From Syntrophorhabdus sp. (lineage in GTDB: Bacteria; Desulfobacterota; BSN033; UBA1163), in assembly GCA_020724025.1 (NCBI GenBank), contig DYHU01000001.1, positions 7,117 through 71,116 on the forward strand: DNA of 64,000 nucleotides, in the 5' to 3' direction. Under the pieces are notes generated by a model. The model saw nothing but the letters and a program-made list of their open reading frames with translations, ran no database searches and was not told the DNA's origin. The position numbers were made by a program, and so were the translations under genes. Positions 1 through 64,000 of the stretch are shown in pieces. The stretch's first letter is position 1. Each line of letters opens with the position of its first letter.

Positions 1-1
1 G

Positions 2-376
2 CTCTCGCAGGAGAAGGCCCTTGAAGAGGCGATCAAACCGGTTCGCCAGTTCATGTTCAAACAGACCAGAGAGAAGGACCTGGCCCTGTTCATCGGCCTG
101 TCGAAGATTCCAAAACCGAGAAATACGGAAGATATCCCAACCACCGTGCTCCTTCCGGCTTTTATGATCAGCGAGTTGAAGACGGCTTTCCAGATGGGAT
201 TTGTCCTCTTTCTTCCCTTTCTGGTCATCGATATGGTTGTCTCGAGCATCCTGTTGTCCATGGGGATGATAATGCTTCCGCCCGTGATGATCTCGTTGCC
301 TTTCAAGGTCCTGCTCTTCGTACTGGTCGACGGGTGGCATCTCATCGTGGGTTCGATGGTAAAGAGTTTTTATTGA
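2..376 (+). CDS. fliP: Flagellar export gate protein FliP, C-terminal part
   Basis: The frame is open from the left edge, so the gene starts outside the window and about 124 C-terminal residues are visible. FliP is a membrane component of the flagellar type III export gate with FliQ and FliR. The visible part has the family's conserved segment [18 protein letters not shown], a hydrophobic pair of segments ([22 protein letters not shown]) and the usual ending [11 protein letters not shown]. FliQ and FliR follow directly in the standard fliPQR order. The product is likely complete at the C-terminus. Confidence 0.96.
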
Positions 377-440
377 ATGCCTATAATGCTTATGATGATG
401 GAATATGTTTTTCAGTGTTTTTTCATTTGGAGAAGAGAAG

Positions 441-710
441 ATGAATCCTGAACTTGTGGTGCGCATTGCAAAAGAGGCGATCGAAATTACCCTCTACCTC
501 TCCCTGCCGATCATGGGGGTGGGACTGGTCGTGGGATTCATCATCAGCCTTTTTCAGGCGGTCACCCAGATACAGGAGGTTACGCTCACCCTTGTCCCGA
601 AGATCGTCGCCGTCCTGCTCAGCCTGCTCTTTCTCATGCCCTGGATGTTGCAGAAGATGATTTATTATACGGAACAGTTGCTGATTCAGTTGCCCGGATT
701 TGCGCGATGA
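441..710 (+). CDS. fliQ: Flagellar export gate protein FliQ
   Basis: An 89-residue protein with two hydrophobic helices (about residues 14-40 and 50-75), the normal size for FliQ, a small subunit of the export gate. The core segment with SLFQAVTQIQEVTL is characteristic of the family. The frame is open from an upstream start at 405, but the ATG at 441 follows GGAGAAG at a good distance and gives the family's usual N-terminus (MNPELVVRIAKEA). It lies between fliP and fliR. Confidence 0.95.
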   Translation: MNPELVVRIAKEAIEITLYLSLPIMGVGLVVGFIISLFQAVTQIQEVTLTLVPKIVAVLLSLLFLMPWMLQKMIYYTEQLLIQLPGFAR

Positions 711-725
711 GAGGAAGCGGCTTCG

Positions 726-1517
726 ATGGTCAATGATTTTTCCCAGTGGACGTTGCCCATGTTTCAAACCTGGCTCCTCATCCTGATGCGGGTTGCGCCG
801 GTCGTCTTTATGATGCCCCTGTTTTATTCCCGCAACATTCCCAACAGGGTGAAGGCCGGATTGACCCTGATCATCAGCCTGGTGCTTCTGCCCACGGTCA
901 AGATCGAGGTGGGGCTATTCCCGTCCGAGCCATTGGGCTTCGGTTTCTTCGCACTCTCCGAATTGATGATCGGGTTTCTTCTGGGTTTCTCGGTCCGTCT
1001 GATCTTTGCCGGCCTCCAACTGGCAGGTGAACTGGCAGGTTTCCAGATGGGGTTCGGAATGGCGAGGGTGATGGACCCCCAGTCAGGCAGCGAATCGACC
1101 GTGGTGACCGAATTCTATTACCTTATCGGACTCCTTCTCTTTTTGGCGGTGGACGGGCATCACTGGTTTTTCAAGGCCCTCGCACAGAGTTTTCATCTCC
1201 TCGCTCCGGGAGAGTTTCAACCCCGGGAGGGACTGGTTCAGCTCTTCATCCGTCTATCGGGAAGGATGTTTGTGCTGGCGATTAAGATCGTGGCGCCTAT
1301 TCTGGCCATCATGATGCTGGTGCAGATTACGTTGGGCATCATTGCGAGGATGATCCCCCAGGTGAACCTGTTGATGAGCAGTTTTCCGGTGACGATCAGC
1401 CTGGGGCTGATCTTTCTGGGGCTTTCGATGGAGATGTTCTGGCCCGCTCTCAAGGACCTGATGGATGAATCGGGAAGGGGATTGGTGACCACCCTGTTGC
1501 CCCTGATGAAGAGATAA
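726..1517 (+). CDS. fliR: Flagellar export gate protein FliR
   Basis: A 263-residue polytopic membrane protein, the usual FliR length, with at least six hydrophobic segments. Family features include the N-terminal FQTWLLILMRVAPVVFMMPL, the central GFQMGFGMARVMDPQSG and the C-terminal stretch around GIIARMIPQVNLLMSSFPV. FliR completes the FliPQR export pore. It begins 15 bp after fliQ. A 219 bp spacer holding a long imperfect hairpin separates it from flhB, which is often adjacent or fused to fliR. Confidence 0.95.
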   Translation: MVNDFSQWTLPMFQTWLLILMRVAPVVFMMPLFYSRNIPNRVKAGLTLIISLVLLPTVKIEVGLFPSEPLGFGFFALSELMIGFLLGFSVRLIFAGLQLAGELAGFQMGFGMARVMDPQSGSESTVVTEFYYLIGLLLFLAVDGHHWFFKALAQSFHLLAPGEFQPREGLVQLFIRLSGRMFVLAIKIVAPILAIMMLVQITLGIIARMIPQVNLLMSSFPVTISLGLIFLGLSMEMFWPALKDLMDESGRGLVTTLLPLMKR

Positions 1518-1527
1518 CTCAATGTTG

Positions 1528-1704
1528 AAAAAAGAGGGCTATTGGGTGTGCTTCAAAACCTTTACCAAGCGGTCATTTATTATGTTTTATGGGTAACCGA
1601 TGATATCGCTTATTGGGACTTTTGAAATTTGCTTGGAATCGCATGGCCAAACGCTAAAAGGTTTCCGCTGTAAAGCTTTTTCAGCACATCCAACAGCCCT
1701 CTTT
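1528..1704. repeat. Long imperfect hairpin element between fliR and flhB
   Basis: The left arm at about 1528-1557 and the right arm at about 1676-1704 are imperfect reverse complements: GAGGGCTATTGGGTGTGCT against AGCACATCCAACAGCCCTC. Pairing partly continues inward (AAACCTTTACCAAGCG against CGCTAAAAGGTTT). The whole spacer could fold into one long stem. It has no coding frame and looks like a MITE-like remnant or a large RNA hairpin inside the operon. Only one copy was seen here. Confidence 0.6.
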
Positions 1705-1736
1705 GGGACTGATTTTATGTAATGGGTTAAGGAACG

Positions 1737-2804
1737 ATGGCAGAAGAGTCTTTTTCCGAACGAACCGAACAGGCCACGCCGAAAAGGCGGGAAGAGGCGA
1801 GAAGAAAAGGCCAGGTGGCAAAGAGCCGGGAGATTCCTTCGATCTTTGTCCTGATGGGAGGAGCCTCGATCCTGTTTCTATTCGGTTCTTACCTCTATCG
1901 ACAGCTCTCCGATCTGATGATCCGATCCTTTAAACAGGTTGGGGCCCGGTCTTTTTCTCTCGAGACGGTTCAGATCCTCAATGTGGAACTGATTCATTCC
2001 CTCCTTCTGATTCTCTCTCCGATTCTCATGACAGTGTTGGTCCTGTCGGTCCTCAGCCATTATGTTCAGAGCGGGACATTGTTGGCGGCAGAGGCCCTGA
2101 AATGGGACTGGTCCAAACTCAATCTCATCAAGGGTTTGAGAAGACTCTTATCCAAACAATCCCTGGCGGAATTGTTAAAATCGATCCTCAAATTCGTGAT
2201 CGTCGGCGGGGTCGCTTATGTCACGATTAAAAAGGAATTGCCCCGCCTTTCCCTTCTGATGGATCAGGAGCCGGAGGCCATTCTGAAATATGTCCGCTCC
2301 ATCTCATGGGACCTCCTGCTTCGGACCGGGATGGTGATGATTGTTCTTGCGGGCCTGGATTATCTTTTCCAGCGCTGGACTTATGAAAAGAGTCTCCGGA
2401 TGACCAAACAGGAGGTGAAGGAGGAGTTCAAACAGACCGAGGGAGATCCGATTGCCAAATCGAGAATACGAAGCCTCCAGCGTCAGATGGCCAGGAGGCG
2501 GATGATGGCAGAGGTTCCAAAGGCGGATGTGATCATCACCAACCCCACCCACCTGGCCGTGGCCATCTTCTACCAGATGAAGAAGATGGAAGCGCCCAAG
2601 GTGGCGGCCAAGGGCTCCGGCTATATCGCAGAGAAGATCATCGAGATCGCCCGGAATCATCATATCCCCGTTATCGAAAACAGATCCTTAGCCCGGATCC
2701 TCTACAAGACCGTGGAGGTAGGCCAGATGATTCCATCCGGCTTCTATCATGCGGTGGCTGATATTCTGGCCTATGTCTACCGGATGAAGAACAGGACATT
2801 GTAA
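1737..2804 (+). CDS. flhB: Flagellar export switch protein FlhB
   Basis: A 355-residue protein with the FlhB N-terminus (SEERTEQATPKRREEARRKG), four hydrophobic segments in residues 30-215, and a cytoplasmic domain with the autocleavage motif NPTH at residues 269-272. FlhB switches export specificity from rod/hook to filament substrates after self-cleavage between Asn and Pro. The next gene, flhA, begins 4 bp downstream, as in many flagellar operons. The ATG at 1737 is preceded by TTAAGGAACG. Confidence 0.97.
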   Translation: MAEESFSERTEQATPKRREEARRKGQVAKSREIPSIFVLMGGASILFLFGSYLYRQLSDLMIRSFKQVGARSFSLETVQILNVELIHSLLLILSPILMTVLVLSVLSHYVQSGTLLAAEALKWDWSKLNLIKGLRRLLSKQSLAELLKSILKFVIVGGVAYVTIKKELPRLSLLMDQEPEAILKYVRSISWDLLLRTGMVMIVLAGLDYLFQRWTYEKSLRMTKQEVKEEFKQTEGDPIAKSRIRSLQRQMARRRMMAEVPKADVIITNPTHLAVAIFYQMKKMEAPKVAAKGSGYIAEKIIEIARNHHIPVIENRSLARILYKTVEVGQMIPSGFYHAVADILAYVYRMKNRTL

Positions 2805-2808
2805 AAAA

Positions 2809-4905
2809 ATGAGCGAGAAGACAGCCTCTTCCCTACCCTTCCCCGTCAGCGAACACAGGATTCATCAGGCGGACCTCTATCTGGCCGCAGGGGTCGTCTC
2901 CATCCTGTTAGTGATGATCCTTCCCCTTCCTGCTTTTCTGCTGGATATTCTTCTTTCTGTGAGCATCACCTTCTCCCTGATCATTCTGTTGACCTCCCTC
3001 TACATTAAGACCCCGCTCGAATTTTCGACCTTTCCTTCTCTCCTTCTGGTGACCACATTGTTCAGGCTTTCCCTCAATATTGCCACTACCCGTCTGATCC
3101 TGCTCCGTGGAAATGAAGGGACGGCCGCGGCCGGTCATGTGATCAAATCCTTCGGCCACTTTGTCATCGGCGGAAACTATTTCGTGGGTTTCATCCTCTT
3201 CATCATTCTGGTCATCATCAATTTTATCGTCATCACGAAAGGAAGCGGCCGGATTGCGGAGGTGGCCGCCCGGTTCACCCTCGATGCGATGCCCGGAAAA
3301 CAGATGAGCATCGATGCAGACCTCAATGCCGGCATGATCGACGAAAAAGAGGCGCGCAGGAGAAGGTCCCTGATCGCCCGGGAAGCCGATTTTTACGGGG
3401 CCATGGACGGAGCCAGCAAGTTTGTCAGAGGAGAGGCGGTCGCCGGGCTGCTCATCATGCTCATCAATATCGTGGGGGGATTCATCGTCGGCGTCATTCA
3501 GTACAAAATGGCATTTCTCTCGGCAGCTCAAACCTTCACCACTCTGACGATCGGAGACGGACTGGTCTCACAGATTCCGGCGTTGATGATCTCCACAGCG
3601 GCAGGCATCATCGTCAGCCGGGCGGCCTCCGAGCACAACATGGGAAAGGAACTGGGCAACCAGTTCAGACTTCACCCCCAGGCCATCAGCCTTTCGGCCG
3701 GCATTCTCTTCTTTTTGGGATTGATTCCCGGGCTTCCCCATATTCCCTTCATCGGCCTCTCTCTCGTCGTCGGTTTTCTGGGCTACTCCGTTTTTAAGGA
3801 ACAGAAACAGATGGAGAGGAAGCGGGCCGATGAGACGCAGAAGATGGCTTTACATCCTTCTCCGGAACAGGTGGAGTCATTCTTAAGCCTGGACCGGCTG
3901 GAGCTGGAGGTAGGATACGGATTAATCCCGATCGTCGATGAAGAGCAGAGCGGGGATCTGCTGGAGAGGATCCGTTCCATCCGGCGCCAGTTTGCAACGG
4001 AGATGGGAATTATCGTGCCCCCCCTCCGGGTCCGGGATAACCTCCAGTTGAAACCGGGAGAGTACAGGGTCCTCATCAAGGGGAATGAAGTGACGCGGGG
4101 AGAGATGATGCAAGGTTATGTCATGGCCCTCAACCCCGGCGAGGTAAAGAGAACGCTGGAAGGGATCGCAACCCAGGAGCCGGTCTTCGGGCTTCCGGCC
4201 ATATGGGTCCCTGAGAAGAGAAAGGATGAAGCCCAGTTTGCAGGATACACGGTGGTCGATATTTCCACGATCATCACCACCCATCTGACCGAAACCCTGC
4301 GATCCCACGCCGATGAACTCCTGGGGAGGCAGGATGTCCAGAAATTACTGGACCGGCTGGCCCAGCAATATCCGAAGGCGGTCGAAGAATTGACCCCTCA
4401 GCTTCTTCCTTTAGGGACGGTGCAGAAAGTCCTTCAAAATCTTTTAAAGGAACGCGTTCCCATTCGAGACTTTTTGACCATTGTGGAGACCCTGGCCGAT
4501 TACGGACCTCATACCAAAGATCCTGACATTCTGACCGAATATGTCCGCCAGAGGCTGGCCCGCTCCATCGTGAAACAATATGAAACTGCGGAAGGGGTTC
4601 TGCCCCTCATCACTCTCGATCAAAATATGGAGGATATGTTGAGAGATCGGATTCAAAAAGGGGAATACGGAGCGAACCTTTCTCTGGAGCCGAATCTGGC
4701 GCAGAAAATAGTGATGAACCTCCATCAGACCCTTGAACGAATGACGCACCTCAATTATCAACCTGTCATCCTCTGTTCCCCTGTGCTGAGGAGGCATTTG
4801 AAACATTTGCTCGATCGCATCCTTCCGCAGGTTGCGGTTCTATCCCATAGCGAATTGCCTCCTCAGACAAAGATTCAATCCATGGGGACGGTGACTATGT
4901 CATAA
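2809..4905 (+). CDS. flhA: Flagellar export apparatus protein FlhA
   Basis: A 698-residue protein of normal FlhA length. The N-terminal third is hydrophobic, with about eight membrane segments, and includes the FHIPEP-type signature region (RFTLDAMPGKQMSIDADLN followed by EADFYGAMDGASKFVRG). The C-terminal half is the soluble domain that docks chaperone-substrate complexes; FliS and FliT-like proteins are encoded later in the window. The start lies 4 bp after the flhB stop, so the two are probably translationally coupled. Confidence 0.97.
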   Translation: MSEKTASSLPFPVSEHRIHQADLYLAAGVVSILLVMILPLPAFLLDILLSVSITFSLIILLTSLYIKTPLEFSTFPSLLLVTTLFRLSLNIATTRLILLRGNEGTAAAGHVIKSFGHFVIGGNYFVGFILFIILVIINFIVITKGSGRIAEVAARFTLDAMPGKQMSIDADLNAGMIDEKEARRRRSLIAREADFYGAMDGASKFVRGEAVAGLLIMLINIVGGFIVGVIQYKMAFLSAAQTFTTLTIGDGLVSQIPALMISTAAGIIVSRAASEHNMGKELGNQFRLHPQAISLSAGILFFLGLIPGLPHIPFIGLSLVVGFLGYSVFKEQKQMERKRADETQKMALHPSPEQVESFLSLDRLELEVGYGLIPIVDEEQSGDLLERIRSIRRQFATEMGIIVPPLRVRDNLQLKPGEYRVLIKGNEVTRGEMMQGYVMALNPGEVKRTLEGIATQEPVFGLPAIWVPEKRKDEAQFAGYTVVDISTIITTHLTETLRSHADELLGRQDVQKLLDRLAQQYPKAVEELTPQLLPLGTVQKVLQNLLKERVPIRDFLTIVETLADYGPHTKDPDILTEYVRQRLARSIVKQYETAEGVLPLITLDQNMEDMLRDRIQKGEYGANLSLEPNLAQKIVMNLHQTLERMTHLNYQPVILCSPVLRRHLKHLLDRILPQVAVLSHSELPPQTKIQSMGTVTMS

Positions 4906-4929
4906 GAGGCGGGGGGAAGGAGCATTTTC

Positions 4930-5970
4930 ATGCAGATCAAACAGTATGTGGCAAAGGATATCCAGGAGGCATTGAAAAAGGTGAAGGAGGAGATGGGTCC
5001 GGAGGCGATCATCCTTTCAACGAAGAAGATCAGGAACACTCTTCAAGGGCCCGGGCTTTATTCACCTCCGAGAGTCGAAGTGATGGCCGCGGTCGATCGG
5101 CCTTCCCAATCTTCGTCAAAATTCTCCGGATGGAATCCATTGGCCTGGCCTGTCGGGACGGAGAAGGGGAGGGGGCCAAAGGAATCAGAAGAGGAACTCT
5201 TCATTCAAAAGATCCTCTCCGCAGGTCTATTCCCGGAGTTCGTCCAGGGGCTGGCCGAAGAGATCCGGGCCTTCCGAAAAGAGCCCTCAGCTAAAAATTT
5301 AACCGAGGCTTACCGGGGACTCCTCAGTTGGAGGCTGATGGAGAGTGTGGAGGTGACCGAACCCTCTTTTAAAGGGCCAAGGGTATGGTCCTTTATCGGG
5401 CCTACGGGGATCGGCAAGACGACCACCCTGGTCAAACTGGCCGCCCATTTCCGTTTGAAGGTGACGGACCGGATCACTCTGATCACGGCCGATACCTATC
5501 GCATCGGAGCGGTCGAACAGTTGAAGCAGTACGCTCAGATCCTGCGACTGCCCCTGGAGACGGCCTTCCATCCGGAAGAGCTCAGGCAGATCATCGAAAG
5601 AAACAGACACCAGGACCTCCTGCTCATCGATACCGCCGGAAGAAGCCCTCACCTTATGAAGCCAATCGAGGAATTAAGGGATTTCCTGACCGTCCATCCG
5701 AAGATCGAGAATCACCTCATTCTCAGCGCAACCACGAAGGATAGCGATCTGGAATGGATCGTCGAGCGGTTCCGTCTTCTCCCCATCTCCAGCTACATCT
5801 TTACCAAGATCGATGAGACCACACAGTATGTTCCTCTTTTCAACCAGTTGGTGCGCTTTAAAAGACCCCTCTCTTATCTGACCAAAGGCCAGAGCGTTCC
5901 GGAAGATATCGAACCGGCCACGAAGCCGAGGGTGGCCAATATGGTGCTTAGCAATATCACATGGAATTGA
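4930..5970 (+). CDS. flhF: Flagellar SRP-like GTPase FlhF
   Basis: A 346-residue protein with the FlhF N-terminus (QIKQYVAKDIQEALKKVKEE), a linker, and an SRP-type NG GTPase domain. The P-loop GPTGIGKT is at residues 157-164 and DTAGR at 234-238. FlhF sets the number and polar position of flagella together with FlhG, encoded 14 bp downstream. Its presence implies a polar or subpolar flagellum. RBS-like GGGGGAAGGAG precedes the ATG. Confidence 0.96.
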   Translation: MQIKQYVAKDIQEALKKVKEEMGPEAIILSTKKIRNTLQGPGLYSPPRVEVMAAVDRPSQSSSKFSGWNPLAWPVGTEKGRGPKESEEELFIQKILSAGLFPEFVQGLAEEIRAFRKEPSAKNLTEAYRGLLSWRLMESVEVTEPSFKGPRVWSFIGPTGIGKTTTLVKLAAHFRLKVTDRITLITADTYRIGAVEQLKQYAQILRLPLETAFHPEELRQIIERNRHQDLLLIDTAGRSPHLMKPIEELRDFLTVHPKIENHLILSATTKDSDLEWIVERFRLLPISSYIFTKIDETTQYVPLFNQLVRFKRPLSYLTKGQSVPEDIEPATKPRVANMVLSNITWN

Positions 5971-5984
5971 CGAGGTGAATTTGA

Positions 5985-6923
5985 ATGGACCAGGCAAAAG
6001 GATTACGAACGATGATGAATCAAACCCTTGAACAACAGGAGGGCTCTCCTCCTGTTTCCGGAGCCGGGGGGGATGAGGCCATGTTCCGCTGTCCGAGGGT
6101 GATTTCCGTCACCAGCGGAAAAGGAGGGGTTGGCAAGACGAATGTGGTGGTCAACCTGGCCCTCGCCTTTACCCGGCTGGGAAAGAAGGTTCTGGTGCTG
6201 GACGCAGATCTGGGGTTGGCCAATATCGATGTCCTGTTGGGGCTGGCTCCCCGATATACGGTCGAACATCTCTTCGGACGGGAAAAGAGTTTTCCGGAGA
6301 TCCTGATCGAGGGGCCGGGAGGAATGCGGATCATGCCCGCCAGCTCAGGGGTTTCCGGTCTGGTCGATCTCAACGAGGCACAGAAACTCTTCCTGCTGGA
6401 TGAGATCGACCTCATGGCTGAGAATATCGACGTCCTGCTCATCGATACCGGAGCGGGCATCTCTTCCAATGTCCTCTATTTCAATATGGCGGCTCAGGAG
6501 TCGATCGTCATCGCGACACCCGAGCCGACCTCGATGACGGACGCCTATGCCCTGATCAAGGTCTTATCGACCCGGTGTAAAAAGAAGGATTTTATGATGC
6601 TGGTCAATTTCGTTTCGGATGAGGAGGATGCGAAAGGGGTGTTTAAAAAGATCAGCAAGGTGGCCGACCATTTTCTGAAGAATCTGTCGATTGATTACCT
6701 GGGGTTCATCCCCTTTGACGAGAAACTTCCTCTGGCCGTCAGACAACAGAGACCCGTTCTCGAAATCTTTCCAAAGGCGCCTTCGAGCAGGCGTTTTGAG
6801 GATCTGGCCAGAGCGATCTTCGAGAGACCACCGAGATCCGTTGCCACCGGCGGGATCCAGTTTTTCTGGAAGAGGCTATTTCAATCCCAGGACGATCTGT
6901 GTCAGGAAAGGGGGATCGTTTGA
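5985..6923 (+). CDS. flhG: MinD-like ATPase FlhG (FleN)
   Basis: A 312-residue ParA/MinD family ATPase with the deviant Walker A motif SGKGGVGKT at residues 44-52 and DADLGLANID just after. The N-terminus MDQAKGLR matches the DQAxxLR motif known to stimulate the FlhF GTPase; this argues for the ATG at 5985 over the ATGs at 6012 and 6015. FlhG is the negative regulator of flagellar number. The end overlaps the fliA reading frame. Confidence 0.95.
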   Translation: MDQAKGLRTMMNQTLEQQEGSPPVSGAGGDEAMFRCPRVISVTSGKGGVGKTNVVVNLALAFTRLGKKVLVLDADLGLANIDVLLGLAPRYTVEHLFGREKSFPEILIEGPGGMRIMPASSGVSGLVDLNEAQKLFLLDEIDLMAENIDVLLIDTGAGISSNVLYFNMAAQESIVIATPEPTSMTDAYALIKVLSTRCKKKDFMMLVNFVSDEEDAKGVFKKISKVADHFLKNLSIDYLGFIPFDEKLPLAVRQQRPVLEIFPKAPSSRRFEDLARAIFERPPRSVATGGIQFFWKRLFQSQDDLCQERGIV

Positions 6924-7711
6924 AAGCAAAAGCTTTTTATCAACAGGTGAGTTTTCCGGCGGAGCGTCTTTCAACGGTCCGAAAGCCGAAGGCCCAGAAT
7001 CGCGACGAGTTGATCCTGCGATATGCCCCTTTGATCAAGTTTATTGCTCACCGGCTGGCCATGAGGCTTCCCTCTCATATCTCCATCGATGACCTGATCA
7101 GCGCCGGAGTGATCGGCCTGATGGATGCTTTAGCGAAATTCGACCCGGACAAGAAGGTGGAATTTAAAACCTATGCCGAATTCCGGATCCGTGGGGCGAT
7201 GCTCGACGAATTGAGATCCATGGATTGGGTGCCGCGGTCCGTAAGGCAGAAGGCCACCCAGATCGAGAGGGCGATCAACCAATTGGAGAAGAAGAAGGGA
7301 AGGTCGGTGGAGGATGAGGAGATCGCCTCTGAGATAGGCATCTCTCTGGATGCCTATTATGAGACGATGAAGAACCTTCACGGCCTCTCTCCTTTGGATA
7401 TGGAGGAGGCTCAGAAGAGGTTTCCCAGGCTCTCACTCGAAGATATTCTGGACTCCCTGGTCGATAGCGAGGAGAATGATCCCTTTCATCAATACAGCCT
7501 TAAGGAGTTGAAGAAGGTTCTGGCACGGGCAATCGATGAGCTCTCTTCGAAGGAGAAGATGGTCATCTCGCTCTATTACTATGAGGAACTGACATTGAAA
7601 GAGATCGGAGAGGCGCTCGATTTAACTGAGTCCAGAATCTGTCAGATTCATACGAAAGGGGTCTTAAAATTGAGAGCCCGGTTGAAACGCTATCTGGAGG
7701 ATGGTCTGTAA
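6899..7711 (+). CDS. fliA: Flagellar sigma factor sigma-28 (FliA)
   Basis: A sigma-70 family protein of the FliA type. It has region 2 (RYAPLIKFIAHRLAMRLP through RIRGAMLDELR), region 3 and a C-terminal region 4 helix-turn-helix (LTLKEIGEALDLTESRICQI). It directs late flagellar and chemotaxis promoters, five candidates of which are seen in this window. The coordinates use a GTG at 6899. A TTG at 6920, overlapping the flhG stop and preceded by AGGAAAGGGGG, is an equally good or better start (263 residues). Its antagonist FlgM is encoded at 19.4 kb. Confidence 0.95.
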   Translation: MSGKGDRLKAKAFYQQVSFPAERLSTVRKPKAQNRDELILRYAPLIKFIAHRLAMRLPSHISIDDLISAGVIGLMDALAKFDPDKKVEFKTYAEFRIRGAMLDELRSMDWVPRSVRQKATQIERAINQLEKKKGRSVEDEEIASEIGISLDAYYETMKNLHGLSPLDMEEAQKRFPRLSLEDILDSLVDSEENDPFHQYSLKELKKVLARAIDELSSKEKMVISLYYYEELTLKEIGEALDLTESRICQIHTKGVLKLRARLKRYLEDGL

Positions 7712-7818
7712 ACCCCGTTAGAAAGGTGGGGTTTTGACCCTGCCTTTAATAAGGAGCTGATGTTTTTTATTTATTTATAGCATCCCACGGCTTAAATGCC
7801 GGGGCTTTCTAACGGGGT
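7712..7818. repeat. Palindromic element with perfect 14 bp ends
   Basis: ACCCCGTTAGAAAG at 7712-7725 is the exact reverse complement of CTTTCTAACGGGGT at 7805-7818. The interior is AT-rich and non-coding. The element begins one base after the fliA stop. It could act as an RNA hairpin separating fliA from cheY, or be a MITE-like insertion. No U-run follows the right arm, so it is not a typical intrinsic terminator. Confidence 0.7.
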
Positions 7819-7862
7819 AAAGGGCTCTCACAGTGAAGATTTCATATTAAAGGAGAAGAAAG

Positions 7863-8246
7863 ATGCCGGATTTAAAGATGAACATTTTGGTGGTGGATGA
7901 TTTTTCGACCATGAGGAGGATCATCAAAAACATTCTCAGGCAACTCGGATATCTCAATATCCACGAAGCCGAAGACGGGACAGCCGCCCTGGATGTCCTG
8001 AGAAGAGAGAAGATCCACTTCGTCATCTCGGATTGGAATATGCCACAAATGACCGGCCTGGAGCTATTAAAAGCCGTCCGGACCAGCGAGGAATGGAAGG
8101 ATTTGCCGTTTCTCATGGTCACGGCGGAAGGGCAGAAGGAGCATGTCATTGAGGCGGTGAAGTACCGCGTGAGCAATTATATCGTCAAACCCTTCACCGC
8201 CGAAACCCTGACCGAGAAGATGAATAAGATCTTTGAAGGGAAGTAA
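7863..8246 (+). CDS. cheY: Chemotaxis response regulator CheY
   Basis: A 127-residue single receiver domain. The acidic pair is D12/D13, the phosphorylation site is D57 (SDWNMP), with T87 and K109, all at the same positions as in E. coli CheY; W58 is also shared. CheY-P binds the flagellar switch to change rotation. An AAAGGAGAAG ribosome binding site precedes the ATG. It lies in the flagellar operon far from cheA (44.8 kb), as is common in deltaproteobacteria. Confidence 0.95.
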   Translation: MPDLKMNILVVDDFSTMRRIIKNILRQLGYLNIHEAEDGTAALDVLRREKIHFVISDWNMPQMTGLELLKAVRTSEEWKDLPFLMVTAEGQKEHVIEAVKYRVSNYIVKPFTAETLTEKMNKIFEGK

Positions 8247-8252
8247 CCCCCG

Positions 8253-8471
8253 ATGGCTGATGAGATCGGAATCTCGGCGAAACTCGACGGTCTCCTTCCG
8301 GCGGATAAAATGAAAGATTCCGGAGGGAAGGTCCCGGGCCAGGAGATCCTCCTGCGGAAGAGAAAGAAAGGGCGGGGTGAGAAACCTCCGGCCGATACGG
8401 ATCAGGAGAAAGAAATCCTTGATGAGGAAAGGGATCCGGCTTCAGGAAAGATCCTGGACATTGTCATCTGA
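8253..8471 (+). CDS. Small charged protein of unknown function
   Basis: A 72-residue, very hydrophilic Lys/Glu/Asp-rich protein beginning 6 bp after cheY. It has no membrane segment, cysteine or recognisable motif. The only hydrophobic part is the C-terminal tail GKILDIVI. I do not recognise the family. Tight spacing in the operon supports a real gene; disorder with a short C-terminal interaction tail is an inference. Confidence 0.6.
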   Translation: MADEIGISAKLDGLLPADKMKDSGGKVPGQEILLRKRKKGRGEKPPADTDQEKEILDEERDPASGKILDIVI

Positions 8472-8513
8472 CCTAACATCCCCTAACAGCCACGGGAAAT
8501 GAGGAGGAGAAGA

Positions 8514-9014
8514 ATGGAGACAGGCACGATTGGCTTCTTAAACGTAACGGGTTTAGAGGCGGGGTTGATCCTTTTGACGGGGAGCGTCCTTCTTTCGCTC
8601 ATCATCATGGTCGCCTATTTCAGGCAGGTGATGGCCTTTCTCAGGGGCCCGAGACCGGTTTATAAGAATTCCGATCAAATCAGGGAATGGGTTGAAGAAT
8701 CGGAAATCGTCTATGAGAAGCTTTCAAAGACCCTTGAAGAAAGGAAAGAGATTGCGAACAGATTGATCGCACAACTCGATGTAAAAATCGAGACGCTCCG
8801 TTCCATGATGGCGGGGATGGATCGAGAAATGGTTCCGATTGCCGAGGAGATCACCGGTAAGGAACAGGAAGTCGAGGTCATGGAGATGGCTGAGGGAGGC
8901 CGGGATTTTTCAGAGATTGCCGGGCAGACCGGGCTTTCCATCGGAGAAGTCCAGCTCATCATGAATTTAGGGACACTTCCCAATTTTTCGCATAAGACAA
9001 TTTCCCAAAGATAA
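8514..9014 (+). CDS. Membrane-anchored coiled-coil protein, unknown function
   Basis: A 166-residue protein with one N-terminal membrane helix (about residues 14-37), a long charged coiled coil (about 55-120) and a C-terminal helix-turn-helix-like segment (DFSEIAGQTGLSIGEVQLIMNL). Proteins with this layout are common beside cheY/fliK in deltaproteobacterial flagellar operons, but I cannot name a function. An in-frame ATG exists at 8499; the ATG at 8514 has GAGGAGAAG in front and is preferred. The last 15 residues (LGTLPNFSHKTISQR) are encoded by a palindromic repeat, so the original C-terminus may have been replaced. Confidence 0.75.
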   Translation: METGTIGFLNVTGLEAGLILLTGSVLLSLIIMVAYFRQVMAFLRGPRPVYKNSDQIREWVEESEIVYEKLSKTLEERKEIANRLIAQLDVKIETLRSMMAGMDREMVPIAEEITGKEQEVEVMEMAEGGRDFSEIAGQTGLSIGEVQLIMNLGTLPNFSHKTISQR

Positions 9015-9032
9015 AAATTGGGAAGTGTCCCT
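8969..9032. repeat. Palindromic repeat, GGGACACTTCCC family, copy 1
   Basis: AGGGACACTTCCCAATTTTT at 8969-8988 is a perfect 20 bp reverse complement of 9013-9032, with a 24 bp loop. A second copy is at 59038-59102. This copy overlaps the end of the preceding gene, supplying its last codons and stop, and reaches 9 bp before the next ATG. It resembles REP/BIME-type elements; mobilisation by a transposase encoded elsewhere is an inference. Confidence 0.85.
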
Positions 9033-9041
9033 GTCTTTCTT

Positions 9042-10178
9042 ATGAAAGAGATCCATTTCCCGTTTCTCACTTCATCCGATCTGATTCGTCTGGATTCCCC
9101 CTCCGGGCAGGACCTCCCCTCTTTTCATATTGGCCAGGTCCTCCGGGGAAAGGTGATCGAAGTGATCGATGATCACCATTCGGTGATCCGCATGGAAGGC
9201 CGCGGTCTCTCCGTGGAGAGCCGCATGCCGCTGGACAGAGGAATGGAGGGACTTTTTGAAGTCAAGGCGGTTTATCCTCAAATCGTTCTGAAACTTCTTC
9301 AACCAGAAGAGACGAACCTCCTGGAGGCCGAGAGATGGCTTAAAGCCTTTCTCATGACCGATCCCCAGATGGAGGACCTGTCAGAAAAATTATCACTTCT
9401 CTGGAAAACAGGGAGGGAAGGAATGGCTCCTGCGGTGCGGGAGACGATGGACCGTTTGCTGAGCCTGTGGAGTTCTTTTTCCCCTTCCCGGTCTTTGGCA
9501 ATTGATCCCGGACAGATCCAGGAGATGATCACACAGTCAGGCCTCTTTTTCGAACATCAGTTAGGAGAGCTGATCAAGGCCCGCAGTCGGAGCCGGTTCG
9601 AAGAGGTGCTGGGCAGGGATGTGAAAGGATTGTTGGCTAAATTGAAGGCCCAGCTCGAAACTTCTTCGCCTGCGGTCCAGACCTCAGGCCCCGGTTCCTC
9701 CATGCACGAAGAACTCCTGGGCGGCGTTAATCATCTTCTTCGCAAGATCGAAGGCTACCAGCTGCTTCATTCTTCTTCTCCTGCAGGGATTCAGGAGAAG
9801 ATGTTTCTTCTCCTTCCTTTCTGGATACAGGAACGCCTTCAGCTCGTTGATCTCCATCTCTCTCTTCCTCAATCCGGATCAGACCATTCGGATCCCGAAG
9901 GGATGTCCATACTCTTTTTGCTCCATTTGCCGGAGTGGGGAAGGATGAGCATCGAGGTGAGGATGACCGGGAAAAGGCTTTATGGCCAGTTTCTTCTCTC
10001 CTCTGATGAGGTGGCGTCCTTCTTCAGCGGAGCACTCAACGAACTTCAGAGGAGACTTCTTAATCTTGGATTTCAGTCCGAGATCCGTGTCTCCACCCAG
10101 ACTCCAGAGAAGATTGTAGAAATATTTTTGAGCGAGATGAAAGGAAATGACAGATCATTATTGAACCTCGTCGTCTGA
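9042..10178 (+). CDS. fliK: FliK-like flagellar hook-length control protein
   Basis: A 378-residue protein. The C-terminal segment, about residues 285-365 (LPEWGRMSIEVRMTGKRL, then ALNELQRRLLNLGF), matches the hook-length control C-terminal domain that triggers the FlhB switch. The N-terminal part has a small beta-rich region (GQVLRGKVIEVIDDHHSVIRM) and long helices. An upstream TTG at 9018 lies inside the palindromic repeat; the ATG at 9042 is preferred, although it lacks a clear ribosome binding site. It may be a second FliK paralogue, since the hook genes are outside the window. Confidence 0.7.
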   Translation: MKEIHFPFLTSSDLIRLDSPSGQDLPSFHIGQVLRGKVIEVIDDHHSVIRMEGRGLSVESRMPLDRGMEGLFEVKAVYPQIVLKLLQPEETNLLEAERWLKAFLMTDPQMEDLSEKLSLLWKTGREGMAPAVRETMDRLLSLWSSFSPSRSLAIDPGQIQEMITQSGLFFEHQLGELIKARSRSRFEEVLGRDVKGLLAKLKAQLETSSPAVQTSGPGSSMHEELLGGVNHLLRKIEGYQLLHSSSPAGIQEKMFLLLPFWIQERLQLVDLHLSLPQSGSDHSDPEGMSILFLLHLPEWGRMSIEVRMTGKRLYGQFLLSSDEVASFFSGALNELQRRLLNLGFQSEIRVSTQTPEKIVEIFLSEMKGNDRSLLNLVV

Positions 10179-10211
10179 TCCTACCGCTCCATCTATGAAA
10201 GGATTTATCCA

Positions 10212-10517
10212 ATGGGACAACCGAAACCGAAGAGAGGGTCTATTAAAAAGGCAGTAGCGCTCAAATATATTCCGGGCCGGGATCAGGCCCCGAGGGTGAC
10301 GGCCAAAAGTCAGGGCTTGCTTGCCCAGAAGATCATCGAACTGGCCCGGCATCATAGCATTCCTATCCAGGAAGATCCGGCTCTGGTCCAGATGCTGGCA
10401 CAACTCGACTTCCACCAGGAAATTCCTCCGGAGGCCTATCTGGTCGTGGCGGAGATCCTGGCCTTTGTCTATTCGATGAATCAAAGATGGCCTTCCTTAC
10501 GGCCCCGAAGAGAGTAG
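10212..10517 (+). CDS. FlhB C-terminal-domain paralogue (FhlB type)
   Basis: A 101-residue soluble protein similar to the cytoplasmic domain of FlhB. It shares AVALKY, AKSQGLLAQKIIELARHHSIPI, the Leu-rich helix and AEILAFVYSMN with the flhB product of this window, but has no membrane part and no NPTH cleavage motif. Family knowledge: FhlB-like proteins can substitute for the FlhB C-terminal fragment after cleavage. It follows the FliK-like gene, its expected functional partner in specificity switching. Confidence 0.85.
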   Translation: MGQPKPKRGSIKKAVALKYIPGRDQAPRVTAKSQGLLAQKIIELARHHSIPIQEDPALVQMLAQLDFHQEIPPEAYLVVAEILAFVYSMNQRWPSLRPRRE

Positions 10518-10582
10518 GAAAAAAAATCCCTGTGGTCTTTATCTTCGGGTATCTCTTTGCCTGCCAAAAGCACAAAAAAGTT

Positions 10583-10607
10583 GATTGAAGAATGTCAATC
10601 TATTGAA
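10583..10607 (+). promoter_or_regulatory. Possible FleQ/FlrC-type activator site
   Basis: Two overlapping palindromes lie just upstream of the sigma-54 site: GATTGA-N6-TCAATC (10583-10600) and TCAAT-N2-ATTGA (10595-10606). GTCAATCTATTGAA matches 11 of 14 positions of the Pseudomonas FleQ box as I recall it (GTCAATAAATTGAC). The location suits a sigma-54 activator. No activator gene is in the window. Confidence 0.45.
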
Positions 10608-10626
10608 AATAGAGGGAGTTTGGCGA

Positions 10627-10644
10627 TTGGCACATGCTTTGCAT
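10627..10644 (+). promoter_or_regulatory. Sigma-54 promoter upstream of flgF
   Basis: TTGGCACATGCTTTGCAT carries the -24 GG (10629-10630) and -12 GC (10641-10642) separated by exactly 10 bp, a near-consensus sigma-54 promoter. The predicted start at about 10653 leaves a short leader containing AGGAG before the flgF ATG at 10677. It probably drives flgF through flgI and beyond. Confidence 0.88.
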
Positions 10645-10676
10645 ATATTTCATTATCGACATAAGGAGAATTGATC

Positions 10677-11384
10677 ATGCAACCATCGATTAACCTATCC
10701 CCTTCAGGAGCGCTTCGGCAGGAGAGACGATTCCAGCTGATCTCCCAGAACTTAAGCAATGTGCAAACAGTTGGTTACAAGAAGGATGTCCCCGTTTTTT
10801 CAACCCTCTTTTCTCAATCGCTCGAGCGTTCCGGAGGTGAAAAGCAGGACATTTCCGTCACCTCCTTTCAGCAGGGGAGTATTGAAAAGACCGGAAACGG
10901 TCTTGATCTGGCCATTGAGGGAGAAGGGTTTTTCAAGGTGATGACCCCAAGCGGGATTCGATATACGCGGGCAGGCCATTTCAAGTTGGACAGGGAACAG
11001 AGATTGACCCAGGTGGATGGTTTTCCCGTCCTCGGACGGAGAGGAGAAATCAGGCTGAACGGAAAAGAGATGGTGGTCGAGAAGGATGGGAGCATCAAAC
11101 TGGATGGGGGAGAGGCGGAACGGATCGCCCTGGTCACCTTTGCCGATCCGACCCGGTTGAGAAAAGAGGGAAACAATCTGTTCGTATCAGAGGTTCCTGA
11201 GGGGGAGAAGGAGGTTGAAGCGGTCTCCGTTCTTCAGGGGTACCTCGAACAGTCGAATGTCAATTCGATCGAAGAGATGGTGAAGTTGATCGATGCCCTC
11301 AGGACCTATGAATCGTGTTTAAAAGTGATTCAATCCCGGGATGAACTGAATGGAAAAGTGGTCAATGACCTTGGGAGGGTTTAA
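10677..11384 (+). CDS. flgF: Flagellar proximal rod protein FlgF
   Basis: A 235-residue axial-family protein. The N-terminal rod motif (QERRFQLISQNLSNVQTVGYKKD), the central DLAIEGEGFFKV and the C-terminal helix (SNVNSIEEMVKLIDALRTYESC) fit FlgF, the proximal rod subunit next to FlgG. An in-frame TTG occurs at 10671, but the ATG at 10677 has AGGAG nine bases upstream. It is the first gene after the sigma-54 promoter. Assignment as FlgF rather than another rod protein rests on length and its place before flgG. Confidence 0.9.
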   Translation: MQPSINLSPSGALRQERRFQLISQNLSNVQTVGYKKDVPVFSTLFSQSLERSGGEKQDISVTSFQQGSIEKTGNGLDLAIEGEGFFKVMTPSGIRYTRAGHFKLDREQRLTQVDGFPVLGRRGEIRLNGKEMVVEKDGSIKLDGGEAERIALVTFADPTRLRKEGNNLFVSEVPEGEKEVEAVSVLQGYLEQSNVNSIEEMVKLIDALRTYESCLKVIQSRDELNGKVVNDLGRV

Positions 11385-11411
11385 ACATCCCATAAAGGAG
11401 GAACGAAAACG

Positions 11412-12194
11412 ATGATGCGAGGACTCTGGACAGCGGCCACAGGCATGGCCTGTCAGCAGACGAATATCGATGTAGTGGCCAACAATCTTGCCAATGTGAA
11501 TACCAATGGATTTAAGAAGAGCCGGGCCAATTTTCAGGACCTGATGTATCAGGACATGCGGACCGCAGGGGCCTCCACGGCCGGAGGAGGGCAGATCCCT
11601 TCCGGAATTCAGGTGGGCATGGGATCGAAGGTCGTCTCCGTGGAGAAACTTTTTCTCCAGGGGGATTATGCCAATACTAAGAATCAACTCGATGTGGCGA
11701 TTGAAGGGAAGGGTTTTTTAAAGCTCACCAGCAATGGCAGAGAGGTTTATACCCGGTCCGGAGCCTTCAAGTTGGATAAGGATGGTTATATCTGTGACAG
11801 TCATGGAAACCGGCTCCAGCCAGAATTTGCGGTTCCTGCCAGGACGGCGACGATCACGATCGACTCAGGAGGGAAGCTGGTAGCTTCGGGCTCCGACGGC
11901 AGGGAGCTCGGAAGCGTTCAGATCCAGTTATTTAACTTTCCCAATCCCGGGGGATTGAGAAGCATCGGACAGAACCTCTTCATTCCCAGCGAGGCGTCCG
12001 GAGACCCGGTCCAGGGAAATCCGGGGACCGATGAGATCGGGACGCTTTCCCAGGGATTCTTAGAGATGTCGAATGTCGATGTGGTGGAGGAGATGATCAA
12101 TATGATCATGGCCCAGCGGGCCTATGAGATCGGAAGCAAGGTGATCCAGGCCGGAGATGACATGCTCCAGGTCGCCAATAACCTGAAGAGATAG
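11412..12194 (+). CDS. flgG: Flagellar distal rod protein FlgG
   Basis: A 260-residue protein with the diagnostic FlgG start MMRGLWTAATGMACQQ, the ANNLANVNTNGFKKSRANFQ motif, DVAIEGKGFLKL and the C-terminal helix SNVDVVEEMINMIMAQRAYE. FlgG forms the distal rod through the P and L rings. AAAGGAGGAACG precedes the start. The length is standard. Confidence 0.97.
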   Translation: MMRGLWTAATGMACQQTNIDVVANNLANVNTNGFKKSRANFQDLMYQDMRTAGASTAGGGQIPSGIQVGMGSKVVSVEKLFLQGDYANTKNQLDVAIEGKGFLKLTSNGREVYTRSGAFKLDKDGYICDSHGNRLQPEFAVPARTATITIDSGGKLVASGSDGRELGSVQIQLFNFPNPGGLRSIGQNLFIPSEASGDPVQGNPGTDEIGTLSQGFLEMSNVDVVEEMINMIMAQRAYEIGSKVIQAGDDMLQVANNLKR

Positions 12195-12205
12195 GAGATG
12201 GATGG

Positions 12206-12955
12206 ATGAAACAGGCCATATGTTTTTTCATCGCTCTTGCCTTAGGAACATTTCTTGTTCCCGGTCCCGGAGTATCGGGACAATCTTCTCTTTCCATCGA
12301 AATCAACCGGGAAGGGAAGGTCCTTGAACTGGATGAAGTCGTAAAAATTCTGGAGGCCGGTTTTCAAGCCATCTACCCGGAGAAGAAATATCGAATCGAG
12401 GTCAAGGCGATCCATGGTTATGAGAAGATCGGGCTTCTCTCCGGAGCTCTCTCCTGCGATATCCTCCTCTCCGAACAGGCCCGCCGGGGGGGGAATATCT
12501 CCGCCCTTCTCTTTTTTCGGACGAATGGAAGAGAGGTAGGGAAGGTCAGAGTGAATGGACGTGTCGATATCTATACGGATGTGATCGTGACCGCACATTA
12601 TATGGGAAGGCATCATGAAATTCAGGCAAAAGATGTGCAGTGGGTGAGCCGGAGCCTCTTCCTCCTTCCCCATGACTTCCTCAGCGAGATGAAAGAGGTT
12701 TTGGGAAAGAGGATGACGATTGCGATCAACAGAGGCGAGGTCCTGCGGGCAGGGATCGTCGAGGAACCCCCACTGCTCAGAAGAGGGGATCGGGTGATTC
12801 TCCTGGCGGAGAGTCGCCAGATCAAGATCACTACCGCGGGAGAGGTAAGAGAAGAAGGACGAAGGGGAGACCGTATCAAACTGGTTAACCTCTCAAGCAG
12901 AAAAGAGGTCTCGGGTAGAGTGCTTGATGAGCATACGGTTCAGGTCGATTTTTAA
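12206..12955 (+). CDS. flgA: Flagellar P-ring chaperone FlgA
   Basis: A 249-residue periplasmic protein with an N-terminal signal peptide (hydrophobic residues about 4-22, ending near GVSG). The C-terminal SAF-type domain includes DIYTDVIVTAHYMGRHHEIQ and the typical end (GEVREEGRRGDRIKLVNLSSRK). FlgA assists assembly of the FlgI P ring. It lies between flgG and flgH, 11 bp after flgG. Confidence 0.92.
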   Translation: MKQAICFFIALALGTFLVPGPGVSGQSSLSIEINREGKVLELDEVVKILEAGFQAIYPEKKYRIEVKAIHGYEKIGLLSGALSCDILLSEQARRGGNISALLFFRTNGREVGKVRVNGRVDIYTDVIVTAHYMGRHHEIQAKDVQWVSRSLFLLPHDFLSEMKEVLGKRMTIAINRGEVLRAGIVEEPPLLRRGDRVILLAESRQIKITTAGEVREEGRRGDRIKLVNLSSRKEVSGRVLDEHTVQVDF

Positions 12956-12989
12956 AAATAGACACAAGGTTTGATGTGCAAGGTTCAAA

Positions 12990-13727
12990 ATGAAAGGTGA
13001 AAGAAAGATGAGGATGCCTTCATTAATCATCGGGTGGAAGAAGGTGGCAGGGCTTCAGATGGTGCTCCTTCTTTTGACGGGGTGTATGACGCCACAGGCG
13101 CAGAGGCCGACCCCAATGGATATTGAGAAAGAGATGCTCTCCGGCCGTTCGGCTCCTGCCCCGGTCAGGGAGGAGGGGTCCCTCTGGTCCTCCGCCCATT
13201 CAAACAACCTCTATAGCGATGTGAAGGCGAGAAGTGTGGGCGATATCGTTACGATCAATATTGTTGAATCGGCAAAGGCATCGAAGAATGCAGGGACCAA
13301 GACGGAAAGGGAATCCGGTCTGAATGCCAAGTGGACGGGATTGTTTGAGCTCATCTCAAAGGGTTGGAAACTACATAAGACACCCATCGGGGCCAGTCAT
13401 CAAATCGATTTTTCCAATCAATTTGATGGAAAGGGGGAGACCACCCGTTCCTCTTCTATGACCGCCTATATCACTGCCCGGGTGATCCATGTATTTCCCA
13501 ATGGCAATCTCCTGATCCGAGGGTCAAGACAGATTCAGGTCAATAATGAGAACCAGTATATCTCCCTCCAGGGGATCGTCCGGCCGGAAGATATCTCTTC
13601 AACCAATATCGTCCTTTCCACGTATATTGCTGAGGCGATGATCGAGTTGAACGGATACGGAGCGATCAGCGACAAACAGAGCCCCGGATGGCTGGCCCAG
13701 ATCTTGGACTGGGTATGGCCGTTTTAA
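12990..13727 (+). CDS. flgH: Flagellar L-ring lipoprotein FlgH
   Basis: A 245-residue protein with a lipoprotein signal (hydrophobic segment, then LLTGC as lipobox) and the FlgH core: SLWSSAHSNNLYSDVKARSVGDIVTINI and the C-terminal IVRPEDISSTNIVLSTYIAEA. FlgH forms the outer-membrane ring, confirming a Gram-negative envelope. A second ATG at 13008 is possible; the signal peptide is intact with either start. Confidence 0.96.
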   Translation: MKGERKMRMPSLIIGWKKVAGLQMVLLLLTGCMTPQAQRPTPMDIEKEMLSGRSAPAPVREEGSLWSSAHSNNLYSDVKARSVGDIVTINIVESAKASKNAGTKTERESGLNAKWTGLFELISKGWKLHKTPIGASHQIDFSNQFDGKGETTRSSSMTAYITARVIHVFPNGNLLIRGSRQIQVNNENQYISLQGIVRPEDISSTNIVLSTYIAEAMIELNGYGAISDKQSPGWLAQILDWVWPF

Positions 13728-13749
13728 TAACGTAAAGGTTAAAAGTGAA

Positions 13750-14943
13750 ATGGGTAAAAGAGTGAAAAGGATGGGTAAGTACTGGATGGTTTTCGTTCTG
13801 GGACTTCTCTTGCTGACCTCTCCGGTTGAGGCGGCCCGGTTGAAAGATATCTCCACCTTTAAAGGGGTGAGAACGAATCACCTCTTCGGATACGGATTGG
13901 TCGTGGGGCTCAATGGCACCGGCGACGGGTCGAGCAGCGAATTCACCATCCGTTCAATCGTGAATATGTTAGAAAGGATGGGGATCCATATCGATCAGGA
14001 CAAACTGATCCAGGTCAAACCGAAGAACATCGCAGCGGTCATGGTGACCGCCACCTTGCCGCCCTTTTCAAGGGTGGGAAGCAGGATCGATGTGACCGTT
14101 TCGTCGATCGGAGATGCCAAAAACCTTCAAGGAGGGACGTTGCTTCTGACCCCTCTCAGGGGAGTGGATCAACAGGTCTATGCCCTGGCCCAGGGTCCGA
14201 TTCTCACCGGGGGGTTTGCCGCCGGAGGGGCGGCCGGCGGAGGCGTTCAAAAAAACCATCCCACCGTGGGAATGATCACAAAGGGTGCGCTCATCGAGAG
14301 AGAAGTGCCGGTGAAGCTCAACGGGAAGAAGGAACTCTCCCTCACCCTTTTTAACCCTGATTTTTCAACGTCTGAAAAGACGAAAGAGGCAATCAACCGT
14401 TCTCTCAACGGTTCTTATGCGAGCTGTCTCGATTCGGGAACCCTTTCCATCACTGTTCCGGATACCTATCAGGAGCAGATAACGGAATTGATCGCATTGC
14501 TCGAGAAGGTGGAAGTCGTTCCGGATACGGTGGCCAAGGTCATTATCAATGAGAAGACCGGGACGATCGTCCTGGGAGAAAATGTGCGTATTTCAACCGT
14601 CGCAGTGGCCCACGGTAATCTCAACATCCAGGTCAAGGAGAGTTCAAATGTTTCACAACCTCCTCCTTTTGCTCCGCCTCCGCCCAGAGGAACGGGGACA
14701 ACCGTTGTCCCTCCGGGCAGCGGGACGGTCGTAGCTCCAGGAGGGTCAACCGTGGTGACACCCGAATCGAGTGTGACGGTCAAGGAGGAAGGGCAGGCGC
14801 TGGTGATCGTGGCAGGGGGAGTGAGCCTTGGAGAGGTGATCCGGGCGCTCAATGCCATCGGAGCCACCCCGCGGGACCTCATCTCCATCCTGCAGAGCAT
14901 CAAGGCCGCGGGAGCCCTTCAGGCGGACTTGGAGATACTTTAA
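13750..14943 (+). CDS. flgI: Flagellar P-ring protein FlgI
   Basis: A 397-residue exported protein with a signal peptide ending near SPVEA. The family core starts RLKDISTFKGVRTNHLFGYG and includes GLNGTGDGSS. The C-terminus ends NAIGATPRDLISILQSIKAAGALQADLEIL in two typical blocks. Odd: where FlgI normally has a short linker, residues about 300-340 are a Pro/Gly/Thr/Val-rich low-complexity insert (PPPFAPPPPRGTG, then PPGSGTVVAPGG). A second ATG at 13780 would also keep the signal peptide. Confidence 0.95.
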   Translation: MGKRVKRMGKYWMVFVLGLLLLTSPVEAARLKDISTFKGVRTNHLFGYGLVVGLNGTGDGSSSEFTIRSIVNMLERMGIHIDQDKLIQVKPKNIAAVMVTATLPPFSRVGSRIDVTVSSIGDAKNLQGGTLLLTPLRGVDQQVYALAQGPILTGGFAAGGAAGGGVQKNHPTVGMITKGALIEREVPVKLNGKKELSLTLFNPDFSTSEKTKEAINRSLNGSYASCLDSGTLSITVPDTYQEQITELIALLEKVEVVPDTVAKVIINEKTGTIVLGENVRISTVAVAHGNLNIQVKESSNVSQPPPFAPPPPRGTGTTVVPPGSGTVVAPGGSTVVTPESSVTVKEEGQALVIVAGGVSLGEVIRALNAIGATPRDLISILQSIKAAGALQADLEIL

Positions 14944-14985
14944 AGATGTCACCTCAGTTACGAAGGATGAAAGGCTTGTCGAATA

Positions 14986-15078
14986 TGTAACTCAGGGCTT
15001 TAGTCCCGCCCTGGCGGGGAAAAATCAGCCTTGAAGGGCTGAGTTACAGGTTATGGTTAACTTAAACAAACCATAACC
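14986..15078. repeat. Two nested intergenic hairpins
   Basis: TGTAACTCAG (14986-14995) pairs with CTGAGTTACA (15039-15048), enclosing a second stem made of CCCGCC and GGCGGG. Immediately after, GGTTATGGTT (15049-15058) pairs with AACCATAACC (15069-15078). The 172 bp between flgI and the rod-binding gene holds nothing else. These look like REP-type elements and could stabilise or partly terminate the transcript. Confidence 0.6.
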
Positions 15079-15115
15079 GAGAGATTACCTTTAAAGATTA
15101 AGGAGGAGCCGGAAT

Positions 15116-15490
15116 TTGCCGATAGATCATATCAGAGAACGATCCCATTCGTTCCCCTCCCAGGAGGGACAGGGGGCCGGAAAGGTCGACGAGAAGAGGC
15201 TTGAGAAGGCCTGTCAGGAGTTCGAATCGATCTTTATCCATCAGATGATGAAAACGATGCGGCAGACCATTCCCCGAACGGGATTCATGACTGAGGGCAA
15301 GGAAAGAAATATCTTTCAGGCCCTCTTTGATGAGGAGATCAGCAAGAATATTTCAAAAAGCGGCGGGCTGGGTCTGGGAAAGATGCTCCACCGTCAGATG
15401 GAGAAAAAGGCGGGAGAGAACGGTTCTTTTAAGATGAAAAAGGCCGATACCTTCCGAGGCCCTTTGGGGGAAGGAGGAGTGGCGGAATGA
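15116..15490 (+). CDS. flgJ: FlgJ-like rod-binding protein (no muramidase domain)
   Basis: A 124-residue protein corresponding to the N-terminal rod-binding domain of FlgJ. The core EKACQEFESIFIHQMMKTMRQ and the later FDEEISKNISKSGGLGLGKML are typical. The C-terminal peptidoglycan hydrolase domain of enterobacterial FlgJ is absent, as is usual in deltaproteobacteria. The start is a TTG with GGAGGAG seven bases upstream. The end overlaps flgN by 4 bp (ATGA). Confidence 0.88.
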   Translation: MPIDHIRERSHSFPSQEGQGAGKVDEKRLEKACQEFESIFIHQMMKTMRQTIPRTGFMTEGKERNIFQALFDEEISKNISKSGGLGLGKMLHRQMEKKAGENGSFKMKKADTFRGPLGEGGVAE

Positions 15491-15993
15491 TGAAGGATTG
15501 GAAGAGGGGTGTGGATCTCTTATATCAACTGTTTGAGCAGGAGGCGTCGGACTACCACCGGTTGATTAAAGAGATGAAGATCGAGTCGAAATGCCTGAGG
15601 GAAGGGGACACCGATTCTCTGATGAAATCGGTGAGATCGATCGAGGAACGCATCAAAACGATTCGGATCATCGAGGAGGAGATCCAGAGAACGGGCGAAA
15701 CGATCCTCAATGGTCTGGGAAAGGGAGAAAAGGACCGGACACTTTCGTGTCTCTCGTCCCTTCTGCCCCCTGCTCATCAGAGCCGTCTCTCCTCGTATCA
15801 GAAGACGCTTTTACAGCTCAAGGCATGGGCCAGACAGATCAACGATCAGAACACTACTTTCATACGGGAGTATATGGTTTTTCTTTCAGAGCTGATCTCT
15901 CCCCTGGTCGGCCGATGGAGTGAGTCGACGGGTTATCCGGGTCATAAGAGCCCCTCTGCTTCTTCATCCTATGCGTTGAATCGGGAGGTTTGA
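15487..15993 (+). CDS. flgN: Flagellar export chaperone FlgN
   Basis: A 168-residue, almost entirely helical protein of FlgN type (LLYQLFEQEASDYHRLIKEM, later LKAWARQINDQNTTFIREYM). FlgN is the cytoplasmic chaperone for the hook-associated proteins FlgK and FlgL, both encoded immediately downstream. It overlaps the preceding gene by ATGA, and its stop lies 3 bp before the flgK ATG. Confidence 0.85.
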   Translation: MMKDWKRGVDLLYQLFEQEASDYHRLIKEMKIESKCLREGDTDSLMKSVRSIEERIKTIRIIEEEIQRTGETILNGLGKGEKDRTLSCLSSLLPPAHQSRLSSYQKTLLQLKAWARQINDQNTTFIREYMVFLSELISPLVGRWSESTGYPGHKSPSASSSYALNREV

Positions 15994-15995
15994 AC

Positions 15996-17447
15996 ATGAG
16001 CGGTATCCGGAATGTGATCGACATTGCCAAAGGAGCCCTTCTTGCCAACCAGAAGGCCATCACGGTGACCAGTCACAATATCGCCAATGTCAGTACTCCG
16101 GGGTATACCCGCCAGAGGATGGTTCTTGAATCGAATCCCCCTTATTTCGCCAACCGGTTGAAAGTGGGGATGGGGGTCAGGGCGGATTCCGTCGTCCAGT
16201 ATACGGATCAGTTCATCAACCGGAATATCCATCAGAAAACCTCCCTTCTGAAAGAATATGAAACGAAGGCATCTGTCCTCTCCCAGATGGAGACCATTTT
16301 TAATGAGACGAATGAACAAGGGTTGGCCCAGGCCATGAACGAATTCTGGAATGCCTGGCAGGATCTGGCCAGCAACCCCGGTGGGTTTTCTGAGAGGACG
16401 GCCCTCCTCGCAAAAGGGGAGGTCCTCACGCGCCGATTTCAGTCGATGAGCGAGTCTCTCTATCAGATCAAAAAGGAGATGAACACCAACCTCAAACTCT
16501 CCATTCAGGAGGTGAACCGGCTGGCCAAACAGATTGCGGAGCTAAATGAAAAGATCGTGTTTGCGGAGTCCGACCAGTCGCCTGCAAATGATTTAAGAGA
16601 CCAGAGGGCAAATCATATTGAACAGCTTTCCGAACTGGTGGGCAATGTTTACCTGACCGATCAGCAGGGCGCACTGACCGTCATGAATGAGGATGGGATG
16701 ATCCTGGTCGATGGCAAATATTACTGGGAACTGAGCCAGGACGGGAATGCCATCTACTGGAATGGCATTGCAAGCGATATCAGCCAGAAACTTCAGAGTG
16801 GAAAGATCGGGGCATGGCTCGATCTCCGGGATGAGATCGTTCCCGAATATATTGCCAATCTGGATGAACTGGCAGGGACCTTGATGAGGGAGGTCAATCC
16901 CCTGCACCTCGCGGGTTACACCCTTTCCGGAGACACCGGGAAGTATTTTTTCGAAAATTTTAAGGCCGCTCCTGACACCCCCAACGCCGGCGATTTTACC
17001 GGAGCGGCTTCTTATATCAAGTTGAGCAGTGATGTGAAAGGGATTTCGGCCAATATTGCGGCAGGCGGGGTATCGGGCGACCCGGGTGATAATGAAAATG
17101 CCATGAGAATCCTGTCGGTTCAGACCGATGGGTCCATCCAGATCAGAAAATGGAATTTCGATCAACGGGGGGCGACCATTTTGAGCACGCTTCAGACCGA
17201 AACCCTTGACGATTATTATCGTATGCTGGTTGGGGAGATCGGTGTTCTGACTGACGAATCAACCGAGAATCAAAAGTTTACCCAGGCCTTGCTCGATCAC
17301 CTCTCGGAGTTGAGGGATTCCGTATCCGGAGTGAACCTGGATGAGGAGATGGTTGAATTGATGAAGGTTCAGAGGGCCCACGAGGCCGCATCGAAACTGG
17401 TCACGATCGCGGATGAAATGTTGCAGTCCCTGCTGGAGATGAGATAG
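15996..17447 (+). CDS. flgK: Flagellar hook-associated protein 1 (FlgK)
   Basis: A 483-residue protein with the FlgK N-terminus (IDIAKGALLANQKAITVTSHNIANVSTPGYTRQ, split here by family convention into the start helix and the NIANVSTPGYTRQ motif). It has a central NDLRDQRANHIEQLSELV and the C-terminal axial helix (SGVNLDEEMVELMKVQRAHE). HAP1 joins hook and filament. The ATG at 15996 has GGGAGG seven bases upstream and is preferred over a TTG at 15990. Confidence 0.95.
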   Translation: MSGIRNVIDIAKGALLANQKAITVTSHNIANVSTPGYTRQRMVLESNPPYFANRLKVGMGVRADSVVQYTDQFINRNIHQKTSLLKEYETKASVLSQMETIFNETNEQGLAQAMNEFWNAWQDLASNPGGFSERTALLAKGEVLTRRFQSMSESLYQIKKEMNTNLKLSIQEVNRLAKQIAELNEKIVFAESDQSPANDLRDQRANHIEQLSELVGNVYLTDQQGALTVMNEDGMILVDGKYYWELSQDGNAIYWNGIASDISQKLQSGKIGAWLDLRDEIVPEYIANLDELAGTLMREVNPLHLAGYTLSGDTGKYFFENFKAAPDTPNAGDFTGAASYIKLSSDVKGISANIAAGGVSGDPGDNENAMRILSVQTDGSIQIRKWNFDQRGATILSTLQTETLDDYYRMLVGEIGVLTDESTENQKFTQALLDHLSELRDSVSGVNLDEEMVELMKVQRAHEAASKLVTIADEMLQSLLEMR

Positions 17448-17461
17448 TTGGCATTGCATCA

Positions 17462-17627
17462 ACGGACATGGGTAAACCGCTCTCCAAGGCTTCGAATGGC
17501 GGTCTTTGGATTGAATGGGAAATGAACGATCTCAACTGAGCGAGCCCCATCGATATGGATGAATGCCTGTGCCAATTATTCGAAAGGTGCGCCACGAAGC
17601 CTTTCCGAACGGTTCACCCATGTCCGT
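17462..17627. repeat. MITE-like inverted-repeat element between flgK and flgL
   Basis: The ends at 17462-17494 and 17595-17627 are imperfect 33 bp reverse complements: outer parts ACGGACATGGGTAAACCG and CGGTTCACCCATGTCCGT, inner parts AAGGCTTCG and CGAAGCCTT. The 100 bp interior has no credible gene. The element occupies most of the spacer between two genes that are usually adjacent, which suggests insertion. Confidence 0.7.
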
Positions 17628-17707
17628 ATGATAAATTTTTTATCAACATTAAGGGTAAATGTCCTTGAGAGGATGTTTCAAAGAACGATATTGAAACGGG
17701 AGGTAAG

Positions 17708-18601
17708 ATGAGAGTGGCGACACGGTCATTCTATCAGTCCATTCAAGAGAGGATCCTACGGCTGTCAGGCGATCTGAAGAGGATCAATGAGAAGATCTCT
17801 TCGGGGAAAAATGTGAATCGGCCGTCGGATGATCCGCTCTCCCTCATCGACTCACTCGGGCTTAAGGCCGGCCTCTCACAGCTGGAGCAGTATCAGCGCA
17901 ATATGAAGAGGGGAGAGTCGTGGTTAAACCTGAGCGAGTCGGTCCTTTCCCAGGCTCTCCAGCTGGTTGACCGGGCACAGGAGATCGCCATTCAGATGGC
18001 CAGCGATACGCAGACCGGTGAGTCAAGGACTTATACGGCCACGGAGGTGGGCCATCTTCTGGATCAGGCCATATCCCTGGGCAATACGAGACTAGGAGGG
18101 TCTTACATCTTTTCGGGCTACAGAACAGGCACAGCTCCTTTTTCAAAAGTGACGGTTGGCGGGATTGAGACGGCACAGTATGACGGGGATGCCAATGATT
18201 TTCGGATATTGATCGGCAAGGGAGAGGAGTTAACCGTAGGGAAAAACGGGCAGGCCGTTTTGATGGACTCCGGGATTTTTGACACCTTGGGAAGGCTGAA
18301 GAGGGCTCTCGAGACTAATGACCGGAACACTATCGGTCAACAGATCGACCAGTTAAGAGGGGTTCAAGATGGCCTCAATAACGAGATTGCCGATGTAGGG
18401 GCGAAAACGAGTCGACTTGAGGGAAAGAGGGAGATTCTGAACGATCTGGACTTGAACCTGAAGGAACGGCTTTCTCAAATCGAGGATGCGGATTATGCGA
18501 AAGTGGTTGTGGAACTGAGGGAGAAGGAGCTGGCCTACCAGGCCGCCCTCCTCTCCGCGACGAGGGTTGCGGAACTGACCATTCTCAATTATATTCGTTA
18601 G
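17708..18601 (+). CDS. flgL: Flagellar hook-associated protein 3 (FlgL)
   Basis: A 297-residue flagellin-family protein with the FlgL N-terminus ([16 protein letters not shown], then [15 protein letters not shown]) and a C-terminal helix ending ([21 protein letters not shown]). It also has the FlgL-type middle ([13 protein letters not shown]). HAP3 is the junction protein between FlgK and the filament. A GGGAGGT ribosome binding site precedes the ATG. Confidence 0.94.
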
Positions 18602-18645
18602 TCACAGGATGTGCGGCTATACCATTTTCGCCAGGGAAGGTGAAC

Positions 18646-18870
18646 ATGTTGATTCTAACCCGCAAGGTGGGTGAGCGCATTGTCATCGGAGAGAGGATCA
18701 AGGTCCATGTCATCGAGATCAAGGGACAGCAGGTTCGCCTGGGCATTGAGGCGCCGGGAGACACCCCCATCCATCGTGAGGAGGTCTATCAGAAGATAGC
18801 GGAGGAGAACCGGCTTGCCGCAGGGATCGGGTTAAACCATCTCCATTCTCTTATGGAAGGAAAGGAGTAA
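18646..18870 (+). CDS. csrA: Carbon storage regulator CsrA
   Basis: A 74-residue RNA-binding protein starting [15 protein letters not shown], with the [18 protein letters not shown] core; R44 and the hydrophobic core are in place. It binds GGA in hairpin loops and blocks translation. The frame opens at a GTG at 18640, but the ATG at 18646 gives the canonical start and has AGGGAAGG upstream. The gene sits between flgL and fliW; FliW antagonises CsrA. A likely target, the fliC leader, is present at 34.8 kb. Confidence 0.97.
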
Positions 18871-18877
18871 TTACCCT

Positions 18878-19327
18878 TTGAAGATAACGACCAGCCGTTT
18901 CGGAACGATTGAGATAGAAGAGGAACAGGTCATCCACCTGCTCAACGGAATGATCGGGTTCCCGGAAGAGAAACGGTTTGTCCTATTGAGGCACGGTGGG
19001 GAATCACCCTTCTTCTGGTTTCAATCCGTCGAAAATGATTCCCTTGCCTTTGTCCTGACCGACCCCCTCTGGTTTCAACCCGATTACGATATTGAAATCA
19101 GCCGGGAAGATACGGAGAGGCTTGAACTGGACAGGGCTTCAGAGGGGATCCAGACCCTGGTGGTGGTGAGTATTCATCCATCAAATGGGGCGTCCGAAAT
19201 TACCGCCAATCTCCTCGGACCCATCGTGATCAATCTCCGCAACAGGCTGGCAAAACAGATCGTTCTTTATCGCAGTCCTTACTCTCACCGCCATCCGGTC
19301 CCCACCCACGAAAACAAAAAACCCTGA
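18878..19327 (+). CDS. fliW: Flagellar assembly factor FliW
   Basis: A 149-residue FliW (KITTSRFGTIEIEEEQVIHL, then GMIGFPEEKRFVLL, FLLxDP-like FVLTDPLWFQPDY, and the NLLGPIVINLRNRLAKQIVL ending). FliW binds flagellin and CsrA in turn, coupling flagellin translation to its export. The start is a TTG with AAAGGAG ten bases upstream. It is 7 bp after csrA, the conserved pairing. Confidence 0.95.
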   Translation: MKITTSRFGTIEIEEEQVIHLLNGMIGFPEEKRFVLLRHGGESPFFWFQSVENDSLAFVLTDPLWFQPDYDIEISREDTERLELDRASEGIQTLVVVSIHPSNGASEITANLLGPIVINLRNRLAKQIVLYRSPYSHRHPVPTHENKKP

Positions 19328-19356
19328 AGGCCTTTTTTCGCGGCCCCCAGGGTTTT
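19317..19356. terminator. Bidirectional terminator between fliW and flgM
   Basis: AAAACCCTG pairs with CAGGGTTTT around a 20-22 bp loop, with A-rich and T-rich flanks. It overlaps the fliW stop and lies between convergent genes (fliW plus strand, flgM minus strand), where a two-way intrinsic terminator is expected. Confidence 0.65.
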
Positions 19357-19380
19357 CAGGCAGACGATTTAAAGGTGGTT

Positions 19381-19695
19381 CTATTTGATCAGATCGAGAA
19401 TGGATTCTTTGATGATCTTTTCCGCAAGGGTTTCGCTGTCCACACGATACTGGCCATCCTCTATCCGTTTTTTAAGCTCGGAGATTTTATCCGATCTCAC
19501 TTCCGGAGTCGTCTGAAGGACCTCATAGATTTTCTGCATTTCTCTGGAGCGGGCAGAAAACTCCACCCTGTCTCCGGAGGCAGTCTTCCCCTTCAATTCT
19601 CCGGGCTTCTGATTTTTCTCCGCAGGATGGGCTGGATTGGCCTGACCGACATTCTGCAACATGTTATTCTTCTGGTTGATGTCAGAGACTTTCAT
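19381..19695 (-). CDS. flgM: Anti-sigma-28 factor FlgM
   Basis: A 104-residue protein with a disordered N-terminal half and the FlgM C-terminal sigma-binding region (VEFSARSREMQKIYEVL, later KISELKKRIEDGQYRVDSETLAEKII). It holds FliA inactive until exported through the finished hook. An upstream in-frame start at 19719 exists; the ATG at 19695 follows AAGGAGAG and is preferred. It is the second gene of a minus-strand unit behind a sigma-28-like promoter, a feedback arrangement. Confidence 0.92.
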   Translation of the reverse strand: MKVSDINQKNNMLQNVGQANPAHPAEKNQKPGELKGKTASGDRVEFSARSREMQKIYEVLQTTPEVRSDKISELKKRIEDGQYRVDSETLAEKIIKESILDLIK

Positions 19696-19715
19696 TATTC
19701 TCTCCTTATTCAAAT

Positions 19716-20135
19716 TCAAATGAGTTGTTCATTGACGAACGATTTCGTCATCTCATACAGCCTATTTTTCAACTGGTTGTTTTCAGCGGGGGCCAGGTAT
19801 TCTTTGACCCCGCCATTGGTGTCACCCAGAACCTTGAAAGCAATCCCCTGTCCATCATCCGAAGCCACGTCGAGCGGCCGTCCGTACTCCTGGCTTAAAC
19901 GCTTCAGAATGACCTGACCGGTCTCGCTACGGGGGGATCCGTTGGTGAGCTGGGCAATGATCTCATCGGCAATCTTATCGATGATCAACATCTTTTTACT
20001 CTCCCTCGATAAGGTCACTTCATCCTTCTGGCCGGTATTTTTAGCGATCTTCTCCTTTGAGACGCGGGACTTCACAGAGAGCTGCTGGCTGTAAGCCCTT
20101 AAAACATGCTGGACATGGTAGTCGGTGAGGATCAT
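19716..20135 (-). CDS. Unnamed protein encoded with flgM
   Basis: A 139-residue soluble protein. The N-terminus MILTDYHVQHVLRAYSQQL is followed by a Lys/Ser-rich linker, a helix (ADEIIAQLTNGSP) and a compact C-terminal part (AFKVLGDTNGGVKEYLAPAENNQL). It has no membrane segment or cysteine. I do not recognise a named family with certainty; proteins of this kind occur beside flgM/csrA/fliW in deltaproteobacteria. The sigma-28-like promoter directly upstream puts it in the late flagellar regulon. Confidence 0.75.
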   Translation of the reverse strand: MILTDYHVQHVLRAYSQQLSVKSRVSKEKIAKNTGQKDEVTLSRESKKMLIIDKIADEIIAQLTNGSPRSETGQVILKRLSQEYGRPLDVASDDGQGIAFKVLGDTNGGVKEYLAPAENNQLKNRLYEMTKSFVNEQLI

Positions 20136-20155
20136 AGCCTTCTCATTTATCTATC

Positions 20156-20182
20156 TTATCGTCACCCCACGAAAAAACTTTA
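20156..20182 (-). promoter_or_regulatory. Sigma-28 promoter for the flgM operon
   Basis: Read on the minus strand, TAAAGTTT-N11-GACGATAA matches the sigma-28 consensus TAAAGTTT-N11-GCCGATAA at 15 of 16 positions with correct spacing. The -10 element ends 20 bp before the ATG of the first gene in the unit. This makes flgM itself FliA-dependent. Confidence 0.85.
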
Positions 20183-20307
20183 ATTTTTTCTATTCGACCG
20201 GCAAAAAATTCAGCTTCAACCTTTTTAATCAGGACATTTCTGCCGATTCACCCCCCGGGGTCAAATCTATCCCATTTAAATTATTAAGGAAATTTATTTA
20301 TTCGGCA

Positions 20308-20324
20308 TGGCATATGACTTGCTA
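20308..20324 (+). promoter_or_regulatory. Sigma-54 promoter upstream of MerR-like gene
   Basis: TGGCATATGACTTGCTA has GG at 20309-20310 and GC at 20321-20322 with the required 10 bp between, and otherwise resembles TGGCAC-N5-TTGCA. The predicted transcript start is about 20333-20334. It diverges from the sigma-28 promoter of the flgM operon. Confidence 0.7.
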
Positions 20325-20332
20325 TAGTTCAA

Positions 20333-20740
20333 GTGAAAGTTAAAGTTAAAGTGAGTCTCTCCGATAAGAATCCTAAAGAGGTGATTTCCATAAAGGCAGC
20401 CATGGAGAGGGAAAATCAGCTTCTAACCATCTCAGAAGTCAGCAAAAGCCTGAATATCTCAAAGCACACTTTACGTTTTTGGGAAAAGGAATTCATGGGC
20501 CTGTTTGCTCCTCGAAGGACTCAAGGGGGGCAAAGACGGTTTAGCGTCGAAGATATTTCCCGGATCGAAGAGATAAAAAAATTGAGGAATAAGGGGATGA
20601 GTCTTTCTGAAATCAGGAGAAGGCTTGCTCAGGGTCAGAAGGGGGATGATCTCCACCTTCATCGAATCGATCTCCTCGCTCACAGGGTTGCCGAAGTGGT
20701 TAAGGCGGAAGTGTATGATTTTTTAGAGGGAAGGATCTAA
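20333..20740 (+). CDS. MerR-family DNA-binding regulator
   Basis: Up to 135 residues. The N-terminal winged-helix reads LLTISEVSKSLNISKHTLRF then WEKEF, followed by the PRRTQGGQRRFSVEDISRIEEI wing and a helical dimer region; residues after about 95 form a short helical tail. This is the MerR fold without an effector domain. The whole open frame from the GTG at 20333 is given. The sigma-54 site predicts a transcript beginning there, so a later start (GTG 20351 or ATG 20402, weak ribosome sites) is likely. Its position between flgM and the glycosylation island suggests control of one of them (inference). Confidence 0.8.
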   Translation: MKVKVKVSLSDKNPKEVISIKAAMERENQLLTISEVSKSLNISKHTLRFWEKEFMGLFAPRRTQGGQRRFSVEDISRIEEIKKLRNKGMSLSEIRRRLAQGQKGDDLHLHRIDLLAHRVAEVVKAEVYDFLEGRI

Positions 20741-20829
20741 TAAGCTGGAAGGGTTTGGGAAGGTTTCATGGCAGGCCATGCGACCCTGAAGCCCTGCTGA
20801 AAGAATCCAATCGATTGAGGTGAAGAGCG

Positions 20830-21801
20830 ATGAAGATTTTGGTGATCGGTTCGGAAGGCAATATTGGCAGGCCCCTTGTCAGATACCTGAAGGGCTGCGG
20901 GCACCGTGTCCTTTGCGCGGATATTCAAAACAAGTATGGTCCGGATTACTTCCAGACCGATATCGTCCATCCCAATGATCTCTATCCCATCGCCGTTAAA
21001 GAAAAACCAGAGGTTATTTATAACCTTGCCGCGATGGTTTCCCGTGTCACCTGTGAGGCCTCTCCGCACATGACGATCGACCGCAATCTGGGTGGAACCA
21101 ACAATGTCATTCAACTGGCAAAGTTAGTTGGCGCCAGATTGATCGTTTTTTCAACCTCGGAAGTTTATGGAAACCAGGGGGGAGTCCAATCAGAGGAATC
21201 GACCGCATTGAAGCCTAATAACCGATATGCCCTCTCCAAGCTATTGTGCGAGGAGCTAACGAAATATGAGGTAGAATATGGCGGCCTCCATGCCGTTATT
21301 GTCCGGCCGTTCATGTTTTACCATGAGCGGGAAGAGATAGGCTCTCATCGAAGCGCCATGATCAGGTTTGCCGATGATCTATATCATCATCGAAAGATCG
21401 AGTTGCATAAAGGAAGCAGGCGGAGCTGGCTTCACATGGACGATGCGGTCGTGGCCCTGGAAAGGGTGATCCATCTCAACCAGTTTGCCATCCTCAATAT
21501 CGCTCATCCCCGTATCGTTGAGATGGAGTTTTTAGCGCGGCTGTTTTGTGAGATCTATGGAAGGGATTATGGCACGTATGTCGAAGAGATCCCTCTCCCT
21601 CCCCAGATGACCTTGGAGAAGTTCCCCGATGTGAAGCGGCAGAGGAAATTACTGGGCTTTGCGCCGAAGATCGATATCGAGGAGGGGATTCAGAGGGTTG
21701 CGGAGAGAATCATCTGTGATCATTCGGGTGTGACGGAAAGAGCTTATCAAAAGGATTTCAATCCCCCCGGAAGGACTCTTGCGGGCAATATCCCTGCCTG
21801 A
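20830..21801 (+). CDS. NAD-dependent sugar epimerase/dehydratase
   Basis: A 323-residue extended short-chain dehydrogenase. The nucleotide-binding motif GSEGNIG is near residue 8, the STSEVYG serine strand is in the middle, and the catalytic pair is Y133/K137 (YALSK). The C-terminal substrate half contains RRSWLHMDDAV. Such enzymes act on nucleotide-activated sugars (epimerisation, dehydration or reduction). It opens the accessory island 89 bp after the MerR-like gene. The exact substrate cannot be read from sequence. Confidence 0.88.
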   Translation: MKILVIGSEGNIGRPLVRYLKGCGHRVLCADIQNKYGPDYFQTDIVHPNDLYPIAVKEKPEVIYNLAAMVSRVTCEASPHMTIDRNLGGTNNVIQLAKLVGARLIVFSTSEVYGNQGGVQSEESTALKPNNRYALSKLLCEELTKYEVEYGGLHAVIVRPFMFYHEREEIGSHRSAMIRFADDLYHHRKIELHKGSRRSWLHMDDAVVALERVIHLNQFAILNIAHPRIVEMEFLARLFCEIYGRDYGTYVEEIPLPPQMTLEKFPDVKRQRKLLGFAPKIDIEEGIQRVAERIICDHSGVTERAYQKDFNPPGRTLAGNIPA

Positions 21802-21809
21802 GGAACGAT

Positions 21810-23081
21810 ATGCTTAAGATCATCCTGATCAATCCCCCCAGTCCCTATTTAGCCAATGATGCGGCCTACCCTCCCACGGGCCTTCTTTACCTGGCCGCCG
21901 CGATGGAGAAGACCGGGCATGAAGTTTCCCTGGTCGACCTCACCGGAAACCCGGATTGGCGTTCCGTGGTCCGCGGACTCGATGCCGATCTCTTCGGCAT
22001 CACCTGTGTCACCCCCAATGTTCCTCTCGTCAGAGAGGTATCCTATCTCCTTCCATCAGGCAAACCGGTGATCCTCGGCGGCGCCCATCCCACTTTCTTG
22101 CCAAAGGATGCCCTGAAGCAGGTGCGCTGTGATGCGATTGTTAAGGGAGAGGGGGAGGAGGTCATCGAGACCGTTCTAAACGATTTGAAGAAAGGGAATC
22201 TCAAAAAGATTTATGAGGGAGGGATTGCCAGGGTGAAAGCGATCCCAAAACCTTCGAGGCATCTCGTCGATCTCCACCGGTATACTCCCGGGGGTGAGAA
22301 GACGACCCCCATTTATACCTCGAGAGGGTGTCCATTCAAGTGCAGTTTCTGTTCGATGATCTCAGGAAAGACTTACCGGGTCCTGGCTCTTGAGCGCGTT
22401 CTGTCCGAGATCGAAGACGTCATGAATGATGGGTTCAGCCATATCCTCTTGAGCGATGATAACATCCTGGTTCAGCCGGAGAGGTTTCGCACCCTCATGA
22501 AGGCCATCAAACCCTTTGGGTTAAGGTTCCGGTTGAATCAAGACGCCAGAGCCATTGATGGGAAGATGATGAGATTGGCCAGGGAGGCGGGATGCTGCGA
22601 AATCAGTTTTGGGATAGAGACGGGCAGCCAGAAGATGCTGGACCTCATGAATAAACAGACGACGGTAGAGGCGAACCGGAAAGCGATTCTCGTGGCCAAG
22701 GAGAATGATATTAAGACCAAGGCCTATTTCATCGTTAACTTCCCCGGGGAGGACGACTCCACGGTAGACGACACATTGGAGTTTACAAGGCAGGTGAAAC
22801 CGGATAAATGGCTATTATCCTCCTTTGCCCCCCTTCCCGGAAGTGATACTTTCAAAAACCCGAAGAAATACGGCATCACATGGGTCAGCCCCCGCTGGGA
22901 AGATTATTACCTGGCCGGGAAAGAGGAAAAACTTGCCCCCTGTTTTACGACGAAGGAGTTATCCTCCGAGAGGCAGTTCGACCTTCACCGAAAAATGTTT
23001 CACTCCCTTCAGGAGATCCTGGACCCACTCCCGGGCATAACCCCATCAAGGAGTGATGCACCATGCCATCAAAGGTCATAA
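21810..23081 (+). CDS. B12-binding-type radical SAM protein
   Basis: A 423-residue protein. The N-terminal Rossmann-like domain of the cobalamin-binding class (IILINPPSP, then GITCVTPNVP and ILGGAHPTF) is followed by a radical SAM domain. The cluster motif is C174, C178, C181 (RGCPFKCSFC), with a later GIETGSQKMLDLMNKQ segment. Members of this class often methylate unactivated carbons or modify sugars and lipids; the reaction here is unknown. It starts 8 bp after the epimerase and overlaps the SGNH gene by 19 bp. Confidence 0.88.
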   Translation: MLKIILINPPSPYLANDAAYPPTGLLYLAAAMEKTGHEVSLVDLTGNPDWRSVVRGLDADLFGITCVTPNVPLVREVSYLLPSGKPVILGGAHPTFLPKDALKQVRCDAIVKGEGEEVIETVLNDLKKGNLKKIYEGGIARVKAIPKPSRHLVDLHRYTPGGEKTTPIYTSRGCPFKCSFCSMISGKTYRVLALERVLSEIEDVMNDGFSHILLSDDNILVQPERFRTLMKAIKPFGLRFRLNQDARAIDGKMMRLAREAGCCEISFGIETGSQKMLDLMNKQTTVEANRKAILVAKENDIKTKAYFIVNFPGEDDSTVDDTLEFTRQVKPDKWLLSSFAPLPGSDTFKNPKKYGITWVSPRWEDYYLAGKEEKLAPCFTTKELSSERQFDLHRKMFHSLQEILDPLPGITPSRSDAPCHQRS

Positions 23082-23722
23082 GGGTATGTTATTTCGGTGA
23101 TTCGATTACCTATGGATTGGGCCATGACCACAAAGGGGTCGATGTGACCAGACGATGGACCGCGCTGGTGGATGAGACCCTAAAGGAATATGAGCGAAGA
23201 GGCATCTTCATTTACAGCCTCAATCTCGGGGAGAATGGAAACACGACACGAAACGGACTGGAGCGACTTCCGGAGGCCTATGCCTTTAAGCCCGATCTCG
23301 TCACGGTTCAATTCGGAATGAACGATTGCAACTACTGGCTTTCGGATGGAGGCCTACCCAGGGTCAATCCTGTCTCTTTCAAATTCAACCTCAAGGAATT
23401 GATCGAAAAACTCTTCGCCACAAAGGTCGGAAGGGTCCTGTTGAGCACCAATCACCTCATCCCCGTGGAGAAGAAGATGCTGAATGGCAAGTCCTATAGT
23501 GAGAATAACCAGTTCTACAACCAGATCATTCGAGAGGTCGCGGAAGAAACCGGAGCGACATTGTGCGATATGGAAATCCTGTTGGCGGATTCGAGCCAAA
23601 ACAAAGCGCTCTTTCTTGACGAAAACGGCAGGTGGATTCACCTCTCTGAACTGGGAAATCGGCGGTATGCCGAAAAGATCCTTCCTTTTATTGAAAAAGA
23701 ACTCAGGGGGATGGCGGGATGA
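23063..23722 (+). CDS. SGNH/GDSL-type hydrolase
   Basis: A 219-residue protein with the block I motif FGDSITYGLG (nucleophile S14), a block III-like FGMNDCNYW and a C-terminal H in WIHLSELGNRRYAEKI. This places it in the SGNH hydrolase fold, which includes sugar acetyl-esterases. There is no signal peptide, so it probably acts in the cytoplasm. Overlaps with both neighbours (19 bp before, 4 bp after) make it an integral part of the island's transcript. A role in trimming or transferring an acyl group on a sugar is inference. Confidence 0.86.
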   Translation: MPSKVIRVCYFGDSITYGLGHDHKGVDVTRRWTALVDETLKEYERRGIFIYSLNLGENGNTTRNGLERLPEAYAFKPDLVTVQFGMNDCNYWLSDGGLPRVNPVSFKFNLKELIEKLFATKVGRVLLSTNHLIPVEKKMLNGKSYSENNQFYNQIIREVAEETGATLCDMEILLADSSQNKALFLDENGRWIHLSELGNRRYAEKILPFIEKELRGMAG

Positions 23723-24561
23723 AAAGGGTCCTGTTTCTCTGCGATCGACCTCTGGGAATCCGCTGCTTGAGGTTCCTGTTGACAACGGATTGCCGGATTT
23801 GCGGCGTCGTGTCGAGAGAAGGGGGAGAGATCAACTGGTGGGGAAGATCGAGCGTGAGGAATTTATGCGAAGAGCAGAGTATCGCCTGGCATGACCTCTC
23901 GAGCCCCCTGATCGAGATTGCAGAGGAATGCCAGCCGGACCTGATCATCTCCGTCCTGTATCCGAAGATCGTGGCCAAGGATCTGGTCAGGAAGATTCCC
24001 TGCTTCAACCTCCACTGCGCCCCTTTGCCCGAATACGGGGGATGGAATTCAACGCTGTGGGCCATTTTAAACGGAGAGGAGACCTTTGGGGCAACACTTC
24101 ATGAGATGTCAGAAAGGCCGGACGAGGGAGACCTCATCCAAAAGGGATCCTTCCGAATCCCGCGGCAGGTGACGAACGTCGAATTATATCAAATGTCCCA
24201 TGAGGACGGGTACAGGATCTTCTGCCAAAATGGACCCCTGCTAATTTCAGGGAGATACTCGTCCACGCCCCAAGTCGGACCCAGACGGTACTATGGGCGA
24301 AAGGATCTTCCACCACGGGAGGTTTGCCCCGGATGGGAGGGAGGGAGGATCGCCACCTATGCCAGGGCCTTTTATTTCCCCCCCTTTGAGCCGGCGTACA
24401 TGATGATTAGGGGACAAAAAATAAGGCTGATCCCGGAGATGCGATATGATCCCCGGGAGAGGCTCAATGGCGATGAAATATTATTCGAGGAGGGAAGTGC
24501 GCGACCCTCTGACGAGGGGTTTGAAAGTGAAAGAAGAGAAAGGGACAGGGCGAGAGGCTAA
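23719..24561 (+). CDS. Formyltransferase-family protein (sugar N-formylation likely)
   Basis: A 280-residue protein with the formyl-transfer fold of methionyl-tRNA formyltransferase. The catalytic Asn/His are in CFNLHCAPLPEYGGWNS (N97, H99) and the Asp in DEGD (D138). It lacks the tRNA-binding C-terminal domain pattern, and its genome context is carbohydrate-related. Related small enzymes N-formylate amino sugars on nucleotide carriers using formyl-tetrahydrofolate. The start overlaps the SGNH stop as ATGA. Sugar substrate and acceptor are inferred. Confidence 0.85.
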   Translation: MKRVLFLCDRPLGIRCLRFLLTTDCRICGVVSREGGEINWWGRSSVRNLCEEQSIAWHDLSSPLIEIAEECQPDLIISVLYPKIVAKDLVRKIPCFNLHCAPLPEYGGWNSTLWAILNGEETFGATLHEMSERPDEGDLIQKGSFRIPRQVTNVELYQMSHEDGYRIFCQNGPLLISGRYSSTPQVGPRRYYGRKDLPPREVCPGWEGGRIATYARAFYFPPFEPAYMMIRGQKIRLIPEMRYDPRERLNGDEILFEEGSARPSDEGFESERRERDRARG

Positions 24562-24568
24562 GTTGAAC

Positions 24569-27500
24569 ATGGAACCGAAAGGGAATGGATCACATCGACC
24601 CGTTTCAGTCATCATCACCTGCTACAATTACGGGCGCTATTTGAAAGAGTGCATCGAAAGCGTCCTGGCTCAAACCGTTCAGGGATTGGAGATCATTGTG
24701 GTCAACGACGGCTCCACGGATGAGACGGAGACCATCTGCAAGTCTTTCGGGGAGAGCATCCGATATCACGCTCAACCCAATCGGGGACTGGCAGAGGCTT
24801 TAAATAATGGAATCGAAATGAGCCACGGCGACTTCTTCTATTACCTCTCTGCGGACGACAAGCTCTTTCCGGAGACGATTGAGAGACAGTTGGAAGTCAT
24901 GGAAGAGGACGAAACCTGTGCGGTGGTATGCGGAAACGCCAAGATGATCGACGAGAAAGGGAGATTCATCGGAGATAATATCAACCCCTTTCCCGAGAAG
25001 AACGGACTGCTCAGAATGTTGGGAACTCCCAACCTCCATGACGGAAGCCTCCTTTTCAGACGGGCCTCTCTGGAGAAAATCAATGCCTTATATTTCGACC
25101 CCAGCCTCGGGAACTACCATATCTATCATTACAAATGTTTCCTCCTGGCCAGAGGGTTTAGGATCCGATATCTAAATGAATTTTTGGTCTACCAGCGGGT
25201 TCACCCCTTCAACCTGAGCCATCCCCAGCACGCCAAGAGGATGATCGCGGGTTACGAAATATTGCGAAAAGAGATGAGGAAGCACGTCACCGTCTTTGAT
25301 CTCTTTGAGGGAGTGGACAGAGAAGATCCGGAAGAGGTCGCTAAAGCCTATTACAAACTGGGCACGCTCTTCTTTCTGTTCGGACAATACGGGATTGCCT
25401 ACGATGATTTTAAGAGGGCATCCGATTTGGCAAAGGACATCTTCGAGAAGGAGGTGGATATCTCGGAATTGAACTTCGGCCAATATGTCTTTCCCCTTCC
25501 GGTGAAAAACATCCAGGTCCAGGACGAAAAGGCGAGGAGGGCCGTCGAAAGGGAGAAAGGGCCGGAGGCCAAAGAAATCATCGCGTATCTCGAGCGGGGA
25601 AATGTCGCCAAGGCCTTTTTCGTCTGCAAGGAGAAACTGGAGAGGGAACCGAGCGATTCGGAGGCGAAATACTTATTGGCCAAGACCTATTTGCGACAAC
25701 TCCAGTTTCATGATTCCGCCAACCGATTTCATGAAGTCACGTTGGGATTGCTCAAAGAGGTCCAGGCGGAGGCTCCCCTCCATTCGATCGACCTTTATCT
25801 CTGGCTCGGCTTCTTAGACGAGGAGAGGAGGGACGATTATTTCAATGAGTTATCGAGAAGGATGGGGAGGATGAAGTTATATGATGTGAAAGAGATGGCC
25901 TGGGCAGCCAGCAATGCGAAGGCCAAGGGGAAGACCGAATGGCTCGAAAGGGGGATGGATATCTTCAATCAGTCGGGGTTGACCCCCGGCGCTCTGAAAG
26001 AGGCTAACCCTCCTCCCGTCGATCGATCCTTGAAAAGGAAGAGGGATGGAAGAAAACGGGTCCTTTTGGTGAATCCTCCCCATCGAAGATTCCTGGGATT
26101 AGAGGCGCCTTGTTTTCCCCTGAGCTTTGGATACATGGCCACCCTGATCGAGGAGCAGGGATATGAAGTCGGGATCTATGATGCCGAATACGATCGGCGT
26201 TTAGTGGGAAAAACCGGAAGCTATGAGTACGCCCTGACGCATCAGAGCCGGATCAATGAGGCGTTGAAGGATGGAAAACATATTGTATGGTCCGAGATCG
26301 GAGAGATGATCCAGCGCTTCGCCCCGGACATCGTCGGCATCTCCGCCATGAGCAATAAATACCCGATGGTGGAACGGATTGCCGAAATTACGAAATCCAT
26401 TGATCAGGCCATCCCTGTTGTCATCGGAGGGCATCACCCCTCGATTTATGGCGGGAAGTTGATCCGGAATCGAAATATCGACTTTGTGGTTCGGGGAGAA
26501 GGGGAGATGACGATGAAGGAGTTGGTCCATCGATTCTTTGCTCCCCGGAAGGATCTTTCCGAGGTCAAGGGGCTCCTCTATAAGGAGAGGGGTGAAATCC
26601 GGACTAATCCGCCCAGAGAACTGATTCAGGACCTAGACCTTCTCCCGATCCCGAACCGAAACCTCATCCTCAACGACCATTATGTCTCGGGCAATAATGT
26701 GATGACCGCTCGGGGATGCCCTTTCCATTGCAGTTATTGCGGCGCCAGGGTCATCTGGGAGAGGAAGGTGAGGCGGCGAAGCGTTGAAAGAGTCCTTAAG
26801 GAGATTCGTGGATTGATCCAGAGGTCGGGATCGCGATCCATCTCCTTCTGGGACGACTCGTTCACCTGTGATCGCCACTATCTCGGGGAGTTGATGAAGG
26901 GCCTCTGGGCGATCGATGGTCTTACCTTCAGCTGCATCACGCGTTTGGACCTTGTGGACAAAGAGATATTAAACCTCCTCAGGGAGGCGGGATGCAATCA
27001 GATCCTGTTCGGGATCGAATCCGGAAGCGACCGCATCCTGAAATCGATCCAGAAAGGGATGAGCCGGGACCTCATCAGGAAGAAAGTGGAGGAGGTCAAT
27101 TCGTTCGGCATTCCGTGGCTTGGATTTTTCATCATGGGGTATCCTGGAGAGACGAAAGAGGATATCCTTGAAACCTTACACTTCATGAAGGAACTCGATC
27201 CCCCTGCCGCAGAGATCAATCTCTTCAACCCCTTGCCAGGAACTCCCATCTGGAACGAACTGGAGGGGAAGGGACTGGTCGATGGAGACATGGATTTTTC
27301 CCAATATTCCCAGTCGAGTCTTAAAAATTATTTTCTCAGCGGTTTGAGCCAGGAAGAATTTGAAGGGCTTGCTCTCAGGATGACCCAGGCCTTTGATGAG
27401 CATAATCAGCGAAAGCAGGACGAGGCAAAGTGTGTTTCAGGAGTTAAGAAGATCGAGACCGCCACCAGCCCAATCCAGAAAGGGGAGAAGATTTCCTCGA

Positions 27501-30500
27501 TCCAGCCGATGTCAGCCCCCGGTTTCACACCTATCCTTCCGAAGCAGGTCCATTTCCTGATGATCGACAAATGCAATGCTAAGTGCATCATGTGCGGAGG
27601 AGATTACTATCACAGCAGGAGCGGACGGATGATCACTCTTGAGACCTTCAAACAGATGGCCTCCAACCTCCGCCTCGAACATTTCAACAGCCTTGTGCTC
27701 TCAGGGGCCGGCGATCCGTTATTGAATCCCTGGCTGATCCCGATCATCGAATATGTCCATACCTCCTATCCTCAGGTGGCCATAGCGGTCACGACCAACG
27801 GGATCGCCCTCTCGGCGGCGCTGGCCGAGACCCTTTTAGCGTGCCGAATCGACTCGATCAATTTCTCCATCAACGCTGCGAGCCCCGATGTCTATAAAAG
27901 GGTGATGCAGGTCGACTGCTTTGACCGGGTCTGCAGAAATGCAAGAGAGTTCGTCCAACTGAGGAACAGCCGATCCTTGAAAACGAGGGTCCAATTCTCC
28001 ATGGCCCTTCATCGACTCAATATTGGAGACTTGCCCCGGCTGGTCGAGATCGGTCGTGAGATCGGAATCGACAGCATCAATGTCATGTACTGCCGTTTCT
28101 ATCCCGAAAGGATCAGGCATCTCAATATCGACCGCGAAGAAGATCGGCTCCTGGATCACGAATCCCTCTTCTACCATCAGGAGCTGTCGGACCAATGGGT
28201 TGAGAAGGCAAAGGAACTTGCCAACCGATACGGCATCTCATTCTCCCATGAGCCCCTTTTCAGAGAGAGGGCAAAGGCCCAACCCTGCCGGTGGCCTTTC
28301 TCGGAGATCATGATCGGTTTTGATGGCGAGATCTATCCCTGCGGAGGAGCGGAGGTCCACTTCAGAGAAAAGGTCGAGAGAGGGCTTTACCATTTTGGGA
28401 ATGCCTTGAAAGAATCGATTGAGAGCTTCTGGAATGGAGAAGATTACAGGCTCCTGCGCCTCTCCTGTCAGATGGAAGGCCGGGGTCCGGTCTCCGAATG
28501 CGAACGCTGCGCCAACCGGATAAATTCCAACGAAAAGAGGGCTCACCTCATGGATTGGGATGACCCGGGTGAATCCAAGGATGAACATGGAAAGGAAAGG
28601 GTTGCCCGGATCGGGGACGAGGAGACCGGACAAAGGGGTCCGCTCGTTTCAGTTATCGTGCCGACTCATAACCGGCCGGAGATGCTGACGGAGGCCTTAA
28701 GAAGCATTCTCGATCAGACTTACCCGAACTATGAAATCATCGTCGTCAATGATGCGGGGACCGATGTTGAGAACGTGGTGATGCCTTTCAATCAGGCCCA
28801 AAGGGTGACCTATGTGAAGCATGGCCGAAACCTCGGACTGGCGGCCGCTCGGAACACGGGCCTCAAATTGGCAAGGGGGAAATATATCGCCTACCTTGAC
28901 GATGACGATCTCTACTATCCTGATCATCTGGAGACGTTGGTCCACGGACTCCTGGCAAGCGGATTTAAAGTGGCCTACACGGACGCCTATCGGGCCCATC
29001 AGAAACGGGAGGGAGGGAGGTATGTCATCACACACCGGGATGTCCCTTATTCCTTTGACTTCGATGGGGACCGGATGTTGGTTGGAAATTTCATTCCCGT
29101 CCTCTGTGTCATGCATGAAAGGTCGTGCCTCGATGAAGTCGGAGGATTCGATGAAGAGCTGTCCTCTCATGAGGATTGGGATCTCTGGATCCGGGTCTCC
29201 CGGAAGCACCCATTCCTCCATCTGAAGAAGATTACCTGTGAATTCAGTTGGCGGGAGGATGGGACGACCATGACCTCCGGCCGAAAAGAGGACTACCTCG
29301 GAACGAGGGAGCGCATTTATGAGAAATATGGCAAAGAGGTCGCTCATAAGCCTGATGTCCGGCAGGCCCAGCAGAGAAACCTCGCCCACTATCGGCAGGA
29401 GGTCTCCCTCCTGAAATCGAAGGATGACCGGAAGGCCCTGATCGAAAAAGGTTTTGAGGGAATGAACGCGGAAGAGGCCTACCGGGCCGTTCAAAAAATA
29501 GTTGAGGAGGGTAAAGGGGAAGAAGCTCTTTCAGTCCTTGAGACCTTTCTCCGCCACGATCCCCATCATGCCCTTGCCCATAACGACTCAGGGGTTCTCT
29601 ATTTCGAAAGGGGAAGAAAGGAAGAAGCGCTTTTTCACCTCAGGAAGGCTTTTGAACTCGATCCGAAGAACCCGGACATTCTTCATAACCTGGGTGATCT
29701 CTATGTCGATTTGGGCCAGTTCGATGAAGGAGCAAAAACTTACCAAAAGATCCTTTCGGAAAAGCCCGAAGACGCGGAGACGCTCCTGAAACTCAGGGAC
29801 TTATACGGCCACACAGGTCATCATGAGGAAGCTGTCCTCTATTCGGAAAGGATTTTAAAGGTGGATCGCGAGAAAGGGGCAATGAAAGGGGACGCTTCGA
29901 TCCATGGACAAACGGATCAACCCCTTCGAAATGGTGAAGATACCGGGAGGGAAGGGGAGGTGAGTGTTTCCATCATCATCCCTGTTTTTAATCAGGTGGA
30001 ATACACCCGCAAATGCCTCGAAAGGCTCTATGAGATTGGATCCCTGAAATATCGATTCGAAGTCATCGTCGTGGACAATAGCTCGACGGATGGGACCGAA
30101 GAATTTCTCCGGCAGGCGGTTGGCCGATACCCGAACCTGTCCTGGATCCGAAATAAAGAGAACCTTCGCTTTGCAAGGGCCTGTAATCAGGGAGCCCGAA
30201 AATCGAGGGGGAAGTATCTCGTCTTTCTCAACAATGACACAGAACCCCTTCCTGGTTGGCTGGAGGCCGGGATCGATCGCCTTGAAAGCGACGAGGGGAT
30301 TGGCATTGTGGGCGCGAAGCTCCTCTATCCCGATCAATCGATTCAACATTGCGGGATCGAATTCATGCGGAATGCTCGCCATGACTATGCCGTCTGGCCT
30401 CTCCATCGATTCCGGCATGCCCATTTCGAGGATCCGAGGGTGAACAGGCCGGAAGAGGTGCAGGCGGTCACCGCGGCTTGCCTCTTCATCGAACGTCAAC

Positions 30501-32713
30501 TCTTCGAGGAGGTGGCAGGGATCACAGAAGATTACGGGATGTATTTCGAAGATACCGATCTCTGTTTTAAGGTTCGGCAGAGAGGGAAGAAGGTTTTTTA
30601 TGAGCCCAAATGCGTCCTCATCCATCATGAGGGGAAATCGAGTCCAAATCAGGCCATCATCGATGCCTTCAATTCGAAGGCGGCGGTTCTCTTTTATCGA
30701 AGATGGTCCGACGAGGTCGTGAAGCTCGATGTTGAGAACCTGATATCGAAAATAGAGGGTAAGTACATCCATCTGCGACAGGAGATTTTACCCATACCGG
30801 AGGATGGACCCTCAACGGCCACCCGCTTAGAAAGCATCTTATGGCATCTGACAAAGATCTTCCAGTCCATGGGTCCCTTTTATGCCCATTTTGGAGGGGC
30901 CGGAGACGCTCTTCTTCTGCTTTCCACCTTCTACGATGAAAAGCCGGAGCAGACCGTGGTCAGCATCCCGAACTCCCCGGAGATGATGAAGAGTTTCTTC
31001 GAGTCCTTTCCGCTCCTGAAACGGGTCTATTTCATCCCCTTTCCGAAGAATTACCAGAACCACCTTCTCCTCCGGAGACTCTTTCGTATTTTGAAAAACT
31101 TCAAAGGGATGGGAGTGATCCCTGATCCGGAGAGCGACTATTTTAAGGAATGGAATAAGACGCTAAACATCTTTGAGAAATATAAGATCGTCAAACATCC
31201 CCGCTGGATGAACCGGTTTCGATCCGAAAAGTGTCAGGAATGCCAGGTCACCCTTGCCCCCAGGGGAAGCCTCAGAGGGATGGTGGGAAGCAAACAGAAC
31301 ATGATCAACCCCGTGGACTGGCAGCCCCTGATCACTTTTCTCAATGAAAGAAATATCCATCCCATCCTGTTAGGGACGCCGGACGAAGCTCCACTCTATC
31401 CCGCCGCCGGTCAATGCATCGACAAGAGAAGTTTTTCCTTTGAAGAGCAGATGAAGTTGATCGCATCAAGCGACCTTTTCATCGGCGCCGATTCATGGGG
31501 GAAGACCTTCTCAGCCCTTGCAGGGGTGAGGACGATCGTCTTCCACTCCATGCGAGGTGAGGATTTAAGAGAATGGAAAGACCCTTCCGACCATGTATTT
31601 TTAGATCCCTGGGAAGAGATCACCGTTGTCAAAGATCTGAGTGAACTTAAAAATGCGTATGACTCCCTCTTTCGGAGAGATGAAGAAAAACCGGCCCACA
31701 CTCTTCTCCAAGGCAGATCTTCTGGCCCCTCTTCCCACTCCAACGGACATTTTTACATCCAGAGGAATGAAGGGCTGGGAGATGTCCTGATGGCCCTCCC
31801 GTCCGCAAGGGCGCTGAAGCATTCCCATCCCGAAAGCAAAGTGTGCTTTATCACGGAGAAGAGATATGCCAAGGTAGTGGAGGCCAATCCTTATGTCGAT
31901 CGGGTGATCGTGGCAGGCCAGGGGGATCGAAATGAGTTGACCTCAGGGAAGTTCTGGGATCTGAATCCTGCGAGGTTTGGGATAGGAGAGACCCATGAGG
32001 TCGATGCGTTCCTGAAGGAGATTGAAGTAGAGATACCGGATTCGATGAAGGAGATCGCCTTAAAGATACCGAGGAAGACCCACCGGAGGGTGGAACAATT
32101 GCTGCAAAAGACGGATATCCGGAAGAGGGGGAGGAAGATTGTCCTGATCCACCCGGCCAGAGGAGATATGAACCGGACATGGCCTTCCGCGAATTGGAGC
32201 GGGCTCAGCGAGCTGTTTATCAAAAAGGGTTATGGAGTGGCGGTTGTGGGAAACAACTCAAGCGATCCGGCCAGGGGGGTGAGCAGGGTGATGGCACAGG
32301 GCGCGATTCACCTGGTCGATCAACTGACGCCTCTTGAATTTGTGAGCCTTTGCCAGAGGGCTGACCTTCTGGTCACGACCGATAGTGGACCGGTTCAACT
32401 TGCCGGAGGAAGTGACATTGCCATCGCAGGCATCTATACCGTCATTCCCGGCCGATGTCGTCTTCCCTATCGACACGGAAAACCGATGTGGAAGGCCCTC
32501 TCGATTGAACCGAAATGTGGATGCGCAGGGTGTTATCGTTATATGCAGGACGAAAAATATTTCGGCCCGGTGAGAGCAGCCCTGCAAGACGGTTCCCTGA
32601 CCCCCATAAAATTATTTTCAGAATGGTGCGTCAATGAGGAGAAGTATGCATGCCTCTTTAAACATATTACTCCCGAAAGGGTGTTTGAGATGTCTGAGGG
32701 ACTGCTCCATTAA
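24569..32713 (+). CDS. Giant multidomain glycosyltransferase/radical SAM protein
   Basis: One uninterrupted 2,714-residue frame. Order: GT2 domain 1 (about 11-245, VSVIITCYNYG, acidic D96/D97); helical TPR-like linker (255-495); B12-binding plus radical SAM domain (497-945; C717, C721, C724); second radical SAM domain with C1002, C1006, C1009 and a cysteine-rich SPASM-like tail to about 1320; GT2 domain 2 (1358-1608; YLDDDD from D1444); TPRs (1621-1770); GT2 domain 3 (1799-2050; NNDTEP, D1890); a GT9-like domain (2100-2370); and a heptosyltransferase-like GT9 domain (2394-2714, RNEGLGDVLMALPSARAL). No signal peptide or membrane segment is evident. An earlier in-frame ATG at 24446 would overlap the previous gene by 116 bp; the ATG at 24569, 8 bp after its stop, is preferred. 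Probably builds or modifies the flagellin glycan. Confidence 0.9.
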   Translation: MEPKGNGSHRPVSVIITCYNYGRYLKECIESVLAQTVQGLEIIVVNDGSTDETETICKSFGESIRYHAQPNRGLAEALNNGIEMSHGDFFYYLSADDKLFPETIERQLEVMEEDETCAVVCGNAKMIDEKGRFIGDNINPFPEKNGLLRMLGTPNLHDGSLLFRRASLEKINALYFDPSLGNYHIYHYKCFLLARGFRIRYLNEFLVYQRVHPFNLSHPQHAKRMIAGYEILRKEMRKHVTVFDLFEGVDREDPEEVAKAYYKLGTLFFLFGQYGIAYDDFKRASDLAKDIFEKEVDISELNFGQYVFPLPVKNIQVQDEKARRAVEREKGPEAKEIIAYLERGNVAKAFFVCKEKLEREPSDSEAKYLLAKTYLRQLQFHDSANRFHEVTLGLLKEVQAEAPLHSIDLYLWLGFLDEERRDDYFNELSRRMGRMKLYDVKEMAWAASNAKAKGKTEWLERGMDIFNQSGLTPGALKEANPPPVDRSLKRKRDGRKRVLLVNPPHRRFLGLEAPCFPLSFGYMATLIEEQGYEVGIYDAEYDRRLVGKTGSYEYALTHQSRINEALKDGKHIVWSEIGEMIQRFAPDIVGISAMSNKYPMVERIAEITKSIDQAIPVVIGGHHPSIYGGKLIRNRNIDFVVRGEGEMTMKELVHRFFAPRKDLSEVKGLLYKERGEIRTNPPRELIQDLDLLPIPNRNLILNDHYVSGNNVMTARGCPFHCSYCGARVIWERKVRRRSVERVLKEIRGLIQRSGSRSISFWDDSFTCDRHYLGELMKGLWAIDGLTFSCITRLDLVDKEILNLLREAGCNQILFGIESGSDRILKSIQKGMSRDLIRKKVEEVNSFGIPWLGFFIMGYPGETKEDILETLHFMKELDPPAAEINLFNPLPGTPIWNELEGKGLVDGDMDFSQYSQSSLKNYFLSGLSQEEFEGLALRMTQAFDEHNQRKQDEAKCVSGVKKIETATSPIQKGEKISSIQPMSAPGFTPILPKQVHFLMIDKCNAKCIMCGGDYYHSRSGRMITLETFKQMASNLRLEHFNSLVLSGAGDPLLNPWLIPIIEYVHTSYPQVAIAVTTNGIALSAALAETLLACRIDSINFSINAASPDVYKRVMQVDCFDRVCRNAREFVQLRNSRSLKTRVQFSMALHRLNIGDLPRLVEIGREIGIDSINVMYCRFYPERIRHLNIDREEDRLLDHESLFYHQELSDQWVEKAKELANRYGISFSHEPLFRERAKAQPCRWPFSEIMIGFDGEIYPCGGAEVHFREKVERGLYHFGNALKESIESFWNGEDYRLLRLSCQMEGRGPVSECERCANRINSNEKRAHLMDWDDPGESKDEHGKERVARIGDEETGQRGPLVSVIVPTHNRPEMLTEALRSILDQTYPNYEIIVVNDAGTDVENVVMPFNQAQRVTYVKHGRNLGLAAARNTGLKLARGKYIAYLDDDDLYYPDHLETLVHGLLASGFKVAYTDAYRAHQKREGGRYVITHRDVPYSFDFDGDRMLVGNFIPVLCVMHERSCLDEVGGFDEELSSHEDWDLWIRVSRKHPFLHLKKITCEFSWREDGTTMTSGRKEDYLGTRERIYEKYGKEVAHKPDVRQAQQRNLAHYRQEVSLLKSKDDRKALIEKGFEGMNAEEAYRAVQKIVEEGKGEEALSVLETFLRHDPHHALAHNDSGVLYFERGRKEEALFHLRKAFELDPKNPDILHNLGDLYVDLGQFDEGAKTYQKILSEKPEDAETLLKLRDLYGHTGHHEEAVLYSERILKVDREKGAMKGDASIHGQTDQPLRNGEDTGREGEVSVSIIIPVFNQVEYTRKCLERLYEIGSLKYRFEVIVVDNSSTDGTEEFLRQAVGRYPNLSWIRNKENLRFARACNQGARKSRGKYLVFLNNDTEPLPGWLEAGIDRLESDEGIGIVGAKLLYPDQSIQHCGIEFMRNARHDYAVWPLHRFRHAHFEDPRVNRPEEVQAVTAACLFIERQLFEEVAGITEDYGMYFEDTDLCFKVRQRGKKVFYEPKCVLIHHEGKSSPNQAIIDAFNSKAAVLFYRRWSDEVVKLDVENLISKIEGKYIHLRQEILPIPEDGPSTATRLESILWHLTKIFQSMGPFYAHFGGAGDALLLLSTFYDEKPEQTVVSIPNSPEMMKSFFESFPLLKRVYFIPFPKNYQNHLLLRRLFRILKNFKGMGVIPDPESDYFKEWNKTLNIFEKYKIVKHPRWMNRFRSEKCQECQVTLAPRGSLRGMVGSKQNMINPVDWQPLITFLNERNIHPILLGTPDEAPLYPAAGQCIDKRSFSFEEQMKLIASSDLFIGADSWGKTFSALAGVRTIVFHSMRGEDLREWKDPSDHVFLDPWEEITVVKDLSELKNAYDSLFRRDEEKPAHTLLQGRSSGPSSHSNGHFYIQRNEGLGDVLMALPSARALKHSHPESKVCFITEKRYAKVVEANPYVDRVIVAGQGDRNELTSGKFWDLNPARFGIGETHEVDAFLKEIEVEIPDSMKEIALKIPRKTHRRVEQLLQKTDIRKRGRKIVLIHPARGDMNRTWPSANWSGLSELFIKKGYGVAVVGNNSSDPARGVSRVMAQGAIHLVDQLTPLEFVSLCQRADLLVTTDSGPVQLAGGSDIAIAGIYTVIPGRCRLPYRHGKPMWKALSIEPKCGCAGCYRYMQDEKYFGPVRAALQDGSLTPIKLFSEWCVNEEKYACLFKHITPERVFEMSEGLLH

Positions 32714-32755
32714 AGACAAACGGTCATCTTCATGCTCCTGAAAGGAGGAATATCT

Positions 32756-34546
32756 TTGTCACGACGGCACCATTCAAAGAAGAAAGGATGCTCTAAACCC
32801 ATGGCCGCGGAAAGATCCAAACTCTCACTCTGTATGATTGTGAGGAATGAGGCCATGAATTTAAGAGATTGCATCGGCCCAATGATACCGGTGGCGGATG
32901 AAATCATCGTGGTGGATACCGGATCGACAGACAACACGAAAGAGATTGCCATGGAGTTGGGGGCAAAGGTTTTCGATTTTCCGTGGTGTGATGACTTCAG
33001 CGCGGCCCGGAATGAGTCGATCCGGCAGGCGGCCGGAGATTACATTATGTGGCTCGATGCGGATGACCGGGTCGATGAGACAGAGGTAAGAAAGATAGAA
33101 CTCCTTAAAAAGTCTTTTCCCCGCAAGAAGGATGAAGCCTACGATGCCATCGTCACCAGTCAATCTCCCATCGAAGGAAAGACTCACTTTTATCAGATGA
33201 GAATCTTTCCGAGAGTGAAGGGAGGTCTCTTTGAGGGGAGGGTCCACGAGCAGGTCGTCTACAACCTTCAGCGTTTAGGCATCCAACGAATCCCTATGGA
33301 GATCCGCATCCGTCATTCGGGATACGGGGATTTTAAAACCATCCAACAGAAGTCGGAGAGGAACTTAAGCATCCTCCGGAAAGAGCTGGAGGCGAATCCG
33401 GAAAATCTTTTGCTTCATTTCTATGCAGGCCGCACCCTGGCCGGTATGGCCCGACAAGTGGAGGCCGTGTTTCACATGAGGAGAATCACATCGGATGAGA
33501 GGATCAGGAGGGATGAGAGAGCCTTTTATCTGGAGGCCTCCCTGCTCTTAGGGAAATACTATGTCGAACTAAAATTATACGATGAGGCCCTGACCATCTT
33601 TAGACACCTCTCCATGGAGGATCCGGAGAATGGCCTGGTCCATTTCAGCCTCGGGGAGACATTGTTTCAGGTCAGGGATTATCCAGGGGCGATCGAGGCG
33701 TTGCGCCGCTCTCTTCTTTATCCGATAGAGGTCAGTCACCTTCCCGTGAATATCGAACGGCTCCATTATCATCAACATCACACCCTCGCCCAGTGCCATT
33801 TGGAAACAGGGGAGGGCCGCCTTGCGATCGATGTCCTTCTAAAATTTCTGGATCGATATCCGGATCATTCTCAAACCCTCAAGACCCTCGGCCTTTTAAG
33901 CCTCAAGCACCAAAGGTTTGAAGAGGCGGCCGAATACTATGAAAGGGCCGTCCAGGGAGGGGAGGATTCCGATGAAGATTATGCCAACATGGGATTGGTT
34001 TTTCGGAAACTCGGCCGATTCGATGAAGCGGAGAGGAACTGGAACAGGGCCCTGCAGGTCAACCCGCAGAGGGTTGAGGCTCTCATCAACCTCGGCCATC
34101 TTCATCATCAGCAGAAGGAATATCCAAAAGCCTTAGAACGGTTTAAACAGGCCCTCGATATCGATTCGAATTTGCCCGATGTGAGATTGGCATTGAGCGA
34201 CATCTATTTCAGGTTCCATGATCTCGAAAATCTTGTTCGAGAGTGTGACGCCCTCATGAAAGAGTTAAATCTCCCCAGGGAGATCACCCTGAATGGGTAT
34301 GATGAATTGAGCGCCCTGTATGAAAGGATCGGAGAAATCCTTTCATACCAGGGGCGGGCGGATCTGGCCCTGATGGCCCATCATGTCTCCTTCATGATTC
34401 ATCCCTCCAGAGCCAACCTGGACAGAATCATCTCCATGGCGAGTGTCTCACAGGGGTTGGAGGCTTCCATGGAAAAGGTTCAGGAGGCCCTGGATTTTCA
34501 CAAGGCCGGCCTGTCCCTCTCTTTTGCTGGAAATTCCTGTAGTTAA
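32756..34546 (+). CDS. GT2 glycosyltransferase with TPR repeats
   Basis: A 596-residue protein. The N-terminal GT2 domain (about 20-250) has LCMIVRNEAMNLRDC, VVDTGSTDNT and the metal-binding LDADD (D101, D103), similar to the SunS-like class that glycosylates proteins directly. TPR helices follow from about 250 to 560 (for example YANMGLVFRKLGRFDEAERN). The start chosen is a TTG with AAAGGAGG seven bases upstream; ATGs at 32732 and 32801 are alternatives. It ends 333 bp before fliC, making it the best candidate for attaching glycan to flagellin (inference). Confidence 0.88.
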   Translation: MSRRHHSKKKGCSKPMAAERSKLSLCMIVRNEAMNLRDCIGPMIPVADEIIVVDTGSTDNTKEIAMELGAKVFDFPWCDDFSAARNESIRQAAGDYIMWLDADDRVDETEVRKIELLKKSFPRKKDEAYDAIVTSQSPIEGKTHFYQMRIFPRVKGGLFEGRVHEQVVYNLQRLGIQRIPMEIRIRHSGYGDFKTIQQKSERNLSILRKELEANPENLLLHFYAGRTLAGMARQVEAVFHMRRITSDERIRRDERAFYLEASLLLGKYYVELKLYDEALTIFRHLSMEDPENGLVHFSLGETLFQVRDYPGAIEALRRSLLYPIEVSHLPVNIERLHYHQHHTLAQCHLETGEGRLAIDVLLKFLDRYPDHSQTLKTLGLLSLKHQRFEEAAEYYERAVQGGEDSDEDYANMGLVFRKLGRFDEAERNWNRALQVNPQRVEALINLGHLHHQQKEYPKALERFKQALDIDSNLPDVRLALSDIYFRFHDLENLVRECDALMKELNLPREITLNGYDELSALYERIGEILSYQGRADLALMAHHVSFMIHPSRANLDRIISMASVSQGLEASMEKVQEALDFHKAGLSLSFAGNSCS

Positions 34547-34587
34547 AGGCGTTCGCCCTGAAAGGACGGGTCAAAATGCTAAACCAC

Positions 34588-34615
34588 TCAAGTTTTTCCC
34601 TCCACCCGTCGATAG
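34588..34615 (+). promoter_or_regulatory. Sigma-28 promoter for fliC
   Basis: TCAAGTTT-N12-GTCGATAG closely matches TAAAGTTT-N11-GCCGATAA. It lies 41 bp after the GT2-TPR stop. It would give a long leader of about 255 nt before fliC, containing several hairpins and the CsrA-type sites. The 34547-34878 gap holds this promoter, a CCCGCCTTTGAAGGCGGG hairpin near 34720-34739 and an ACCCT...AGGGT hairpin near 34762-34805, and no gene. Confidence 0.7.
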
Positions 34616-34831
34616 ATATGGTGAAAGAAGTCCGGGCTTAAATTCAGAGGAAAGGAGGGAAAAGAAAGTTATCAGTTGGAAGTTTAAAGTGGAAAGTCGA
34701 CCCATTCGGCGGCGTCAAGTCCCGCCTTTGAAGGCGGGGTGAAGAAGGGCCGATCAGGGTCAACCCTGAGCAAGCCTCAGCATTTATGCTGGGGAGTCGA
34801 AGGGTTGATTTTAAACATAACCATTCAACCA

Positions 34832-34871
34832 TCCGGGCAGGGAGGCCCGGAAACTAACCTTTCAAGGAGGA
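34832..34871 (+). promoter_or_regulatory. Probable CsrA-binding sites in the fliC leader
   Basis: TCCGGGC (34832-34838) and GCCCGGA (34845-34851) form a perfect 7 bp stem with the loop AGGGAG presenting GGA. A second GGA pair lies in the ribosome binding site AAGGAGGA (34864-34871), about 25 nt downstream. This two-site layout is the one known for CsrA repression of flagellin in Bacillus, relieved by FliW; both regulators are encoded at 18.6-19.3 kb. Confidence 0.68.
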
Positions 34872-34878
34872 AAAAATT

Positions 34879-35712
34879 ATGGCACTCAGAATTAACACCA
34901 ATATTGCGGCTTTAAACGCACACCGTCAGCTTGCTAACACCGATGCAAGACTGTCGGTATCCATGGAGAGGCTCTCATCGGGCTACCGGATCAATAAGGC
35001 CAAAGACGATGTCGCGGGACTTACGATTGCCAACAAATTCAGGTTGGAAGTGAGGGGATTGCGCATGGCCCAGCAGAATATCGCTCAAGGCACGGCCACG
35101 TTGCAGGTGGCAGAGGGAGGAACTAATCAGATTGAAGTGATTATCGAACGTCTGAAAGAGTTGGCCACAACCGCCTCCTCCGACAATAGCGACAGCAATT
35201 CAAGAACCCGGCTCAATTCGGAAGCATCGTCTCTCCTCTCCGAAATCGATCGAATTGCTAACGATACAAAATACGGGAGCACCTCATTGCTCAGCGCTGC
35301 CATCAACTTCACATTCCAGGTCGGGTCCGGCAACACCTCCGCAGAAGATAGAATTTCGGTGACGACTTCTGATGGATTACTGTCCAATGATCTGGGCTTG
35401 AACGGTCTCAGTTTATCCACACTGGCGAGCGCTCAAGCGGCTCTCACCTCGATTGACAATTCTCTTACCTCATTGAGCGTGATCCATGGCGAACTCGGCG
35501 CGGCCCAGAGCCGTCTGGAATTCGCTTCAGCCAACCTGGCCATTTCTATTGAAAATCTCGCAGCCTCCGAATCGACCATTCGGGATGTGGATATGGCCTA
35601 TGAGATGGTCAGTTTCACAAAGAATCAGATTCTGCTCCAGGCAGGCACTGCCATGCTTGCCCAGGCCAACATGGCGCCCCAGGGTATCCTTGCCTTACTC
35701 GGGGGTCGTTAA
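34879..35712 (+). CDS. fliC: Flagellin FliC
   Basis: A 277-residue flagellin with both conserved ends: MALRINTNIAALNAHRQL and RLSSGYRINKAKDDVAGLTI at the N-terminus, and FASANLAISIENLAASES through MLAQANMAPQGILALLGG at the C-terminus. The variable surface region is short (about residues 140-190) and rich in Ser/Thr, offering O-glycosylation sites. There are no cysteines. An AAGGAGG ribosome binding site lies 8 bp before the ATG. The adjoining glycosyltransferase island suggests it is modified. Confidence 0.97.
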   Translation: MALRINTNIAALNAHRQLANTDARLSVSMERLSSGYRINKAKDDVAGLTIANKFRLEVRGLRMAQQNIAQGTATLQVAEGGTNQIEVIIERLKELATTASSDNSDSNSRTRLNSEASSLLSEIDRIANDTKYGSTSLLSAAINFTFQVGSGNTSAEDRISVTTSDGLLSNDLGLNGLSLSTLASAQAALTSIDNSLTSLSVIHGELGAAQSRLEFASANLAISIENLAASESTIRDVDMAYEMVSFTKNQILLQAGTAMLAQANMAPQGILALLGGR

Positions 35713-35729
35713 TCCTGAAGGTTAATTTT

Positions 35730-35769
35730 GAGAGGGGAAAGGATGAATTCTTTCCCCTCTCTCCTCTTT
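35730..35769 (+). terminator. Intrinsic terminator after fliC
   Basis: GAGAGGGGAAAG (35730-35741) pairs perfectly with CTTTCCCCTCTC (35750-35761) across an 8 nt loop and is followed by TCCTCTTTT. It begins 18 bp after the fliC stop. It probably limits transcription into flaG and fliD. Confidence 0.85.
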
Positions 35770-35791
35770 TCTCGTAACGGAGAAGGTTGAG

Positions 35792-36151
35792 ATGGAAATC
35801 CCGGCCATAAAAGAAACCCTCATGCGGTCAATGCTTCAGGACCCTTCCCGGAAGGTCCTTAAAAAGCCGGCCCAGACCAAAGAGGTCGAGTCGGCCCACA
35901 GGGAATCCATAGAAAAAGTTGAGGGTGAACAAGAGGAAACCATCAGGCAGTTAGCTGAAAATCTCAACCAGTTTATGAGGAGCATCGATTACAACCTGAA
36001 ATTCATTCCGGACCGGGAGGCGGGGATCGTCATTATCAAGGTCCTGGACGGAAACGGAAATGTGATCCGCCAGATACCACCCGAAGCCATTCAGTCCCTC
36101 TCTTCAAAGATCGGAGAGAGCATCGGGATCTTATTAAATTCGAAATTATAA
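35792..36151 (+). CDS. flaG: Flagellar protein FlaG
   Basis: A 119-residue FlaG-family protein. The N-terminal half is polar, and the C-terminal domain (LAENLNQFMRSIDYNLKFIPDREAG split over two blocks, then VIKVLDGNGNVIRQIPPEAIQSL) is the family signature. FlaG influences filament length in several bacteria. It lies between fliC and fliD, its standard place. It has no obvious promoter of its own, so read-through of the fliC terminator is likely. Confidence 0.93.
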   Translation: MEIPAIKETLMRSMLQDPSRKVLKKPAQTKEVESAHRESIEKVEGEQEETIRQLAENLNQFMRSIDYNLKFIPDREAGIVIIKVLDGNGNVIRQIPPEAIQSLSSKIGESIGILLNSKL

Positions 36152-36160
36152 AATCCATGG

Positions 36161-36275
36161 TATCAATTTAGCGGTTTGAAATAAACTTTTTAAAATCCCT
36201 CCCCACCTTCCCTGCCTACCGGCAGGCAGGGGGGATGAAGGGGGATTAGACAACATTTTTCAAAGCGCTAAAGAG
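36161..36275. repeat. MITE-like palindromic element, family with TTTAGCG ends, copy 1
   Basis: TTTAGCGGTTTGAAA (36167-36181) and TTTCAAAGCGCTAAA (36258-36272) are reverse complements at 14 of 15 positions. Inner blocks AAATCCCTCCCC and GGGGATGAAGGGGGATT also pair partly, and CCTGCC/GGCAGG forms a central stem. A diverged copy is at 41666-41830. Between flaG and fliD; no gene inside. Confidence 0.75.
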
Positions 36276-36385
36276 TTACAATCCATGAACTTTCTACAAT
36301 CCCTGTACTCCTTTTTCTACTTTGAAATAAAGTTGTCTTCCCTGAGAATGAGGATGGTTTGCCTCAGACTAAGCAGGAGGTTGAG

Positions 36386-38737
36386 ATGGCTGCAACCAGT
36401 GTAGTCAGCGGTCTTGCAAGCGGCCTGGACTGGCGGAAGATCATCGACCAATTGAGACAGATCGAATATAAAAAAATCGAAATGGTCGAAGGAAGGAAAA
36501 AGGTCCAAGAGGAGAGGACCAGCGCCTGGCAGAGCCTCAATACTAAATTACTCTCTTTTAAAAACTCAGCAGGCGCCTTAAACAGGACCGCCTCTTTCAA
36601 CCTTTATACCACCACGCTCTCTTCCAACACGACGGCGGAGGCCGAAGATATCCTTTCCGTGACTGCGAGCACGGATGGTTCTCCGGGGACTTATAAGATT
36701 ATTGTCACGTCTCTGGCCAGCGCCCAGAAGCTTTCTTCAACCAGCTATGCCAGCCAGACCACAGCGCTCAATCTTTCCGGCGATATCATCGTTGGGGGGC
36801 GAACAGTCAAAATTACTACGACGGATAGCCTATCCAGTCTTCGGGACAAGATCAATGCTGTCAATTCAGGGACGAATGCCTCCAAGGTGACTGCCTCCAT
36901 TGTCAACTACGGGACGAGCGGCTATCGGCTCATCCTGACCAGTGATGCGGAAGGGTCTTCGGGGGTCGGCCTCCTTAATGGCGGGGCGTCTGATCTCGTA
37001 AGATCGCTCGGTTTTGTCGATGCCTCCGCAAAAACAGCCAAGAATGCCATCACAGGCGGCCACAAAAGCGATCCCTTTTCTGCGGCGGATAAGAAAGTGG
37101 GAGGGACGGATCTGCTCAATCTGACCAGCCCCCAGCGCGGTAATGTGACGATCACCATTAACGGCACTGCCAGATCTGTGGCGATCGATCTGGCAACCGA
37201 CTCTTTAAATACCATCCGGGACGCCATCAATACAGCCTTCACCGGTGTGTTTACTTCCAATCCAGCCACCGTCGTAAGTGAAACGGTTAGTGGAACAACA
37301 AAATACAGGCTACTGATCGAGGGGAATACGGTTACTTATACCGATGCGAACAATGTCCTGGAAACGCTCGGCATTCTCAAAAGGGCAGGTGCCTCAGACG
37401 AGAGAGGTATGACCGGCGACGTGGCCAATACATCGGCCGGAACGGCCATTACCTCCTCCACGCTGATTAAGAATATCGACGGGTATAATAACTATGCCTC
37501 TGGGGATACCATCACATTGACCGGAACCAGCACAGCCAATGCAGCAGTCAATAGCGTATTTACCATTGCCGATGCGAGCACGGTCGGAGACCTTTTAACC
37601 GCCATTCAGACAGCCTATGGGGAGGTGACAGCCTCGGTCACAGCAGATGGAAAGATCCAGATCGTGGACAATAAAATTGGAGATACCTATCTGGCTGTTA
37701 CCCTGACTCCCAGCAAGATCAGCCTCAAGTTTGATGCGGATGGAAATTTCGGGGCCATTTCAACCATCCGGTCGCGGCAGATTCAAGCCGGTGCGAATGC
37801 AAATATCTCTGTGGATGGAGTGATCATGACTCCATCCACCAATACACCGAATGATATCATCACCGGGGTTACCCTCAATCTGAAAAAGGCTGCTGCGGAT
37901 ACGACCGTCACCCTCACGGTGGGGAGAGATTACGGCGGCGTGAAGAAAAAAATTGAAGAGTTTGTGACGGCCTATAATGACGCCATGGATACCATCAATG
38001 CCCAGTTGGCTTACAATTCGGAGTCACAGAAACCAGGGGGTCCTCTCTTTGGGGACGCCACACTGCGGACGATCAAATCGAATCTTACCAGAATCGTTTT
38101 GAACCAGGTCTCAGGAGTATCGGCCAATTTTTCAACCCTCGGACTGATCGGCATCAGTATCGGGACGGATAGTAGGTTGACCATCGATGACAGCAAGCTT
38201 CAAGATTATTTTGAGACTAACTTTGATGACGTCAAAAAACTGTTTGTCGCCGATTGGTCATCCACCGACAGCAATTTGAGCTATCTCTATCATACGATCG
38301 ATACCCAGGCAGGTACTTACAACGTTCAAATCACGGGCGTCGATCCCGTGGCAGGCTATTTTGTGACATCAGGGGATGCCACTGGAGAGGGTGAGTACCT
38401 GAAAGGCATATCCGGAAACGCCAAAGGCCTTGTCGTCCGGTACTCTGGGACGGCCACAGGGTCAGTGGGGAGTTTTTCCCTCACCTATGGCATTGCCGAG
38501 CTCCTGGATCGTTCCCTCTATTATATTACGGATTCAGTCGATGGTACGATCACCCACAAAAAGGAGACGATCCAGGATACGATCGATCACTTGAAGGATG
38601 ATATTGAGACCATGGAAGCTCGACTGGACCAGAGGATGGCTGAATTGGAGCGTCGATTCGTCGCCATGGAGACGGCTCTTAGCACATTGCAGAGCCAGAC
38701 GGGCTGGCTCACGGGCCAGATCAATATGATCAGCTAA
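36386..38737 (+). CDS. fliD: Flagellar filament cap protein FliD
   Basis: A 783-residue protein, longer than the usual 450-700. The N-terminus (SGLASGLDWRKIIDQLRQIE) and the coiled-coil C-terminus (ETMEARLDQRMAELERRFVAME through LQSQTGWLTGQI) are typical of FliD. The middle carries repeated flagellin-insert-like modules (FTIADASTVGDLLTAIQTAYGEVTASV is one; ATDSLNTIRDAINTAF another). It caps the filament and folds flagellin. The ATG at 36386 follows AGGAGG; a TTG at 36359 is less likely. Confidence 0.94.
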   Translation: MAATSVVSGLASGLDWRKIIDQLRQIEYKKIEMVEGRKKVQEERTSAWQSLNTKLLSFKNSAGALNRTASFNLYTTTLSSNTTAEAEDILSVTASTDGSPGTYKIIVTSLASAQKLSSTSYASQTTALNLSGDIIVGGRTVKITTTDSLSSLRDKINAVNSGTNASKVTASIVNYGTSGYRLILTSDAEGSSGVGLLNGGASDLVRSLGFVDASAKTAKNAITGGHKSDPFSAADKKVGGTDLLNLTSPQRGNVTITINGTARSVAIDLATDSLNTIRDAINTAFTGVFTSNPATVVSETVSGTTKYRLLIEGNTVTYTDANNVLETLGILKRAGASDERGMTGDVANTSAGTAITSSTLIKNIDGYNNYASGDTITLTGTSTANAAVNSVFTIADASTVGDLLTAIQTAYGEVTASVTADGKIQIVDNKIGDTYLAVTLTPSKISLKFDADGNFGAISTIRSRQIQAGANANISVDGVIMTPSTNTPNDIITGVTLNLKKAAADTTVTLTVGRDYGGVKKKIEEFVTAYNDAMDTINAQLAYNSESQKPGGPLFGDATLRTIKSNLTRIVLNQVSGVSANFSTLGLIGISIGTDSRLTIDDSKLQDYFETNFDDVKKLFVADWSSTDSNLSYLYHTIDTQAGTYNVQITGVDPVAGYFVTSGDATGEGEYLKGISGNAKGLVVRYSGTATGSVGSFSLTYGIAELLDRSLYYITDSVDGTITHKKETIQDTIDHLKDDIETMEARLDQRMAELERRFVAMETALSTLQSQTGWLTGQINMIS

Positions 38738-38809
38738 GGCTGGAGGTAAGGGCTGAAAGGTCAAGAATTTAGAATTTAGGATTTTTCTGAGGAAGGAGGC
38801 TTCATTCAT

Positions 38810-39256
38810 ATGTTCGGATCCGGATACCAGGCTTATCAGAAATCTCACATCCTGACAGCAGACCCTAAGAGACTGATCATCCTCTGTTATGAGGAGGCGA
38901 TCCAGAGCTTAGTTCAGGCTAAAGCGAAATATCTATCCCTGGATTATGAGGCCAAGGGCAGGGCGGTTCAAAAGGCCCTGGACCTCCTTAACCATTTGAG
39001 AGAGACCCTTGATTTTGAGAGAGGAGGAGAGATCGCAGGGCACCTGGATCGTCTTTATGGATTTATGATCGGTCATACTCTTAAAAGCGATCACAGAAGG
39101 GATGTGAACGGGTTTAGCGAGGTAGTGGGAATGCTTGAGCAGTTGAAATCAGCCTGGGAAGAAGCCTTGTATCGCCAGCAAGGCGGCGACTCCCTTTTTC
39201 CCCAGAAGGAATGCCTGTCTTTCCCCACTCTAAAAGAAGGAATCCCGTTGCGTTGA
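38810..39256 (+). CDS. fliS: Flagellin export chaperone FliS
   Basis: A 148-residue helical protein with the FliS signature YQAYQKSHILTADPKRLIIL followed by CYEEAIQSLVQAKAKY and a DFERGGEIAGHLDRLYGFM block. FliS binds the flagellin C-terminus and delivers it to FlhA. GGAAGGAGG lies 10 bases before the ATG. It follows fliD as usual. Confidence 0.93.
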   Translation: MFGSGYQAYQKSHILTADPKRLIILCYEEAIQSLVQAKAKYLSLDYEAKGRAVQKALDLLNHLRETLDFERGGEIAGHLDRLYGFMIGHTLKSDHRRDVNGFSEVVGMLEQLKSAWEEALYRQQGGDSLFPQKECLSFPTLKEGIPLR

Positions 39257-39263
39257 GGTGATC

Positions 39264-39704
39264 ATGGACCCTTTTCGGTTTCGTCAGTACCTGACTGAAA
39301 AACTGAGGACCCTGAAAGAGTTTTTATCCATTTCCGAATCGATGAAGACAGACCTGGACCTGCCGAACATGGGAGAGGTGACCCGGCGGATGACGAAGCG
39401 CCAGGAGCTGATCGGCCGGATCGACCGGATGGACGATGAAATCAGGAGGATTGCGGTAAAACCTCCTGTTTCCGAGGCCGAATGGCCGGAGCGACTAAGG
39501 GAAGAGATTCTCCTGCTCTACAAGGCGATCGAAGAGGTGCTTCAAACCGTGAAGGCCATTGACGGAGAGTGTCAGGAACGAATTGCGGCCTTGCGGAATG
39601 AGGTCAAGGCCGAGTTGCAGAAAGCCTTTCAAGGGATGCTCACGGTCCGTGGTTATATGGAGAAACCGGCCCATCCTCCGAGATTTTTAGATGTAAGGAG
39701 ATAA
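39264..39704 (+). CDS. FliT/FlgN-like flagellar chaperone
   Basis: A 146-residue, almost wholly helical and charged protein (LTEKLRTLKEFLSISESM, later KAIEEVLQTVKAIDGECQERI). It is located directly after fliS, where FliT, the chaperone of the FliD cap, is normally found. Sequence similarity is too general to settle FliT against FlgN. The ATG at 39264 is preceded by GAGGTGATC; a GTG at 39258 is an alternative. Confidence 0.7.
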   Translation: MDPFRFRQYLTEKLRTLKEFLSISESMKTDLDLPNMGEVTRRMTKRQELIGRIDRMDDEIRRIAVKPPVSEAEWPERLREEILLLYKAIEEVLQTVKAIDGECQERIAALRNEVKAELQKAFQGMLTVRGYMEKPAHPPRFLDVRR

Positions 39705-39794
39705 GAGAATCGCCATCCTCCTTTTCTCATATCGCTTTGGCCTTTTGGAAAATTCTTTTCACCAATCATGAGGGAGTAGAGATTCAGATTCGAT

Positions 39795-39886
39795 AGGCGG
39801 GACATTCTTGTCCCGCCTGCATACGGTTGGCAGGCCAAGACGGAGTTAGATTTCGTCGTGAGATCAGTCGAACGAAAACTCCGTCT
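39795..39886. repeat. Two hairpins upstream of the response regulator
   Basis: AGGCGGGAC (39795-39803) pairs with GTCCCGCCT (39810-39818). AGACGGAGTT (39838-39847) pairs with AACTCCGTCT (39877-39886). Neither is followed by a U-run. They overlap an upstream in-frame start of the next gene, supporting the later ATG at 39899. Confidence 0.55.
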
Positions 39887-39898
39887 ATCGAGGTTGAA

Positions 39899-40636
39899 AT
39901 GGATTGTAAAATGATACAAAAAAATCACCAACACCCGGCCCAGCAGATTCGTATCTGGATCGCAGAGGATGAGGACGAGTTAAGAGAGATCCTGAGAGAC
40001 TCTCTTTCCGGGGGGAACCGGACCGTTCGATTGTTTCAGAATGGCAGAGAGGTCCTCGAGGCGCTGAAAAGGGAGGTTTTCGATATCCTCCTCACCGATC
40101 TCATCATGCCGGAGGTGGATGGGATTCAACTCCTCAAAGAGGTCAAGAGCCGCCATCCCGACAGCATCGTCATCATCATGACCGGCTATGCCTCCCTCGA
40201 TTCGGCCATTCAGGCCATCCGGGGAGGGGCTTATGATTATATCCGGAAACCTTTCAAACTGGATGAGCTGGAGATCGTCATACAGAATGCCTGCGAAAAG
40301 ATTTCTCTGATCCGGGAAAACAGAGACCTCCTCCGGATACTAAAGGAGACGAAGGAAGAACTGGGGCGGTTGAGAGAGACCTGGGATGAACATTTGAACC
40401 ATGTGTTGAGCATCTGCTGGATGATGTTCGGGGAAAAGAGGAACCCAGAGATGGAACTGATCCTCAAACAGATCAGCCCCCTTGCCCCGGATTTCGATTT
40501 GAAGAAGAGGGAAGCTGAGGAGAAGGCACTTGAGAGCCTTCAGCGTCTGGCTGACCTTAAAAAGGAGAGATCGATCACGGAGCAGGAATTCTCCACCTTC
40601 AAGAATATCCTGCTGAAGAAGCTGACCAAGGGATGA
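39899..40636 (+). CDS. Response regulator with C-terminal coiled/SHOCT-like region
   Basis: A 245-residue protein. The N-terminal receiver (about 15-130) has acidic residues IAEDEDE, phosphorylation site D67 (LLTDLIMP), MTGYAS and YIRKPF, and resembles receivers of NtrC-type regulators. No ATPase or DNA-binding domain follows. The remainder is a helix-rich segment ending in LQRLADLKKERSITEQEF, similar to SHOCT oligomerisation motifs. It lies 185 bp before a histidine kinase, the probable partner. An earlier in-frame start at 39827 lies within hairpin sequence. Confidence 0.85.
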   Translation: MDCKMIQKNHQHPAQQIRIWIAEDEDELREILRDSLSGGNRTVRLFQNGREVLEALKREVFDILLTDLIMPEVDGIQLLKEVKSRHPDSIVIIMTGYASLDSAIQAIRGGAYDYIRKPFKLDELEIVIQNACEKISLIRENRDLLRILKETKEELGRLRETWDEHLNHVLSICWMMFGEKRNPEMELILKQISPLAPDFDLKKREAEEKALESLQRLADLKKERSITEQEFSTFKNILLKKLTKG

Positions 40637-40821
40637 TTCGAAATGAGAGCTCTGAAAAACTGCTTTTCGTTCTCTGATTACACAAATTTCAAAAAAATGA
40701 TTCCACAGATTTTTCTTTATTTATCAATGTATCTCTAATCTGTGTAATCGGCTCCTAATCGATGTAATCAGAGATTTCTGGACTTTTTCGGAAATCTCAA
40801 AATTTTTATTTGACAAAGGAA

Positions 40822-41661
40822 ATGGGATCAGGTATTGTCGAACCGTTTTCGCCATTTCAGGCACTTCCGGATGAACACCTGGAAACCATGGTTGATCAGA
40901 AGATTATTGAAAACATCGAGTCGCTTTTTGCCGTCCTGAAAGACCGTTCCCGACATTCGAGAATGGGATCATTGATGGGAGGGGTCGTCCATAACATGAA
41001 CGGAACCATCCAGATCCTCTCCATGCAGATGGAGATGATTCAAAGGACAATGGCCAGAAAGGACGGAAAGAGCCATTCTTCCATCCAGGAGAAGATGGAC
41101 CAGTGCATGGCTCAGATCGATAAGTTGAAGTCGATGTTAGAGGCGTTGCATCTCAGAGAGAGACATGAGGAAGAGGAGGGTTCCCGGAGGATCAATTTGA
41201 ATGAGGTGATCGAAAGGGAGATCGGACTGTTTCATCATCACCTCTTTTTTAAACACCATGTCAAGGTGAAGAAGAACTTTTCCACCCATCTGCCCTCAAT
41301 TCAGGGCCATGAGGTCGATTTCAGCGAGGGGTTGTCCAATCTGATTGAGAATGCGATGGAGGCGATGGAAGGGACCCCCCGAAAGGATCTGACGCTGACC
41401 ACCCGGGCCGGGAACGATCATATCCAGGTGGTGATCATGGATACGGGTTGCGGCATCCCTGATGAGTTCCGGCACCGCCTCTTTACTCCCTTCTTCACCA
41501 CGAAAAACGGAAGCCATTACGGATTAGGATTATTTATGACCCGGAAACTCCTCACTCCCTACGGAGCTTCCATCGAACCTCATTTCAAGGAAGGCGAGAC
41601 CCTCTTCTCCGTAAAGATTCCACAGATCCCTTCGTCTTCGAGCCTACACAAAAAAGCTTAA
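40822..41661 (+). CDS. Soluble histidine kinase
   Basis: About 280 residues without membrane segments. The phosphoacceptor is probably H57 in MGGVVHNMNGTIQ, an unusual H-box, followed by a dimerisation helix and an ATPase domain (NLIENAMEAMEG, DTGCGIPDEF, FFTTKNGSHYGLGL). The preceding 185 bp are AT-rich, with the repeated phrase ATCTGTGTAATC. The start is uncertain: TTG at 40810, or the ATG at 40822 immediately after AAAGGA. It probably signals to the adjacent response regulator. Confidence 0.85.
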   Translation: MGSGIVEPFSPFQALPDEHLETMVDQKIIENIESLFAVLKDRSRHSRMGSLMGGVVHNMNGTIQILSMQMEMIQRTMARKDGKSHSSIQEKMDQCMAQIDKLKSMLEALHLRERHEEEEGSRRINLNEVIEREIGLFHHHLFFKHHVKVKKNFSTHLPSIQGHEVDFSEGLSNLIENAMEAMEGTPRKDLTLTTRAGNDHIQVVIMDTGCGIPDEFRHRLFTPFFTTKNGSHYGLGLFMTRKLLTPYGASIEPHFKEGETLFSVKIPQIPSSSSLHKKA

Positions 41662-41665
41662 ATCG

Positions 41666-41830
41666 TATCAATTTAGCTGTTTAAAATCGTCTTGTAAAAT
41701 CCCTCCCAACCTCCCCTTGCCCCGTCGTCTGCGGGGATATAAAGGCCAAAGGGAGGAGAAAGATTTCCCCCTTTTGACAAAGGGGATGAAGGGGGATTAG
41801 ATTAGTTTTTTAAAAGCGCTAAAGTGTTAT
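41666..41830. repeat. MITE-like palindromic element, TTTAGC family, copy 2
   Basis: TATCAATTTAGCTGTTTAAAA at the left and TTTTAAAAGCGCTAAA at the right mirror each other and match the ends of the 36161-36275 element. Both copies also share AAATCCCTCCC and GGGGATGAAGGGGGATTAGA. The middle carries about 50 bp extra. It fills the gap between the histidine kinase and the convergent motB stop. Confidence 0.75.
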
Positions 41831-41831
41831 C

Positions 41832-42665
41832 TTAAATCGGATTTTTCTGCTCTGGAATATTCTCTTTCACCGGTTCGGATTCCATCTCCTTGTTGCTCAG
41901 GATGACGAAATCGACCCTCCGGTTCTGAAGCCTTCCCTCGGGGGTACTGTTCGTATCGACAGGCCGAAATTCGGCATAGCCTGTGGCCGAGAGCCGGTCC
42001 GGATCGAACCGGAAGTGATCGAGCAGATATCGGACAATCATCGTGGCCCTTGCGGTTGAAAGCTCCCAGTTGGAAGGAAATCTGGGGGTATTGATGGGAA
42101 CATTATCGGTATGACCTTCGATCCGGATGTGGTTGGGAATCTTTTCAATGGTCTGGGCCAGGACATTGAGGACCGGCTCCATGTCCGGACGAATAAAAGC
42201 CTCTCCGGAGTTAAAGAAGATGTGTTCGGAGACCCGGATGACCAGCCCTCTTTTTTCAAGAATGAACTTGATCTGATTGGCCATGTTTGAACCGGGTTTA
42301 ACCGTCTTTCCCTTCGAAACATCCTCAATCCCCTTCTTGATGTCCTCGGCCATCTTAATGAGAGCCCTTCCATCCGGACTATAAGCCTTTCCTTCTATGG
42401 GAGGGCTGATGCTGAAATGGATGGGAACGACCTGATTCGAAAATACCCCCGGCTCCTTATGGGTCATCTGGATCGGCATCACAGAGCCCAGAGCCCTCTG
42501 AAGGGACTCGACGGCAGAACCCATCTTCTTTTCATCCACCCTCGACATCGAATACATCGTCACAAAGAAAGCGAAGAGAAGGGTGATGAAGTCCGCATAG
42601 GAGACCAGCCACCTTTCCATGTTTTCATGTTCTTCTTCACCATGCTTTTTCTTCTTTCTGGCCAT
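41832..42665 (-). CDS. motB: Flagellar stator protein MotB
   Basis: A 277-residue protein with a basic N-terminus, one membrane helix containing the proton-path aspartate D25 (SYADFITLLFAFFVTMYSMS), a linker, and an OmpA-like peptidoglycan-binding domain (RIEGHTDNVPI, NWELSTARA, GYAEFRP, NRRVDFVI). With MotA it forms the torque-generating stator. It is the last gene of the flbD-motA-motB set on the minus strand, separated from motA by 329 bp holding a repeat element. Confidence 0.95.
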   Translation of the reverse strand: MARKKKKHGEEEHENMERWLVSYADFITLLFAFFVTMYSMSRVDEKKMGSAVESLQRALGSVMPIQMTHKEPGVFSNQVVPIHFSISPPIEGKAYSPDGRALIKMAEDIKKGIEDVSKGKTVKPGSNMANQIKFILEKRGLVIRVSEHIFFNSGEAFIRPDMEPVLNVLAQTIEKIPNHIRIEGHTDNVPINTPRFPSNWELSTARATMIVRYLLDHFRFDPDRLSATGYAEFRPVDTNSTPEGRLQNRRVDFVILSNKEMESEPVKENIPEQKNPI

Positions 42666-42765
42666 TGGTTAAGTGATTCCCTCCATCAAGTTCTAATGCA
42701 AGCAAAAGACATACCACAATAAAATTCCAGTCAAAATTATTTGAAATTTCTCCTTCTTCTCCCCA

Positions 42766-42925
42766 AAGAGTGCGTCGCTATTAGCCGTTCGTCCTTCGAC
42801 AAGCTCAGGGCGAACGGCTAAGTAATTAATTTCTAATGTGTCGTGGTCCGTTCGTGGTGAGTCCCGCGGTTCGCGGGATCGAACCATGAACGGACTTGTA
42901 ACATAGTCTCTCAGTGGAGAGGGGG
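42766..42925. repeat. Compound palindromic repeat (GAACGG family), copy 1
   Basis: Two hairpins in tandem. TAGCCGTTCG...TCGACAAGCTCAGGGCGAACGGCTA is the first. GTCCGTTCGTGGT...ACCATGAACGGAC, with a CCCGCGGTTCGCGGG core, is the second; CATAGTCTCT follows. It closely matches 44580-44735. It separates motA from motB, which are normally adjacent, so it was probably inserted. Nothing else is seen in the 42666-42994 gap. Confidence 0.85.
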
Positions 42926-42994
42926 AAAGGGTGAGACGGCCTTTCTCAAAACGACTTTTTGTCAAAGAGTTGCAATTTTTGTTACCCGAAAATC

Positions 42995-43774
42995 CTATTT
43001 TTTCGACTCCGCAGAGATGAGATTTTTCTGCTTCTCCGTCAGAAAGGCATTCAACTTCTCTTCGATCAATCTCGGGTTTTCACCCGTGGAGACCGCCACC
43101 ACTCCTTCAAGGGTCAGCTCCTTCAGGATCATCTCATGTCTATGTCTAAGTTCCAATTTGCTTGCAATGGGCAGAAACAGGAGATTGGCCGATCCCACTC
43201 CGTAGACCGTCGCAACAAAGGCGGTTGCGATCCCTGATCCGAGTTTCGAGGGGTCATTCAAATTCTCCATCACATGGATCAGGCCCAGCACCGCCCCGAG
43301 GATGCCGATGGTAGGAGCATATCCTCCTGCGGCCTTAAATACCTTTGAACTCGTCTTGCCATGTTCGTCGAGATACCCCAGTTCCGTTTCCATTGCATCA
43401 CGAATGGCATGAGGCTCGATGCCATCGACCGCCATGGTGAGGGCCTTTTTCAAAAAGAGATCTTCGACATTCTTGATCTCCTTTTCGAGAGAGAGAATGC
43501 CCTCTTTCCGGGCCTTATTGGCATAACCGGTAATCTGGGCGATCATTTGATGAGGATCATGAGAAGGTTCTTTGAGGGCAATCTTCACTCCCTTAAAGGC
43601 GTCCATGACTCCATCAAAGGAGAAGCTGACAAAGACCGCTCCGAAGGTCCCACCCAGGACGATGAGGGCCGCCGTCGCCTGCATGATGGAATGGATGCTA
43701 CCTCCCTCGAGGACTTGTCCTCCCAGGATTGCTCCGATGCCGAGTATCAGTCCGATTAAAGTGGCTTTATCCAT
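42995..43774 (-). CDS. motA: Flagellar stator protein MotA
   Basis: A 259-residue polytopic protein with two N-terminal and two C-terminal membrane helices. MDKATLIGLILGIGAILGG opens it, and the stator motif AAGGYAPTIGILGAVLGLIHVM is followed by SGIATAFVATVYGVGSANLL. The prolines of the loop region are present. An in-frame GTG lies 12 bp upstream at 43786; the ATG at 43774 gives the usual N-terminus. No clear ribosome site is visible for either. Confidence 0.95.
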   Translation of the reverse strand: MDKATLIGLILGIGAILGGQVLEGGSIHSIMQATAALIVLGGTFGAVFVSFSFDGVMDAFKGVKIALKEPSHDPHQMIAQITGYANKARKEGILSLEKEIKNVEDLFLKKALTMAVDGIEPHAIRDAMETELGYLDEHGKTSSKVFKAAGGYAPTIGILGAVLGLIHVMENLNDPSKLGSGIATAFVATVYGVGSANLLFLPIASKLELRHRHEMILKELTLEGVVAVSTGENPRLIEEKLNAFLTEKQKNLISAESKK

Positions 43775-43795
43775 AAGAGAACGCACAAGAGATTG

Positions 43796-43918
43796 GAATA
43801 ATGGAATATTGGAATATTGGAAGAATGGGTTTTTCGGAAGGAAAACGAATTGCTCCGATTGCTGTTTACGTCCTTTCCCATCATTCCACTATTCCATTAT
43901 TCCATCATTCCAATATCC
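43796..43918. repeat. Palindrome of TGGAATAATGGAAT motifs between flbD and motA
   Basis: The left arm near 43793-43815 (TGGAATAATGGAATATTGGA) and the right arm near 43880-43918 (ATTCCACTATTCCATTATTC) are reverse complements with internal reiteration. The sequence is non-coding and lies between flbD and motA. It looks like a low-complexity palindromic insertion. Confidence 0.65.
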
Positions 43919-43926
43919 CAGGTCTT

Positions 43927-44127
43927 TTATTCAATCGGTATAGAAGGATTAAAAATACATCTCCGGTAATCGGTCACCCTTTTAATGACCTCACTCACCG
44001 ACTCATGAACCGTTATCTTCTCTCCATTGGAAAGCGTAATGATGGTGTCGGGCGTTTCTTCAATAAAAACGATAAGATCCGGATTGACAACAATCGGAGT
44101 ATTATTGAGCCGAGTGACGGTAATCAT
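43927..44127 (-). CDS. flbD: Flagellar FlbD family protein
   Basis: A 66-residue protein: MITVTRLNNTPIVVNPDLIV, then FIEETPDTIITLSNGEKITV and HESVSEVIKRV. This is the small FlbD family found beside motAB in many bacteria, not the Caulobacter FlbD activator. It was likely the first gene of the motA-motB unit. Confidence 0.93.
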   Translation of the reverse strand: MITVTRLNNTPIVVNPDLIVFIEETPDTIITLSNGEKITVHESVSEVIKRVTDYRRCIFNPSIPIE

Positions 44128-44265
44128 AAATGGTCAACCTTTGGTAACTCATGAATCGAATGGGGTAGGGGCGACTTAGGTCGCCCTTCTAAGGGGGGGG
44201 CTAAAGCCTCCCCTTTCCGGCAATCATAAAAATGCTGCCTTAGAACGATAGAACGATTTTAATTA

Positions 44266-44470
44266 GAGTCTGTTTATAAATGTCCCTTTTCCGTCATGCC
44301 GGACCTGAGGAGCCTGCCCCGTACTTGATACGGGGGCATCCAGACGTCGTCCCGACGAAAGTCGGGAACCATCTCAAAGACTGGGTCCCGGTTTTCACCG
44401 GGAACCCTGGATTCCGGCTTTCGCCGGAATGACGACCTTTTTTGAAACCGTTAGTTTATGGACAGACACT
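44266..44470. repeat. Large palindromic element (CGTCATTCCGG type)
   Basis: The ends GTCTGTTTATAAATG (from 44270) and the reverse-complementary TTTATGGACAGAC (to 44467) enclose TCCGTCATGCCGG and CCGGAATGACG, plus three short hairpins (for example CCCGACGAAAGTCGGG and TCCCGGTTTTCACCGGGA). It is MITE-like. With a GGGCGACTTAGGTCGCCC hairpin at about 44168-44185 and the third repeat downstream, it fills the 44128-44818 gap, in which no gene is seen. Confidence 0.75.
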
Positions 44471-44512
44471 AATTACTCATCGGCTGAGGAAAGAGCTAAC
44501 TTTAATGCCATT

Positions 44513-44539
44513 TAAGGAAAATTGCGTTTTACCCGATAA
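44513..44539 (+). promoter_or_regulatory. Possible sigma-28 promoter for cheA
   Basis: TAAGGAAA-N11-CCCGATAA has the exact sigma-28 spacing and seven of eight -10 bases (GCCGATAA). The -35 is weaker, but shares TAAG with the 56123 candidate. The start would be about 44547, leaving a 270 nt leader into which a repeat appears to have been inserted before cheA at 44819. Confidence 0.5.
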
Positions 44540-44579
44540 ATAGAATGAATAACGGAAAAAGACGGTGATCAACTCCTAT

Positions 44580-44735
44580 TTATAGACTGTGTCGTAATTC
44601 GCCGTTCCCCCTTCGACACGCTCAGGGCGAACGGCTAAGTCATTGATTTTTAATATCCCGTGGTCCGTTCGTGGTGAGTCCCGCGGTTCGCGGGATCGAA
44701 CCATGAACGGACTTATAACACAGTCTCTTAGCCGG
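44580..44735. repeat. Compound palindromic repeat (GAACGG family), copy 2
   Basis: It matches 42766-42925 almost base for base over its second hairpin (GTGGTCCGTTCGTGGTGAGT, CCCGCGGTTCGCGGGATCGA, ACCATGAACGGACTT) and begins ACTGTGTCGTAATTCGCCGTTC. It has the same orientation as copy 1. It ends about 85 bp before cheA. Confidence 0.85.
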
Positions 44736-44818
44736 GTAGTCTTATAGTCCCGGGATGATGAGATGCCACAGGCGTGGATCATGGAAACAAACATATCATT
44801 CATTAAAAGGTGTGAAAG

Positions 44819-47137
44819 ATGATTGAAAATAGGGCGGACCTTGTCGAACTGATCGAGCAATTAGCAATTCAATGTATGACGGTTGAGCCGGACGATCTCC
44901 CCGGACTGGGGGCCATTTTGGAGAAACTGGAGAAGATGGAGAAAATGGCCAGGGAGGTTGGCCTTACATCCATCCGGCTTCTGGCTGAAGCCCTGAAAAA
45001 AGCGGTTGAAAAAATTGTTCTGAATGAATGCCAGGAGCCTCAAAAAGGCGTTAGTCTTTTGGGCTCAGGGGTAAAATTGATCCAGAATCGGATGGTCTGT
45101 CCCGATCATCCGAGATCGGCCGAAGAGGAATCCTTCTGGAAGGATTGGGAGTCATTAATAGAGGAGAAGAGACCTTTGTTTGACGAAGAGGAGACCTCCG
45201 GAGCAAAGGAAGGGAACATCCCTTCATCCGCCATCGACCAGGATACGGAGCTTTACAGAGATTTTATCTCGGAGGCCTTGGAGCATCTGGGCACGATCGA
45301 ACTGAATCTGATCAATTTAGAACAGTCCCCGGGAGACAGAGAGTATATCAATGCCATCTTCCGTCCTTTTCATACGATCAAGGGGGTTTCGGGATTCCTT
45401 AATCTTCACGATATTCAAAAATTTTCCCATGCCATGGAGTCTTTGCTCGATGAAGCAAGGAATGGAAAGCTTCAGATCTCTCAGGAGGTGGTTGATCTCA
45501 TTCTGGAATCGGTAGACCAGTTGAAGTGTATGATTCTCGACCTGAGGGATCATGTTGAATCGGGCAGAGTGGGATGTTCCACATTTGAACTGGAGCCCTA
45601 TCTGAAGAGGATCGAGATCCTGAAAGGGAACAGTCCGCCGGCTGAAGGCGTAAAACCGGGAGGGACGGAAGCAGATCCTGATGATAAGTCGGTGCGACTC
45701 AAAACCGAGAAAGTCCCGCGTCTCGGAGAGATCCTCAGTTCAAAAGGCATGGTCTCTTCCGAAGATATTTCCGATGCCCTAAAGGAACAGGGAGATGAGG
45801 GAGCGAGTCTAAAATTAGGGGAGATTCTGATCAAGGAGAAGAAAGTCAAACCCAGTCAGGTCCTCGACGCTCTTAGAGAACAGAAGCGAATTTCATCCCA
45901 GTTCAATGAGGCTTCGGTAAAGGTTGACACGGATAAGCTGGACAATCTGGTCGATATGATCGGTGAACTGGTCATTGCCCAGTCCCTGGTGGAGCAGAAC
46001 CCTCTCTTTTCGTCACTCCGGGATCAGAAGCTGGTGCGGGATTTTTCACAGTTAAAAAGGATCACGGCCGATCTCCAAAAAATCTCCTTGTCTCTCCGGA
46101 TGGTTCCGATCCGGCAGACCTTCCAGAAGATGGTCCGTTTGGTAAGGGACCTGGCGAAGAAATCCGGGAAGCGGGTGGAGTTGATCATGTCCGGCGAGGA
46201 GACGGAGATTGACCGAAATATGGTGGAGAGCCTCTATGACCCCCTGGTTCATATGATTCGCAATGCCATCGATCATGGGATCGAGCCTCCGGAAGAGAGG
46301 CAGAGAACAGGGAAAACGGAGACGGGAAATACCTTTTTGAGGGCCTATCAGAAGGGAGGAAATGTGGTCATCGAGATCGAGGACGATGGCCAGGGTCTGA
46401 ACCGGGAGAAGATTTTAAGAAAGGCAAAAGAGCGGGGGCTCGTCTCCGATGAGATGCTGACCGATTACCAGATCGACAACCTCATCTTCGAGGCCGGGTT
46501 TTCAACAGCGGATCAGGTCACCGATATTTCGGGCCGCGGGGTGGGGATGGATGTTGTGAAAAAGGCGATTGAGAAACTGAGGGGAAAGGTCGAAATCTTC
46601 TCGTGTGAGGGAAAGGGCGCCCGTTTTATCATGCGCGTTCCACTCACCCTGGCGATCATGGACGGAATTATCGTCCGGATCGGTGAGGAGCGATACATCG
46701 TTCCAACCGTCTTCATCAAAGAGACCCTGAAGCCGCGGCGGGAAGATGTCTTTTCCATCCATCAGAAGGGAGATCTGATCAAGGTGAGAGAGAATTTCCT
46801 CCCGCTGATCCGGCTTCATCAGCTCCTGGGAGTCACCACGGAGAGGCAGAATCCATGGGAGACGCTGGTCATCGTGGTTGAAAACGAAGGGGTGCAGAAG
46901 TGTCTCATGGTGGACGATCTGGTCGGAAAACAGGAGGTCGTGATTAAAAATTTAGGGGAGAGGTTGAAGGATGTGAAAGGAGTGGCGGGCGCCACGATCA
47001 TGGGGGATGGTCGGGCCGGTCTCATCCTCGATATCCACGGCATTTTTCAAATCGACCAGACCTCTCCTTTGAAGAAGGAAGGCCCTGCCTTTCATCAAGC
47101 AGCAGAGTCAAGAAGTAGTGCTGTAAGACTAAATTAG
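44819..47137 (+). CDS. cheA: Chemotaxis histidine kinase CheA
   Basis: A 772-residue protein. Residues 1-100 are a helical Hpt-like segment without a phosphorylatable HxxKG. The true P1 domain follows, with H185 in FHTIKGVSGFL. Residues about 290-360 hold two tandem LGEIL modules (LGEILSSKGMVSSEDISDAL and LGEILIKEKKVKPSQVLDAL) in place of a usual P2 domain. Dimerisation (DNLVDMIGELVIAQSLV), ATPase (RNAIDHGIEPPEER, GRGVGMDVV) and a CheW-like P5 domain complete it. The phosphate passes to CheY (7.9 kb). Confidence 0.94.
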   Translation: MIENRADLVELIEQLAIQCMTVEPDDLPGLGAILEKLEKMEKMAREVGLTSIRLLAEALKKAVEKIVLNECQEPQKGVSLLGSGVKLIQNRMVCPDHPRSAEEESFWKDWESLIEEKRPLFDEEETSGAKEGNIPSSAIDQDTELYRDFISEALEHLGTIELNLINLEQSPGDREYINAIFRPFHTIKGVSGFLNLHDIQKFSHAMESLLDEARNGKLQISQEVVDLILESVDQLKCMILDLRDHVESGRVGCSTFELEPYLKRIEILKGNSPPAEGVKPGGTEADPDDKSVRLKTEKVPRLGEILSSKGMVSSEDISDALKEQGDEGASLKLGEILIKEKKVKPSQVLDALREQKRISSQFNEASVKVDTDKLDNLVDMIGELVIAQSLVEQNPLFSSLRDQKLVRDFSQLKRITADLQKISLSLRMVPIRQTFQKMVRLVRDLAKKSGKRVELIMSGEETEIDRNMVESLYDPLVHMIRNAIDHGIEPPEERQRTGKTETGNTFLRAYQKGGNVVIEIEDDGQGLNREKILRKAKERGLVSDEMLTDYQIDNLIFEAGFSTADQVTDISGRGVGMDVVKKAIEKLRGKVEIFSCEGKGARFIMRVPLTLAIMDGIIVRIGEERYIVPTVFIKETLKPRREDVFSIHQKGDLIKVRENFLPLIRLHQLLGVTTERQNPWETLVIVVENEGVQKCLMVDDLVGKQEVVIKNLGERLKDVKGVAGATIMGDGRAGLILDIHGIFQIDQTSPLKKEGPAFHQAAESRSSAVRLN

Positions 47138-47145
47138 AAAATAAA

Positions 47146-47285
47146 AGCATTGGGTTAAGGTCAGGGTAAGGATGCCAGTTTCGTTTTTGGGTAAAGGTAA
47201 TGGTTTTAAATCATCAGCCCTAACCCATTGACCTTTCTCCAAACGGGCTTCATAGCCTTCACCTCTTAACCTTGCCTAAAAGGTT
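47146..47285. repeat. Dispersed intergenic repeat (GGTTAAGGTCAGGG), copy 1
   Basis: It begins AAAGCATTGGGTTAAGGTCAGGG and ends CCAAACGGGCTTCATAGCC...CTTAACCTTGCC. The same two end blocks, with similar order and orientation, recur at 53306-53560. The ends are loosely inverted (TTAAGGTCAGGG against CTTAACCTTGCC). No gene is in the 174 bp gap before the phosphorylase. Confidence 0.65.
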
Positions 47286-47311
47286 ATTCCATTGTTCGAG
47301 GATGAATAAAG

Positions 47312-49864
47312 ATGAAAGAGATTACGCTTTATACGGTGGCCCCTCAGATCCCGGAACGTTTGAAACCTCTGGAGGTCATGGCGAGAAACCTCTGGTTCTC
47401 GTGGAACCTCGAAGCCATTGACCTTTTCCGTTCAATGGATTCCCAACTCTGGGAGGATACCTGCCATAATCCCCTGGCAATGCTCGGCCAGCTGAGTGAA
47501 GACCGCCTCCATGAGCTCCTCAGGGATGAGGGATTCCTCCTGGAAATGGATCGGATTTTTGAGGAATTCAATCGCTACATAGGTGAGAAAAAGGCTTATG
47601 AGTTCGGCCTGAAGGCCCCGGTGGAGTTTAGAGTCGCCTATTTCTCCGCAGAATACGGGCTTACGGATTGTCTTCCCATCTACTCCGGAGGCCTGGGGGT
47701 TCTGTCAGGAGACCATTTGAAATCAGCGAGCGACCTCCGGATTAACCTCACAGGGGTGGGGCTTCTCTACCAGAAGGGTTATTTCCTGCAGTATCTGAAT
47801 GAGGACGGCTGGCAGATGGAGACTTACCCGGATAACGATTTTCACATTCTTCCGGTTCAACTCGAAAGGGATGAGAGAGGGGAGCCCTTGACGATTGAAG
47901 TCCCTATCCAGGGACGGAATGTGAAAGTCCGGGTCTGGCGGGTCCAGGTGGGTCGGGTTTCGCTCTTCCTGCTTGATACCAATACCGTGGAGAATTCGGA
48001 GATGGACAGGGATATTACTTCCTCCCTCTACGGCGGCGATGGAGAGATGCGTTTGAAGCAGGAAGTCGTTCTCGGAATCGGTGGCATCCGAGCCCTAAAT
48101 CGACTGGGGATTGAAGCCCATGTGTTTCATATGAATGAGGGCCACTCAGCCTTTGCCCTCATCGAGAGGATCCGTTCCTTGATGGAGAACCAGAACCTCT
48201 CTTTTGAAGAGGCCAGGGAGGCGGTCTATTGTAGCAGTATCTTTACCACCCATACGCCGGTTCCAGCCGGCATAGACGTCTTTGGGAAAGACATGATCTC
48301 CTCGGCGCTCGGAGATTATATCCGCTCTTTAGGGATTTCACTGGAGTCGTTTATGGGTTTGGGAGCCCAAGAGGATAAAGGCTCTATTCATTCCCTGAAT
48401 ATGGCTATCCTGGCAATCAAAAACAGTGCACGGACCAATGGGGTTAGCCGGCTCCACCAGAGCGTATCCCGACGCATGTGGAGCCATCTATGGCCCTCCC
48501 TGCCTGAGGCGGATATTCCCATCGAGGGGATCACCAATGGGATTCATATCCCCTCCTGGATCTCCAATGATCTGGGAAGCCTCCTGAATCGCTATCTGGG
48601 TAGACGCTGGGCAGAAGACCCGGACAATGTAAAGGTCTGGGAGCGAATCAATCGTATTCCGGATTCCGAGCTCTGGCGGACTCATGAGCGCCGTCGCGAG
48701 AGGCTGATCGCTTTTGCGCGGAGAAGGCTCGAGGAGCAGTTAATCCATCAGGGAGCGAAAAAAAAGGAAGTGGAGGTCGCCAGGGAGGTCCTCAATCCCG
48801 AGGCCCTGACCATCGGTTTTGCCAGACGTTTTGCCACATACAAGCGGGGGGATCTGATTCTCCGTGACCCCCAGCGCCTTGCAAAAATCTTGAACGATTC
48901 CCAGAGGCCGGTTCAGGTCCTCTTTGCGGGGAAGGCCCATCCCAAGGATCATCCAGGGAAGGAGATGATTAAAAGCATCATTCACCTGGCCAAGCAACCC
49001 GAATTCCGGCACCGGTTGGTCTTTATCGAGGACTATGACCTCAATGTAGGGCGCTATCTCGTCCAGGGGGTGGATGTGTGGCTGAACAATCCCCGTCGCC
49101 CCCTTGAGGCCTGCGGAACGAGCGGCATGAAGGCGGCGGCAAACGGAGTATTGAACCTGAGCATTCTCGATGGCTGGTGGGCCGAAGGCTACCAGCCGGG
49201 CCTCGGGTGGGCCATCGGAGGCGGAGAGGAATACGACGATTCCGATTATCAGGACGAGATTGAGAACCATGCCTGCTATAACCTGTTAGAGAGAACCATT
49301 GTCCCTCTCTTTTACGAGAGAGGGCGGGACAACCTTCCCAGGGAATGGATTGGTATGATGAAGAAATCCATGCAGATCCTGGCCGCCAACTTCAACTCCC
49401 ACAGGATGCTTGAAGATTATGTCGAGCGTTTCTATCTTCCTCTATCCCTCCGCAGGAATGAAATTCGGGAAGAAGGATTCAAGGGAATCAGGGATCTGAC
49501 CGCATGGATGAATCACCTGAGAGCGAACTGGTCGAAACTACGGATTTTAGAGAAGCGAAGCGGGGTGAAGAACGGAATCGAATTGGGAAAAACACTCAAA
49601 GCCGAAGTCACCCTTTCCCTCGGACGGCTTTCTCCTCATGACCTCTCCGTGGAGATTTATTATGGCCCTGTCGATTCCAAAGCCAATTTCCTGGATTGTT
49701 TTACCCTTCCTCTTCAGCCTGTTTCAGAGGGAGGAGAACGAGTGATCTTCAGGGGGGAAATACCCTGCCGCACGGTGGGCCGTTTCGGCTTCAGAATCCG
49801 CGTCCTTCCCTTCCATCCCCTTCTGACGAACCCTTATTCCCTGGGTCTGATTCTCTGGGGATAG
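47312..49864 (+). CDS. glgP: Alpha-glucan (glycogen/maltodextrin) phosphorylase
   Basis: An 850-residue GT35 enzyme that releases glucose-1-phosphate from alpha-1,4-glucan. It has the N-terminal domain typical of the bacterial/archaeal GlgP branch (RNLWFSWNLEAIDLF) and FSAEYGLTDCLPIYSGGLGV. HTPVPAGIDVF follows, and the PLP-lysine motif EACGTSGMKAAANG has K607. The length is right for this branch. It is not a motility gene; it lies between cheA and EAL/HDOD signalling genes and is 9 bp from the next gene. Confidence 0.94.
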   Translation: MKEITLYTVAPQIPERLKPLEVMARNLWFSWNLEAIDLFRSMDSQLWEDTCHNPLAMLGQLSEDRLHELLRDEGFLLEMDRIFEEFNRYIGEKKAYEFGLKAPVEFRVAYFSAEYGLTDCLPIYSGGLGVLSGDHLKSASDLRINLTGVGLLYQKGYFLQYLNEDGWQMETYPDNDFHILPVQLERDERGEPLTIEVPIQGRNVKVRVWRVQVGRVSLFLLDTNTVENSEMDRDITSSLYGGDGEMRLKQEVVLGIGGIRALNRLGIEAHVFHMNEGHSAFALIERIRSLMENQNLSFEEAREAVYCSSIFTTHTPVPAGIDVFGKDMISSALGDYIRSLGISLESFMGLGAQEDKGSIHSLNMAILAIKNSARTNGVSRLHQSVSRRMWSHLWPSLPEADIPIEGITNGIHIPSWISNDLGSLLNRYLGRRWAEDPDNVKVWERINRIPDSELWRTHERRRERLIAFARRRLEEQLIHQGAKKKEVEVAREVLNPEALTIGFARRFATYKRGDLILRDPQRLAKILNDSQRPVQVLFAGKAHPKDHPGKEMIKSIIHLAKQPEFRHRLVFIEDYDLNVGRYLVQGVDVWLNNPRRPLEACGTSGMKAAANGVLNLSILDGWWAEGYQPGLGWAIGGGEEYDDSDYQDEIENHACYNLLERTIVPLFYERGRDNLPREWIGMMKKSMQILAANFNSHRMLEDYVERFYLPLSLRRNEIREEGFKGIRDLTAWMNHLRANWSKLRILEKRSGVKNGIELGKTLKAEVTLSLGRLSPHDLSVEIYYGPVDSKANFLDCFTLPLQPVSEGGERVIFRGEIPCRTVGRFGFRIRVLPFHPLLTNPYSLGLILWG

Positions 49865-49873
49865 AAAACGGGG

Positions 49874-51085
49874 ATGGAAACCTTTATCGCCAGGCAGCCG
49901 ATTTTCGATCTCAACCAGAGGGTCTATGGGTATGAACTCCTCTTTCGTTCCGGTCTGGACAATGTGTTCAGGCATACCGATCCTGACCAGGCCACCTCCA
50001 AAGTCATCTTGGACAGTTTTTTTCTCATGGGCATTCAATCTCTCACCGGCGGGAAAAGGGCTTTCATTAATATCACCCGGGACATCCTCCTCAACGAGTT
50101 TCTCTTTCTCATTCCGAAGGAGTGGATTGTCGTTGAGATTCTCGAAAATGTGGCGCCGGATGCCGAAGTCATTGCGGCCTGTAAAAAACTGAAAAGGGCC
50201 GGCTATTTTTTGGCTCTGGATGATTTTGTCTATGATGAAGCCTTTACGCCCCTCATTCGATTGAGCGATTTCATCAAGGTCGATTTCTTATCCACGGAAA
50301 AAGAGGTTCGGAGGGACCTGGTAAAGAGGTTTGCCCCTTCAGGTGTCCGGTTTCTCGCTGAGAAGATCGAGACCCGGGAGATGCTTGAAGAGGCAAAGGA
50401 GACAGGGTTTACCTATTGCCAGGGTTATTTCTTCAGCAAACCGAAGATCGTTTCGGGAAAGGACATCCCGGGATTCAAACTTCATTATCTGAGTGTGCTT
50501 CAGGAGATCCACCGGCCCGAACTCGATTTCGGGAGATTGGCGGAGATTGTTAAAAGGGAAATATCCCTTTCATTTAAACTCCTCCGTTACATCAACTCCG
50601 CGTTTTTCGGATTGAGGAATAAAATCTCTTCCCTCAAACAAGCTCTTCTCCTCTTAGGTGAAAGAGAGATTAGAAAATGGATCACACTTGTCACGCTCGC
50701 CACTTTGGGAGAGGATAAGCCAGATGAGCTGGTCATTCAGTCGATCATTCGCGCAAAATTCAGTGAATCACTCGCTCCCTATCTCGGACTTTTTCACCGG
50801 TCAGAGGACCTTTTCCTCATGGGAATGTTTTCTATGATCGACGCCATATTGGGCCGTCCCCTTCCGGAGATTCTCCAAGAGATTCCAATTTCCCAAGACA
50901 TTAAGAGGGCTCTTTCAGGAGAAGAGAACCGTTTGGGAGAAGTTTACCGGTTTGTTCTTTCCTATGAAAGAGGAGAGTGGGAGAAGTTTTCCTGCCAGGC
51001 TCATCAGATTGGAATAGATGAGGAGAAGACAGCCCGGCTTTATATGGATGCCGTAAAATGGGGTTCTGGATTTGAGGAAATCTGA
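49874..51085 (+). CDS. EAL-HDOD signalling protein
   Basis: A 403-residue YuxH/CdgJ-type protein. The N-terminal EAL-like domain (1-200) starts FIARQPIFDLNQRVYGYELLFRS, where EAL is ELL. It keeps ALDDF but lacks the GTG loop, so cyclic-di-GMP hydrolysis is doubtful. The C-terminal HDOD domain (200-400) includes SFKLLRYINSAFFGLRNKISS and QALLLLGEREIRKW. Related proteins affect motility. It begins 9 bp after glgP, probably in the same transcript. Confidence 0.88.
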   Translation: METFIARQPIFDLNQRVYGYELLFRSGLDNVFRHTDPDQATSKVILDSFFLMGIQSLTGGKRAFINITRDILLNEFLFLIPKEWIVVEILENVAPDAEVIAACKKLKRAGYFLALDDFVYDEAFTPLIRLSDFIKVDFLSTEKEVRRDLVKRFAPSGVRFLAEKIETREMLEEAKETGFTYCQGYFFSKPKIVSGKDIPGFKLHYLSVLQEIHRPELDFGRLAEIVKREISLSFKLLRYINSAFFGLRNKISSLKQALLLLGEREIRKWITLVTLATLGEDKPDELVIQSIIRAKFSESLAPYLGLFHRSEDLFLMGMFSMIDAILGRPLPEILQEIPISQDIKRALSGEENRLGEVYRFVLSYERGEWEKFSCQAHQIGIDEEKTARLYMDAVKWGSGFEEI

Positions 51086-51241
51086 CGGTCAATAGTCATT
51101 TGTCTGACATCGGATTTATTTACCGAGAGACGCCCCAATTGATTTACTGAATTAATTCAATAAGTTATCAAGACTATGCCATTTGGCACGAGAAATGAAT
51201 ATCATAAATCTTGAATTTTAGCCTTTCTTCCGGAGACAGTG

Positions 51242-53308
51242 ATGAAACCTGTAAAGATGGATAGGATGGAGAAAAACTCCGCTTCAGACCGAATGGCATT
51301 GCTTTACGAGGAGACGAAGAAGAGGCTGGACGAATTGACCATCCTCTACGAGATGACGAAGGTTTCTCACTCCGCTCTCAATTTCGACAAGATGTTAAGT
51401 GAAATGGTCAGAGTCCTTTACGACTTTTTTATCTTCGAAAGGCTCTCCGTATTGTTGATCGATGAACCCTCCGGGCGATTAACCCTTCATCCCTCTTCCA
51501 TTGGTTTTTCTGCCGATACACTCGACGTTCTCCATCTCAAAGTGGGAAAGGGCATCACCGGATGGGTGGCTGAGAACGGGGCCTCGCTTCTGGTCAACGA
51601 TGTCCGGAACGATCCGAGATATTTTGGAAGTGATAAGGACATTCTTTCGGAGATGTGCGCTCCTCTCAAAGTGGGGGGAAAGGTTATCGGGGTCATGGAT
51701 ACCCAGAGCCGGAGGCAGAATGCGTTCTCGGATGGGGACCTCCGGTTGTTTGAGACAGCAGGAGGACATCTGGCCAGCATCATCGAGAATGTGCGATCTG
51801 AAGAGAGGTATAGGACCGTGGTCGAAAACGCCCTCGACGGAGTCCTGGTGATGGAAGAGGGCTTTCGGTTGACCTATGTGAATGAGAGGCTGGCAGAGCT
51901 TTTGGGTTTTCAAAGGGAAGAGTTGGTCGGGGCCGAATTTCTGGACTTCCTCGACGAGAGAAGTCGGCGAATTCTGACAGAAAGAAGTCTCCTGCGTCAA
52001 AGAGGAGCGGAGGCGCCACCTCGATATGAGATCAATATCCTCCGGAAGAACGGCGAGATCCGAAATGTGGAAGTCAGCTCCACGATGATCCGCGATTATC
52101 ATGGGAATACGAACGAGATTGCATTCCTGAAGGACATCACCGAGAAACGGAAGATGGAGGAACAGCTTTTTCAGGCCGAGAAACTGCGGGCTGTAGGGGA
52201 GATGGCGAGTGGCGTGGCCCACGATTTTAACAACGCTCTGGCCATTATCCTCGGAAATACCCAGTTATTGCTCCTCAGCACAAAGGATAAGGAGCAGGTG
52301 GATGCATTGAAGATTATTGAGAAGGTGGCCAAAGACGGCGCCCAGACCGTCCGGCGCCTTCAGGAGTTCACGAAGAGTAAGGTGCGGCAGGATCTTTACA
52401 AGATGGATATCAATGCCATTGTGAAAGATGCGGTTGAAATCACCCGTCCAAAATGGAGAGACGAAGGCCAGGGCAGGGGAGCCCATATCGAAATGGTCAC
52501 CCACTTTGAGAAAGTTCCTCCTGCGGCGGGCAATGTCTCGGAGTTGCGAGAGGTGATCACCAATATGATCTTCAATGCCATTGATGCGATGCCTGAAGGA
52601 GGAAGAATCGAGATCAGGACCTTCCGGGGGACAGAAAAGGTTCTCATTCGGGTTTCGGATACGGGCCTCGGAATGTCTGAGGAGGTCAGAAAGAAGATAT
52701 TCGAACCCTTCTTCACCACCAAACCCTTCACGAATACAGGGCTGGGATTGAGCATGTCGTATGGAATCATTCAAAGATTCGGAGGGGAGATCGAAGTTGA
52801 GAGCGAGATCGGATCAGGAACGACATTCACCATCACTTTGCCCATCACTTTGCCCATTATTCAGGACGGAAAGGAAGAGATTGCACCCGTATCCACAATC
52901 AAGAAGGGGAAGCCAGCCCGGATCCTCGTGATCGATGACGAGGAGCATGTAAGGAATGTTCTGTCCCGCAGTCTCTCCGTAGTCAATCACCAGGTCTTCG
53001 AAGCCCCCTCCGGAGAGCAGGGATTAAAACTGTTCCGGGAGAGGCCGTTCGATCTCGTTTTGACCGACCTTGGGATGCCAAACCTCTCCGGATGGGAGGT
53101 GTGTAAAGCGATCAAGAAGATGAGTCCGGGGACTCCGGTTGGGATGATCACGGGGTGGGGAATGGAACTCGATGAGTCGAAAATAAAAGATAGCGGAGTT
53201 GATTTCGTCATCTCAAAACCCTTCGAGTTCAGCCAGGTTCTCAATCTTGTCACCGAATCGATCGAATCCAAAAAGATAAGTCCTTCTCCTGAATTGCTCG
53301 GAAAATAG
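51242..53308 (+). CDS. Soluble hybrid histidine kinase (GAF-PAS-HisKA-ATPase-REC)
   Basis: A 688-residue protein without membrane segments: a helical start, GAF domain (about 25-185), PAS (187-305), HisKA with H327 (GVAHDFNNALAI), ATPase (NMIFNAIDAMPEGG, DTGLGMSEEV, NTGLGLSMSYGI) and a C-terminal receiver with D609 (VLTDLGMPNLSG). The 156 bp before it contain a TTGGCACG phrase but no full sigma-54 match. Partners are not evident. A GTG at 51239 overlaps the chosen ATG. Confidence 0.88.
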   Translation: MKPVKMDRMEKNSASDRMALLYEETKKRLDELTILYEMTKVSHSALNFDKMLSEMVRVLYDFFIFERLSVLLIDEPSGRLTLHPSSIGFSADTLDVLHLKVGKGITGWVAENGASLLVNDVRNDPRYFGSDKDILSEMCAPLKVGGKVIGVMDTQSRRQNAFSDGDLRLFETAGGHLASIIENVRSEERYRTVVENALDGVLVMEEGFRLTYVNERLAELLGFQREELVGAEFLDFLDERSRRILTERSLLRQRGAEAPPRYEINILRKNGEIRNVEVSSTMIRDYHGNTNEIAFLKDITEKRKMEEQLFQAEKLRAVGEMASGVAHDFNNALAIILGNTQLLLLSTKDKEQVDALKIIEKVAKDGAQTVRRLQEFTKSKVRQDLYKMDINAIVKDAVEITRPKWRDEGQGRGAHIEMVTHFEKVPPAAGNVSELREVITNMIFNAIDAMPEGGRIEIRTFRGTEKVLIRVSDTGLGMSEEVRKKIFEPFFTTKPFTNTGLGLSMSYGIIQRFGGEIEVESEIGSGTTFTITLPITLPIIQDGKEEIAPVSTIKKGKPARILVIDDEEHVRNVLSRSLSVVNHQVFEAPSGEQGLKLFRERPFDLVLTDLGMPNLSGWEVCKAIKKMSPGTPVGMITGWGMELDESKIKDSGVDFVISKPFEFSQVLNLVTESIESKKISPSPELLGK

Positions 53309-53560
53309 AAACATTAGGTTAAGGTCAGGGCAAAGATATCCGTTTCGAGAAATTGAAATTGACGTTTCTCGTTGTCGAAGCTCGTATCGAGGCTCGTATA
53401 GGGATACTGGATTCTCGAGCTTCTAAATTCGAGCTTCTTGCTTCGATACCAGCATCCTCACTCATAACCGTTTGACTATCCATCCAAACGGGCGTCATAA
53501 CCGTAACCTTGACCGATTAACCTTAACCCAAATGAGCTTTGTCTCCGTTGCCTTAATCCA
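53306..53560. repeat. Dispersed intergenic repeat (GGTTAAGGTCAGGG), copy 2
   Basis: It begins AACATTAGGTTAAGGTCAGGG and ends CCAAACGGGCGTCATAACC...GATTAACCTTAACCC, matching the ends of 47146-47285. Between them lies about 100 bp of additional sequence with its own palindromes (GAAGCTCGTATCGAGGCTCGTA and ATTCTCGAGCTTCTAAATTCGA parts). Fills most of the 338 bp gap before the next kinase. Confidence 0.6.
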
Positions 53561-53573
53561 AAAAGGATTTTCA

Positions 53574-53602
53574 TTGATTCATCCATTGTTTTGATATATT
53601 AT
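53574..53602 (+). promoter_or_regulatory. Sigma-70-like promoter
   Basis: TTGATT, a 17 bp spacer and TATTAT lie 45-73 bp before the ATG at 53647. The match to the housekeeping consensus is good, and no sigma-28 or sigma-54 motif is nearby. Confidence 0.5.
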
Positions 53603-53646
53603 CCCGCTATACTCAACTTCTCTCTCAAAAAAAGGGTTGGAACATC

Positions 53647-56070
53647 ATGGATGAGTTGGAACGGTTGGCCAGAGAGAATGCGGTCATGGCGGAGATCGGC
53701 CGGATCGTCAGCTCCTCCCTCAATATCGTAGAGATTTATGAACGCTTTCCCCGAGCGGTCAACAAACTCATCCCCTTTGATCGGATTGCCATCGTCCTGA
53801 TTGACTCCGAAGGATATTCCACCAACTACGATTTTGTGAAAGGCATTAAGGTCCCGCTCTGCGAACCCGGAGACCGGGGGGCGATCTCCGGAACGATCGT
53901 CGAAGAGATCGTTCATACCAGAAAGGGAATCTTGATCCAGGAAGAAGATCTCCATCGATGGTTGAAACAGGATGAGAGGCTCTTTCATACCTTTCAGTCA
54001 GGGCTTCGATCCATGATCTCCGTCCCTCTGGTTTCGAAGAATCAGATAATCGGAGTTCTTCATCTGATGAGGTCGAAGAGACCAAATGCTTATACTGGAG
54101 CCGATCTCAGGCTGGCGGAGGATATCGGCGTCCAGATCGCCGGAGCCATTCATAGTGCAAAACTGTTTAGCGAGCACAGGCGAATGGAGGAGAGGATGTT
54201 TTTCCAGGCCTCCCTTCTTTACCAGGTCCGAAACGCGGTCATCGCCACTGATTTGGACCGAAGGATTATTTTCTGGAATAAATTTGCAGAGTGTCTCTTT
54301 CAATGGAAAAATGATGAAATCATCGGAAAGCACATCACGGAGATCATCTCTCCCGACAACCTTTCGACACTAAAACAGTCCGGTTACTGGGAAGGCGAAT
54401 GTATTGGAAAGAAGAGGGATGGGAGTACTTTCCCGGCCCTCCTGACCAATTCCATCTTCCGGGACGAGAAGGGAAAAGTAAAAGGAATGATCTTTGTCGC
54501 CAACGACATCACAGAGAGGAGGCAAGCAGAGGACTTGCTCAGACAGTCCGGGGAGAAGTATCGAAACCTCTTTGAAGAGTCGAAGGATGCCATCTTCATC
54601 ACGACCGCAGAAGGAAGATTTGTCGATATCAATCCGGCCGGTGTGAAGCTATTCGGATACGATTCAAAAGAGGAGCTTTTTAAAGTCAATGTCGCAAAGG
54701 AGGTTTATTTTAACCTTGAGGAGAGAGGAAAGGTAATAAACCTGTTGGATAGGCAGGGGTTTGTCAAAGACCTGGAGTTACAGTTGAAGAAGAAGAATGG
54801 AGAGAAGATCGTCGCCCTGTTGACGGCGACGGCGATTTGCAGTGACCAGGGAGAAGCGGTTGGCTATCGGGGGATCGTCAGGAATGTGACCGAAAGGAAG
54901 ATTCTTGAAGAACAGCTCTTTCAGTCACAGAAGATGGAGGCCATCGGAATGCTGGCCGGAGGCGTGGCCCACGACTTCAACAACCTGCTCATGGTGATCC
55001 AGGGAAATGTCGAGTTGGGCCTGATGAATCTTGAACCCTCTCACCCCATCTACGAATCCCTTCTGAAGATTCAAGAGGGAGCCCAAAAAGCGTCAGGTCT
55101 CACCCGGCAACTTCTTGCCTTTGGCCGACGCCAGATGCTTAACCCCAAAGTCCTCAATGTGGCGGATATGATCGGAAATCTTTCACGTATGCTCTCCCGT
55201 CTGATCGGTGAAGACATCGAGTTGAGAATGGAACTCAGGCCCGGCCTCAGTCCGATCTATGCGGACCCTTCCGCAATGGATCAGGTCCTGATGAACCTCA
55301 TCGTCAATGCAAGGGATGCGATGCCACGGGGAGGCGTCCTGACCCTTCAAGCCCGGAATATCCGGCTCGATGCAGACTTCTGCCGCCAGCGTCCCTTTGT
55401 CACACCGGGCGAGTATATCCAGATATCGGTCATCGATACGGGTAAGGGAATGGATGAAGAGACGCTGTCGAGGATCTTCGAACCCTTCTTCACCACGAGA
55501 GAGAAGGGCTCCGGACTGGGCCTTGCAGTGGTTTACGGAATTGTGAAACAGCACAAGGGGCATATTTTCGTATCGAGCCGGTCGGGCGAGGGGTCCAGAT
55601 TCGATCTCTACTTCCCTGTTCACCAGGACTCCTTTGCCCAGGAAGCTATGGAGGCGCTTTTGGAGGATATCCCTCGAGGGACAGAGACCCTCCTGGTTGC
55701 CGAAGATGAGAAAGAGGTCCGGGAATTATTTAAACTCCTCCTTGAAGGGCTCGGTTATCAGGTTTTGATCGCCTGCGATGGAGAGGAGGCAATCGAAGTC
55801 TTCTCAACTTATCGAGGCCGGATCGACCTTGCCATCCTCGATGCGGTGATGCCCAAACTGAACGGTCCCCAGGTCTATGAACATATCGTCTCCTCATCTC
55901 CTGATCTGCCCTGTCTCTTTTTGTCGGGATACAGCGAAGAGATTGTCCAGAGATATTTCAGCCAGAGTTTGAAGGCCCCCATGCTCCATAAGCCCGTGAC
56001 CATGCGGGACTTAGGGAAGAAAGTCAGAGAAATTCTGGACCAGACAAAGAAAAACTCCCAAAAAGATTGA
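53647..56070 (+). CDS. Soluble hybrid histidine kinase (GAF-PAS-PAS-HisKA-ATPase-REC)
   Basis: An 807-residue protein: GAF (about 10-180), two PAS domains (190-300 and 305-420), HisKA with H442 (GGVAHDFNNLLMVIQGN), ATPase (NLIVNARDAMPRGG, DTGKGMDEET, GSGLGLAVVYGI) and a receiver with D732 (LAILDAVMPKLNG). There are no membrane helices. It resembles the 59.8 kb kinase over the kinase core. Its target is unknown. Confidence 0.9.
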   Translation: MDELERLARENAVMAEIGRIVSSSLNIVEIYERFPRAVNKLIPFDRIAIVLIDSEGYSTNYDFVKGIKVPLCEPGDRGAISGTIVEEIVHTRKGILIQEEDLHRWLKQDERLFHTFQSGLRSMISVPLVSKNQIIGVLHLMRSKRPNAYTGADLRLAEDIGVQIAGAIHSAKLFSEHRRMEERMFFQASLLYQVRNAVIATDLDRRIIFWNKFAECLFQWKNDEIIGKHITEIISPDNLSTLKQSGYWEGECIGKKRDGSTFPALLTNSIFRDEKGKVKGMIFVANDITERRQAEDLLRQSGEKYRNLFEESKDAIFITTAEGRFVDINPAGVKLFGYDSKEELFKVNVAKEVYFNLEERGKVINLLDRQGFVKDLELQLKKKNGEKIVALLTATAICSDQGEAVGYRGIVRNVTERKILEEQLFQSQKMEAIGMLAGGVAHDFNNLLMVIQGNVELGLMNLEPSHPIYESLLKIQEGAQKASGLTRQLLAFGRRQMLNPKVLNVADMIGNLSRMLSRLIGEDIELRMELRPGLSPIYADPSAMDQVLMNLIVNARDAMPRGGVLTLQARNIRLDADFCRQRPFVTPGEYIQISVIDTGKGMDEETLSRIFEPFFTTREKGSGLGLAVVYGIVKQHKGHIFVSSRSGEGSRFDLYFPVHQDSFAQEAMEALLEDIPRGTETLLVAEDEKEVRELFKLLLEGLGYQVLIACDGEEAIEVFSTYRGRIDLAILDAVMPKLNGPQVYEHIVSSSPDLPCLFLSGYSEEIVQRYFSQSLKAPMLHKPVTMRDLGKKVREILDQTKKNSQKD

Positions 56071-56122
56071 ATCCTCATCATCTACCCCACCTTCTCGCCA
56101 TACGGACTCCCTGACTACCCCT

Positions 56123-56149
56123 TAAGAAAAAATAGAAAAAAGCCGATAA
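56123..56149 (+). promoter_or_regulatory. Sigma-28 promoter for the 56.2 kb genes
   Basis: TAAGAAAA-N11-GCCGATAA has a perfect -10 and perfect spacing for sigma-28; the -35 begins TAAG. It lies 45 bp before the ATG at 56194. It would put the next two or three genes in the late flagellar regulon. Confidence 0.7.
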
Positions 56150-56193
56150 GTGATTCGATTAGAAAGAGAAGGCCGGAGGAGTCTATCTATCCG

Positions 56194-56553
56194 ATGGGAG
56201 TCATCTCTCTCGATGCGATCAAACCGGGTATGATCCTGGCCAGCGATATCAAGGATCGAAATGGCAGGGTACTGCTTTCGGCCGGAGCGGAGATCACTGA
56301 AAAACATCTTAGAATTTTTAAGATATGGGGCATTCTCGAAGCCCATATCCAGGGGGAAGAACAAGAAGATGTCCATCCGAAAACCGCTTCGGAGATCGAC
56401 CCGGATCTGCTCCGTGAGGCAGAGAGTAGAACGGCTGAGCTGTTTTGTCACAATGACCTTGCCCATCCCTTCATCAGGGAATTATTCCGCCTGATCACCC
56501 TTGAGACCCTCCGCAGATCAGAGGAGCAGTGCCGTGACACTTCATCCCCATGA
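56194..56553 (+). CDS. Stand-alone DUF3391-like domain protein
   Basis: A 119-residue protein like the N-terminal domain found before HD-GYP phosphodiesterase domains: SLDAIKPGMILASDIKDRNG, then RVLLSAGAEITEKHLRIFK and WGILEAHI. The catalytic domain is absent; the next gene, which overlaps by 20 bp, encodes an HDOD domain, a non-catalytic relative. The two may work as a pair. GGAGGAG is 12 bases upstream of the ATG. The function is not known. Confidence 0.75.
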   Translation: MGVISLDAIKPGMILASDIKDRNGRVLLSAGAEITEKHLRIFKIWGILEAHIQGEEQEDVHPKTASEIDPDLLREAESRTAELFCHNDLAHPFIRELFRLITLETLRRSEEQCRDTSSP

Positions 56554-57391
56554 CCTTTTGAAAGGATATGTGGAGGTTTCGTCCCTGCCGATGGTTTACT
56601 ATAAGATTGACGAAGCCATCAACCGTCCGAATGCCTCCATGGCCGATATCGGCAGGATTGTAGGCGAGGATCCCGGCCTGACGGTGAGACTGCTCCGTCT
56701 GGTCAACAGCGCCTTTTACAGCTTTCCTTCAAAGATTGAGACGATCACCCAGGCCCTCATCGTGATCGGGACCAAACAGCTTCGAGATTTTGTCCTGGCC
56801 ACCTCCATTGTCAACCTCTTCAAGGGAATTCCGAAGGATCTGGTCAGCATGGAATCGTTCTGGCATCACAGCATTGCCTGCGGCCTTGCGGCCAAGACGA
56901 TCGCCAAGTACCGGCGTGAAACCAATATCGAGCAATTCCTTATTGCAGGGATGGTTCACGACATCGGTCGCCTCATCATGTATAAGAAGATCGGCGACCA
57001 GTCCCGTTCTGCCTTGATCCGGTGCAAAACGAGCGGTATTCCTTTGTTTCTCGCCGAAAAGGAGGTCATCGGGTTCGACCATGCCCAAATGGGCAGAATC
57101 TTATTACAGACCTGGAACCTTCCCTCCAGTTTGGAAGAAGCGGTCGCCTTCCATCATCAACCCCTTGGAGCAAGCCGGTACCCTGTCGAAACAGCGGTGG
57201 TTCATATAGCGGACATCATGGTCAATGGTTTCCACTGGGGAACGAGCGGAGAGCAGTCTGTCCCTCCTCTAAAGGCGGAAGCATGGGAGCGCATCGGACT
57301 TCCGGTGAGCGTCCTGCCTTCCATATTGAATGATTTGAGAGATCAGGTCAACGATGTCACCCATTCGATCTTGAGCGGTGAACAGCGATGA
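56534..57391 (+). CDS. HDOD-domain signalling protein
   Basis: A 285-residue HDOD protein: SLPMVYYKIDEAINRP, VGEDPGLTVRLLRLVNSAFYSF, ETITQALIVIGTKQLRDFVL and GMVHDIGRLIMYKKIG. HDOD domains resemble HD phosphohydrolases but usually lack full metal-binding sets. Here HDIG is retained, and a later AVAFHHQP also looks HD-like, so activity cannot be excluded. The GTG at 56534 has AGAGGAG nine bases upstream and is preferred over a TTG at 56501. It overlaps its neighbours on both sides. Confidence 0.85.
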   Translation: MTLHPHDLLKGYVEVSSLPMVYYKIDEAINRPNASMADIGRIVGEDPGLTVRLLRLVNSAFYSFPSKIETITQALIVIGTKQLRDFVLATSIVNLFKGIPKDLVSMESFWHHSIACGLAAKTIAKYRRETNIEQFLIAGMVHDIGRLIMYKKIGDQSRSALIRCKTSGIPLFLAEKEVIGFDHAQMGRILLQTWNLPSSLEEAVAFHHQPLGASRYPVETAVVHIADIMVNGFHWGTSGEQSVPPLKAEAWERIGLPVSVLPSILNDLRDQVNDVTHSILSGEQR

Positions 57392-57933
57392 TCCCTTGTT
57401 TGCGTGAAGGACCGGACATCGATAAACTGAACGCGCGTATCAAACAGTTAGAGGAGCATAACCGTTGGATGATGGAGTCACTGGAATGGATGGTTTCCCT
57501 CGGCGATGTCCAGGCCAGTTTTTCGCCGGAACAGGAGCCTTTCAACATTTTCAGCACGGCCCGGCTGTATTTGAGGCGGCTGATGCAATTCCAGACCCTC
57601 GCATTTATGACCGTTAACGAGGAAGATTTCGATTTTGTTCTTACCCATTGCGAGCCGGAAGCTGACCGGTCGCTGCTCCGGAAGGAGCTGGAATTCCAGA
57701 TCGAGAAAGGACACTTTGCCTGGGCCCTTCAACAGAATCGAAGCCTGACGGTTTCGTCGAGGTATTTCGACCATCCCCTGATCCTTCATCCCCTGGTGAC
57801 GAGATCGAATGTGGTGGGAATGTTTGCAGGCACCCCGACTTCGGAGACCCATTCCTTGAGCGATGTGCAGTCCAATCTGCTGACGCTCATTCTATTCAAT
57901 ACCGCCCATGCGATTGAACATTCGGTCCTCTAG
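57388..57933 (+). pseudogene. N-terminal GAF fragment of a broken hybrid kinase
   Basis: 181 residues: an N-terminal coiled coil (IDKLNARIKQLEEHNRWMME) and a GAF-like sensor region. A TAG at 57931 ends the frame, but the same frame continues to 58090 with a linker ([20 protein letters not shown]) and the start of a HisKA domain ([15 protein letters not shown]). This is then cut and joined, in another frame, to the middle of an ATPase domain. A GAF-only product could still be made. It overlaps the HDOD gene by ATGA, so it was part of that operon. Confidence 0.8.
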
Positions 57934-59030
<1,097 letters not shown>

Positions 59031-59037
59031 AAAAAAT

Positions 59038-59102
59038 AGGGACACTTCCCAATTTTTCTCATCGGATAAAATCTCGAATGTTAAAAATTGGGAGGTGTCC
59101 CA
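59038..59102. repeat. Palindromic repeat, GGGACACTTCCC family, copy 2
   Basis: The left arm 59038-59057 is identical to that of the copy at 8969. The right arm 59083-59101 differs by one base (GGGAGGTGTCCC). It sits exactly where the second receiver of the broken kinase is cut off, and 24 bp before the Hpt gene. Confidence 0.85.
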
Positions 59103-59125
59103 AGAGAAATCGAAAGGAGTTGATT

Positions 59126-59464
59126 ATGAACCTGAAGACATTGGCGGAAAAAGTGGATCTGGAAGAAGCAGAGTATCTGGATATGATCGACCTTTTTCTC
59201 AAAACAACCGCTCCTAACCTTACGAAACTGGAGACTGGCATCAAAATGGGAGATACAAGAAAGGTCATTGAATCGGCTCATTCCATAAAAGGTTCTGCGG
59301 CCAGCCTCGGGTTGATAGAAATATCTGAGATGGCAAAAAGGATGGAGATGAATGCCCGTAAGAATTCTTTTGAAGATGCAGACGGGGAAATCCAATTGAT
59401 CAAAGAGAATCTGGTCCGGATTGTGGGGAGTCTTGCTGTAGAAAGATCCCGGGGCATTGTTTAA
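59126..59464 (+). CDS. Hpt (histidine phosphotransfer) domain protein
   Basis: A 112-residue Hpt domain with the phosphorylatable H52 in AHSIKGSAASLGL and the usual helices (YLDMIDLFLKTTAPNLTKLE). Hpt proteins relay phosphate from hybrid-kinase receivers to response regulators. The start follows AAAGGAG by six bases, so it can be translated independently. It was probably the partner, or the former C-terminal domain, of the broken kinase upstream. Confidence 0.85.
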   Translation: MNLKTLAEKVDLEEAEYLDMIDLFLKTTAPNLTKLETGIKMGDTRKVIESAHSIKGSAASLGLIEISEMAKRMEMNARKNSFEDADGEIQLIKENLVRIVGSLAVERSRGIV

Positions 59465-59494
59465 ATCTAATCGAAACCCCTCCCCCTTCGGAGG

Positions 59495-59735
59495 CGGTGT
59501 CACAAGTCCGTTCATGGTTCGATCCCGCACTGCGCGGGATTCGTCCCTTCGAGAACCTCCCCGGCCCGACCCGGCCCGGGACGGGCAGGGCGAACGGTTT
59601 TTTCCGAATGTCCTGAGCGAAGTCGAAGGAAGGGCTCACCACGAACGGACTATGTCACATTATAAATCAATTGCTTAGCCGTTCGCCCTGAGCCTGTCGA
59701 AGGGGGAGCGGCGAATTACGACACAGTCTTTCGAT
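59495..59735. repeat. Compound palindromic repeat (GAACGG family), copy 3, inverted
   Basis: It contains ACAAGTCCGTTCATGGTTCG at the left, then CACCACGAACGGACTATGTC, then TTAGCCGTTCGCCCTGAGCC and GCGGCGAATTACGACACAGT at the right. This is the reverse orientation of copies 1 and 2, with an extra GC-rich hairpin block (CCGGCCCGACCCGGCCCGGG) in the middle. It fills the 59465-59798 gap; no gene is seen there. Confidence 0.82.
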
Positions 59736-59798
59736 GGGGAAGGGGAGTTTTTTGGGGTTTTTCCTGATCCGAAAACGATCGAAAAAGGGGAGGATGAG

Positions 59799-61730
59799 AT
59801 GGAGAAGAAGATATTGGTTGTGGATAACGATCCGATCATGTTGAAGTTTATGAGAGAATTGCTTGAGAAAGAGGGACATCAGGTCTTAACGGCAGAGGAT
59901 GGGCTAACCGCCCTTGACATTTTAAAGACCTTTACGCCGGAGGTCATTTTCATCGATCTTATCATGCCGAATATTGACGGAGAGAAATTATGTCAGATCG
60001 TCCGGAAAGACCATAAGCTGACCGAGGTATTTCTGGTGGTCCTTTCTGCCGATACAAAGGAAGAAAATGTGAACATCGCTCAATTAGGGGCAAACCTGTG
60101 TATCGAGAAGACCTCCTTCGATAAGTTGGCAAAATATGTCCGAATGGCCTTAGATGAAGCGGATCGAAGGAATGCCATCGCCAGGCCATGCCATTTCATC
60201 GGCCCAGAAGATACCCACCCGAGACAGATTACGAAGGAATTGCTGAGTGATAGAAAACACTTTGAGGTTATTCTGGACAGCATGACAGAAGGGGTTCTGG
60301 AGATTACCCCTCACGGAAGAATTGTCTACAGTAACACATCGGCCATCTCCCTGATCGGAGTTCCCGAAGAGAAGTTGCTTGCCTCCGATCTCATCAGCCT
60401 GTTTCACGAGAGTGATCGGGAAAGAATGAAAGAACTTCTTTCCACTCTTACCGCTCACCCAAAGAAAGTCAACGGAGACCCGCCGTTGCGGCTGAATGGT
60501 AAAGAGGTGTCGGTTAATTTGATTCCGGTTCCGGACGATGCGAATCGAACGGCGATCCTTCTTCTCAATGACGTGAGTGAAAGGAAGCGGATGGAAGCAC
60601 AGCTTCTTCATGCACAGAAGATGGAGGCTATCGGCACTCTGGCAGGAGGGATTGCCCACGATTTCAATAACCTCCTCATGGTAGTTCAGGGGAATGTATC
60701 CCTCATGCTTCTTGACCTTGAGCCATCCCATCCCCATTATGAGATGCTCAAAAGCATCGAAAAGAAGGTGCAGAACGGTTCGAAATTGACCGGCCAACTC
60801 CTTGGATATGCAAGAAAAGGCAAATATGAGGTCAGACCCATTCTTCTGAATCAGCTCATGGAAGAGACCGCGGAGGCTTTTGGCAGGACCAGAAAGGAAA
60901 TTATCATCCACCTCGATCTTAACCGAGACTTATCTCCTCTGGAAGCCGACCCGGGCCAGATAGAACAGGTCCTGATGAATCTCTTTGTCAATGCGGCTGA
61001 TGCGATGCCCGGGGGAGGAAACCTATTTCTGAAAACGCTTAATGTGACTCATCAGGATATCCAGGCCGATCTCTATGAGCCGGTTCCTGGAAATTATGTT
61101 TTGTTATCCGTAACCGATACGGGAATCGGGATGGATCAGAAGACAATGGGGCGCATCTTCGACCCCTTCTTCACCACTAAGGAGCTTGGAAGGGGCACAG
61201 GTCTGGGATTAGCTTCCGTTTACGGAATTATCAAGGGGCATAACGGATACATCAATGTCGGGTCTGAGAAGGGGAAGGGGGCCACCTTCCTCATCTACCT
61301 TCCGGCTTCGGAAGGGAAGGTCGAAGAACAGATCAAGAAAGACGAAGAAGTCCTGATGGGATCGGGAACCGTCCTCCTTGTGGATGATGAGGAATATATT
61401 CTCGAGGTGGGCGAGAATATCTTAAAAACCCTGGGCTATAAAGTCTTTATCGCTAACAGCGGAGAGATGACTGCTGAAATATATCAGGCAAACCAGGGTC
61501 AGATTGACCTGGTCATTCTCGACCTCATCATGCCTCATAAAGGAGGAGGAGAGACATTCAATCTTCTGAAGGATATCAATCCCGGAGTGAAGGTGCTCCT
61601 TTCGAGCGGTTACAGCATGAATGGGCAGGCTATGGAGATCATGAGCAAGGGTTGCAAGGGTTTCATCCAGAAACCCTTCTCGATCAAGGAACTTTCGCAT
61701 AAACTGAGAGAGATTCTGGATAAAGAATAA
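59799..61730 (+). CDS. Hybrid histidine kinase (REC-PAS-HisKA-ATPase-REC)
   Basis: A 643-residue soluble protein: an N-terminal receiver with D53 (IFIDLIMPNIDG), PAS (about 155-265), HisKA with H287 (GGIAHDFNNLLMVVQGN), ATPase (NLFVNAADAMPGGG, DTGIGMDQKT, GTGLGLASVYGI) and a C-terminal receiver with D575 (LVILDLIMPHKGGG). Receivers at both ends suggest it is itself an intermediate in a relay, possibly with the nearby Hpt protein. The ATG follows GGGGAGGATGAG. Confidence 0.9.
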   Translation: MEKKILVVDNDPIMLKFMRELLEKEGHQVLTAEDGLTALDILKTFTPEVIFIDLIMPNIDGEKLCQIVRKDHKLTEVFLVVLSADTKEENVNIAQLGANLCIEKTSFDKLAKYVRMALDEADRRNAIARPCHFIGPEDTHPRQITKELLSDRKHFEVILDSMTEGVLEITPHGRIVYSNTSAISLIGVPEEKLLASDLISLFHESDRERMKELLSTLTAHPKKVNGDPPLRLNGKEVSVNLIPVPDDANRTAILLLNDVSERKRMEAQLLHAQKMEAIGTLAGGIAHDFNNLLMVVQGNVSLMLLDLEPSHPHYEMLKSIEKKVQNGSKLTGQLLGYARKGKYEVRPILLNQLMEETAEAFGRTRKEIIIHLDLNRDLSPLEADPGQIEQVLMNLFVNAADAMPGGGNLFLKTLNVTHQDIQADLYEPVPGNYVLLSVTDTGIGMDQKTMGRIFDPFFTTKELGRGTGLGLASVYGIIKGHNGYINVGSEKGKGATFLIYLPASEGKVEEQIKKDEEVLMGSGTVLLVDDEEYILEVGENILKTLGYKVFIANSGEMTAEIYQANQGQIDLVILDLIMPHKGGGETFNLLKDINPGVKVLLSSGYSMNGQAMEIMSKGCKGFIQKPFSIKELSHKLREILDKE

Positions 61731-61747
61731 ATTCAGACACTGGACAT

Positions 61748-61781
61748 CAGACGTTGGACCCCAGACGTTGGACCCCAGACC
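61748..61781 (+). repeat. Short tandem repeat, 14 bp unit
   Basis: CAGACGTTGGACCC occurs twice in direct succession (61748-61761, 61762-61775), followed by a partial third unit. It is non-coding and lies just after a kinase gene. Confidence 0.7.
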
Positions 61782-61869
61782 TGAATTCTGACTTCTGGAT
61801 TGAAAATACAGAAGACCAACTCTGAACCTCATTCTGCCTTTTTTCCCCATTCTTCCCGTTAAACTTCCC

Positions 61870-61897
61870 TAAAGTTTTTACACCGGAATGCCGAAAA
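61870..61897 (+). promoter_or_regulatory. Sigma-28 promoter for the 62.0-64 kb genes
   Basis: TAAAGTTT-N12-GCCGAAAA: the -35 is perfect and the -10 has seven of eight consensus bases. It overlaps an upstream in-frame ATG (61888) of the small cysteine protein, supporting the later start at 61996. Small cysteine protein, HTH, cheW and mcp follow in line. Confidence 0.72.
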
Positions 61898-61995
61898 TAA
61901 TATTAAAATGTCCATTCTGCCTCGATCTTCTTATTCTTCAAGAAAGGCAGGCAGGTGGCATCTTAAAAGGGGATGGGGCAAAGGAGGTGATAGGT

Positions 61996-62202
61996 ATGAC
62001 AATAAAGAGACCCTGTCAGTTTTACCGGAATCCTGATAGTCTATATTTTGGCCAGGGGATCGGTTATTGCGATCTCGGTGTAATCTGGTCGATCTGCAAT
62101 GGGGACATCAAGTTTTGTGAAAAACCCGATGAGATGATCAGGCTTCTTTATGAAGAACGGTATGGGAGGACAGAAAGGCCAGCAGTCCAGGCTTCACCGT
62201 AG
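61996..62202 (+). CDS. Small four-cysteine protein, unknown function
   Basis: A 68-residue protein, MTIKRPCQFYRNPDSLYFGQ at the start, with cysteines at positions 7, 25, 34 and 41 (YCDLG, ICNGDIKFC) and a Glu/Arg-rich helical tail. The cysteine set could bind metal or an iron-sulphur cluster (inference). A near-perfect ribosome site AAAGGAGGTGAT precedes the ATG; the longer frame from 61888 runs through the promoter. I do not recognise the family. The sigma-28-like promoter and the position before cheW suggest a motility role. Confidence 0.72.
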   Translation: MTIKRPCQFYRNPDSLYFGQGIGYCDLGVIWSICNGDIKFCEKPDEMIRLLYEERYGRTERPAVQASP

Positions 62203-62219
62203 TATGCTGCGTCTAACAC

Positions 62220-62302
62220 TTCTTTACATACTCCGTTCACCCTAAGTCCCGCGAAATGCGGGATCGAAGGGCGAACGGTGAATTACGACACAGTCTTCAT
62301 GG
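62220..62302. repeat. Compound palindromic repeat (GAACGG family), copy 4, short
   Basis: CCGTTCACCCTAAG, a CCCGCGAAATGCGGG hairpin, AGGGCGAACGG and GTGAATTACGACACAGTCTTC. The right end matches copy 3 (GAATTACGACACAGTCTT), in the same orientation. Only about half of the full element remains. It lies between the small cysteine gene and the HTH gene. Confidence 0.75.
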
Positions 62303-62344
62303 GTAATGGGTTCGCATAAAAAAACGAATTGATGAGGGGTGGAT

Positions 62345-62554
62345 ATGGCAAATATTATAACAGCGAAGGAACTTGGCAAGTATTTGAAGCTCTCCGAGTC
62401 AACTATCTACAAGTTAGCTACGGGCGGAGACCTCCCTGGGTTTAAGATCGGGGATTCTTGGCGGTTTGATATGGATGAGGTCGTAAAGACCATTAGAAAA
62501 TCAAAGAAAGGAAACGATAAAAAGAGAGGAAATATAGGAAAGGAAAGGGGGTGA
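62345..62554 (+). CDS. Small excisionase-type helix-turn-helix protein
   Basis: A 69-residue winged-helix protein of the excisionase/MerR-like class: ITAKELGKYLKLSESTIYKL, then GGDLPGFKIGDSWRFDMDEV and a basic tail (RKSKKGNDKKRG). Such proteins often act as transcription regulators in non-phage settings. No integrase or att site is present, so a phage origin is not supported. It is 7 bp upstream of cheW and probably co-transcribed. A GTG at 62339 is an alternative start. Confidence 0.82.
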   Translation: MANIITAKELGKYLKLSESTIYKLATGGDLPGFKIGDSWRFDMDEVVKTIRKSKKGNDKKRGNIGKERG

Positions 62555-62561
62555 AAAGAAA

Positions 62562-63074
62562 ATGGCAGAGCTGACAAAAACAATGAATCAGGCGGTGAAG
62601 GCGATGACGGATCGGGAGGGCAAATACCTGACCTTTTCCTTGGCCGGAGAGGAGTATGGGATCGGCATTCTCAAGATCAAGGAGATCATCGGGATGATGC
62701 CGATTACCACAGTGCCACGAACCCCACCATTTGTCAAAGGGGTGATCAACCTGCGGGGTAAAGTGATTCCAGTAGTAGACCTGAGGCTCAAGTTTGGGAT
62801 GGAGGAGATGGGCTATACGGAGCGGACGTGCATTATTGTGGCAGAGATTGCAGGCCAGGGAGGTTCGGTTTTCATCGGGATTGTAGTCGATTCGGTCTCA
62901 GAGGTTCTAAACATCAAAGGCGGAGACATCGAGGAGACACCGACATTTGGGGCCAGGCTGGATACGGATTATATTTTAGGGATGGCCAAGATGAACGGCG
63001 GGGTCAAGATCCTGCTGGACATTGACAAGGTGCTCAGCGCGGAAGATATTGCCGTCTTAGATAAGGCGGCGTAG
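62562..63074 (+). CDS. cheW: Chemotaxis coupling protein CheW
   Basis: A 170-residue CheW: FSLAGEEYGIGILKIKEIIG, then PFVKGVINLRGKVIPVVDLR and FIGIVVDSVSEVLNIK. It connects chemoreceptors to CheA. The downstream gene encodes a chemoreceptor, and cheA lies 15 kb upstream. GGGGGTGA is before the ATG. Confidence 0.95.
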   Translation: MAELTKTMNQAVKAMTDREGKYLTFSLAGEEYGIGILKIKEIIGMMPITTVPRTPPFVKGVINLRGKVIPVVDLRLKFGMEEMGYTERTCIIVAEIAGQGGSVFIGIVVDSVSEVLNIKGGDIEETPTFGARLDTDYILGMAKMNGGVKILLDIDKVLSAEDIAVLDKAA

Positions 63075-63195
63075 AGTGGAATGGTCCGTGAATTTGGATT
63101 CATTTTTCGGCCGCGTATTGGGAACGTTGCTAAAAGCAAAGAGTCTGCAACATAGACATTCAAAAAACAAATCATACAGGGGGGAGGATAGGAAG

Positions 63196-64000
63196 ATGAA
63201 ACTGACGCTTGGGAAAAAGATCTTTTTTGGTTTTGGATTAGGGGTGGGAGCTTTGGCGCTTGTGAGCCTATTGGCCTATTTGGGGGCTGGGAAGATTCTC
63301 AATACTTCCAAAGTGGTGATGCAGGGCAAAGAGATGGATCGGATATTGACTCAGTCGGAGGTGGATCACCTGATCTGGGGCCGCAAGGTGGTCAATGCGG
63401 TGGTTGATCCAGAGGCGAAGAAGATTGAAGTCCAGTTTGACGGGCACAAATGCAATTTTGGGAAGTGGCTCCATGGGGAAGGGCGGAAGGATGCGGAGAA
63501 GATAGCTCCATACCTGGCCCAGCCTTTAAGGGGTATGGAAGATCCTCATTTGAAGCTTCACGAGTCGGCACAGAAACTCAACGAGATGATGGAGAAGGGG
63601 GACAAGAAGGGGGCCTTAGCCTTTTACCTTCAGACAACAAGGCCGATCATCAGGCAACTGGTGGATACCTTTGACCAGATGCGGGAAGAAGTTAAGAAGC
63701 ATGTCGTCAGTGACGAGGTGCTGGTCAAATCGACTCACAATCATCAACTAACGATGGGGGCATTGGGTCTAATCTTTGCCTTGGCCTTGGTCGTGGTGGC
63801 TTTTCTCCTCGGTCGAAACATTATTTCTTTGCTCAAGAGGATCATCACAGGATTGCAGGATGCATCGGAGCAGACGGCTTCGGCCTCCTCTCAGGTTTCT
63901 TCGGCCAGCCAGTCTTTGGCTGAAGGTGCCTCTGAGCAGGCCGCAGGGATTGAGGAGACTTCCTCTTCGATAGAGGAGATGTCTTCCATGACCAAACAGA
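63196..64000 (+). CDS. Methyl-accepting chemotaxis protein with CZB domain, partial
   Basis: The gene runs off the right edge; 268 residues are visible. TM1 is at about residues 9-30 and TM2 at about 198-220. Between them is a helical region carrying the CZB zinc-binding pattern: H58 (DHLIWGRKV), then H84 and C86 (HKCNFGKWL). The start of the signalling domain is visible after TM2 (SQVSSASQSLAEGASEQAAG), with HAMP-like linker sequence between. CZB domains bind zinc and can sense hypochlorous acid. The GGGGGGAGGATAGGAAG leader supplies the ribosome site. Confidence 0.92.
   Translation, partial: MKLTLGKKIFFGFGLGVGALALVSLLAYLGAGKILNTSKVVMQGKEMDRILTQSEVDHLIWGRKVVNAVVDPEAKKIEVQFDGHKCNFGKWLHGEGRKDAEKIAPYLAQPLRGMEDPHLKLHESAQKLNEMMEKGDKKGALAFYLQTTRPIIRQLVDTFDQMREEVKKHVVSDEVLVKSTHNHQLTMGALGLIFALALVVVAFLLGRNIISLLKRIITGLQDASEQTASASSQVSSASQSLAEGASEQAAGIEETSSSIEEMSSMTKQ

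Follow-up and report, generated by a model that had tools for sequence, protein, structure and literature searches.

A giant glycosyltransferase and radical SAM protein, apparently evolving by module exchange, at the flagellin locus of a Syntrophorhabdus species

A single giant open-reading frame beside flagellin

In the window (a 64,000-nucleotide stretch of a Syntrophorhabdus sp. contig) an unbroken 2,714-codon frame at 24,569-32,713 (+) encodes one very large multidomain enzyme, the last of the enzymes of a hypervariable island before a GT2-TPR gene, fliC and fliD (gene order: flgK-flgL-island-giant-GT2-TPR-fliC-fliD). We hold, with moderate confidence, that this giant is a cytoplasmic megaenzyme for the elongation and tailoring of a flagellin O-glycan, and that it evolves by module exchange. 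As a relative carries a shuffled version of it before flagellin, the giant probably builds a fast-changing flagellar sugar coat.

Its domains run in the order GT2, TPR-like stretch, B12-binding radical SAM, SPASM radical SAM and a middle GT2, and continue with TPR, a third GT2, a GT9-like domain and GT9. We refer to the three GT2 domains as GT2-a, GT2-b and GT2-c (GTa, GTb and GTc in strings of domains, where B12rS is the B12-binding radical SAM domain).

24569..32713 (+): giant multidomain enzyme, 2,714 aa; open frame, full-length relative P0003 at 63%
24569..25348 (+): GT2 domain a, residues 1-260; Pfam PF00535 at 13-171, four-protein alignment
25349..26023 (+): TPR-like helical linker, residues 261-485; TPR matches, all below cut-off
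26036..27448 (+): B12-binding radical SAM domain, residues 490-960; PF02310, PF04055, CX3CX2C at 717-724
27521..28573 (+): SPASM/twitch-like radical SAM domain, residues 985-1335; PF04055, PF13186, model and fold search
28616..29398 (+): GT2 domain b, residues 1350-1610; Pfam, DDDD and HEDWD motifs, fold search
29486..29908 (+): TPR block, residues 1640-1780; PF14559, PF13432 and others
29951..30703 (+): GT2 domain c, residues 1795-2045; Pfam, tree
30716..31618 (+): GT9-like GT-B domain, residues 2050-2350; without a Pfam family, GGxGDA and GADSW(G/A)K motifs
31721..32710 (+): GT9 domain, residues 2385-2714; PF01075, RTWP and DSGP motifs

An earlier note on this DNA had claimed a single protein of 2,714 residues with this domain order, and the open frame, the Pfam matches and the same order in P0003 confirm it. 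P0003 (2,675 aa) aligns with the giant unbroken over its whole length at 63% identity; taken one by one, the catalytic domains (seven) are 53-78% identical, and the two TPR stretches 59% and 40%. The window is probably a single metagenome contig, which leaves some room for an assembly join or a frame error as the source of the fusion, but we regard this as a very slight chance. A join in the giant gene appears unlikely because P0003, of near-equal length, keeps the identical order and because the coding signal is continuous, with GC lowest at codon position 2 in every block and highest at codon position 3 in 8 of 9 full 300-codon blocks. Two further proteins on other contigs, P0155 (83% identity over the GT9-like domain) and P0156 (71%), also retain GTc-GT9-like-GT9. 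P0156 starts within the GT2-b tail (a split or cut gene).

Position and content of the island

Glycosyltransferase and sugar-modifying genes are inserted here among flagellar genes beside flagellin, and by this position and content the locus is identified as a flagellin glycosylation island.

15990..18601 (+): flgK and flgL, left flank; PF22638 (FlgK), flagellin domains (FlgL), matched in G480 and G287
18640..19327 (+): csrA and fliW, left flank; PF02599, PF02623
20193..34589 (+): flagellin-glycan island of 14.4 kb, hypervariable; other content in G480
20,333-20,740: MerR-type regulator, left edge of the island; PF13411
20830..21801 (+): NAD-dependent epimerase/dehydratase; PF01370
21810..23081 (+): separate B12-binding radical SAM protein; PF04055, PF02310
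23063..23722 (+): SGNH/GDSL-type hydrolase or acyl-transfer enzyme; PF13472
23719..24561 (+): formyltransferase; PF00551
32732..34546 (+): GT2-TPR protein, candidate flagellin-initiating transferase (putative role); PF00535 and TPR
34879..35712 (+): flagellin fliC; PF00669, PF00700
36359..38737 (+): fliD; PF02465, PF07195

The giant gene lies at the flagellin locus, a setting which the earlier note had missed, and positional and comparative evidence thus makes flagellin the most likely carrier of the glycan. On the minus strand at 19,381-20,135, within the plus-strand flagellar run, lie FlgM (PF04316) and another small ORF that matches no Pfam family, and an alpha-glucan phosphorylase (DUF3417 and Phosphorylase) lies near the flagellar genes at 47,312-49,864.

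Replacement of the island in relatives

In genome G480, a close relative, the DNA (counting matches of 80 bases or more at E<=1e-10) is 82-94% identical to the window over 13,798-20,192 and 34,590-47,141, and 76% identical at 47,293-48,213. Inside the island, G480 aligns at just three places, the SPASM-GT2-b part (69.6%), the GT2-TPR gene (68.8%) and 306 bases at the edge (68.0%). Protein identity is 93% in FlgK, 94% in FlgL, 86% in FliC and 85% in FliD, against 59% in the GT2-TPR protein. The G480 island is larger (about 23 kb vs. 14.4 kb) and holds, in the same slot, a giant of 2,282 aa which has only the SPASM-GT2-TPR-GT2 stretch in common with that of the window. This second giant comprises four GT2 stretches, a radical SAM domain, a methyltransferase in its N-terminal part and a GT1-like domain; no GT9 was found in it by domain probes or among the Pfam families listed (25 of 34). 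The G480 island also encodes a SIS-HAD fusion, a GHMP kinase and a nucleotidyltransferase, which we take to be a heptose-type set, together with a DegT aminotransferase and two B12 radical SAM genes. The window's MerR-type regulator is 68% identical to its G480 counterpart at the DNA level, and window positions 40,698-40,798 match another flagellar position in G480 (C288:66,169-66,268) at 87%, perhaps a dispersed small repeat.

The GT2-TPR gene was found in five of 17 genomes of the order of G480, in each of the five with fliC and next fliD after it. Only in G480 and G287 is the slot visible with both its flanks. In G287 a 1,810-aa ORF (WbsX, three GT2 stretches, TPR) occupies the flgL-to-fliC slot. 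On the right side of the slot, upstream of the GT2-TPR gene, G886 has GT2-TPR ORFs of 1,261 and 708 aa and G590 has a GT2-TPR ORF near its contig start, and the G322 contig begins inside the GT2-TPR gene.

Exchange of modules within the giant gene

A whole-protein search found 304 proteins, of which 120 were listed and P0002 (100% identical) was taken as the window's own copy. Among the 119 other listed relatives the full domain order occurs once, in P0003. Under strict scores these relatives divide into GTa-TPR-B12rS-SPASM-GTb (2), B12rS-SPASM-GTb (1), SPASM-GTb (39), SPASM-GTb-GTc (3), GTc-GT9-like-GT9 (13), GTc-GT9-like (11), GTb-GTc-GT9-like (6) and other layouts (43), and 46 of the 119 join the SPASM domain to the middle GT2 type. 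A culturable relative with a SPASM-GT2 giant is represented by P0024 (named Geobacter sp. DSM 9736). At least four of the seven catalytic domains, in order, are found in P0003 to P0006 (among the first 30 matches), proteins of the kind that the earlier note had proposed to look for. That note had also held that such enzymes are normally separate proteins, which we reject as overstated: GT2-radical SAM fusions recur in shorter proteins (22 of the 32 proteins of 344-1095 aa with the same SPASM domain carry a GT2 Pfam domain), in the listed relatives and in fetched loci, where 11 ORFs in 80 loci fuse radical SAM to a glycosyltransferase, those of the B12 type being distant (91-117 bits).

The sharpest case of exchange is P0004, which could itself be an assembly chimera. 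Compared with P0010 (taken as the G480 giant), its identity is 15-30% in 20-residue windows over 860-979 and 90-100% over 980-1059, so that the switch coincides with the beginning of the SPASM domain; from there to about 2200 the identity stays at 95-100% per 100 residues. In the GT2-c tree, the window and P0003 belong to a clade of 38 rows (support 100/99), of which 32 are followed by a GT9-like domain and six are not, while the GT2-c domains of P0004 and P0010 are placed in a different clade. The identities of neighbouring domains are only weakly correlated across the GTb-GTc join (Spearman coefficient 0.17, 74 proteins), vs. 0.40-0.62 at the four other joins measured (window included, kinship uncorrected). 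Whole-module exchange at linkers, as expected of a modular assembly line, is therefore found, and the sequences are best read as a gene which evolves by exchange of three blocks, GTa-B12rS, SPASM-GTb-TPR and GTc-GT9-like-GT9, near linkers; at the level of sequence the make-up of the locus is evidently mosaic. Near-identical blocks with differing remainders were also seen in P0115/P0118, P0033/P0038, P0022/P0092 and others, pairs which were left out of the exchange count as possibly truncated contigs.

Glycosyltransferase domains

GT2-b and GT2-c have the features of CAZy GT2: both match the Pfam family and carry a DXD-type motif as well as acidic acceptor-site residues. D1444-D1446 (DDD) of GT2-b is kept in 109 of 109 copies, E1535 in 108 and D1536 in all 109; in GT2-c, NDT is kept in 61-62 of 62 copies and the two residues of ED in 62 and 61. 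The fold search, which among the GT2 domains covered GT2-b alone, placed it nearest to K4CP, Leptospira 6p61 and AvpGT. GT2-a keeps SADD and has YHxYH where the other two have the acidic pair (4/4 aligned proteins, window included); it lacks this CAZy GT2 feature, and its Pfam GT2 match is nonetheless strong. GT2-a may be inactive or serve in binding only, and is possibly a non-catalytic GT2 retained in four proteins. The last domain is assigned to GT9 by PF01075 (42.7 bits vs. a cut-off of 22), with RTWP and DSGP in 13-14 of 14 copies. Its GT9-like neighbour had no PF01075 match in the Pfam scan, the mark used here for CAZy GT9. It represents a family of GT-B domains, some 300 aa long, for which Pfam has no model; the family is present in 60 proteins of many layouts, and its motifs GGxGDA and GADSW(G/A)K occur in 33 copies, one of which has T for the first A; P0052 is common to both sets. 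Four carriers of the GT9-like domain (P0203, P0204, P0207 and P0210) have zero Pfam domains listed. As judged by these alignments, motifs are intact in every catalytic domain except GT2-a.

Radical SAM domains

Both radical SAM domains have the CX3CX2C motif and the Radical_SAM profile of the superfamily. The first keeps CX3CX2C in 5/5 copies and has the N-terminal B12-binding domain (PF02310, 64 bits) of cobalamin-dependent radical SAM methyltransferases. No B12/radical SAM model reached its curated subfamily cut-off among the 25 of 117 families listed, and those below cut-off include HpnJ, ApyD, BchE and PhpK. The best PDB sequence match is 9ccb and the second is 6fd2, an apramycin enzyme which we take to be AprD4. 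In the second domain CX3CX2C lies at 1002-1009 (kept in 76-77 of 78 copies), and PF13186 is accompanied by four further C-terminal cysteines of the auxiliary-cluster type, Cys 1240, 1258, 1311 and 1314 (77-78 of 78 copies), the SPASM/twitch signature. These four would hold one cluster (twitch-like), and presumably resemble those of BtrN. The fold search, which for radical SAM covered the SPASM domain alone, gave SuiB (25.7), SkfB (24.4), BlsE (24.4) and DesII (24.0), with anSME also a neighbour; identity to BlsE and DesII is 14-18%. Peptide- and sugar-acting neighbours are found alike, so that the fold favours neither chemistry, and further families may have escaped the search; we infer the radical SAM chemistry from family and fold.

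Distribution and linkage to flagellin

The SPASM domain is rare and patchy, being found in 0 of 29 genomes (E<=1e-60), 4 of 244 (1e-40), 4 of 395 (1e-50) and 1 of 245 (1e-50); these sets overlap, G053 is counted twice and the distinct genomes number eight. The full domain order occurs in none of the eight SPASM-genome contexts, in one of which (G358) the ORF ends at the contig end, and the GT9-like domain was found in 0 of 395 genomes (E<=1e-60, a search without a positive control). In three of the seven SPASM genomes checked (G001, G096 and G480) the SPASM giant lies no more than 16 kb from flagellin on the same contig. In G580 FlhA is near the giant and flagellin is on another contig, in G816 flagellin and giant are on different contigs, and in two of the seven a flagellin match was absent.

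Among 80 loci, chosen by similarity to the window protein, 36 contain flagellin (33 of the 53 loci of at least 20 kb). An ORF of at least 1,000 aa with a GTb-like domain is present in 71 of the 80, and 34 of the 71 also contain fliC; giants of simpler make-up that carry GT2-b-like domains are thus a common sight near flagellin in Nitrospira and others. Two loci with distant B12 radical SAM-GT fusions, L014 (Planctomycetota, 3,719 aa) and L027 (Nitrospinae, 1,851 aa), also hold flagellar genes.

Proposed function and alternatives

We propose that flagellin is bound by the adjacent GT2-TPR protein (32,732-34,546), which attaches the first sugar, and that GT2-b, GT2-c, the GT9-like and GT9 domains, and perhaps GT2-a, would attach further sugars, possibly including one heptose. 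The B12 radical SAM domain may methylate or deoxygenate one of the added sugars or a nucleotide precursor, and the SPASM/twitch-like domain may oxidise, deaminate or epimerise such a sugar or precursor. The epimerase, the second B12 radical SAM protein and the formyltransferase would serve sugar supply or finishing, and flagellin would be exported after glycosylation. The earlier note's view that one protein with its domains in this order serves one glycan is plausible. We put forward much more tentatively the idea of a glycan counterpart of modular megasynthases, in which the flagellin-bound sugar is worked on by the glycosyltransferase and radical SAM modules one after another, with radical SAM editing on the growing glycan, and the glycan type is switched by whole-module swaps in this flgL-fliC gene; ordered action along the giant chain, the assembly line of the earlier note, is hypothetical.

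A possible but doubtful alternative is a fused operon, in which the domains work independently of one another, on free sugar nucleotides or on separate glycans, and their fusion does no more than fix expression and stoichiometry, without channelling or order. This would suit the 10 of 32 shorter proteins which have SPASM without GT2 (some on short contigs), the varied layouts of the 60 proteins with the GT9-like domain, and the separate B12 radical SAM genes, one in the window island and two in that of G480; however, in 59 of 79 proteins (window included) the domain after SPASM is a GT2 of one and the same type, and the order GTc-GT9-like-GT9 is kept in 15 of 120 listed proteins (including P0002, the window's copy). 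It is rather improbable that both radical SAM domains modify the flagellin polypeptide (by C-methylation, crosslinking or oxidation) while the glycosyltransferases glycosylate flagellin. SuiB, SkfB and anSME do act on peptides or proteins, and the matches of the B12 domain include ApyD and methyl-coenzyme M reductase methyltransferase, far below cut-off, but the sugar-acting BlsE and DesII score just under SuiB and on a par with SkfB, the apramycin enzyme 6fd2 ranks second among the PDB sequence matches of the B12 domain, and no RiPP-recognition domain appears among the Pfam matches listed (25 of 26).

That the product is some other surface polysaccharide, with the flagellar position incidental, we consider still a little less probable. 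The glycosyltransferase families are generic, and the genomes without a flagellin match, like the separate contigs of G816, would fit such a product. Against it, the flgL-to-fliC slot is also occupied in G480 and G287, flagellin is present in nearly half of the fetched loci, and flippase, polymerase and priming transferase are absent from the five other island proteins scanned (a set short of all small ORFs).

If the flagellin megaenzyme reading is right, some environmental bacteria make and edit their flagellar sugars with giant proteins of exchangeable modules, and the glycan type could therefore change in one recombination step. Exchange of blocks could thus alter the flagellar glycan in single steps, with selection plausibly exerted by flagellum-binding phages or grazers. 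The same slot with near-identical flanks and swapped modules offers a countable system for surface-glycan diversification, and a source of GT-coupled radical SAM enzymes and of a GT9-like family lacking a Pfam model.

Comparison with known systems

Among the nearest folds of GT2-b are two glycosyltransferase polymerases, K4CP and heparosan synthase (PDB 2z86, 8vh7). Both are bifunctional enzymes of capsule polysaccharides with two glycosyltransferase domains and are not known to carry radical SAM. DesII and BlsE (by fold) and 6fd2 (by sequence) resemble the giant's radical SAM domains and act on sugars or sugar nucleotides, as we propose for the giant, but are stand-alone antibiotic enzymes. 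The large multi-GT proteins of Nitrospira and others (ORFs of at least 1,000 aa with GTb-/GTc-like domains, often near fliC) are, by domain probes, mostly without radical SAM or GT9, unlike the window giant.

Caulobacter FlmG joins TPR to a glycosyltransferase and acts on flagellin in the cytoplasm, its TPR part binding flagellin (PMC7591256), and the earlier note's suggestion that the TPRs are mere spacers is accordingly unsupported. FlmG is short (596 aa), with N-terminal TPR and one C-terminal GT-B domain, a layout which the giant does not share; within the window FlmG corresponds more closely to the adjacent GT2-TPR gene, whose product has a GT2 followed by TPR in place of TPR followed by GT-B. 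Flagellin islands of Enterobacteriaceae are also variable and encode aminotransferases, formyltransferases, methyltransferases and glycosyltransferases with methyltransferase domains, with radical SAM and TPR absent from the main text of that paper (PMC4875605), as both are unmentioned in the main text on Geobacillus islands (PMC5109656). No paper found in searches of the open-licence PMC library, which omits most subscription papers, was seen to describe flagellin enzymes that fuse radical SAM to a glycosyltransferase, or the exchange of modules within the gene of such an enzyme.

A further likeness is the type B locus of Clostridioides difficile, where, as in the giant, a GT2 is fused to a sugar-modifying domain beside fliC, and where the GT2-methyltransferase elongates the O-linked flagellin glycan after a first transferase, as mutants and mass spectrometry showed and as we propose for the giant; it adds two rhamnoses and was proposed to methylate them (PMC5207246). 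That enzyme has one GT2 and one ordinary SAM methyltransferase, while the giant has three GT2, two GT9-type and two radical SAM domains. Because of the precedents in C. difficile, Enterobacteriaceae and FlmG, we count the giant as a variation on a known theme: fusion of GT2 to a sugar-modifying domain is already known, and what is new is the scale, the two radical SAM domains and the module exchange.
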